IMG/VR virus record: IMGVR_UViG_3300042465_000302
Span: 1 to 27,600 of that record
Strand: one strand, 5' to 3'
DNA length: 27,600 nucleotides
From: a virus
Shown here: in pieces, positions 1 through 27,600 of the stretch
How the letters are laid out: the number at the start of each line of letters is the position of its first letter
Numbering within the stretch: the stretch's first letter is position 1
Notes under the pieces: model-generated
Seen by the model: only the letters and a program-made list of their open reading frames with translations
Database searches by the model: none
Told to the model about the DNA's origin: nothing
Translations under genes and position numbers: made by a program

Positions 1-3000
1 GTCTATATAGATGTTGCCTTTGCTTAGATAGTCAGACGCAACATCATTAACAATCTGTTGAACGTGGTCAGGATTGTTGTAGTCAAACAGAGTTTCTGCG
101 CGGACCCATAGCGGGTAGATCTTGGCAGTCTTTTCTTTTCCTTCGCTCAGATATTGCAGAGACTTAGCCTCAGAGATTCTGCGCTTGATAAAGTCTTCTG
201 CAAACTTGGCATCGGGAGAGATAAAGATCGGTCTGTTCTCGCGGAACATGGAGAAGTCCTCCATGCTGGCGTGATACATGACTTGCGGGCGACCCTCATC
301 AATGACGCCGCTTGCGCCAAACCAACGTTTAAATTCTTTGGTTTCGGGCGGAGCCTTGGCGTAGGCGGCCTTTTCTGCTTCCTCTGCGGTGGGGAAGTAG
401 GTGCGAAGGCTCAGTTTCTCAGCCTTTGCTAGAGGGATGACCTTGCGGCCAGTACCTTTAAACTGCGCTTGGTTGGGGACAACAACCGTGTCGCCGTCCG
501 TCTTGGGGTCGTACTTAACGAAGAAGCCGCCAGTCTTCTGGGTAGCGTTCTTCTCGCTCAGGTTGCCTGCCTTGTTACGCAGGCCAATGATCATGCCGCG
601 CCCGTCAGGCTGCTTGGGATCAAGGAAGCGGGCATCGTAATCATCGCCGTCCCAGACACGGTACTGCACCCCGGTCTCTTCATCTACCAAGAAATCAGGC
701 AGGGCAGACTTGGACGAGAACGCCATAGCGACGTTCTGACCATCATTTAAACGTCCACGCATGGTTGCCCAGTTGTGGTCGTACTGGCCGGCCTTGTTCT
801 TGAAGAAGACGGCTTCCCCGTTAATCACTTGACCAAATCCAGTGGAGCTATAGGTCAGATGGTGGTTGGGGCCAATCGAATCGCTACCCAGCTTGGTGTA
901 GTCGTAGAACTGAACGTCCGGATTGCCTTCAATGACGGCCCGGAACATCTCAGGCTTGAAGTCAGATGTGACGTTCAACCTCACGGCTGGTTGGTAGATC
1001 TCCTTAGCAACCTGCTCACGCTTCTTGGTTTCCTTGTTGATCTTGGTCTGCGTCGGAGCAGCAGACCATTTCTTCAGGGAATCAATCTCAGCCTGAAGGA
1101 CAGTAGCAAAGGCCTCGGGATTGATGACCAGCGCCTCGGTCTTGAGGTACTGCATCATGCGCGGGCCAGCGCGGAAGGCGCTCTTGGCGATGTCGTCCAC
1201 ATCCTCAGAGGCCGTGCCGCCGAACATGAAGTTGCCGCCAGAGGTCTCACCCAAGCACAACCCCTCGCAGATAGCCGAGCGGGGGCAGGTAGAGACCTTC
1301 TCCGAAATCTTTTGCGCCGCAGCAAGACCCAGACCCTGAGAGGCAACGCTGTTGCCTTCATAGTCCAGTCCATACTCGCCAACCCGGGTCTTCTCCAGCT
1401 TGCCGTTCTCAGACAGCAGGTTACCCACGTTGTGCTCTTTCTTCAGGAGCTTGCGGGCATTGGCAACTAGCTTCTTACGCTCTGCCGGGGTGGCATCCTT
1501 GTAGGCTTGGACGGCCTTGGTGATGCGCTTCTCGTGGTCGTCGTAGGAGAACTCACCCGTGATGGCCTCTTGCCGACCCTTCTGGATCGACTGCATCTTC
1601 ATCTTCTTGTTGAAGAAGTCACCCTGCGCGAGGGGGATGAAGAAGTCCCGGCGACCGTTCTCGTACTCAGCGTCAAGCTGGAGCATGTCGGGGGTTACAT
1701 AGACCAGCACCGTGCTGCCGTCCAGATCTTGGTCAAAGCTTCCCCGATTACGCAGGATGGCATCACCGCCAGACTCGTTGGTCAGGTAAACGCGGTTACG
1801 ACCCTCGGACGGGATTACTTTGTTGCGACCGATGTTCAGAGAGTTCTGCTTGGTCGTGTGGTAGTAGACCGTGACGGTGCCGTCCTTATTGATAGGAACG
1901 CCCAGCGTCGGGTCAAACTTCAGGTGCTTCTCAGGATTGAACTTCTGAAGCGAGTACTTGGGAGCCTCGGTAGGCAGATCAAGGAAGCCTTCCGACACGT
2001 ACGGGCGGATGCCAGTTTCTTCTTCAAACTTGTCCGCTTGCTTGATGGTGGCTTCGTCAGCCTGCCATGCATTAGCCTCGGAAGGTTTGGCGGCAACAGC
2101 TTGATCAACCCATGCTTGGGCATCGCGCTTAAGGCTGAACGTGTCATAGATGAAGTTATCACGCGCATCGACAACATTCCAAGCAGCACGCTCTCCACCA
2201 GAATCAGTGCCGACGGAGGTCTTGACGATTTTGTATTCAGCGGGGAGGCTTAGTTTCTCAGCAGCCTCATCCACCTTCTCGACCTGCTTGGCAAGCTTGC
2301 CTTCTTCGATCTTGCCGAAGATGTCTTCAGCAGACTCATATCCAGCGCCGGTCAGGGCACGCTTGAGCGCAGCAAAGAAGTCCTTGATGCGTTTAAATAG
2401 CGCAGCCATCATGCCCGGGGGAGGCTTGGTGCCGCCATCGAAGTCGCCAAAGGCGTCAGCAATAGCTTCCTCAAGGATGTCAGCCTCGGAATAGCCCAGC
2501 TCCTTGTAGGCATCAAAGCGGGTCATGACCTTGCCCTCAAGCTCAGTCATCTGCCCCTTGAGGTACTTGTCCACCCAAGTCTTCTTAGCCTGCTGCTCCA
2601 GTGCTTTCCATTGCTGCGGGGTGAAGAAGCCAAGGTTCTTCAAAGCATGCAGCGCCTCATGGCGCATGGTCTGGACAGGCTTGTCAGCTTCCAGAGAGAT
2701 TTGAATCAGCTTCTGTAGAGAAGAGTACTTGCCGCCTGCGCCATGTTCGATCTGGTCAACGATCTTGAGGGCAACGTCTTTCAGGCCAAACTTAGAAAGC
2801 AGGGGAACCAGAAGCTCTTCCAGCTTCTGAACGCGCTCATCACGCTCGGCCTCTTTCTTGGCCTTCTCTTGTTCCTGCTTGACCTGCTCTTCAGACTTGG
2901 GAGACTTCTTGACCTTGATGCCGGGGGTCTTGCGGCCATCAAGCTCTTTCTGGGCGCGGTCAAGGAAGGCTCCTTGCTTGCCGGAGTCAACGATCTCTTG

Positions 3001-5421
3001 AAGCTCTTTGTCCGACAGGTTAGCCAGAATGCTCTGCTCGGCCTCTGCCCGGGTCGGGAAGGTGCCGACCGTCTTGCCTTCTTTGGTGACGGTAAAGCCC
3101 TTGCGGGTGACTTGCCTCTTGCCCACAGGCTTGGCCTGTAGGGGGACGCCGTACTCTTCAATACGGTTTAGCAGGCTCTCGATGCGACGACCCAGAATGT
3201 CTTCTGCGCGGGCTTGCTGGGCTTGGGCTTTCTTGTAGCCATCCGTGTCGGTCTCGCCACGGGCTTCCATAGACTCAAGCGCAGCCCGGCCTTTTTTGAC
3301 CGTCTGCTCATGCTTGGAGACATCCTGAAGCAGCTTGTCCGCTTCCTTGCGGCGCAGACCCTGTAAACGCTCAATCTTGGCAGGCACATCCTGTTCTTCA
3401 AGGATGGTTACCAGCGGCTTCATTTGGCCTTCGGGCGTGATGGCAAAGCCGGCAGGGCGCTCACCCTCGACAAAGGACTGTTCTGCGATGTCAAACCCGC
3501 CCGGCAGAGGTGCACGGGGAGAAGGTTTGGGAGCTTCCTTGGGTGCAATAGACACCAAGGTCTGCTCTTGGACATCCAGCTTCTGCTTCTTGGCAGCAGC
3601 TTCAGCCTTGGCGCGGTCAAAGTAGGTGAACTTGATCTCGCCGGTCTTGGGGTCGATGGTGCGGAAGACCTGCTGACGTGACTCGGACAGGTCGCCATTC
3701 TTCAGGGCCGTGTCCAGCAGCATCTCTGCGGCACGCTGGGACTCCAGACCTGCGGCGTCCATCACGTCCTGAGAGATAACTTCCCGGGCCAGAGGCTGGT
3801 TACCCATCTCTTGGAAGCTGACACCCACATACTTCAGGGCGTTGTTGTACTGCTTTTGGGTAAACCGGCTGGCGTTGGAGCCTTCAGGCAGGACAACCTG
3901 TTCACCCGGGGCGACGGCAGGCAGATCTTTTAACGATTTAAACGCTGTATAGAGCTGCGGCTGAGACAGCTTGGTGATGTCCCGGTTGCCGGTCGTGCGC
4001 TCAAGGAAGTCGCCAAACCCCTTGGTCTCGGTGGCGATGTTCTTCTCAACCGCAGCGTTGATGACATCCTCGGCGGAGAAGATTTCTTCCCCTTTAAATC
4101 CAGTCTTGAACGCCAGAATGGAGTCAAGCGCAGCCTGCTCCCCTTGCGGGTTCACATTGGTCATGGCATCCCGAATGTCTTCCACGGAGAAAGACTTAAG
4201 CCGGGGCATGCCCATGTCCTTACGGTACTGATCGACGTACTTCAGGACTTCAGGAGACAACTCTTCCCGGGTGATGTTGCCAACCGGGTTCTGTAGATCG
4301 ACCTCTTTCTCAGGCTCTGCGGTCTGAGCGGGAGCGGGCAAGGCAAGCACGGGAGTCTCGGGCAGGCCTAGGTTCTCGCGGGTGCGGTTAAGCTGTTCCT
4401 GCTGTGCAGCCAGCTCTTCCTGACGCCTTGCAAGGGCGGCAGCTTTCTCTTGTTCAAACGCTGCCTCATCCTCTTTTTGCTTCAGTGCAGCATATTGGGC
4501 TTGAGCGCTAGAGCGTCCAGCAGCACGGGCACCAGCACCAAACGGAGCGCCAACCAAGCCCGCCCCGTAGGCGGCTTCCCCGTACTCAGACAGGGCATCA
4601 GGAGTGGTCAGGGGCAGGCCTGCTTGCAGGCGCTCCAGCATCTGCTGGGTAACCTCAGTGGGGATCTCAGCAAGAACACCCACACCAGCACCCCGGGCCA
4701 AGGATGCGGCAACGCCTTCCTTAGCAGCTTTCTCAAGGGATGCACTGGTGCCACGGGCCAGCATCTTCTCAGCCTCGGGGCCAAGGATCTTGCCAATGAA
4801 CGTGCGGCCAAGGGGGATGGCGGTAGAGGCCACCTCAAGGGCGGTGCCGGGAACAGCGGCTCCCAATGCTGCGGTGCGGGAGATTTCTCCCGGGGTCTCT
4901 TCCTGCTGACGAACTAGGTTAGAGCCGTACAGTTGGAGCAGAGAGGGGATAGCTGCGCCAGTAAGGCCGCCGACAATAGTTCCAGCAGGCCCGAACGGCG
5001 AGCCAGCCATAGCGCCAGCCTTACCACCAGCGATAGTTGCGGCGATGTTGGGGAACTGTTCTGCCAAAGCAGCGGGGACTTGGCTAATAGCCTCCCCGGC
5101 GGCAGACAACAGGCCGCTCTGCTCGTATGCCTGCTTGACCTTTTCTAGGCTAGCACCCGGGGCATACTGCGCAGAAATCTCTTGCTGACGCTGTAAACCA
5201 CGACGGGCAGCGGTCTCAGGATCAATAACTGAGCCTAGGGCGGTCTCAAGACCTGCGCCAAAGCGTTTAAATCCACCGATGCCGGAGGCCAAGATCCCTT
5301 CTTCGGGGGCGGCCTCGGATGATGCAATGACTCGTTTTACCGTGGCTTGAATTACCTTCGGATCAGTACCGTCTGGAAACTCAAGGATGCGGCCATCTGC
5401 TAACTGAGCTTGAACCGTCAT
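1..5421 (-). CDS. Giant polyvalent virion/ejected protein (zincin + GP88-like + ART-PolyVal domains), C-terminus beyond window
   Basis: The frame is open for 1807 codons from ATG 5421 (GAGG five bases upstream, inside the previous stop region) and runs off the left edge. Residues 1-32 carry the 'DGRILEFPDGT..VIQATVKR' opening typical of large phage polyvalent proteins. Residues about 110-165 are Gly/Ala-rich and hydrophobic, a possible membrane-active segment. A charged coiled-coil-like stretch (about 300-370) follows. HEALH at 921-925 with 'EEAIADAF' near 984 fits a polyvalent-protein zinc metallopeptidase. Residues about 1178-1265 contain 'YYHTT' and resemble an ADP-ribosyltransferase-like fold (weaker). 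'CPRSAICEGLC' near 1375-1385 plus 'YDYTKLG' resembles the GP88 family. From about 1695, 'FKRWFGAS....YHAS' matches ART-PolyVal. Such proteins are thought to be packaged and delivered with DNA to disarm the host; this role is inferred. Domain names come from motif memory, not a search. Confidence 0.82.
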   Translation of the reverse strand, partial: MTVQAQLADGRILEFPDGTDPKVIQATVKRVIASSEAAPEEGILASGIGGFKRFGAGLETALGSVIDPETAARRGLQRQQEISAQYAPGASLEKVKQAYEQSGLLSAAGEAISQVPAALAEQFPNIAATIAGGKAGAMAGSPFGPAGTIVGGLTGAAIPSLLQLYGSNLVRQQEETPGEISRTAALGAAVPGTALEVASTAIPLGRTFIGKILGPEAEKMLARGTSASLEKAAKEGVAASLARGAGVGVLAEIPTEVTQQMLERLQAGLPLTTPDALSEYGEAAYGAGLVGAPFGAGARAAGRSSAQAQYAALKQKEDEAAFEQEKAAALARRQEELAAQQEQLNRTRENLGLPETPVLALPAPAQTAEPEKEVDLQNPVGNITREELSPEVLKYVDQYRKDMGMPRLKSFSVEDIRDAMTNVNPQGEQAALDSILAFKTGFKGEEIFSAEDVINAAVEKNIATETKGFGDFLERTTGNRDITKLSQPQLYTAFKSLKDLPAVAPGEQVVLPEGSNASRFTQKQYNNALKYVGVSFQEMGNQPLAREVISQDVMDAAGLESQRAAEMLLDTALKNGDLSESRQQVFRTIDPKTGEIKFTYFDRAKAEAAAKKQKLDVQEQTLVSIAPKEAPKPSPRAPLPGGFDIAEQSFVEGERPAGFAITPEGQMKPLVTILEEQDVPAKIERLQGLRRKEADKLLQDVSKHEQTVKKGRAALESMEARGETDTDGYKKAQAQQARAEDILGRRIESLLNRIEEYGVPLQAKPVGKRQVTRKGFTVTKEGKTVGTFPTRAEAEQSILANLSDKELQEIVDSGKQGAFLDRAQKELDGRKTPGIKVKKSPKSEEQVKQEQEKAKKEAERDERVQKLEELLVPLLSKFGLKDVALKIVDQIEHGAGGKYSSLQKLIQISLEADKPVQTMRHEALHALKNLGFFTPQQWKALEQQAKKTWVDKYLKGQMTELEGKVMTRFDAYKELGYSEADILEEAIADAFGDFDGGTKPPPGMMAALFKRIKDFFAALKRALTGAGYESAEDIFGKIEEGKLAKQVEKVDEAAEKLSLPAEYKIVKTSVGTDSGGERAAWNVVDARDNFIYDTFSLKRDAQAWVDQAVAAKPSEANAWQADEATIKQADKFEEETGIRPYVSEGFLDLPTEAPKYSLQKFNPEKHLKFDPTLGVPINKDGTVTVYYHTTKQNSLNIGRNKVIPSEGRNRVYLTNESGGDAILRNRGSFDQDLDGSTVLVYVTPDMLQLDAEYENGRRDFFIPLAQGDFFNKKMKMQSIQKGRQEAITGEFSYDDHEKRITKAVQAYKDATPAERKKLVANARKLLKKEHNVGNLLSENGKLEKTRVGEYGLDYEGNSVASQGLGLAAAQKISEKVSTCPRSAICEGLCLGETSGGNFMFGGTASEDVDDIAKSAFRAGPRMMQYLKTEALVINPEAFATVLQAEIDSLKKWSAAPTQTKINKETKKREQVAKEIYQPAVRLNVTSDFKPEMFRAVIEGNPDVQFYDYTKLGSDSIGPNHHLTYSSTGFGQVINGEAVFFKNKAGQYDHNWATMRGRLNDGQNVAMAFSSKSALPDFLVDEETGVQYRVWDGDDYDARFLDPKQPDGRGMIIGLRNKAGNLSEKNATQKTGGFFVKYDPKTDGDTVVVPNQAQFKGTGRKVIPLAKAEKLSLRTYFPTAEEAEKAAYAKAPPETKEFKRWFGASGVIDEGRPQVMYHASMEDFSMFRENRPIFISPDAKFAEDFIKRRISEAKSLQYLSEGKEKTAKIYPLWVRAETLFDYNNPDHVQQIVNDVASDYLSKGNIYID

Positions 5422-5428
5422 CTAGACC

Positions 5429-7861
5429 TCACTGAATGGGGTTACCTTTAGCATCAAACCGCATCACTGTACCGGCTGCCGCAGGGGCCGCACCGCCAGT
5501 CTGCACGTTTACATCCTGCATGATTGCGGCTTTACGCTGATCAATCTTACCTTGAATCTTGGCTCGGTCGGCTTCGGTTTTTGCCTGATTGAGTTCAAGG
5601 TTCAACAGCTTGAGCGAGGTGTCCTTCTCCAGCTTATCTGCCAAGAGCTTCTGGCGGTTGAAGTCGGTACGGATATCCACGCCGCCTTGCACCCCAGAGG
5701 CAACCCGCAGAGCATCTTCCAGAGAGCCTTTGTATCCGGGCTGCGCCATGATGCGATCTGCAATCTGAAGCAGTGCTGTATCACGGCCAGCAGCTTGAAC
5801 AGACAGTGCGCGGTTGCGATATTCAATCTCCTTGTTGAGCTTCTCCAGCTCAAACCGGCGACGTGCAATTTTGTCGGCGGAGTCTCCCGCTTCCTTCATG
5901 TCACCGCGCTTGGTGGCGATCTCGTACTTCTTCTGCTCCATCAACAGCTTGTTGTAGTTGTCGTTGGCAGCAGCTTCCAGCTCCTGCGTCTTGGCGATAG
6001 AAGTGCCAAACGCCGGGGCAGCTTCACCAACGCTGCCAAGGAAGGTAGCGCCGGGTCTGGCTGCTTTAGAAGCCATGGTAAAACCAAAGTTCATCAAGGC
6101 ATCGGATAGACCGCGAGCTTTGATCTCTCCAGCCTTACCCTTCTGGGCTTCAATCAGCTTGTTCAGTTCATCACGCTCGCCCTTGTGCAGGCCTTGCATG
6201 CGCTCATAGATAGACATCGCCTCATCGGCAATTGACTTCTCTGATACGCCGGCGGTCTGGGCAATAGCTGCGGAGGCTTTCTTCACCTCTTTGGTAGCCT
6301 TCTCCGAGGGAGCGGGGGCAGGAGCAGCAGCTTGCCGAGCCGGAGCCGGAGCAGGAGCGGGGGCGGGAGCAGCAGCAGGCTTACGCTCCTTCTCCATGCG
6401 AGCTGCAACTTCAGGGGCTGCGGTCCTTAGAAACTCAATCCGCTGTTGATCTTCTTCTTCCTTGCGGCGGTTCAGAATAGATTGGCGGCGAGGCTCGTCC
6501 GTGGCTACGTTTGCAGCATAGGCTGCGGGGTCCATGCCGCTAAACTGAGCGAATGGGTCAATGTCACCGCCACCAGAGAAGGCCACAATACCCCCCGCAG
6601 CCATGCCTTCTTCCATGCTATCTGCGAACTGGTCAGGGATGCCGGCAGCAATACCACGGCGCATGGAGGCGCGTTGCGAAATCTCTTGAGCAATAGCCTG
6701 AAGTTGCACGGCATCACCACGGGCGATAGCCGATTGCTGGGCTTGTTGCAGTTGCTGGTCAGACAGCTTGTCAAGGATGTCTTCAACGTTGCGGGTGTCC
6801 GTCACACCGCCTTCGGCATAGGAATCAACCATGCCGCCTTCTGCGCGGGTTAGAGCGCCATAGGCACCCAGCCCGGTGCCGACCAGCGTACCCAGATTGT
6901 TGGGCTGACCGCCGTACAGGGTTTGAACCGTGCCCATCGGGGTGCCGCGCAGCAGGTTCGACATGAACTCAAGCTGCTGATACGGATACCGTTGCTGGTT
7001 CTGGAAGTCCTGATAGGCCTGAGTCAGGCGCTGCTGCTCCTGTTGCTGCTGCTGCGTACCATACAGGTTCTGGAGCTTGTTTACATCCATGCCCTGCTGG
7101 AACTGCTGGCCGCCCAGAGCGCCCAACTGACCAGCGCCGGTAATCGCGGTTTGCAGACCTTGGATGCCCAGACCAGCGCCGTATTGACGAGACTGCTCAC
7201 GCAGTTGCTGCTCACGGGCGAAGTTCTGTTGTGCCTGATCAAAGGCAGACATGTACCCACGGGCACGGATGTCACCCAGTTGGGTTCCCAGATTGCGCTG
7301 ACGCTCTGCCTCAAGAATTGCCTGACGGCCACCGCCAAAAGCACCTGCGCGGGTAGCTTGTCCCATATCAGCAACGCGCTGCATCTCAGAGGAGCGCTGG
7401 GCTTCACGAAGCTGCGGCTCCATCGCCTGCTCGATAAACGGGTTCATGTACTGAGCTGCACGCCCAGATGTAAATTGACCCATGCGGAACGGGTCATACT
7501 GCGTGCCCAGAGCGCCCATAGTGGCAGCGCCAGCCATCCGACCGGCCTGAGCGCCAAGCTGAGAAGGCTGCATGCCCTCTGCACCTTGGAACGACTGTTG
7601 CTGCAACGGGGAGAATCCAGCAACCTTCTCGCCCTTGTAGGCTTGATACGGGTTCTGGTTGATGTCCGTCAGCGCTTGGCCCTTGCCAAGCACCTCTTTG
7701 GCATACGGCTTGGCCCAGTCCGGCAGATCCGTAACCTGAGTCTGGCTTGCAGGAGCACTGCTACCGCCGCCGCCATAGATGATCCGTCCGCCTTCTTTGC
7801 GGGTAGCGCATTCGCCAAAGGGTTCACCCATGGCGTAAAGCTGTTGACGTGAGTAGCTCAT
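5429..7861 (-). CDS. Probable internal virion/ejection protein, Gln- and Ala/Pro-rich
   Basis: This 810-residue protein starts at ATG 7861 with GGAG five bases upstream, and its ATG overlaps the acetyltransferase stop (ATGA). Residues 140-300 are long, helical and glutamine-rich, with a QQQQQ run near 270-274 and an Arg/Gly stretch 'RAGAFGGGRQ' (171-180). Glycine motifs 'AEGGMV', 'AEGGVT' and 'AAGGIVAFSGGGD' occur at 340-433. An alternating Pro-Ala linker occupies about 495-519. Residues 550-790 are mostly charged helix and include 'ARPGATFLGSVGEAAPAFG' (601-619). No enzyme motif is visible. Size, composition and position directly upstream of the polyvalent gene suggest a T7-type internal core or ejection protein, or an injected scaffold. 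I recognise the style of the protein from phage genomes but not a named family. Confidence 0.72.
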   Translation of the reverse strand: MSYSRQQLYAMGEPFGECATRKEGGRIIYGGGGSSAPASQTQVTDLPDWAKPYAKEVLGKGQALTDINQNPYQAYKGEKVAGFSPLQQQSFQGAEGMQPSQLGAQAGRMAGAATMGALGTQYDPFRMGQFTSGRAAQYMNPFIEQAMEPQLREAQRSSEMQRVADMGQATRAGAFGGGRQAILEAERQRNLGTQLGDIRARGYMSAFDQAQQNFAREQQLREQSRQYGAGLGIQGLQTAITGAGQLGALGGQQFQQGMDVNKLQNLYGTQQQQQEQQRLTQAYQDFQNQQRYPYQQLEFMSNLLRGTPMGTVQTLYGGQPNNLGTLVGTGLGAYGALTRAEGGMVDSYAEGGVTDTRNVEDILDKLSDQQLQQAQQSAIARGDAVQLQAIAQEISQRASMRRGIAAGIPDQFADSMEEGMAAGGIVAFSGGGDIDPFAQFSGMDPAAYAANVATDEPRRQSILNRRKEEEDQQRIEFLRTAAPEVAARMEKERKPAAAPAPAPAPAPARQAAAPAPAPSEKATKEVKKASAAIAQTAGVSEKSIADEAMSIYERMQGLHKGERDELNKLIEAQKGKAGEIKARGLSDALMNFGFTMASKAARPGATFLGSVGEAAPAFGTSIAKTQELEAAANDNYNKLLMEQKKYEIATKRGDMKEAGDSADKIARRRFELEKLNKEIEYRNRALSVQAAGRDTALLQIADRIMAQPGYKGSLEDALRVASGVQGGVDIRTDFNRQKLLADKLEKDTSLKLLNLELNQAKTEADRAKIQGKIDQRKAAIMQDVNVQTGGAAPAAAGTVMRFDAKGNPIQ

Positions 7862-8322
7862 ACTGACTCCGTACTCAAGATTTTTGTGTACAGCTTATCT
7901 GTGTGCTTGTATCCCAAGTACTCAAACAGCCGAGAGTTATCTAAATGCACCTTTGTGTGGAAGATGATGCGATTTACACCATCAGCACGAAGTGCCTCTT
8001 CTGCAAACTGGAAGAGCCGGATACCCGTGCGCCCCAGTCGATGTGTCTTCTTGAGGAAATACAAATCCTCAAACGCAGTCTTGCAAGACCTGTAGTGCAG
8101 ATGAGGCTGAACGATGAAGATGGCGTAGCCAATCAGTTCTTTATCGTCCCGCGCCGTCACGCACCTAAGCATGCCCGCAACGTGTAGCTTTCCATACGCC
8201 TCAAGGTCCGGGTCCATCGGGAAGTCCTTGGTCACACACAGCTCTTCGTAGTGAGCGGGTGCAAGCACTTTGAACTCCTCGATGAACGTCGCAGGGTCCT
8301 CGACGGCGTACTCAATTGTCAT
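7858..8322 (-). CDS. GNAT-family N-acetyltransferase
   Basis: The 154-residue protein has the GNAT fold pattern: a beta strand 'LIGYAIFIVQ' (63-72), 'FEDLYFLKKTHR' (84-95), then the acetyl-CoA binding motif A 'RLGRTG' (95-100) followed by a helix 'IRLFQFAEEAL', and a terminal 'NSRLFEYLGYKH' strand-helix. Length is normal for a single GNAT domain. It would transfer an acetyl group from acetyl-CoA to an amine; the substrate is unknown. Both ends overlap neighbours by ATGA (8319-8322 and 7858-7861), so it is translationally coupled to two probable virion proteins. That suggests modification of a virion or host protein, but this is inference. Confidence 0.88.
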   Translation of the reverse strand: MTIEYAVEDPATFIEEFKVLAPAHYEELCVTKDFPMDPDLEAYGKLHVAGMLRCVTARDDKELIGYAIFIVQPHLHYRSCKTAFEDLYFLKKTHRLGRTGIRLFQFAEEALRADGVNRIIFHTKVHLDNSRLFEYLGYKHTDKLYTKILSTESV

Positions 8323-9581
8323 GCCGGCAGCAGCTTCTCAGAGCGGCTGTTAACCGCAACCTTGCCTTTGCCGACAGTTTTCTCTCGGTTCTTCTGCACG
8401 CGATCCATCATTGAATACAGCTTGCGAGCGCCAGCCTCAGTCGAGCCATTACCCAACTCAGAGACAATACGGGCAGGCACCACAAACTCACCATCAGCAA
8501 GACGCGCAGGACGCTTGTTAGCAATCGTTGCAGGGATGTCATCACTCACGCCATCACCGGGGCCGCGCAGCAGACGACCGCCATCAGAGTAGTCGCCCAG
8601 ATGCGAGAGTCCGCCACCCGCGTACATCTGCCCACCGTTAGCCATCATCATCTGCGCATCGTTGCGCTCTGACATGCGCTCGACCGGCATAGCATCCATC
8701 AGGCCACCGCCAGCAGCCATCGAGGTCGTGGGATTTAAACGGGCAAAGCTCGGGCGGAAATAGGTGTACTCACCCATGTCACCTTCGCGGGAGGGAGGAG
8801 TCTGAACGCCGGGGTCATAAGCGTAGCGATACTGCTCGGTATCGACGGGGGCCGTAGAAGTCTTAGGCTCCATCATGGAAGCCAATGCAGGGGCTGCCGC
8901 AGCACCGCCGGCTTGCATCAATCCTTTTGTGCCACCCATGTTTTGCATGAATGATTCAAAACCACCTTGAGAGCCTAAGCTCTTAACGCCTTGACCAATT
9001 GTTCCAAGACGATCTGCAAAAGATCCAGTGTTATAAGCTTGAGTCGCAGCGTTGCTTGCATTTACATACGGCTGCGTCTTGCTAAGAATATCTGTTGCAT
9101 ATTGACCCATGGCTTCTGGAGCCAACGTGGGGACGTTGTTTACAAGCGGAACAGCGTTAGTAACTTGCTGCACACCTGCTTGCGCTGTAGCCAACTCAGG
9201 AGCCAAGCCTGCTTGAATGCCGCTTTGAGCCAGACCACCAGCGAGACCTGCGCCGCCGTAAGCGCCAAGGCCAGCCATCAAACCTTTCTTGAGGCTTCCT
9301 GTTGCAACTCCAGTTACCCCGCCAGTAAGCAAACCTGCCATCAATGGCGACAAAGTGCCGCCGGAAAGAGCAGTAAGGCCGATACCTGCAACCATCGGCA
9401 GAATAGAAGACAAGAAACCAGCTTCAGGCAAGCCAGTCTGCGGGTTAATAGTGAGCGACCCGCCGTGCGCCATAGCAATAGATTGAAGGCTTTTGACCTC
9501 GCTCGGAGCCATGTGGACGAGCATTGTGTCCGGCCCTCTGCCTTGAGCAGCTAGATGGTTTGCGGCGATTTGTAGGCTCAT
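8319..9581 (-). CDS. Virion structural protein, Gly/Ala-rich with tape-measure-like C-terminal motif
   Basis: I choose ATG 9581 (420 aa) because GAGG lies five bases upstream at 9587-9590; a longer reading from TTG 9636-9638 would add 19 residues and overlap the previous gene. Residues about 52-125 form a Gly/Ala/Leu-rich hydrophobic stretch ('GFLSSILPMVAGIGLTALSG', then 'GSLKKGLMAGLGAYGGAG'), likely packed or membrane-active helices. Residues about 285-335 contain repeated glycine motifs ('MAAGGGL', 'MMANGGQMYAGGG', 'YSDGGRLL'). Next comes 'RGPGDGVSDDIPATI' and 'ARLADGEFVVPARI', a motif pair that is common near the ends of tape-measure and other phage structural proteins. A role in DNA ejection or tail-tip assembly is plausible but unproven. 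Confidence 0.78.
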   Translation of the reverse strand: MSLQIAANHLAAQGRGPDTMLVHMAPSEVKSLQSIAMAHGGSLTINPQTGLPEAGFLSSILPMVAGIGLTALSGGTLSPLMAGLLTGGVTGVATGSLKKGLMAGLGAYGGAGLAGGLAQSGIQAGLAPELATAQAGVQQVTNAVPLVNNVPTLAPEAMGQYATDILSKTQPYVNASNAATQAYNTGSFADRLGTIGQGVKSLGSQGGFESFMQNMGGTKGLMQAGGAAAAPALASMMEPKTSTAPVDTEQYRYAYDPGVQTPPSREGDMGEYTYFRPSFARLNPTTSMAAGGGLMDAMPVERMSERNDAQMMMANGGQMYAGGGLSHLGDYSDGGRLLRGPGDGVSDDIPATIANKRPARLADGEFVVPARIVSELGNGSTEAGARKLYSMMDRVQKNREKTVGKGKVAVNSRSEKLLPA

Positions 9582-9586
9582 TGGGG

Positions 9587-9590
9587 CCTC
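9587..9590 (-). promoter_or_regulatory. Ribosome binding site deciding the start at 9581
   Basis: Read on the minus strand, GAGG is followed by five bases and then ATG at 9581. The alternative upstream TTG lies inside the previous gene and has no clear Shine-Dalgarno sequence. Confidence 0.65.
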
Positions 9591-9615
9591 ACGGAATGGG
9601 GGTTGATAGATGGTA

Positions 9616-10251
9616 TCACGGGGGGAGCGCAGAGACAAATGTCATTGTCGCCACTACAGACTGCGTAGACGGCTTGGTTGGCGTTCCGGAAGCGGCAAGG
9701 TGCTGAATGGACACATCGGTGTTGGGAACAGACCAATAGATTTCGATGTACTGGCCCGCCGTCATACTTAGAAAATAATTCCAACCAATAATTGAGTGTC
9801 CGTCCGTACCTCCGTGGCTACCCGGAATAGATACAAAGCCAGTCGAACCCGGTATATTTACCCCATTTTGACGCAACCAAATGTATACATCTTGAACATT
9901 ACTATTTGCGTTTGTAAACTGCGTACTAAACTGTAAGTTGTATATGCCAGCCGTTGCCACTGTAATTTTAGAAGTTGCAATACTTACACCATTGGCAAAA
10001 TCCGTGGTGTTTAACGTCATCAAGGTGGCGGTGTTAGCGGTGGTGGTCTGATCTTGATCGCTGGAAAATGCGCCATACGGAACCGACAAAGTTCTTAACT
10101 GCCCCAGAATGTTGTCCACCTGATTGAAGTACAGGCGCAGAACGTCAGCAAACTGATCGTGGTAGCGCTTCTCGTAGTCCGTCGGAGCGGTGGGCAGGCG
10201 CGGCGCGACGACCCGGTTGAGTTCAAACTCAGATGTAACGATCTGGGTCAT
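9616..10251 (-). CDS. Small tail/virion protein with C-terminal C1q/TNF-like jelly-roll domain
   Basis: This 211-residue protein overlaps the upstream gene by one base (TGATG). Residues 1-55 are helical ('DYEKRYHDQFADVLRLYFNQ', then 'VDNILGQL') and probably anchor or trimerise. From about 65 on the sequence is beta-rich, with hallmarks of the C1q-like jelly roll: 'VATAGIYNLQFSTQF', 'VYIWLRQNGVNIPGS' and 'AGQYIEIYWSVPNTDVSI'. Jelly-roll trimers of this kind serve as receptor-binding or capsid/tail decoration proteins in phages. The product lies among core structural genes rather than in the main fibre block, so it may be a head or tail decoration protein. Confidence 0.75.
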   Translation of the reverse strand: MTQIVTSEFELNRVVAPRLPTAPTDYEKRYHDQFADVLRLYFNQVDNILGQLRTLSVPYGAFSSDQDQTTTANTATLMTLNTTDFANGVSIATSKITVATAGIYNLQFSTQFTNANSNVQDVYIWLRQNGVNIPGSTGFVSIPGSHGGTDGHSIIGWNYFLSMTAGQYIEIYWSVPNTDVSIQHLAASGTPTKPSTQSVVATMTFVSALPP

Positions 10252-12413
10252 CAGCGTCTTCCATCAGGACGGATATCAATGGCCGGCACACCCAACTGCC
10301 AGTTCACGCCCAAGCCGTCGGAGCTAACTTTGAACGCCATCTGGCGACCACGGATGCGGGTGTAAATGATCTCGGTGAACTGCTGCACCGTGTAGTTGCG
10401 CTGGGCTTGAAAGTTCTGCGTGCTGGTCACCGTCGGCGTATCCGCCGTGCCGTAGTTGGAGCCGGGGTTCTGGCGCGGGCGCAGCGTGAACGTCACCTGC
10501 GGGTTGTTGACGTAGGAGCCATCGAACGTAATGTCCGGGATCATGCGCCACGCAAATCCGTAGTTGTGCCCATCACCGATGTTGAAGTCGGCAGACTGGA
10601 TGTACGCACTGATCGGGCTAGGCGGGTTGGTGGTGCCGTCGTCTACGCCATTCTCGTGGTAGACCAACTGGTTACCGTAGGTTGTGGCCACCGGGAAGTC
10701 ACGCAGCGGCGAATCCAGCCATGCGGTACGCGACAGATTGCCGTAGGACCAGATGCGCTCAAGGTGGTTGTAAACGACGTAGCGGTCAATCACCGTAGAG
10801 TTGGCGGAACAGTAGTACCACCAGATTTCGTTGTAAGCCTCATTGGTGCCCGCAATAAACTGATACTGCTGTTGAAGGTTGATGTCGCCAAAGATGTATT
10901 GGCGCAAGGGGCAGTACAGGGTTTCCACACGACCCGAGTACATGTAGAACTTATCCAGCCCCATCCAGTACGTGATGTTGGCTGCGGTTGCAACAGCGTT
11001 GGGGCCGGCAACAGAAGTGTTGCTACCCAGAATCTGAAAGCCCCAAGTAAACGGCGGGCCAAGATACTGCATGGAATAAATCGCAGCATCCGTCCAGACC
11101 AAGATCTCCTGACGGGTTTGCTGGTGGGCAACGATGCTGGAGCCGGTGGACAGGCGATAGCTGCCGGCCTGATTGGTGGCCGACGGGGTCCAAGTGGCGT
11201 AATCTTCCTGATCCGACCAGCGGACCAGAAGAGGATCAAGCTCAGTAAGGCCGTAGTCGTTGCAACCAAACGCAATCACAAACCGCGAGGCGTCAGAGAC
11301 CAAGACGGCGTTACAGATACTGGGGCAGCCAGCATCCGTCTGGTACGCACCCGAGCTTGTGGGAGAGAGCAGCACCGCCCTGTCATAGATTGTTGGGTTG
11401 GGGTTAACCTTCCACAGGTAGAGCGCTCCCCCGCGAGGGTTGATGATCAGGTCTTGACCAAAGTTGGTCTGGCTCCACAGACGCAACTGCACGCCAACGC
11501 CCGATGTTGCCGACTCGCCCCAGCCGGTTGCGTTGCCGTATTGGTTAACAACGGTGCCGTCTGCGTGCGCCACAGCGGTACTACCCACGCCTCGGGTGCA
11601 ACCAGTGAAAGTTGTGCCGGTTTTGCCGGAGTACGTGATGTACTCACCCTCGATGCCGATGACGCCAGACGCTGCAAACCCAGTGGTGGAAACAACCGTG
11701 ATGGTCGTGGCGCTGTCGTTGAGTGCGCCGTTTAGCGTCGTCGTCGCAGCAATCGTAACTGTACCGCCGTATCCACCAGCACCCCAACCAGTGAGTGACG
11801 CATAAATTTCTTGGCCGATGTCGATTTGATAGCTGAACGTCGCAGCGCCAGTGGTTCCAGAGGACGTGGCAGGAGAGCTAACCGTGATGCTGTAGGTGGA
11901 CGAATCAATATAGGTGATGCGGAACTCTTTGTTTAGCGCAGAGGCAGGGATGCCGTTGACTGCACCACCCACACCAGAGATTGTGACAAAGTCACCATTA
12001 CCAGCGCCATAGCCCGGATCGTTGACAATAACAGTGGTAGAGCCGTTGACGGTCGTGAAGGCGTTAGCCGCAATCACGTTTACATCACGCAGTGGCGTGA
12101 CATCGTAGAAGTTACCGCCGTTGGACTGCTGGATGTAATATTTCAGGTTCGTACCCAAACCCATCAGGTTGTAGCCTGCAAGATTCACCCAGTTCCACAA
12201 AGAACGGCAAATGCCCCAGAATGATCCAGTCGGCGGGGGCAAAGACGTACCGTTGTTGTAATAGCCGCCGGTATCCCGCACCCAGCCGCCGAGCTTCTCC
12301 GGGTAGCCCGAGCGAAAACGCACCTTGTCCATCTCGAACCAAGTGCCTTCGTTAGCCAGCGTTGTGGATTCTCTGTTTACACCGGGCTTGAGCTGGAGTT
12401 TTTGCAGCGGCAT
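10251..12413 (-). CDS. Large beta-rich virion structural protein (possible tail/stabilisation protein)
   Basis: The 720-residue protein starts at ATG 12413 with AAAGGGG five bases upstream. The N-terminus 'LQLKPGVNRESTTLANEG', followed by 'FEMDKVRFRSGYPEKLGGW', is a signature I associate with a conserved structural protein of podovirus-like aquatic phages. Residues about 117-195 and 217-295 look like two small beta insertions; the second has 'TTLNGALNDSATTITV', 'GEYITYSGKTGTTFTGCTRG' and 'AHADGTVV', a motif recurring in phage virion proteins. The rest is Trp/Tyr-rich and could form a beta propeller ('WSDQEDYATWTP', 'LVWTDAAIYSMQYLGPPFTW'). It could be the functional equivalent of the P22 gp10 packaged-DNA stabilisation protein. 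That is a guess from composition and position, not from aligned residues. Confidence 0.72.
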   Translation of the reverse strand: MPLQKLQLKPGVNRESTTLANEGTWFEMDKVRFRSGYPEKLGGWVRDTGGYYNNGTSLPPPTGSFWGICRSLWNWVNLAGYNLMGLGTNLKYYIQQSNGGNFYDVTPLRDVNVIAANAFTTVNGSTTVIVNDPGYGAGNGDFVTISGVGGAVNGIPASALNKEFRITYIDSSTYSITVSSPATSSGTTGAATFSYQIDIGQEIYASLTGWGAGGYGGTVTIAATTTLNGALNDSATTITVVSTTGFAASGVIGIEGEYITYSGKTGTTFTGCTRGVGSTAVAHADGTVVNQYGNATGWGESATSGVGVQLRLWSQTNFGQDLIINPRGGALYLWKVNPNPTIYDRAVLLSPTSSGAYQTDAGCPSICNAVLVSDASRFVIAFGCNDYGLTELDPLLVRWSDQEDYATWTPSATNQAGSYRLSTGSSIVAHQQTRQEILVWTDAAIYSMQYLGPPFTWGFQILGSNTSVAGPNAVATAANITYWMGLDKFYMYSGRVETLYCPLRQYIFGDINLQQQYQFIAGTNEAYNEIWWYYCSANSTVIDRYVVYNHLERIWSYGNLSRTAWLDSPLRDFPVATTYGNQLVYHENGVDDGTTNPPSPISAYIQSADFNIGDGHNYGFAWRMIPDITFDGSYVNNPQVTFTLRPRQNPGSNYGTADTPTVTSTQNFQAQRNYTVQQFTEIIYTRIRGRQMAFKVSSDGLGVNWQLGVPAIDIRPDGRR

Positions 12414-12423
12414 GAGCGCCCCT

Positions 12424-13023
12424 TTATGCGGTCAAAACCTCTTGCGCGTGTTTAATATGCGCAATCCGGTCGTCTAGCCCAATGGTACCGCCGTTGATCT
12501 TCTTTGTCATCCCGGTGAAGTCTTTAGCATCAGCCTCTTTGTTGAGGTTGCGCTTGTTCCAAAACCACCCGGCGGTGAGCGCTGCGTACTTGGGAACCAG
12601 CACATAGTCCGGGCTGTGGATGAAGTCCATGTTTAAAGCATCGCCGGCCAACGTGTAGTTATCCTTGCCGGTGAGCTGGATCAGCCCGCGCCCGTGGTAC
12701 AGCCAGCCCTCACCAGTCTCCTCCGGCCCGTTGCCCATACGCCCTGCGTATACTTTATTAGCAATTTTCTCGGGGTTGCGGTGGTAGGGCTTTGCAGCCT
12801 CCAGCGTCGGAAAGCGGCTCGGCCAAGTCTTCATCAGGCCCTCTGCGCTGTAGTTCATGTTCTCCTCCAGCCGGGTGAAGTTCATGGACTCATGGGCGCA
12901 CTGCCCGATAAACGCAGCTTGGCGCTCAGGGGTGTTGATCTCGTAGCGGTGGAACACCTCTTCCAGAGGTTCGACCCAGTCAACGCTGATCTTGAGTTTG
13001 GCGAGGGCATTGGCGAGGCTCAT
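12424..13023 (-). CDS. Endolysin, glycoside hydrolase family 19 (chitinase-like) muramidase
   Basis: The 199-residue protein is a full-length single-domain GH19 lysin. 'IGQCAHESMNFTRLEENMNY' (39-58) holds the family's catalytic glutamate region (H44-E45, with E53/E54 the likely second acid), and 'YHGRGLIQLTG' (109-119) is the conserved substrate-cleft motif. 'AALTAGWFWNKRNLNKEAD' (147-165) and 'KKINGGTIGLDDR' (174-186) are also typical. It cuts the glycan backbone of peptidoglycan at the end of infection. No signal peptide or signal-anchor is visible, so release should depend on the holin-like protein encoded just upstream, with which it overlaps by ATGA at 13020-13023. Confidence 0.93.
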   Translation of the reverse strand: MSLANALAKLKISVDWVEPLEEVFHRYEINTPERQAAFIGQCAHESMNFTRLEENMNYSAEGLMKTWPSRFPTLEAAKPYHRNPEKIANKVYAGRMGNGPEETGEGWLYHGRGLIQLTGKDNYTLAGDALNMDFIHSPDYVLVPKYAALTAGWFWNKRNLNKEADAKDFTGMTKKINGGTIGLDDRIAHIKHAQEVLTA

Positions 13024-13520
13024 GATTTGATTGCCGGTACTTTAGAAAGAAGATCGGTCTTGGCCTGAGAACCGGCCGACGAGCCGAAGTAATAGGCAAT
13101 GATGCCAGTCCAAGCGGTGCCAAGGGAACCCAGCATCATTAGGATGGCCGGGTTGTTGGAGTCCACCTTGCCCAGCAGCATCATCACCATGATGCCGAAG
13201 AAACCGACGGTGACAATCGCAGCCAGCGCCGGAGGGACGATGGAGCGGGTAGTGGCCTGCATCTCACGGGCAGACTTGCGGTCATCTACGGCCAGCGACT
13301 CAAAGTTCAGGCCCAGTTCATTCTCTTGACGCTTTAACTCGATCTCAGCGATCTTGATCTGCGCGATCTGCTCGGAAGTCAGCTTGCCGCTGGAGATGAT
13401 GTCCTGAACCTTGTCAGGCTCCACTCCAATTGCTTTGGATACTGCGGAGACAGCCATACCCATCAAGGGTCCGCCCATCGCCGTAGCAATAGTGGGGGCG
13501 ATTTGTTTGAGCCATTCCAT
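13020..13520 (-). CDS. Holin-like membrane protein (GTA-type 3TM holin-like)
   Basis: The 166-residue protein has a hydrophobic or amphipathic N-terminal segment (5-32), a charged helical middle with 'DDRKSAREMQ' (79-88), and two clear membrane spans at about 95-117 and 125-146, ending in a polar tail. This layout, and position immediately before the endolysin, match holin-like proteins of the 'holin of 3 TMs, gene-transfer release' type. It would permeabilise the inner membrane so that the endolysin reaches the wall. AAGGAG lies nine bases before ATG 13520, the strongest ribosome site of this cassette. The name is inferred from topology and synteny. Confidence 0.75.
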   Translation of the reverse strand: MEWLKQIAPTIATAMGGPLMGMAVSAVSKAIGVEPDKVQDIISSGKLTSEQIAQIKIAEIELKRQENELGLNFESLAVDDRKSAREMQATTRSIVPPALAAIVTVGFFGIMVMMLLGKVDSNNPAILMMLGSLGTAWTGIIAYYFGSSAGSQAKTDLLSKVPAIKS

Positions 13521-14137
13521 TACTGTTTACTCCTTGAAAGCATGGTTGCTGCAATCTGCAAGAGGACGCGGTACTGGTCCACATCCGGCGGTTCTTCTCT
13601 CCACCCTACGGTGATCTGCCCGACCAGCTTGCCCGGCTCTGGAGGAACCCCCACCCGGCAGCCGTAGGTCATACCCTTTTCCATGTACCACAAGCCGATC
13701 TCAGACTGCGCGGTCTTGTAATGACCGCATGGAATCTCACCGGCCATCAGCGCCACAACGTCCCTATTGTTGGCGACGTTGGAGGTGAAGAGACCCACAT
13801 CCAGCCCGTCGTGTTCCTTCTCCCTGCCCTGCTTGGTGTACGCCCGATGCAAGACGCGGGTGCCAAACATAGGGTTTACCTTGAATATAGCTACGACTGT
13901 AGCGTCGGTATTTCGGAACAAGTGCGCTGCTGCATCCTCTACTCTGTCCTCGGCAATGGCGGGAAGCTTTTGCTGCTCCTTGTAGGCCCCGATCAGGAAG
14001 GCTTGGTTCTGCCAGATAAAGTAGCCGACGAACGCGAAGATCGCCATCAGGAGGATGGCAAACAGTTTGAAGGGTGAGTCCACATAACTGAGGACTTTGT
14101 CGATCAAGCTGTTGTGGTTGATCTTCTCTTCACTCAC
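13520..14137 (-). CDS. Single-span membrane protein of the lysis region, unknown
   Basis: Translation begins at GTG 14137, overlapping the previous stop as GTGA; the end overlaps the holin ATG as TAATG. The 205-residue protein has a polar N-terminus, one membrane span at about 24-42 ('LFAILLMAIFAFVGYFIW') and a soluble domain at about 60-205, probably outside the cytoplasm. That domain has Cys in 'EIPCGH' and 'MTYGCRVGVPPEPG' and ends with beta strands 'VGQITVGW'. The pattern faintly recalls a GAF-like sensor fold, but I would not assign it. Being sandwiched in the lysis cassette, it could be a holin regulator (antiholin), a spanin-like factor or a superinfection-exclusion protein. Confidence 0.7.
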   Translation of the reverse strand: MSEEKINHNSLIDKVLSYVDSPFKLFAILLMAIFAFVGYFIWQNQAFLIGAYKEQQKLPAIAEDRVEDAAAHLFRNTDATVVAIFKVNPMFGTRVLHRAYTKQGREKEHDGLDVGLFTSNVANNRDVVALMAGEIPCGHYKTAQSEIGLWYMEKGMTYGCRVGVPPEPGKLVGQITVGWREEPPDVDQYRVLLQIAATMLSRSKQ

Positions 14138-14598
14138 GACATGGCCTGTTTAACGATGAAGATGATGATGACACCAATGATGACGACGCAAATTGCACCA
14201 CCAACGATTTGCGCCATGAGTAGCCGCTGGGCAACAACACGCTTGCGCTCAGCCGCAGCGATACGTTCGGCCTTTTCCCGGGCCTGTTTGATCTTCATCC
14301 GCTCTTTGAGCATCATCTCCCAGAGTTCTGGGTAGCCGCCGTAGACCAGCATGTGTTTGAGTTGCTCCTCAGATTCACGCAATTGGTTGGCCTGCATGAC
14401 GATCTCCATCGCCCTGCCGGTATCTGATTTGCCGGACTTGCCTGCGTCGTTGGCGGCCTTTTGAACGGCATCTCGGGCGTCAAAGAAACGGCTGAACTCC
14501 CCGACAAGGCCGTTAACGTCCTTGCCTAATTTAATGGCCTTTTGTATGCCAGCCACCGCAGCTTGCGCGGCAGCAAATGCGGTGAACGGATCGATCAT
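14134..14598 (-). CDS. Small coiled-coil protein with C-terminal membrane anchor, unknown
   Basis: The 154-residue protein opens with an Ala-rich amphipathic helix (1-25), has a basic coiled-coil-like helix at about 95-125 ('MMLKERMKIKQAREKAERI', then 'AAAERKR') and ends in a hydrophobic span at about 129-149 followed by only a few residues. This is a tail-anchored topology, with the bulk probably in the cytoplasm. It sits two bases after the oxygenase gene and overlaps the next membrane protein by GTGA. It belongs by position to the lysis/membrane cassette. No enzyme or spanin lipobox motif is visible, so no function is proposed. Confidence 0.7.
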   Translation of the reverse strand: MIDPFTAFAAAQAAVAGIQKAIKLGKDVNGLVGEFSRFFDARDAVQKAANDAGKSGKSDTGRAMEIVMQANQLRESEEQLKHMLVYGGYPELWEMMLKERMKIKQAREKAERIAAAERKRVVAQRLLMAQIVGGAICVVIIGVIIIFIVKQAMS

Positions 14599-14600
14599 AG

Positions 14601-15095
14601 TTAGCCAAACTCAGGGTACCCCACAGGCTTTTTGGCCCAAGGATTAACTGCAACTGACATACGGGTTCCCGTATATTCCTCTACCCCATGCAAGATGCCG
14701 GGGGAAAAAACAACCATTCTGTTGGTGATCGGCTTGACGGTAATAGATTCCGTCATGAATGCGCCGCCAGTCACATTTACATCAGCGTAGTACACGATGC
14801 TGCAAAGCGGATGAGCCACCTCACCGGTGGTGTTTTGCAGGGCCTCGTCTTTATCAATATGCCAGTCCGGGCGAGTGCCGTAGTGCGCCCAGTACTCACA
14901 CCCAACCATGGAGGTTAGGTCAAAGAACTTGGAGGCCGCCTTTACCAGCAGCGCCATGGGCGATTGATCATCCTGAATCCCGGCTAGGGTGCCGGGCTGC
15001 CATTTCATGGCTCGGGCCTGATCGCTGGACGAAAAGAATCCCACCACCGCAGAGCGGTGAGCGTCGTCAAGCACATTATCAAGCACGATCAGCAT
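14601..15095 (-). CDS. 2-oxoglutarate/Fe(II)-dependent oxygenase (prolyl-4-hydroxylase-like)
   Basis: The 164-residue protein has a complete predicted metal triad and cosubstrate residue: H79-x-D81 in 'PDWHIDKDE', H136 in 'PGILHGVEEYTG' and R145 in 'TRMSVAVNPW'. It fits the double-stranded beta-helix core 'CSIVYYADVNVTGGAF' and 'NRMVVFSPGILHG' of the P4H/PiuC-like class. Length is that of a minimal catalytic domain. It would use O2 and 2-oxoglutarate to hydroxylate an unknown substrate in the cytoplasm. The start overlaps the preceding oxygenase gene by seven bases. It is the last of three related genes. Confidence 0.85.
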   Translation of the reverse strand: MLIVLDNVLDDAHRSAVVGFFSSSDQARAMKWQPGTLAGIQDDQSPMALLVKAASKFFDLTSMVGCEYWAHYGTRPDWHIDKDEALQNTTGEVAHPLCSIVYYADVNVTGGAFMTESITVKPITNRMVVFSPGILHGVEEYTGTRMSVAVNPWAKKPVGYPEFG

Positions 15096-15649
15096 TTGTT
15101 GTAAATCAACGCTAGGGTTAAACGATAGAACGGCGCGATATGCGACTGCGGACGGATGGTGTGCGGGATCTTGGCGTCAAACGCAATCAAGCGGTTTGGC
15201 GTGTAGGAGCTGGCGAACACTACCTCTTTGATTGGCTCGTCATAGAACAGCGTCTCTCCGTGCCAGCCGTCGCGCCACTCCAGATTGACGTAGTACAGCA
15301 GCACCTTGTCTTCTGGGTGGGCGTGGACGAAGTTGGCGTCCGACGGGGTGGACAGATTCATGACGCACTTGGTCAGGGTAAACCCCTCCATCTCTTGGCC
15401 GACAGGCGTTGCCTTGAGCTTGGGGACTAACTGGATGCGCTCAATGTCTTCCGGGGAGTACAGGGCGTGTAAGAACTGGTGCTTGCTGTTCTCCACGATA
15501 TTGCCGTCGGCCCAGCCGATCCGGTACATGGACTTCTGTGCAAAGGCGTACAGGTTGCTCCTGTATTCCAAATCAAACACGTTGTCGTAGACCCGCAGCT
15601 TGCGCCCGTTGTCTACCGTCACCTCGCGGATCACGCTGTTTGAAAGCAC
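15089..15649 (-). CDS. 2OG-Fe(II) oxygenase-like protein with altered first metal motif
   Basis: I use GTG 15649 (186 aa) because GAGG sits seven bases upstream; a GTG at 15634 would give GTGA coupling but lacks such a site. The core 'VLLYYVNLEWRDGWHGETLF' (116-135), 'PNRLIAFDAKIPHTIRPQS' (151-169, H163) and 'FYRLTLALIY' (R176) is typical of phage 2OG oxygenases that carry GETLF. The first metal pair is not a plain HxD: the site reads 'VHAHPED' with H109, H111 and E113, so HxE or HxH may bind iron. Substrate unknown. It overlaps both neighbouring oxygenase genes. Confidence 0.8.
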   Translation of the reverse strand: MLSNSVIREVTVDNGRKLRVYDNVFDLEYRSNLYAFAQKSMYRIGWADGNIVENSKHQFLHALYSPEDIERIQLVPKLKATPVGQEMEGFTLTKCVMNLSTPSDANFVHAHPEDKVLLYYVNLEWRDGWHGETLFYDEPIKEVVFASSYTPNRLIAFDAKIPHTIRPQSHIAPFYRLTLALIYNKC

Positions 15650-16161
15650 TCAAGCACCTCGCTGTATTTGGTCTTCGTGAAAGAGAACGTGAGCATACGA
15701 CGAGATTTACCGGGAACCAAGTCCACCGAATGGGGTACAGAGGTATCCATCAGCCACACATCGTTTGTTGCAGCGCAAAACTCTTCCACGTACTCTGAGG
15801 TGCGGCTTTCCTTGTCCCAGTGATAGAACTTGGTCACCTCGCCGTGGGTGTCGAGGTAGACGTTGATGCCGCAGGTCTTGTTTAAATCCACATGCGCAGG
15901 AAGCACGGGGTCAACTGCGTCTATGGCCGGCAGCTCAAGTAAAAATACTTGTGGTCTTTCCAGCTCCAGTAGCGCCGCAGGAAGCTGCGACACAAATTCT
16001 TCCGCGTTTAAAACGCTCAATGTCTCGGTATAAGGGATGGAAGTCCCGTCGAGATTGCGTGCGTACTTTTGCACGCGGTAGTACTTTTGATGCGGCGCAA
16101 GCAGCTCTTCCCGAAACTGGGACAGATCAATGTTGATCGGCAGCGCCGTGGCGTAATTCAT
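15631..16161 (-). CDS. 2OG-Fe(II) oxygenase/aspartyl-hydroxylase-like protein
   Basis: The 176-residue protein has H90-x-D92 in 'PAHVDLNKTCGINVYL', followed by 'KFYHWD' and then 'NDVWLMDTSVPHSV' (H144) and 'SRRMLTFSF' (R154/R155), the order expected for a double-stranded beta-helix iron enzyme with an Asp/Asn-hydroxylase flavour. It differs strongly from the two oxygenases downstream, so this is not a recent tandem duplication. Coupling to the cupin-like gene is by ATGA at 16158-16161. Substrate and partner are unknown. Confidence 0.72.
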   Translation of the reverse strand: MNYATALPINIDLSQFREELLAPHQKYYRVQKYARNLDGTSIPYTETLSVLNAEEFVSQLPAALLELERPQVFLLELPAIDAVDPVLPAHVDLNKTCGINVYLDTHGEVTKFYHWDKESRTSEYVEEFCAATNDVWLMDTSVPHSVDLVPGKSRRMLTFSFTKTKYSEVLECFQTA

Positions 16162-16631
16162 TTAAACAGCAGCCCGTAAACATCTGTGACTGCCGTGAAC
16201 GTGTTGCCGCTGGTCCGCACTGCAAGTTGATAGGGACTTGCATACTGCTGTGCGTTAACCAGCAAATCTCCCCTGCAAAGGAAGAGATTGGTGCCTGCGT
16301 CCATGACCATGGACTGACCTTGCTTCAACTCAAAGACGCTGATAGGCGGCACATAGCCTTGGTTGACCTCGGGGTCGTAGCACCAGCACACCGTCGGCTT
16401 ATTAGCCGTACACAGCATCAACCTGTTCTCGTGATCGCCGTAAGAGAACCAGCCGGTGTTGCACTGTAGCTGCACTTCTCCGGTGGCTTTATCCCGGCAC
16501 GTAAAGTCGCCCTCACTGAAGTACAGGACAGTTTTACTGGCCGCGCTGGTCCGGACCTCGACCACATCCCCTTGGTTGTAGTAGTTGGCGTAGAGAACGC
16601 GACCAAACGCCGCGAAGGGTTTGCGGATCAT
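16158..16631 (-). CDS. Cupin-like jelly-roll protein, unknown function
   Basis: The 157-residue protein is almost all beta and has repeated short strands with Gly turns ('VVEVRTSAASKTVLYFSEGD', then 'NTGWFSYGDHENRLMLCT', 'ISVFELKQGQSMVM', 'GDLLVNAQQ'), suggesting a cupin or RmlC-like barrel. The HxH...E/H metal ligands of catalytic cupins are not evident. It is rich in Cys (44, 57, 74, 82, 84, 119). It is coupled by ATGA to the first oxygenase and may bind a ligand or partner for that cassette. It could also be a small virion protein. Confidence 0.6.
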   Translation of the reverse strand: MIRKPFAAFGRVLYANYYNQGDVVEVRTSAASKTVLYFSEGDFTCRDKATGEVQLQCNTGWFSYGDHENRLMLCTANKPTVCWCYDPEVNQGYVPPISVFELKQGQSMVMDAGTNLFLCRGDLLVNAQQYASPYQLAVRTSGNTFTAVTDVYGLLFK

Positions 16632-16633
16632 AT

Positions 16634-16972
16634 TTAAACCGTCTGGAAGGGCGTGGTCGGGTTGTTAGTCAGATCAGCCACGGGGAACTCATGGGTCTGC
16701 CCCACCATGCTTTTGAACTGGTTGACCTGCTGCGGGTTGGCAGTAAGTTTTTCCTTGGCCTCTTGCAGCTTGGCGTGGTGCATACCGGCCATGGCGATGC
16801 GCTTCTTGATCTCTTCAGTATCGGTGACATCGGGCCACATGGTCATCGGCTGAAAGGCATACGCGGTGTACGCTGCCGGGTCGGTGCTGGCCGTCGTGTC
16901 GGAGGCAAAGGAAACCAGCAACGAGTTGCTGGCCTCGTCGTACCCTTGGATTTTGAATTTGATGCTGTTCAT
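16634..16972 (-). CDS. Small conserved-looking phage protein following tail adhesin, unknown
   Basis: I choose ATG 16972 (112 aa) because GGAG occurs five bases upstream at 16978-16981, right after the stop of the adhesin; a longer frame to 17023 would read through the adhesin's end. 'MNSIKFKIQGYDEASNSLLV' begins a beta-type N-terminal half; residues 52-92 are helical ('DTEEIKKRIAMAGMHHAKLQ' and following). This resembles small proteins that accompany phage tail fibre genes, possibly an assembly factor. No membrane span or enzyme motif is visible. Confidence 0.65.
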   Translation of the reverse strand: MNSIKFKIQGYDEASNSLLVSFASDTTASTDPAAYTAYAFQPMTMWPDVTDTEEIKKRIAMAGMHHAKLQEAKEKLTANPQQVNQFKSMVGQTHEFPVADLTNNPTTPFQTV

Positions 16973-16977
16973 TGTTG

Positions 16978-16981
16978 CTCC
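16978..16981 (-). promoter_or_regulatory. Ribosome binding site deciding the start at 16972
   Basis: Minus-strand GGAG, then five bases, then ATG 16972. It lies just after the TAA of the upstream adhesin gene (16984-16986), which supports the shorter reading. Confidence 0.6.
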
Positions 16982-16983
16982 GA

Positions 16984-17859
16984 TTAAGCTGCTGGACCTT
17001 GCCGCGTGCCGGTCGCGGTCCACGTAACAAAACTATTACCAACGATGTAGAAGCCGGCTGCACCGCCTGCACCGCCCGGACGGGGGTTGGCACCGCCAGT
17101 TGCCGCACCGTTTGCACCGTTGGCTCCACGACCACCACCAGCACCGCCACCGATGCCTTGGAAGTCGCCGGGGTTGCCTGCGCCACCCGCACTGTCTGTT
17201 CCGTTGTTGCCGGGGAAAGCGCCGCCACCACCGCTTCCGGGGTTAAAGCCTGCACCGCCACCACCGCCGCCACCCCAACCGGAACCACCTTTGCTTGGCG
17301 TCCAGCCAGAACCACCCCCGCCACCACCGCCACCACCGGCAATCACGTTGTTGTTCTGGATGGTCGTGGCCCGGTTGATGTACAGAGCGTTACCGGCATT
17401 GGTGCCGGGGTTGCCCCCGCTTTGAGCGGCAAACTGAGAATCACCGCCGTTACCGCCCATGCCCTCGATGACGCCGTTGTTGATGATGGTGACGGTATCC
17501 CCAGCGTTAAACGAGTTGGTCACCAGCATGGCGTATGTGCCGGTCGAAGTGCTGCCGACAAACACCCCACCGTTCACCGTGACTTGAATGTCAGAGATGC
17601 CGGCGATGTACGTGCCACCCCGGTTGGCGTACACATCGTAGTTGTACGTAGAGGAGGAGATGGTCAGCGGGATGAAGACGCGCTTGACCGTGCCGTAGAA
17701 GTTGCTGATCGAGATGGCCCCGGAGGTGGGAACCGTCGTGTTGTTGGAGGTTACAAACGCACCCCCACGGTAATACTCAGACATGCTGATGGGGTTAGAC
17801 CCCCCGAACTCAGTCTGTATCTGGGTAAGCGCCAAGGGGCCAGAAGAAGGCAGAGCCAT
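16984..17859 (-). CDS. Glycine-rich tail adhesin (Gp38-like polyglycine domain)
   Basis: The 291-residue protein has the N-terminal phage signature 'ALPSSGPLALTQIQTEFGGS' and 'ISMSEYYRGG', then 'VPTSGAISISNFYGT', a beta middle with 'GTYIAGISDIQVTVNGGVFV', and from about residue 135 to 275 a series of glycine runs separated by short variable loops ('GGGGGGGGGSGW', 'GGGGGGGAGFNPGSGGGG', 'GGARGANGANGAATGG'-like stretches). Such glycine motifs in T-even Gp38-type adhesins pack as polyglycine II helices and expose loops that contact the receptor. The C-terminal 'GFYIVGNSFVTWTATG' closes the domain. The start is firm: AAGGAG lies at 17865-17870. Likely a tail-tip receptor-binding protein. Confidence 0.82.
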   Translation of the reverse strand: MALPSSGPLALTQIQTEFGGSNPISMSEYYRGGAFVTSNNTTVPTSGAISISNFYGTVKRVFIPLTISSSTYNYDVYANRGGTYIAGISDIQVTVNGGVFVGSTSTGTYAMLVTNSFNAGDTVTIINNGVIEGMGGNGGDSQFAAQSGGNPGTNAGNALYINRATTIQNNNVIAGGGGGGGGGSGWTPSKGGSGWGGGGGGGAGFNPGSGGGGAFPGNNGTDSAGGAGNPGDFQGIGGGAGGGRGANGANGAATGGANPRPGGAGGAAGFYIVGNSFVTWTATGTRQGPAA

Positions 17860-17864
17860 AACCG

Positions 17865-17870
17865 CTCCTT
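17865..17870 (-). promoter_or_regulatory. Strong Shine-Dalgarno of the Gly-rich adhesin gene
   Basis: AAGGAG on the minus strand partly overlaps the stop codon of the upstream fibre gene and sits five bases before ATG 17859. It is one of the best ribosome sites in the window and suggests high expression. Confidence 0.65.
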
Positions 17871-18669
17871 AAGGCGTACCAAATGCAGTCACATCGTTGG
17901 CAGACACGATTGCGCCGTTGGTGTTGATGGACGCAACCGTCACGCCGCCGTATTTAAACTGTAGCTTGCCGCCGGACTCCGTGATCGTCCAGTTGGTTGT
18001 CGTCAGAGTACCGGCACCAATCGCCACGTTGTCCGTGCTCAGGGTGTTGGTGTTGGCGTTGTAGGCCAGACCGCTATCGATGAACGGTGACTGGTTGCCC
18101 GTAGCCTGCGCACCCACCAGCACCAAGGAAGTCGTGGTGTCAGAGCTGGTCGTCGCGCTGATGTTGATGTTGGTGGCGTTGGTTGCCGTGGTAGCAGTGG
18201 TGGCGGTATCTGCGTTACCCGTTACGTTGCCCACCAACGTGCCGATGATGTGGGTGTTCTGGAAGTAGAAGTTGGTTCCCTCGGTCCAGACCGTCATGGT
18301 CTTACCGGCGGGGATAGCCACCCCAGCACCTGCGGCGGTCGTGTTACCGATCACCGTGGAGTTGTAGATGGTGGCGGTGTAGCTGCTGGCGTTGTAGATG
18401 ACGTAGGTCTTCTCTGCCGGGGGTGCGTACACCGCAAAGTTAGCCCCGGTGGTCGTTGTCAGGGCAATCGTCTGCTGGCGGGCCTCATCTGCGGCACCGT
18501 TTAAAGCGGTGAAGGCTTGGTTGGCCGAGATGACGGAGACAGACACATACCCCGCAATGGCCGACTCAACTAGCGTGCCCAGATTGGTGTTGGTCGTGTT
18601 ACCCCACGTACCGGCTTGATCGCCCGTCGTGATCAGTTCGATCCGCAGGCTGGGGGAATAGGTGCTCAT
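17869..18669 (-). CDS. Tail fibre protein with conserved virion-attachment N-terminus
   Basis: The 266-residue protein begins with 'YSPSLRIELITTGDQAGTWG' and 'NTTNTNLGTLVESAIAGY', a recognisable N-terminal domain of many aquatic phage fibres that probably attaches to the virion. A beta region (60-140) with 'TYVIYNASSYTATIYN' follows, then a Thr/Ala collar-like repeat 'GNVTGNADTATTATTATNAT' at about 146-165, and a C-terminal shaft or head ending 'GGVTVASINTNGAIVSANDV'. It may form the base fibre to which other appendage proteins of this block bind. GGAA lies about seven bases before the ATG. Confidence 0.78.
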   Translation of the reverse strand: MSTYSPSLRIELITTGDQAGTWGNTTNTNLGTLVESAIAGYVSVSVISANQAFTALNGAADEARQQTIALTTTTGANFAVYAPPAEKTYVIYNASSYTATIYNSTVIGNTTAAGAGVAIPAGKTMTVWTEGTNFYFQNTHIIGTLVGNVTGNADTATTATTATNATNINISATTSSDTTTSLVLVGAQATGNQSPFIDSGLAYNANTNTLSTDNVAIGAGTLTTTNWTITESGGKLQFKYGGVTVASINTNGAIVSANDVTAFGTP

Positions 18670-18680
18670 TGTGAGGTTCC

Positions 18681-19586
18681 TTATTGGGAATTGGGTATAT
18701 TCTGCCAGCCCGGGTTCTGGGCGTCATCTATCCCAGTCCATCCCGGCGTCTGCGTGTCGGTGATATTGACCCAGTCAGGGTTCTGGGTGCTGATGATCTT
18801 GATCCAGCCACCGACTCCAAAGCGGTCCGCCAAGACAACGTTCTCGGTTATCGCCACCGCAAATGCGGCCTGCACGGTCGAGATGTCCGCGCTATTCAGG
18901 TTCTCAGTGATGCTGACAAGCAGGTTTACAACCGCCGTCTCAACAGATGCAACTCCAAAGTTCTCAATGATGGAGTCAGTGTAAACGCTAATGATGGTGC
19001 TCAGGTCCGCAACGGAAATACCCTCGGAGACCGCCTGCGCAAACTGGGCGGAGATGGCCCGGAAGTCGTTCATCGTCACCGCCTCAGACACCGACAGGGG
19101 GAACTGCGCAGTGATAACCCGTACATCGTCCAGATTGGCGTTCTCGGTGATGGACTGGGAGAAGTTGGACTGCTGGGTGCTGAAGTCGGCCACCTCAATG
19201 ATGTCCTCAGTGCGGGACTGCAAGGCGGCAAAGAAAGGCACCGGGTCATCTGCCAGAACTGCGTTCTCCGTCACGGACTGGGCGAACTGGGCCGCGATGG
19301 CCGGGGTGTCGTTTAAATTGCTGTTCTCGCTGATGGATTGCAGGAACGTCGAGGCTTGGGTGCTGAAGTCGTCGGACGTGATGACTTCGTTGATGCTGCC
19401 AAAGAACAGCCCCGACCCGGTTACCTCGATGTCGCTCTCGGTGATGACCTCAGTGATGGACTGCAAGAAGTTCGATTGCTGGGCGCTGGCGTCGTCGGAG
19501 TTCAGGTTTTCCGACAAGGAAAGGACAAAGTTCGTCCCTGCCAGCGAGGCAAACGGTGACTGGGCGAAGCTTGCAATTCCGAACAT
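18681..19586 (-). CDS. Tandem-repeat tail protein (12 x about 20-residue repeat plus Trp repeats)
   Basis: Nearly the whole 301-residue protein is repetitive. From residue 21 to 256 there are twelve units of 20-21 residues with pattern S-[IV]-[TS]-E-N-x-x-[LV]-x-D-x(5)-A-x-F; examples are 'QSVTENAVLADD', 'QSITENANLDDV' and 'VSITENLNSADI'. The last part (261-301) has Trp at 261, 272, 283 and 294, exactly 11 apart, in units W-x-x-I-x-[DS]-[TA]-Q-[NT]-P-[GD]. Regular repeats of this kind usually build an elongated beta shaft or solenoid; here it would be a fibre spacer. No enzymatic motif. It follows the 51-aa small gene after two bases. Confidence 0.75.
   Translation of the reverse strand: MFGIASFAQSPFASLAGTNFVLSLSENLNSDDASAQQSNFLQSITEVITESDIEVTGSGLFFGSINEVITSDDFSTQASTFLQSISENSNLNDTPAIAAQFAQSVTENAVLADDPVPFFAALQSRTEDIIEVADFSTQQSNFSQSITENANLDDVRVITAQFPLSVSEAVTMNDFRAISAQFAQAVSEGISVADLSTIISVYTDSIIENFGVASVETAVVNLLVSITENLNSADISTVQAAFAVAITENVVLADRFGVGGWIKIISTQNPDWVNITDTQTPGWTGIDDAQNPGWQNIPNSQ
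18818..19526 (-). repeat. In-frame tandem repeat array, about 60-63 bp unit, 12 copies
   Basis: The DNA of the gene at 18681-19586 contains a recurring 'TCGGTGATG/TCAGTGATG'-like plus-strand word about every 60 bases, encoding the S-I-T-E-N motif. Copies have diverged at codon level but keep the reading frame, which points to selection on the protein repeat rather than recent expansion. Confidence 0.65.
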
Positions 19587-19588
19587 GA

Positions 19589-19744
19589 TTAATTATCGGC
19601 GGGCAGGGGTTGGTTACCTTCTTCCAGCCACTTCTGAAACTCAGGGTAGTCAGCCGTGCAGGTCAGGCGGCACTTGCCGTCATCGTCAATACGGGCAAGA
19701 ATTTGTGGTTCGCCTTCAACGGCGGGAAGCATTTTGAAAATCAT
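19589..19744 (-). CDS. 51-aa small protein of fibre module, KWLExGNxPLPAD family
   Basis: The reading starts ATG 19744, overlapping the stop of the 365-aa fibre (ATGA), with GGAG nine bases upstream inside that fibre's last codons. The product begins 'MIFKMLPAVEGEPQILARID', continues 'DDGKCRLTCTADYPEFQKWL' and ends 'EEGNQPLPADN'. It closely matches the 55-aa product at 20838-21005. The 'WL..GN.PLPAD' ending is reminiscent of short proteins beside phage tail fibre genes, which are often fibre assembly factors. Two Cys, no membrane segment. Function inferred only from linkage. Confidence 0.75.
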   Translation of the reverse strand: MIFKMLPAVEGEPQILARIDDDGKCRLTCTADYPEFQKWLEEGNQPLPADN

Positions 19745-20838
19745 AGTTCAGCACTCCAGCCAAGGTATGCATTAGTGTTTGCTGCGCGAAGAAACCCAGC
19801 AAGCCCCGCAGTCTGTCCTGATGCCACAGTTAAGTTGACTTGCCACATACTCGTTGATGCATCGTTATGGGTTGGAACAGAGCTTGATGCTCGTGAAGCA
19901 CCACCAGTAAGCACCAAGTAGTCGCTTGCCGTTCCGGATTGCTCCAAAGCTGTCGGGGCGCTTCTCATGGTTACCGGAAAAACGCCGTTAGCATTGCCTG
20001 CTGTTGCCGTGGTTGCCCATGCTGTTACCGAAATAATTTGGCTGCTGGCAGATGGCGTGATCCGGTAGTAGTACCGCTGGCACTGGATCAACTGCCGCCC
20101 GTAGTCAAGGCGCTCAAACTGCTCGGCCACAGTGCCCGTTTCCAGTTGCACCCCGGTGATCTGCCATGTAGCCGCATTAGTTGCCATCAGATTGGTTGCG
20201 CCAGTTGCAGACAGTAGCTGTGACGCGGCCCAAGCACCTGCGGTTCCTGCAAACCCAGACGCCACGCCAAGTCCCCAATAAACACGGATGCCAGTGTTAT
20301 TGTCTGTAGCCCATGTGCCAGCAGTGTCGCCGGCAATCGTGACCGTCTTCTGCTCCCAAGTGTTGGCCGCATTAATGGTGTAGGTGAACGGATACGAACG
20401 ATTCACGCCGTTGTTGCTCAGAGCGCCACCAAAAGTTCCCGTCACGCTGGATTTGGCCCAAAACGACAGAGTAACTGTGGCAGCACTTGCAGAACCCCAC
20501 GCAAGATCAGCCGTGTTAAACCCTTCAATAAACTGAGCGGCGTAGTAAAGGTCGGAGCCAGAAAGTGAAGAGTCAATCGTTGTGACGGTGACCCTTACTG
20601 AATTGGTGAACCCCGCAGGAGCGTCGGCAACCTGCTGCGCGGTGAACACGCCCGAAGATGACACTCCAGAAAAACGGAACCTATCCACCGGATAAAAAGC
20701 CCCTGCGGTATTTACAGTCACCGCCGCCCCGGCGTTCCTCTGATCAATCCGCATGTCACCATTGATGATGCGGTTACGGAACCCCTGTGCGTTGGCTTCG
20801 CTACTGAGCAGCGCGGCGGATACTTGGGTGAGCGGCAT
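19741..20838 (-). CDS. Tail fibre/appendage protein, paralogue A of RNRIINGxMxIDQRN family
   Basis: The 365-residue protein has 'GFRNRIINGDMRIDQRNAGA' at 19-38, an aromatic 'FYPVDRFRFSG' strand, 'YYAAQFIEGFNTADLAWGSA', 'VTLSFWAKSSVTGTFGGALS', 'ANTWEQKTVTIAGDTAGTW', and 'YGRQLIQCQRYYYRI' at about 245-259. These features recur at the same spacing in the two other paralogues of this window. The beta-sandwich-like middle resembles a carbohydrate-binding module. The C-terminal 100 residues differ between paralogues. It ends 'WSAEL' and couples by ATGA to the 51-aa gene. Likely a trimeric receptor-binding fibre. Confidence 0.78.
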   Translation of the reverse strand: MPLTQVSAALLSSEANAQGFRNRIINGDMRIDQRNAGAAVTVNTAGAFYPVDRFRFSGVSSSGVFTAQQVADAPAGFTNSVRVTVTTIDSSLSGSDLYYAAQFIEGFNTADLAWGSASAATVTLSFWAKSSVTGTFGGALSNNGVNRSYPFTYTINAANTWEQKTVTIAGDTAGTWATDNNTGIRVYWGLGVASGFAGTAGAWAASQLLSATGATNLMATNAATWQITGVQLETGTVAEQFERLDYGRQLIQCQRYYYRITPSASSQIISVTAWATTATAGNANGVFPVTMRSAPTALEQSGTASDYLVLTGGASRASSSVPTHNDASTSMWQVNLTVASGQTAGLAGFLRAANTNAYLGWSAEL

Positions 20839-21005
20839 CAGTTGGTCTCCGGTTCATCAGCAGGCAGCGGGGTGTTCCCGGCTTCCAGCCACTTCTGAAA
20901 CTCAGGGTATTGATCGGTACAGGTCAGGCGGCACTTGCCATCGTCGTCGATGCGGGCGTAGATTTGTTGCTGATCGTCAACTGGCGGAAGCATTTTAAAA
21001 ATCAT
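20838..21005 (-). CDS. 55-aa small protein of fibre module, KWLExGNxPLPAD family
   Basis: ATG 21005 overlaps the end of the 359-aa fibre (ATGA); an upstream in-frame extension to 21020 lies within that fibre and is less likely. The product starts 'MIFKMLPPVDDQQQIYARID', then 'DDGKCRLTCTDQYPEFQKWL' and 'EAGNTPLPADEPETN'. About four fifths of positions match the 51-aa paralogue. The stop overlaps the next fibre's start as TGATG. Being inserted after each fibre, it is a candidate fibre-specific chaperone or connector. Confidence 0.78.
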   Translation of the reverse strand: MIFKMLPPVDDQQQIYARIDDDGKCRLTCTDQYPEFQKWLEAGNTPLPADEPETN

Positions 21006-22081
21006 AGTTCTGCACTCCATGCAAGAAATGCGTTTGCGTTAGCTGCTCTGATTTGCCCACCAAAACCCGTAGTAAGCCCAGAAGCAACGGTCAGGTTGAC
21101 GGAGGCACAATCAATAGTGGAAATTCCAAAAGCGGGCACTGAGTTACACGCTGGATTTGCAGCACCAGCTATAACCATGTAGTCAGCCGCAGTTCCTGAC
21201 TGTTCTAGGCTGAGAGGTCGAGTCCTCATAGATGTCGGAAAACTAACTAATGCAGTTGCAACAGTGGTCGAGTCACAAAAAAGAGACCCCATCCGCGTTC
21301 CGGTTGCTTCGCTTTTAAGCCTGTAATAATACCGCTGGCACATGATCAGCTCACGGCCGTAGTCCCGGTACTCGAACGGGGTGGCGGAGGTGCCGCGCTC
21401 AAGCTGGACGCCGGTGATGTAGAAGGTGGCGCCATTGGTGCCGACTACGGATGTTGCGCCAGTTGCGGACAAATAGTTTGCGCCTGCCCAAGCCCCCGCC
21501 GTGCCACTGCTGTTCGACCCAACTCCAAGGCCAAACCAAAGTGCCAAACCCTTGCCGTTTGTCGTTAGCCAAGTGCCAGTCGTGTCGCCAGCAATGGTGA
21601 CAGTCTTTTGCTCCCAAGTGTTCGCGGCACTGATGGTGTAAGTGAACGGGTAACTGCGGTTTTGTGCGCTGTTAGTTACCGAGCCACCAAAAGTTCCCGT
21701 CAAACTGGAACGCACTTGAAATGACAGCGTAACTGTTTGAGCACTAGCAGTGCCCCACCCAAGGTCAGCAACGTTCAAGCCTTCGATAAACTGAATCAAT
21801 ACAAAAGCGTCAGTCGATAGGACAGAATATGCTGACGACGATGTGGTGAGCAGTGAGTTAATAAATCCCGTAGGAGCAGTAGAAGACTGCTGTGAAGTCA
21901 GTTTTGACGCTTGGCTGACATAGTAGTTCCAGCGATCAACTACGTAGGTAAATGCCCCGTTAGCAGGCGTCACACTCGCCCCAGCATTCCTCTGGTCAAT
22001 GACCATCGCCCCGTTGATGATCCGGTTGCGCCACGAGACGTTGTTGGTGCCCGACTGGGCGATGCCTACTGCTGCGGTCAT
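21002..22081 (-). CDS. Tail fibre/appendage protein, paralogue B of RNRIINGxMxIDQRN family
   Basis: The 359-residue protein has 'SWRNRIINGAMVIDQRNAGA' at 16-35, 'VVDRWNYYVSQASKLTSQQS', 'LIQFIEGLNVADLGWGTASA', 'VTLSFQVRSSLTGTFGGSV', 'NTWEQKTVTIAGDTTGTW' and 'YGRELIMCQRYYYRL'. It shares its middle with the 365- and 379-aa proteins, while the last 90 residues diverge and the end 'WSAEL' is shared with paralogue A. Its Shine-Dalgarno (GGAG) lies inside a 13-codon mini-ORF just upstream. Likely trimeric carbohydrate-binding appendage; no catalytic motif seen. Confidence 0.78.
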   Translation of the reverse strand: MTAAVGIAQSGTNNVSWRNRIINGAMVIDQRNAGASVTPANGAFTYVVDRWNYYVSQASKLTSQQSSTAPTGFINSLLTTSSSAYSVLSTDAFVLIQFIEGLNVADLGWGTASAQTVTLSFQVRSSLTGTFGGSVTNSAQNRSYPFTYTISAANTWEQKTVTIAGDTTGTWLTTNGKGLALWFGLGVGSNSSGTAGAWAGANYLSATGATSVVGTNGATFYITGVQLERGTSATPFEYRDYGRELIMCQRYYYRLKSEATGTRMGSLFCDSTTVATALVSFPTSMRTRPLSLEQSGTAADYMVIAGAANPACNSVPAFGISTIDCASVNLTVASGLTTGFGGQIRAANANAFLAWSAEL

Positions 22082-22119
22082 TGCAGGGACTCCAGTTGTT
22101 TATCTGTCGGGTTCATCAT
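22078..22119 (-). CDS. Mini-ORF, 13 codons, leader of fibre paralogue B
   Basis: Minus-strand reading 'MMNPTDKQLESLQ' ends with TGA overlapping the fibre ATG (ATGA). Its start is preceded by GAGGGCCGC, the same context as the start of the S74 fibre after the other C1q gene (25425). The Leu-Glu-Ser codons hold the GGAG for the next gene. It may be a translated coupling leader or the remnant of a lost gene. Confidence 0.35.
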   Translation of the reverse strand: MMNPTDKQLESLQ

Positions 22120-23144
22120 GCGGCCCTCACCATTGAGGCTTGAAAAAAGACCGCTGGCGGCCCGAAAGCGGAAGTGTTCTGCGCGCTGCCATTGTTATGC
22201 TGCCCATAAATCTCGACGTAATCTGTCGAACCATTCAGGTAGACAAGACAAGAAATCGTATTGTTTAGGCCCACTGCGTTATTAGGAACCGAACTTCCAC
22301 GCTTTAATTCCGCACCGTTCTTATAAACCATAATGAACGTGTAAGTTGAAGTCCAACCGCCCCAGTTGATGCCCGCGTTGACTTGGTAATACCCTGCAAC
22401 CGTTGGCGTAAAGCGATAGTTCGTGGCGTTGTCGTAACAGCTATTGGTGTCGAACTCTTCAGTTTGAAAGGCTATTTTTGTTGCAGTCGCGTTATTGATA
22501 CTTTGAGCGCCGCTGGCGTATGCGCTGAACGCCGGGCCATTGCCCGCCACGCCAGAAGCCAGCTTGGCTTGCGTCACGTTTGCATCTGCAATCTTGGCCG
22601 TCGTCACCGACCCATCCACCAGATACGTAGTACCCACAGACCCTGCCGTGCCGGGGATGGCGTTCAGGACCGAGGAGACATAGAACGACTCCGTGACCAC
22701 CAGATCACCCGCAGAGGCTGGGTTCACCAGAACCACCGTCGTTCCGTTACTGGCGGTGTAGTCCGCCGTGCCAAGAAGGACACCATTCCTATAAACATTC
22801 AAAAACCCCACCGTGTAGCTGGGCGGGGTGAACGTGGTCTGGCCTGCGGTGGCGGTGAACTCCGTGAGGGTGCGGTAGGCGGTCGTTGTGACCCCGGAGG
22901 CCGGGATGCCCAGAAAGCGCACAGAGATGTTGGCCGTGCCCGATGGCGGGGCGGCGGAGAAGGTCAGGGTGGTGCCGTTGACCGAGTAGGTGCTGGGGTC
23001 TTGCAGAACGCCAGTGACCGCGACAAGCAGCGAGTTCGTGTTGGCCGGAGCCGCAGACAGCGTGAAGGCAGTCTGAGACCCAGTCCCGGAGAACTGATCC
23101 GTCAGGAAGGCCGTGGTGAACGGCTGGTTGCCGATGTATGCCAT
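22116..23144 (-). CDS. Tail fibre protein with MAYIGN N-terminus and C-terminal C1q-like domain
   Basis: The 342-residue protein starts 'MAYIGNQPFTTAFLTDQFSG', then two successive beta domains at about 15-77 and 88-150, each with the pattern 'TAFTLS/TTFTPP...V.NGV/RNGVLLG...Y......T.V.L..P..G' (for example 'TFSAAPPSGTANISVRFLG'). A linker 'VTTAKIADANVTQAKLASGV' (about 175-195) leads into a C1q-like jelly roll (195-342) with 'FRFTP/YRFTPTVAGYYQVNAG', 'YKNGAELKRG' and 'CLVYLNGSTDYVEIYGQH'. The C1q part is clearly related to the 183-aa protein at 25422. Expected to trimerise and bind host surface glycans. AAGGAA precedes the ATG. Confidence 0.82.
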   Translation of the reverse strand: MAYIGNQPFTTAFLTDQFSGTGSQTAFTLSAAPANTNSLLVAVTGVLQDPSTYSVNGTTLTFSAAPPSGTANISVRFLGIPASGVTTTAYRTLTEFTATAGQTTFTPPSYTVGFLNVYRNGVLLGTADYTASNGTTVVLVNPASAGDLVVTESFYVSSVLNAIPGTAGSVGTTYLVDGSVTTAKIADANVTQAKLASGVAGNGPAFSAYASGAQSINNATATKIAFQTEEFDTNSCYDNATNYRFTPTVAGYYQVNAGINWGGWTSTYTFIMVYKNGAELKRGSSVPNNAVGLNNTISCLVYLNGSTDYVEIYGQHNNGSAQNTSAFGPPAVFFQASMVRAA

Positions 23145-23318
23145 TTAGGGGGTTCCTTCTTCGGCTGCTGGCGCATCCGCAGGCAGGGGTTGGTTGCCTT
23201 CTTCCAGCCACTTCAGGTACTGCTCGCTATTGGTTACGTTGTGCCATTCGCCCGTTTCGACCCCGTCAATAATTTTCTGAGCGAAGTCGGAGAAAACATT
23301 TAGCTTGTAGGTGACCAT
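23145..23318 (-). CDS. 57-aa small protein of fibre module, chimeric KWLExGNxPLPAD family member
   Basis: ATG 23318 starts two bases after the stop of the 379-aa fibre. The product begins 'MVTYKLNVFSDFAQKIIDGV', then 'ETGEWHNVTNSEQYLKWLEE' and 'GNQPLPADAPAAEEGTP'. Only the last third matches the 51- and 55-aa paralogues; the N-terminal 32 residues are unrelated. The gene's last codons (Glu-Glu-Gly) provide the AAGGA used by the next fibre. The same position after a fibre gene, with one shared segment, suggests an adaptor with exchangeable front end. Confidence 0.72.
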   Translation of the reverse strand: MVTYKLNVFSDFAQKIIDGVETGEWHNVTNSEQYLKWLEEGNQPLPADAPAAEEGTP

Positions 23319-23320
23319 TT

Positions 23321-24460
23321 TTACAACTCCGCAGATGCTGTGACATGGATGGCGGCGTTTGTCCCGCTAGTAGAAGTGGCGTTGTTGTAAACAGTCACGC
23401 CGCGAGTGCCGGGGTTAGAGGTGGCGGCTGCCACAGTTCCTGCGGTGTTGAGAAACCAAGAAGACCCGGCCGCCGACGGGTTATAAGTTGTCACCACACT
23501 CGGCCCAGTCCGCATCTCTACCGGGAAGAACCACGTTGCAATTAGGCCAACGCTCACACCAGTGCCGGAGCCATTTAGCGTAAGCAATGCGCCACCTTGT
23601 CCGGCGTTAGACGCCGGGGCTGTGCCTTGGCTGAACGTCATGCAAAAATACCGCTGGCACAGCATCAGCTCACGGCCATAGTCGATCTGTTCAAACGGTG
23701 TGGCTACGCTTCCAGCTTCCAGTTGAACGCCGGTGAGGTTAAAGGTAGCGCCGTTGGTGCCGCTGAGCTTTACATCGCCAGTTGCACCCCGATAGTCTGC
23801 GGCTGCCCACGCTCCAGCAGTTCCAAGCAGGGTCGATCCCATTCCAAGATCAAACGAAACCCGCACTCCGCCAGTGTTATCCGTACTCCATGTGCCGGTA
23901 GTTGGCCCGGCGATGGTAACGGTTTTAAACTCAAACGTATTCGCTGCGCTGATAGTGAAGCTGAACGGGTACGAGTAATCCTGTGCCGAGTTTTGTAGCG
24001 CCCCGCCAAACTGCCCAGTCAAAGAACTGCGAACCCAAAACGACAGTGTGATAGCAGAAGCGCCTGCTGCGCCCCAGCCAAAATCGGCAATATTAAAGCC
24101 CTCAATGATTTGAGTCAGGGCGCAGCGGTCGGCAGACCCTGCTGCGGCGGCTGTGGTTGTCGTAATAAGCAAAGATCTATTAAAACCTGCTGGCGCGGTG
24201 CTAACTTGTTGACCAGAAAAGGCCATTGACCCGTTTTCAAAGACTTGCCACCTGTCTGTTAAATAGGTGGTCGTGCCGTTTGATATAGACACACTCGCCC
24301 CGTTATTCCGCTGGTCGATGACCATGTTGCCATTGATGATCCGGTTCCTGAACCCAAGGCTGTTGACCGCAGAGATGTTGTTGCCGTTGACGGACAGGGT
24401 CGAGGCTGTGACGCCAAGCCCGGAGGTCAGGCCGTTCGTGCCTATGGTGCTTACGGCCAT
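23321..24460 (-). CDS. Tail fibre/appendage protein, paralogue C of RNRIINGxMxIDQRN family
   Basis: The 379-residue protein has an extra N-terminal stretch 'STIGTNGLTSGLGVTASTLS' (4-23) before 'GFRNRIINGNMVIDQRNNGA' (37-56). The shared body follows: 'TDRWQVFENGSMAFSGQQVS', 'ALTQIIEGFNIADFGWGAAG', 'ITLSFWVRSSLTGQFGGALQ', 'FEFKTVTIAGPTTGTW' and 'YGRELMLCQRYFCMTF'. The last 110 residues are specific and end 'TASAEL'. AAGGAG lies seven bases before ATG 24460, encoded within the end of the upstream S74 fibre. Likely a trimeric receptor-binding appendage. Confidence 0.78.
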   Translation of the reverse strand: MAVSTIGTNGLTSGLGVTASTLSVNGNNISAVNSLGFRNRIINGNMVIDQRNNGASVSISNGTTTYLTDRWQVFENGSMAFSGQQVSTAPAGFNRSLLITTTTAAAAGSADRCALTQIIEGFNIADFGWGAAGASAITLSFWVRSSLTGQFGGALQNSAQDYSYPFSFTISAANTFEFKTVTIAGPTTGTWSTDNTGGVRVSFDLGMGSTLLGTAGAWAAADYRGATGDVKLSGTNGATFNLTGVQLEAGSVATPFEQIDYGRELMLCQRYFCMTFSQGTAPASNAGQGGALLTLNGSGTGVSVGLIATWFFPVEMRTGPSVVTTYNPSAAGSSWFLNTAGTVAAATSNPGTRGVTVYNNATSTSGTNAAIHVTASAEL

Positions 24461-25425
24461 TACTGTGCTCCTTCAAGCGCGGCGATGCGGGCGGTCAGGG
24501 AGGTGATGAGGGCTTGCTGTTCCTGAATCGCAGCGGTCAGCGTGGCGACCAAGAAGCTGGTGTCGATGCCCTGATATTGAGGGTTGCCGTCAGCGTCCAC
24601 TGCATCCTTTGCACCGGTCACGCAGTCGGGGACAACTGCTTGCAGTTCGTGAGCAATGAAGCCCTCACCATCCGACCCATCCGCTTTCCATTTGTACGTC
24701 ACCGGCTTGAGGGCGGCAACGCGGGCCAAAGCTCCGGTCATGGGCGCAATGTTTTCTTTCAGTCGGTAGTCGGACGAGGTGTTATACGCGGTCGCACTAG
24801 TCGTGACGCTGATCGTGCCAACGGTTGTGTTGCTGCGCCTGATTGTTATTGCTGTGCCGTCGCTGCCTTGCCTATTAACTAGAAGCGCATCGCCATTACG
24901 GGTCAAAACTGCGCCGTAAGTTCCAAATTCACATCCGGCTGCAGTAGCGTCCGCTGCAGTTTTCCCCACCAGAAAGTTCCCGCTGGAGTCGAGCATAGCC
25001 CGCGCTGTGTTGCTTGTCCCAAAAACAAGCGGATACGCACCAGTCGTAGTGATCGCGGCGCTTTCCCCCGTAGGGCCACCAGACAGCAACGCACCTGAAT
25101 AGGCCGAACCCGAATAATCAATTTCCAGTGCGCGAGAACTGGAGTTCTGATCGTTATACAAGCGAAGGCTGGTATAGCTCGTGCTGCTGGTATTTCGCAA
25201 CATAGAAATGCTGCCGACCACTTCCAATCTGGTGGTGGGAGAACTCGTCCCAATCCCCACGTTGCCAGAACTATTGGCCGTGATCACATCCGCAGTGGTA
25301 GCCCCAGAGTTACCCACACCTAGACGCACCGTGCCGTCAGGCGTTGCGGGCTGATACAGCGTGAAGTTGTTGGTGGCAGTGACCGACTGGCCGACCTGTA
25401 CGTTGTTCGTTTTTAGGGTGCTCAT
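24460..25425 (-). CDS. Tail fibre with C-terminal peptidase S74 intramolecular chaperone (copy 2)
   Basis: The 321-residue protein has short beta repeats 'SSGNVGIGTSSPTTRLEVVG' (52-71) and 'LDSSGNFLVGKTAADA', typical of trimeric phage fibres. Residues about 216-321 are an S74 domain: 'YNTSSDYRLKEN' (S217-S218-D219, K223), 'LARVAALKPVTYKW', 'GEGFIAHELQAVVPDCVTG' and 'YQGIDTSFLVATLTAAIQEQ', then a coiled coil. This domain drives trimer folding and then cuts itself off at the serine. The end 'ALEGAQ' also encodes AAGGAG for the next gene. Start overlaps the C1q gene by ATGA with GAGGG four bases upstream. Confidence 0.92.
   Translation of the reverse strand: MSTLKTNNVQVGQSVTATNNFTLYQPATPDGTVRLGVGNSGATTADVITANSSGNVGIGTSSPTTRLEVVGSISMLRNTSSTSYTSLRLYNDQNSSSRALEIDYSGSAYSGALLSGGPTGESAAITTTGAYPLVFGTSNTARAMLDSSGNFLVGKTAADATAAGCEFGTYGAVLTRNGDALLVNRQGSDGTAITIRRSNTTVGTISVTTSATAYNTSSDYRLKENIAPMTGALARVAALKPVTYKWKADGSDGEGFIAHELQAVVPDCVTGAKDAVDADGNPQYQGIDTSFLVATLTAAIQEQQALITSLTARIAALEGAQ
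24468..24473 (-). promoter_or_regulatory. Ribosome binding site encoded in the S74 C-terminus (gene at 24460)
   Basis: The codons for Leu-Glu-Gly-Ala at the end of the S74 protein contain AAGGAG, seven bases before ATG 24460. The same arrangement occurs at 25981-25986 before ATG 25973. Confidence 0.6.
24471..24795. repeat. S74 chaperone-coding direct repeat, copy 2
   Basis: This 325-base stretch aligns without net length change to 25984-26308 and opens with the same 24-base word. By eye about four fifths of positions agree, with many synonymous differences. It encodes the last part of the S74 domain. Confidence 0.8.
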
Positions 25426-25973
25426 GCGGCCCTCGCCAAAAATGCTTGAAAGGATGTTTGTCGAGGAGCGCCCCCAGACACAGTTCCGGCATTATTGCCT
25501 TGCACATATATCTCAACATAATCAGTTGTGCCGTTTAAATACATTAGCGCATACACGCCGCAGCTGTCGCTATTAGTGGCATTTCCTGTATTAGAAAACC
25601 CTTCCATATAAGAGCTTCCATTTTTGTAGATGTATGCGGTGTATCGATTACTGTAAGCATCAACCGATATGCTTGAATTAATTAAATAATATCCCGCCAC
25701 ATTGGGGGTAAATCTGTAATTAGTAACGGAGTCATAGCAACCCGCCGTATCGAAATCTTCAGTGCCAAACTGCACCTTTGTAAATGTAGCCGCACTGATT
25801 GATTGTGAGCTTCCACGGTACGCAAAGAACGCAGGGCCAGTCCCCGCAAAGGTAGACGCAGTGCTCACCAAGGTGCCGGTGTTATCCGGCAGGGTCAGGG
25901 TCTGGTTACTGGCCGTGCTCGGCTCTTGCAGCGTAACACTGCCACCGCCGGAGGAGTTGAGTTTCAGGCTCAT
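25422..25973 (-). CDS. Short fibre/decoration protein with C1q-like domain
   Basis: The 183-residue protein has a short phage-type N-terminus 'LNSSGGGSVTLQEPSTASNQ' followed by 'TLTLPDNTGTLV', then a C1q-like jelly roll from about 40: 'GPAFFAYRGSSQSISAATFT', 'KVQFGTEDFDTAGCYDS', 'YRFTPNVAGYYLINSSI', 'AYIYKNGSSYMEG' and 'ALMYLNGTTDYVEIYVQGN'. It resembles the C-terminal domain of the 342-aa fibre. Likely trimer that binds sugars or a partner fibre. AAGGAG sits seven bases before the ATG at 25981-25986. Confidence 0.82.
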   Translation of the reverse strand: MSLKLNSSGGGSVTLQEPSTASNQTLTLPDNTGTLVSTASTFAGTGPAFFAYRGSSQSISAATFTKVQFGTEDFDTAGCYDSVTNYRFTPNVAGYYLINSSISVDAYSNRYTAYIYKNGSSYMEGFSNTGNATNSDSCGVYALMYLNGTTDYVEIYVQGNNAGTVSGGAPRQTSFQAFLARAA

Positions 25974-26938
25974 TGTGCGGCTCCTTCAAGCGCGGCGATG
26001 CGGGCGGCTTGACTATCTACGATTCCTTTGAGTTCCTGAATTGCAGCGGTCAGCGTGGCGACTAGGAAGCTGGTGTCGATGCCTTGGTAGACGGGGTTGC
26101 CTTCCGCATCTACTGCATCTTTCTCGCCAGTCACACAGTCAGGGACAACTTCAGCCAACTCGTGAGCAATAAAGCCTTCGCCTGCGGAGCCATCGACCTT
26201 CCACTTGTATGTGCAGGGCTTCAAAGCGGCAACGCGGGACAGTGCGCCTTGCATTGGCTGCACGTTCTCTTTCAAGCGGTAGTCGGATGATGTGTTGTAC
26301 GAAGTCGCAGTCGTGGTTACATCAATTGAGCCAACATCTGTGTTGTCGCGCTGCAATCGAATAACCTCGCCGTTTCCGTTCCACCGCGCAGCAATAATTG
26401 CGTGTGAATTATTTACGCCAATTAAGGCGCCACCAGCGCTTAATTGTGAACCGTAAGTACCAGAGGAGTGGGGGTTGGCTGTCGTCGTCCCCACCAGCAG
26501 GTTCCCGCTGGCATCCAGCGTCATCGCCTGCGTGAACGTGATCGCGTTGCCTGCGGTGCCGGAGGCAGCGTAGTACCACTTGTGGACGTTTGCATCTATG
26601 GTGTAAAGACCAGCAGCAGAGTTGGCAACATACTTGTAGCCCGAGTTGTAATAGGCGTTATTCGCCAGATTCGCTTCAGAGCCAATCCCAAAAAACATCG
26701 ACCTAGCGCCAATTTGAATCGCTTTATAGAGGCTGTCCCACGCACTCGGCGTGACCCCGATGCCGACGTTGCCCGAGCTATCAATCCGCATGACCTCCGT
26801 ACCACCTTCAGCAAATGCGATGGTGTCAGCAGCGGGGAAGAAAATCCCGGTGTTGGAATCCGTGCCACGGATCGCTGGCGTTGCAGCAGAGCCGTCAACA
26901 TCAGACAGGCCGCTATCTCCAGAAAGAATTAAGCTCAT
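25970..26938 (-). CDS. Tail fibre with C-terminal peptidase S74 intramolecular chaperone (copy 1)
   Basis: I use ATG 26938 (322 aa; ATGA overlap with the previous stop) rather than a TTG at 26950. The body has 'GDSGLSDVDGSAATPAIRGT', 'TGIFFPAADTIAFAEGG', 'EVMRIDSSGNVGIGVTPSAW' and 'LDASGNLLVGTTTANP'. The S74 domain begins at the same residue numbers as in the other copy: 'YNTSSDYRLKEN' (S217-S218-D219, K223), 'LSRVAALKPCTYKW', 'GEGFIAHELAEVVPDCVTG' and 'YQGIDTSFLVATLTAAIQEL'. Mature protein would lose about 100 residues after trimerisation. Likely a receptor-binding fibre that differs from copy 2 mainly in its body. Confidence 0.92.
   Translation of the reverse strand: MSLILSGDSGLSDVDGSAATPAIRGTDSNTGIFFPAADTIAFAEGGTEVMRIDSSGNVGIGVTPSAWDSLYKAIQIGARSMFFGIGSEANLANNAYYNSGYKYVANSAAGLYTIDANVHKWYYAASGTAGNAITFTQAMTLDASGNLLVGTTTANPHSSGTYGSQLSAGGALIGVNNSHAIIAARWNGNGEVIRLQRDNTDVGSIDVTTTATSYNTSSDYRLKENVQPMQGALSRVAALKPCTYKWKVDGSAGEGFIAHELAEVVPDCVTGEKDAVDAEGNPVYQGIDTSFLVATLTAAIQELKGIVDSQAARIAALEGAAQ
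25984..26308. repeat. S74 chaperone-coding direct repeat, copy 1
   Basis: Partner of 24471-24795 with equal length and orientation. Recombination between the two would delete the C1q gene and swap fibre bodies while keeping an intact chaperone. Confidence 0.8.
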
Positions 26939-27420
26939 GCCACCACCCAAGTAGAACCAGAAGAAACAGTCACTGTGACGCCGGATGCAATCGAAACTGG
27001 CCCGGCGCTCAGGCCATTATCCCCGGCAATGATTGTGTAGTTGGTGCTGATCGTGGCGCTGTTGGCAATGATCCCGCTGGTGACACGAAGCACGCCCGCC
27101 GTCACATCCAACCCCGTAGCCAGCGCCGACGTACCCACCGTACCCTGACTGGGGGCAAGCACCTGCGTGATCGGGCTGGTGTAGTAGACGTAGATGTTGT
27201 TCGTGCCCGAGGGCGGGGCCGATGTGAACGTGATCGTGTTGCCGCTGATCGTGTAGGCATCACCGGGCTTTTGCGGCACGTTCTCCACCACCGCCTGCAC
27301 CTGCGCTACAGACGCCACCGGGCGAGACAGCGTAAATGCGGTCGTGCTGGCATTGCCGCTGAAGAAATCAACAGCCGGGATGAATCCCTGCGTGGTGGGG
27401 GTGTTGCCAATAAACGCCAT
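26935..27420 (-). CDS. Short tail fibre protein with MAFIGN N-terminus
   Basis: The 161-residue protein starts 'MAFIGNTPTTQGFIPAVDFF', then one beta domain 'STTAFTLSRPVASVAQVQAV' through 'TFTSAPPSGTNNIYVYYTSP' that is the same kind found twice in the 342-aa fibre. A linker 'SQGTVGTSALATGLDVTAGV' follows, and the end 'AGDNGLSAGPVSIASGVTV' is a short beta prism-like stretch common in phage fibres. It has no receptor-binding head of its own, so it may serve as an adaptor that links other fibres to the virion. Coupled by ATGA to the S74 fibre. Confidence 0.75.
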   Translation of the reverse strand: MAFIGNTPTTQGFIPAVDFFSGNASTTAFTLSRPVASVAQVQAVVENVPQKPGDAYTISGNTITFTSAPPSGTNNIYVYYTSPITQVLAPSQGTVGTSALATGLDVTAGVLRVTSGIIANSATISTNYTIIAGDNGLSAGPVSIASGVTVTVSSGSTWVVA

Positions 27421-27421
27421 A

Positions 27422-27600
27422 TCAGACCGCCGTCAGGACCGAAACAACCACATCCGCAGAGCTTGCGGCGCTAGTCAATACCTTCAGGGCATCAGAAGCA
27501 ATCAGCACCACCCGGTTGCCGCCAATCACCTCCAGCGAACCGCCGACAGGGATCGTGGCCGCCTTGACCAAGTAGTAGTCCGTGGCAGAGCGGGTGAAGT
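27422..27600 (-). CDS. C-terminal part of a small virion/tail protein, start beyond window
   Basis: The last 59 codons of a gene enter from the right edge and end with TGA at 27422-27424. The visible product includes 'YYLVKAATIPVGGSLEVIGG', 'NRVVLIASDALKVLTSAASS' and 'ADVVVSVLTAV'. This short beta pattern is like small phage tail or decoration proteins placed before fibre genes. Only one base separates it from ATG 27420. No further assignment is possible from this fragment. Confidence 0.6.
   Translation of the reverse strand, partial: FTRSATDYYLVKAATIPVGGSLEVIGGNRVVLIASDALKVLTSAASSADVVVSVLTAV

What the first reader, a model, noticed from the sequence alone, without database searches (positions are those of the whole stretch)
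18681..19586. Protein built of twelve 20-residue S-[IV]-T-E-N repeats capped by 11-residue Trp repeats
A strict period of 20-21 residues runs over about 236 residues, then four Trp spaced exactly 11 apart. I do not recognise the 20-residue repeat as a named family. Two different periodicities in one 301-aa protein suggest an extended shaft followed by a binding platform.
Basis: seen in the sequence. Interest (0 to 1): 0.6.

Follow-up and report, generated by a model that had tools for sequence, protein, structure and literature searches.

The report
Modular phage tail repeat protein
An aquatic phage carries a protein made of a short fixed start, a long run of 20-residue repeats and a run of tryptophan repeats; related phages swap the repeat type but keep the layout and almost always put the gene just before a tail-fibre gene, so it is probably a spacer or strut of the phage's attachment apparatus.

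Summary
The gene is on the minus strand. It has 12 units (ten of 20 residues, two of 21) and four Trp exactly 11 apart; lag-20 identity is 63 against 19.4 in shuffles (0 of 1000 reach it). The motif name is loose: only 3 of 12 units read S-[IV]-T-E-N, but Glu 7 is in 367 of 368 units of the 32-row alignment. No Pfam, PHROGs, NCBIfam or PDB family fits. Relatives are common in IMG/VR and follow one plan: aromatic N-terminal tag, shaft, Trp cap. The shaft comes in three kinds with no detectable sequence similarity, yet a period of 20 or 22 is kept: 100 of 102 tag-selected or named proteins show 20; 103 of 108 cap-selected ORFs show 20 or 22. In 200 of 214 cases the next gene starts with one of three tail-fibre N-domains, and cap spacing goes with the kind (94 representatives: 10 of 10 and 78 of 78, 6 unclassified). 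Both AlphaFold models failed; the fold is open and virion location is inferred. Best reading: a swappable strut carrying or positioning the next fibre. Against strict dependence: in 9 of 12 named-phage loci that fibre domain has no cap gene before it.

The parts
18681..19586 (-). 301-aa tag-shaft-cap protein (P0001), pI 4.05, 37 Asp+Glu against 5 Lys+Arg
19536..19586 (-). N-terminal aromatic tag, residues 1-17 (MFGIASFAQSPFASLAG), shared by proteins with other shafts
18804..19529 (-). shaft, residues 20-261: twelve 20/21-residue units with near-invariant Glu 7
18684..18806 (-). C-terminal Trp cap, residues 261-301: four Trp at spacing 11 (W..I...Q.P. type)
17869..18669 (-). next gene, 266 aa, starting 11 bases after the stop; its N-terminal domain (first ~130 residues; phrog_31104, unknown function) is the usual downstream neighbour of 11-spaced Trp-cap genes
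16984..17859 (-). glycine-rich Gp38-like tail-fibre adhesin (PF05268, phrog_2056), same cluster
19741..20838 (-). upstream tail-fibre protein (phrog_4492, E 1.6e-55)
24460..25425 (-). tail-fibre protein with Peptidase_S74 intramolecular chaperone
25970..26950 (-). second Peptidase_S74 tail-fibre protein
10251..12413 (-). packaged-DNA stabilisation / virion structural protein (phrog_3287), links the phage to phages such as DSL-LC04 and HTVC023P

Best explanation
The protein is a structural part of the phage's tail-fibre apparatus: a strut of three separable modules. Shown from sequence: (1) a ~17-residue aromatic N-terminal tag that also sits on unrelated proteins; (2) a shaft of 12 units of 20 residues, a period that is kept when the shaft sequence is replaced; (3) a Trp cap with its own period of 10 or 11; (4) a place directly before a tail-fibre gene whose N-domain type goes with the cap type. 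Inferred: the tag anchors the protein to the virion (tail), the shaft sets a distance, and the Trp cap at the far end either binds the host surface or holds the N-domain of the fibre encoded next. I think the spacer role is most likely, with the cap pairing with the next fibre slightly more likely than the cap binding the host directly.
For: Tail-fibre cluster on both sides (Peptidase_S74, Gp38-like adhesin, phrog_4492 fibres). Same place in named phages: Venkman gp51 (MT375522) lies between 'tail fiber' and 'tail collar protein' genes; MW202481 likewise has fibre genes around it. Tag reuse: L094, in the same slot (fibre genes before it, homologue of window 14134-14598 after it), carries the tag on a 103-aa protein with a tail-fibre domain (phrog_11355, E 3.9e-11). 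Period kept across shaft kinds: 100 of 102 tag-selected or named proteins (P0001 present twice) have 20, 40 or 60 as best lag, although profile comparison finds no similarity between the three shaft kinds. Independent selection by the cap alone: 103 of 108 ORFs have period 20 (36) or 22 (67), 97 with z>6, against 8 of 400 control ORFs. Gene order: the next gene carries one of three fibre N-domains in 200 of 214 and in 88 of 94 representatives under 50% identity; 10-spaced caps go with the MAKTK domain 10 of 10, 11-spaced caps with d1 or MALVL 78 of 78. Two TEN-shaft proteins with 10-spaced caps (L076, L189) have the MAKTK partner, so the partner follows cap rather than shaft there.
Against: I found no virion proteomics, structure or mutant for this phage; virion location is inferred from gene order. 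Reverse test: of 12 named-phage loci holding a partner domain, only 3 have a Trp cap just upstream, so the next fibre does not need this protein in general, and the pairing may be operon order inherited together. In the unreduced set 4 of 85 classified 10-spaced caps have a d1-like partner (L191, L192 and two LTGV-shaft ones; a distinct variant of the domain), and 14 of 214 have none of the three domains; in 7 of 36 TEN loci the next gene is instead a homologue of window 14134-14598. The cross-class cases that separate cap from shaft in this direction are only two. AlphaFold gave no fold. The tag's invariance is partly by construction, since the scan selected it.
Confidence: 0.68

Rival explanations
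1. Terminal receptor-binding fibre: the Trp cap itself binds a host surface glycan or protein, the varying number of Trp repeats tunes avidity, and the downstream fibre is a separate adhesin.
For: Cap copy number varies (2, 3, 4, 6) while the shaft stays at 12 units; exposed aromatic repeats are common in glycan binding (recalled). L094 replaces shaft and cap by a tail-fibre domain in the same slot.
Against: The cap motif W..I...Q.P. is shared by phage contigs from many samples with different shafts, whereas receptor-binding tips usually diverge fast (recalled); cap type goes with the type of the next gene.
Confidence: 0.35
2. On the fold: the shaft is alpha-helical, not beta; each 20-residue unit is a helix from Asp 13 to Glu 7 plus a short extended loop.
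For: Hydrophobic moment of the segment D13-E7 is 0.96 at 100 degrees against 0.32 at 180, and 0.71 against 0.06 in the diverse set (scales recalled, no significance test); the first AlphaFold model put helices there; weak matches to the helical OSCP family.
Against: All of that model's helical residues lie where pLDDT is low (no residue above 70, 11 of 301 above 50); the better model has no helix beyond three residues; over the whole unit neither 100 nor 180 degrees is significant (p 0.38 and 0.55), and the ASI shaft with the same period has beta-like alternation (p 0.004).
Confidence: 0.3
3. The repeats are intrinsically disordered, an acidic flexible spacer.
For: Low AlphaFold confidence; pI 4.05.
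Against: Strict period with almost no indels over ~240 residues in the 31 aligned relatives, near-invariant Glu 7 and regular hydrophobic positions; low confidence is also what intertwined fibres give in single-chain prediction (recalled).
Confidence: 0.12
4. Gene order only: the protein is a virion or secreted protein of another function (head fibre, decoration, lysis aid) that sits in the tail operon.
For: Partner domains occur without it in 9 of 12 named loci; in MW202462 a shaft-cap gene with another N-terminus lies far from the MAKTK gene, next to the stabilisation protein.
Against: 200 of 214 have a fibre-type gene directly downstream and cap type goes with its kind.
Confidence: 0.15

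Closest known systems
Venkman gp51 (MT375522, phage of OM43 strain H5P1), annotated 'putative E3 ubiquitin-protein ligase HERC6'
   Same: Tag (MYGLSAFSQSPYSALG), period-20 shaft, Trp cap, same place before a tail-collar fibre
   Different: ASI-type shaft without the Glu/Asp pattern; Trp spacing 10; other partner domain (MAKTK type)
DSL-LC04 protein at 59268-60398 (OR003939), 'hypothetical protein'
   Same: 11-spaced Trp cap; d1-type gene next
   Different: WG-type N-terminal tag (WGEGYWGQVPWG) and LTGV shaft of period 22
Viral fibre shafts with short repeats (adenovirus triple beta-spiral, T4 gp5 beta-helix, Orsay delta beta-bracelet)
   Same: Short strict repeats forming a shaft between an anchor and a tip; a working analogy only
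   Different: No sequence match in PDB; the bracelet repeat is 8 residues (passages of PMC7565637); fold not determined here

Membership tests
Phage tail-fibre apparatus | Gene lies in a tail-fibre gene cluster, also in relatives | tested here: met
Phage tail-fibre apparatus | Protein present in virions, on the tail | not testable with these tools
   no proteomics or imaging available
Phage tail-fibre apparatus | Modular exchange of domains behind a constant anchor | tested here: met
   tag with several different continuations; tag x shaft x cap combinations among representatives
Phage tail-fibre apparatus | Homotrimer | not testable with these tools
   no multimer prediction offered
Triple beta-spiral shaft | Alternating hydrophobic pattern of beta strands in each repeat | tested here: inconclusive
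   not significant for the TEN unit (p 0.55), significant for the ASI unit (p 0.004)
Triple beta-spiral shaft | Fold similarity to a solved member | tested here: inconclusive
   model too poor; one match, E 7.3, unrelated
Orsay delta beta-bracelet | 8-residue repeat (five-residue strand, three-residue loop) | tested here: not met
   period is 20; definition from passages of PMC7565637
OSCP / ATP synthase delta (PF00213) | Whole-protein score over the curated cut-off | tested here: not met
   P0001 15.9 bits against 22.3; a relative, L125, reaches 22.4, which I take as chance for a repetitive acidic protein
Any PHROGs, NCBIfam or solved-structure family | Significant profile or sequence match | tested here: not met

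The most novel reading that the evidence does not exclude
A widespread phage 'strut' class: the Trp cap is a docking plug for the N-domain of the next fibre, forming a two-piece jointed fibre, and three sequence-unrelated shafts are interchangeable because they have converged on (or been held to) the same 20/22-residue repeat, so phages swap spacers without breaking either joint.
Probability: 0.25. Interest if true: 0.75.

Novelty: new variant of a known kind. Interest (0 to 1): 0.55.

Why it matters
It gives a simple recognition rule (aromatic tag, period 20 or 22, Trp cap at 10 or 11) and a cultured model phage, Venkman, in which the role can be tested. If the cap docks the next fibre, it would be a modular joint between fibre parts.

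Tried and rejected
Structure: AlphaFold on 301 aa with 32 rows and on residues 141-301 with 91 rows, many of them register-shifted segments (alignment, model); both unusable, and the PDB fold search of the second gave one match at E 7.3. Named-phage searches with P0001, L125 and L052 found nothing. Genome collection: no relative of A1; the cap pattern gave 34 stretches, of which I judge 3 (L413, L418, L429) real caps, all in MAGs, and 31 chance frames, so the class looks nearly absent from cellular genomes. Homology between shaft kinds: none by hhalign, with column-shuffled controls. OSCP similarity rejected (membership test). A tag search with 22 residues in named phages found only MW202481. 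Papers: searches listed nothing on such repeats (listings only); the library lacks most subscription journals.

Rows dropped: of 41 loci, 31 entered A1; 10 were left out (L003, L009, L018, L023 as copies; L037, L041 fragments; L038, L039, L040, L042 divergent, these four aligned in A2). Of 117 cap ORFs, 9 had too short a shaft. Of 232 pooled ORFs, 18 had too little sequence downstream. Reverse test: 12 of the 15 records were examined (H40, H48, H49 not fetched). The control counted 400 ORFs although it printed 480, and consists of open frames of all six frames, not annotated genes. Shaft classes were assigned by regular expressions of mine, and class sizes differ between for that reason. L001 is the window's own locus and is inside the TEN counts.

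Full report
Where it lies. The window is a 27.6-kb virus record. The long minus-strand frames form a phage structural block: Peptidase_S74 fibres, fibre proteins of phrog_4492 and phrog_18673 and a Gp38-like adhesin, then a GH19-type lysis gene and a stabilisation-type virion protein related to those of phages DSL-LC04 and HTVC023P. The finding is one gene of this block, read on the minus strand at 18681-19586, with the next gene starting 11 bases later.

The observation. The protein has 12 units, ten of 20 and two of 21 residues, covering residues 20-261, and four Trp at 261, 272, 283 and 294. Lag-20 identity is 63 against 19.4 in shuffles, reached by 0 of 1000. The five-letter motif is only a tendency (3 of 12 units exactly); the firm feature is Glu 7 (367 of 368 units in 32 aligned proteins) with Asp 13 (289 of 368). 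Units in the same position of different proteins agree at 0.60, different units at 0.29, so the array is old, inherited as a whole and not reshuffled by recent duplication in this clade.

Relatives. A protein search of IMG/VR gave 41 loci. The close ones keep a shaft of 241-243 residues, while Trp copies are 2, 3, 4 or 6. One distant hit, L042 (L043 is the same contig), and four more (L044-L047) keep the N-terminal MFGIASFA..P[FY]A.L and the Trp cap but have a quite different LTGVxAxGxVG shaft. The tag is thus a separable module. It was also the search key, so its conservation is partly by construction.

One period for three shafts. In 100 of 102 proteins of 140 aa or more the best lag is 20, 40 or 60 (exceptions: L115 with 41, DSL-LC04 with 22). 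Profile comparison finds no similarity between the three shaft kinds. Many of these carry another aromatic tag (GWGxGxWGxxxWGE), so tag, shaft and cap occur in several combinations.

The next gene. The 266-aa neighbour's N-domain is directly downstream in 25 of 36 tag-selected TEN loci with room, the window's own included, and in 51 of 102 cap-selected loci with room. With three profile families of fibre N-domains (d1 as in the window, MAKTK, MALVL; names are mine), 200 of 214 pooled ORFs have one next door: 11-spaced caps 100 d1, 15 MALVL, 0 MAKTK; 10-spaced caps 81 MAKTK, 4 d1-like, 0 MALVL. Among 94 representatives below 50% identity: 10-spaced 10 of 10 MAKTK, 11-spaced 78 of 78 d1 or MALVL, 6 unclassified, Fisher p 2e-13; the representatives are still related, so this p is only a guide. 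Two TEN-shaft proteins with 10-spaced caps (L076, L189) have the MAKTK partner, which points to the cap rather than the shaft as the correlated part. Against this, partner domains stand without a cap in 9 of 12 named-phage loci, often after internal virion or cell-wall hydrolase genes, so these domains can serve as fibre anchors on their own.

Named relatives. Venkman gp51 is the one in a cultured phage. From passages of PMC8163748: Venkman infects OM43 strain H5P1 and showed a short tail in electron micrographs, though loss of tail structures was not excluded. I saw no proteomics of it (passages only).

Mechanism. Shown: the modules, the period, the gene order and its correlation with the cap. 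Inferred: virion location, tag as anchor, shaft as spacer, cap as joint or as binding tip. Not known: the fold. Single-chain AlphaFold failed twice. Sequence periodicity suggests beta for the ASI shaft and leans to helix for part of the TEN unit; if both were true, different folds would share one period. I do not lean on it.

Novelty. Repeat shafts in viral fibres are a known kind; this is an undescribed variant in the libraries searched (Pfam, PHROGs, NCBIfam, PDB) and in the papers searched.

Noticed in passing
window 14601-16161, minus strand: Three short adjacent ORFs; the first (14601-15095) matches 2OG-Fe(II) oxygenase (PF13640, E 1.6e-6), the other two have no Pfam match. DSL-LC04 also has a 2OG-Fe(II) oxygenase in its tail cluster.
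   Followed up: partly
window 1-5421, minus strand: 1807-aa open frame (cut by the window end) with a GP88 domain (E 1.1e-11) and a sub-threshold ADP-ribosyltransferase of polyvalent proteins.
   Followed up: no
L121 6015-6380 and L092, L108, L146, L149, L167: The same N-terminal tag on 120-122-aa proteins with a proline-rich linker and a charged C-terminal part (GGHFGFDEKKR...), followed by an open frame overlapping by about 4 bases; not a repeat protein.
   Followed up: partly
L094 3363-3674, minus strand: Same slot and tag, but the tag is fused to a tail-fibre domain that also occurs in the neighbouring 157-aa gene of that contig.
   Followed up: partly
window 19741-20838, 21002-22081, 23321-24460: Three look-alike fibre genes (GFRNRIINGDM... 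/ WRNRIINGAM... type) in one cluster.
   Followed up: no
L125 4703-6145 and L061 4375-6228: Longer shafts of about 20 and 27 units; L125 has near-identical neighbouring units at its start that look recently duplicated.
   Followed up: no
L413, L418, L429: The only three of 34 cap-pattern matches in bacterial and archaeal assemblies that look real; all in MAGs, perhaps misbinned phage contigs.
   Followed up: partly

Follow-up and report, generated by a model that had tools for sequence, protein, structure and literature searches.

Each of three small proteins encoded directly behind tail fibre genes in the window (the whole stretch of DNA that was analysed, an IMG/VR virus record of 27.6 kb from a water-borne virus of bacteria) is probably a dedicated single-domain assembly chaperone of the preceding fibre, acting as a folding clamp or as a transient cap. 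On our best reading of the sequence comparisons and models given below, the small protein is a putative tip-specific and reduced variant of the principle known from the Tfa proteins. The structural genes of the window occupy the minus strand, with a long array of fibre genes at their end, and the three fibres (f1, f2 and f3), their small proteins (s1, s2 and s3) and one further gene between the units lie within positions 19589-24460 of it, as follows.

23321-24460, minus strand: f3, tail fibre of 379 aa (phrog_4492 "tail fiber protein", E 1e-56)
23145-23318, minus strand: s3, small protein of 57 aa, type B, starting 2 bases past the f3 stop
22116-23144, minus strand: another fibre-like gene, 342 aa, between the units (phrog_18673 tail fiber protein, E 5e-15; DUF4183, E 6e-6)
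21002-22081, minus strand: f2, tail fibre of 359 aa (phrog_4492, E 5e-50)
20838-21005, minus strand: s2, small protein of 55 aa, type A, with an ATGA overlap with f2
19741-20838, minus strand: f1, tail fibre of 365 aa (phrog_4492, E 2e-55)
19589-19744, minus strand: s1, small protein of 51 aa, type A, with an ATGA overlap with f1

Here type A denotes small proteins like s1 and s2, and type B those like s3. The phrog_4492 profile covers the last ~320 positions of f1-f3, and for s2 the start at 21005 (55 aa) was preferred to that of the longest ORF (60 aa). These coordinates confirm what an earlier note had read from the DNA, namely three fibres of 365, 359 and 379 aa, each followed by a gene of 51-57 aa that is translationally coupled to the fibre or nearly so, by the ATGA overlap for s1 and s2 and after the 2-base gap for s3. 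The motifs that it had listed are likewise common to all three units: RNRIINGxMxIDQRN and YGRxLxxCQRY are present in f1, f2 and f3, and s1, s2 and s3 share the C-terminus KWLExGNxPLPAD. The threefold repetition of the gene order stands as three pairs, but these are not consecutive, because the 342-aa gene, which follows s3 directly through a TAAATG junction and has no small partner, splits s3 from f2. Moreover, the fibre C-termini that had been described as variable differ only between f3 and the other two fibres. In f3 the core extends up to CQRY and is followed by a tip ending in TASAEL, whereas f1 (ending in GWSAEL) and f2 (ending in AWSAEL) carry the same tip type, with s1 and s2 alike and s3 different. 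The Peptidase_S74 domain (PF13884) occurs in two other fibres of the window, at 24460-25425 and 25970-26950, and a Pfam search did not find it in f1-f3 or s1-s3.

The small genes are real and under purifying selection. Their likeness is far above chance (s1 versus s2, E 5e-29; s3 versus s2, E 1e-5), s1 and s2 being 80% identical and s3 distant from both, with its nearest relatives in two other loci, L081 (62%) and L082 (48%). The differences between s1 and s2 are mostly at silent sites, with a dN/dS of 0.14, and among the IMG/VR homologues the median dN/dS is 0.18 for type A and 0.23 for type B, nearly all pairs being below 1. A third, divergent type, which we call type C, has the form VPLDPANxDYAxIMxLVxxGxLTIAPAE. 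No sequence match in Pfam, NCBIfam or the PDB was found for s1-s3, nor in Pfam for 53 members of the family, and the sole family models that match are phrog_20370 (51 of the 53 members), phrog_26867 (31) and phrog_34019 (22), all of unknown function; phrog_20370 was derived from longer sequences, for instance the 137-aa protein of ACP17, unlike the ~50-aa proteins of the window. Our literature search found no published description of such a small chaperone, nor any naming of a CQRYY motif in fibres. The claim that the system is undescribed is thus almost correct, but the labels "tail fiber assembly-like" and "tail assembly chaperone" are already given to proteins of this kind in a few database records. 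The proposal that the unit was duplicated in place, putatively to widen host range, found no support for its first half in the comparison with other phages, which hold the nearest homologues of s1, of f2 and of the f3 core. A recent in-place duplication is rejected as a simple account: f2 is 77% identical to a fibre of another phage and 55% to f1, s1 is 96% identical to the small protein of locus L007 and 80% to s2, and the f3 core is shared with another phage. Hence the units appear to have been collected or to have diverged long ago.

The small gene is almost invariably paired with a CQRY-type fibre and tightly coupled to it in translation. The fetched IMG/VR loci contain 220 homologous small ORFs, for 215 of which the contig extends to an upstream gene, and 211 of these 215 lie directly 3' of a CQRY/QLExG fibre, which ends in -EL in 206 of the 211 cases. 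One of the search patterns underlying this count overlapped the fibre end, and the count from the fibre side is cleaner. It is based on 157 loci that were fetched with f2 or f3 as query and that hold 169 fibres with room behind them; 151 of these fibres are followed by a small gene of type A or B, and the other 18, which were sorted by individual reading, comprise 14 followed by type C and 4 followed by neither. The neighbourhood check named in the earlier note therefore has a clear outcome, homologues being almost never apart from such fibres. For type A the junction is -4 (the ATGA overlap) in 77 of 88 pairs, and for type B it is mostly 0 to +3 bases, with many TAAATG junctions. Two fibre-small pairs are carried by 24 of the loci.

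To relate the small protein to the parts of the fibre, 257 non-redundant pairs were compared, and each fibre was split at CQRY into a core and a tip. The similarities of tip and core are uncorrelated (0.01), and tips have therefore been exchanged. Similarity of the small proteins correlates with that of the tip (Mantel 0.18-0.19; none of 500 permutations as high) and less with that of the core (0.10-0.12; 3 of 500 as high), and for the next gene the value is -0.01. The type of the small protein agrees with that of the nearest neighbour in 88-90% of cases when neighbours are chosen by tip, 65-68% by core and 58% by next gene, where chance is 50%. A differing type was found in 1% of the pairs with similar tips (score >0.5), in 21% of those with close cores and in 49% overall, and these pairwise figures are descriptive, since pairs are non-independent samples. 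The downstream gene is as close as the tip and yet is not tracked, so closeness alone does not explain why the tip is, although the joint exchange of tip and small gene could in part reflect physical closeness. Natural swaps agree with these figures. Locus L069 and f3 are 95% identical in DNA over a core of 703 bp that stops 13 bp beyond where the CQRY codons begin; past this point, L069 has a tip unrelated to that of f3 and a small protein of type A, not type B. Similarly, L032/L209 and f2 share 96% DNA identity over 705 bp, ending 14 bp past the CQRY codon start, and in L007 and L017 the f2 tip and s2 recur jointly at 92-94% DNA identity. Of the 35 homology blocks in the whole set of loci, 15 stop within 60 bp of CQRY and ~10 near the end of the small gene. 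The comparisons of sequences thus indicate that the small protein is matched to the C-terminal tip of the fibre and is exchanged between phages together with it.

Longer relatives of the small proteins are informative. L129, a P2-like fragment that comes from a faecal virome, encodes a 129-aa protein at the position of P2 G, flanked by a tail fibre gene and by the sheath gene. Its N-terminal half is the small domain (hhalign against the family profile, E 4e-9), and its C-terminal half matches PF16778 Phage_tail_APC above the curated cut-off (E 3e-8) and shares 38-49% identity with tail fibre assembly proteins from Pseudomonas phages; the protein also matches phrog_188 "tail fiber assembly protein" (E 3e-20). 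Proteins of P. putida phages combine the small domain with phrog_4628, phrog_188 and phrog_8746 "tail fiber assembly" (E 1e-4 to 2e-3), and when taken alone their PF16778 match is below its cut-off. Hence the ~50-residue small domain is the N-terminal half of longer proteins with an assembly domain that likewise lie behind a fibre, and by these fusions it fills the position of the fibre-binding domain of Tfa-type chaperones. Several homologues in named phages, of 113-148 aa, consist of the small domain plus a C-terminal part. Homologues lie behind fibres in Methylophilales phage Venkman (gp57-gp56 and gp53-gp52), Prochlorococcus phage P-TIM68, P. putida autographiviruses, Acidovorax Alfacinha1, ACP17, Xanthomonas FoX4 and cyanophage S-2L, the last annotated "tail fiber assembly-like", and Methylophilales phage Melnitz-2 has the divergent type behind its fibre, annotated "tail assembly chaperone". 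One pattern scan of bacterial genomes with the L129 fusion found no relatives, and a scan of viral contigs with the P. putida phage protein found none either.

An AlphaFold2 model of s3 built on 102 homologues (mean pLDDT 85.8) has the order strand-strand-strand-helix with a loose C-terminus. Foldseek found no solved fold in the PDB that resembles it (best E 3.4), with no match to Mu Tfa or Pam3 gp25, and in BFVD the small model retrieved mostly its own family, including the S-2L-sized and FoX4 proteins, at weak scores (E 0.02 at best). The tip of the L175 fibre is modelled as a helix and nine strands (pLDDT >90), with the conserved -SAEL past the last strand, and has weak Foldseek similarity (E >0.1) to the tailspike LKA1 gp49 (probability 0.97), the lectin domain of the R1-pyocin fibre (0.82) and H-type lectins of snails (0.6-0.7). 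For docking, the natural L175 pair, which is in frame, was modelled as one chain with the TAA read through, on 68 paired rows. Both parts were predicted confidently but their relative placement was not (pTM 0.62), and the model is a monomer, whereas fibres are trimers. Thus the suggestion that each small protein is a dedicated partner or assembly factor is supported in part: the linkage, the tracking of the tip and the PF16778 fusions speak in favour, and the one-chain model, with its docking not confident, counts neither for nor against a direct interface.

Under the chaperone reading, the small domain of three strands and a helix would bind the newly made fibre tip, probably by sheet addition to the beta domain of the tip near the invariant C-terminal -EL, in the manner proposed for V22 and A5 (PMC10579305). 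It would then aid folding of the tip or cap it until the three chains are in register and the trimer forms, and may afterwards leave or stay as a cap. Because the small protein has no trimerising domain, the three-fold symmetry would come from the fibre, and the two types of small protein, A and B, would each fit a different class of tip. A wider proposal, which we hold tentatively and consider somewhat doubtful as a whole, is that these proteins form a very abundant, hitherto undescribed family of the smallest known fibre chaperones, in which a monomeric ~50-residue domain with no trimerising part clamps a lectin-like tip by the invariant -EL strand at the C-terminus of that tip, makes up with it a single inherited and exchangeable cassette, and represents the ancestral or reduced binding module of two-domain chaperones.

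The main rival, which we think unlikely but the most serious, is that the small protein is built permanently into the virion, bound to the tip as a cap, a connector or a co-receptor-binding subunit. Tip-specific pairing would suit such a structural subunit equally well, A5 gp9 is still bound after purification (PMC10579305), and Mu and Ur-lambda Tfa stay in the particle according to a passage in PMC9608196 that cites this. However, the fusions to PF16778 tail fibre assembly domains point to an assembly role, and the functional parallels Pam3 gp25 and V22 gp27 are missing once the fibre is mature (PMC9608196, PMC7289586).

Two other explanations rank lower. That the gene is a neutral hitchhiker of some other function, co-transferred solely because it adjoins the tip-coding end, seems to us very improbable. 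Recombination blocks bounded by the CQRY codons and by the small-gene end would also be expected of a physical cassette, but the small gene follows 165 of the 169 fibres, which come from numerous unrelated groups of phages, is under purifying selection and occurs in two pairs at 24 loci, and the equally close next gene is not tracked. Even less credible is a small ORF that works chiefly in cis, by coupling translation to the next fibre gene or as an mRNA element for it. The small genes have very tight junctions on either side, as such an element would, yet the amino-acid sequence is conserved with dN/dS far below 1, the predicted fold is confident, homologues carry C-terminal protein domains, and the following genes differ, with next-gene similarity uncorrelated. 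Of these readings, a dedicated assembly chaperone of the preceding fibre is the one that we prefer.

Fibre tips decide the host of a phage, and many of them do not fold when produced on their own. If the chaperone reading is true, a family that is now of "unknown function" or mislabelled would gain a name and a testable role, and hundreds of freshwater and marine phage fibres would have a ~50-residue partner encoded behind them, which would supply the missing component for producing such fibres in the laboratory. The edges of the cassette of tip and partner, at CQRY and at the small-gene end, mark the limits of the tip module. Moreover, since they lack the half by which Tfa and Pam3 gp25 trimerise, the small proteins would show how little a fibre chaperone requires.

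The Tfa or tail fibre assembly proteins include Mu gpU, lambda Tfa and P2 G, and are covered by Pfam PF02413 Caudo_TAP and PF16778 Phage_tail_APC. The small proteins resemble them in that the gene lies directly behind the fibre, is matched to the variable C-terminal part and is exchanged with it, and in that the small domain makes up the N-terminal half of a PF16778 protein at the position of P2 G in L129. They differ in being ~50 aa long, without the C-terminal helical PF16778/PF02413 domain that trimerises the chaperone, and in having no match in sequence or fold to solved Tfa structures. Neither domain was found in s1-s3 or in the 53 members, only in longer relatives such as L129, and we therefore class s1-s3 as a Tfa-like variant and not as members of Tfa. 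In the cryo-EM structure of gp24-gp25 of cyanophage Pam3, a variable 55-residue N-terminal domain of gp25 sits on the fibre and a helical C-terminal domain trimerises (PMC9608196). The small proteins match the size of this ~55-residue N-terminal domain alone, whereas gp25 has the trimerising helical domain and a Gly-rich client fibre, gp24 (PMC9608196), and gave no match in Foldseek. For the V22 and A5 chaperones, three strands were proposed to pair with the fibre head and extend its sheet (PMC7289586, PMC10579305). V22 gp27 and A5 gp9 are similar to the small proteins in lying downstream of the fibre and in being exchanged with it between distant phages (PMC7289586, PMC10579305), but are proteins of 195-239 aa with DUF4376, unlike the ~50-aa small proteins; membership in the DUF4376 chaperones was rejected, as there was no Pfam match and hhalign to V22 gp27 gave a probability of 0.4. 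Finally, the Peptidase_S74 intramolecular chaperones, as in T5 and K1F, also place the chaperone at the C-terminal end of the fibre, but there it is part of the fibre chain itself, whereas s1-s3 are separate proteins.

Across all loci, 206 of the 211 fibres end in Glu-Leu despite the hypervariable tip before this dipeptide, and this shared end is possibly a candidate recognition end for the small protein. In many pairs with a type B (s3-like) small protein, the small gene opens in the fibre's own frame right after a single TAA, and this in-frame TAAATG junction was found in 71 IMG/VR pairs (e.g. L175:3995-4000, L101 and L082). On sequence grounds, hypothetical readthrough of the TAA would produce a fibre-small protein fusion.

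Behind the same fibres as types A (s1/s2-like) and B sits a third, divergent type of small protein with the motif VPLDPANxDYAxIM..GxLTIAPAE:

L304, L326, L328, L329, L348, L350, L352 and L265: third-type small proteins behind the fibre
L118:6018-6206: third-type small protein of Melnitz-2, labelled 'tail assembly chaperone' in its record

In the Pseudomonas putida phages ErraM and Kaagvere (L122, L123), the ∼680-aa fibre itself is labelled 'tail fiber assembly' and the small-domain protein after it 'hypothetical', and 'mesocentin-like' is the label of the small protein gp56 of Venkman (L119); these are probably misannotations.

The window carries further fibre-like genes:

24460-25425 and 25970-26950, minus strand: two fibres ending in the Peptidase_S74 intramolecular chaperone domain
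9616-10251, 22116-23144 and 25422-25973, minus strand: three genes resembling those of fibres or virion proteins
16634-17859, minus strand: Gly-rich GP38-type adhesin and the following 112-aa ORF (profile matches, gene order)

With Peptidase_S74 domains at the ends of two further fibres, the phage would rely on no fewer than two distinct fibre-folding strategies in parallel. The three fibre- or virion-protein-like genes look C1q/TNF-like by eye, with weak matches among them to phrog_15750, phrog_13518 and BclA_C. The 291-aa adhesin matches PF05268 (E 1e-10) and phrog_2056 (E 6e-18), and its gene is followed by the 112-aa ORF (16634-16972), for which family and PDB searches returned zero matches. 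The two could form a candidate fourth fibre/partner pair, differing from the pairs of CQRY-type fibres and small proteins, and, judged by its position, the ORF could encode a chaperone of the kind of gp25, which serves the Gly-rich fibre gp24 of cyanophage Pam3.
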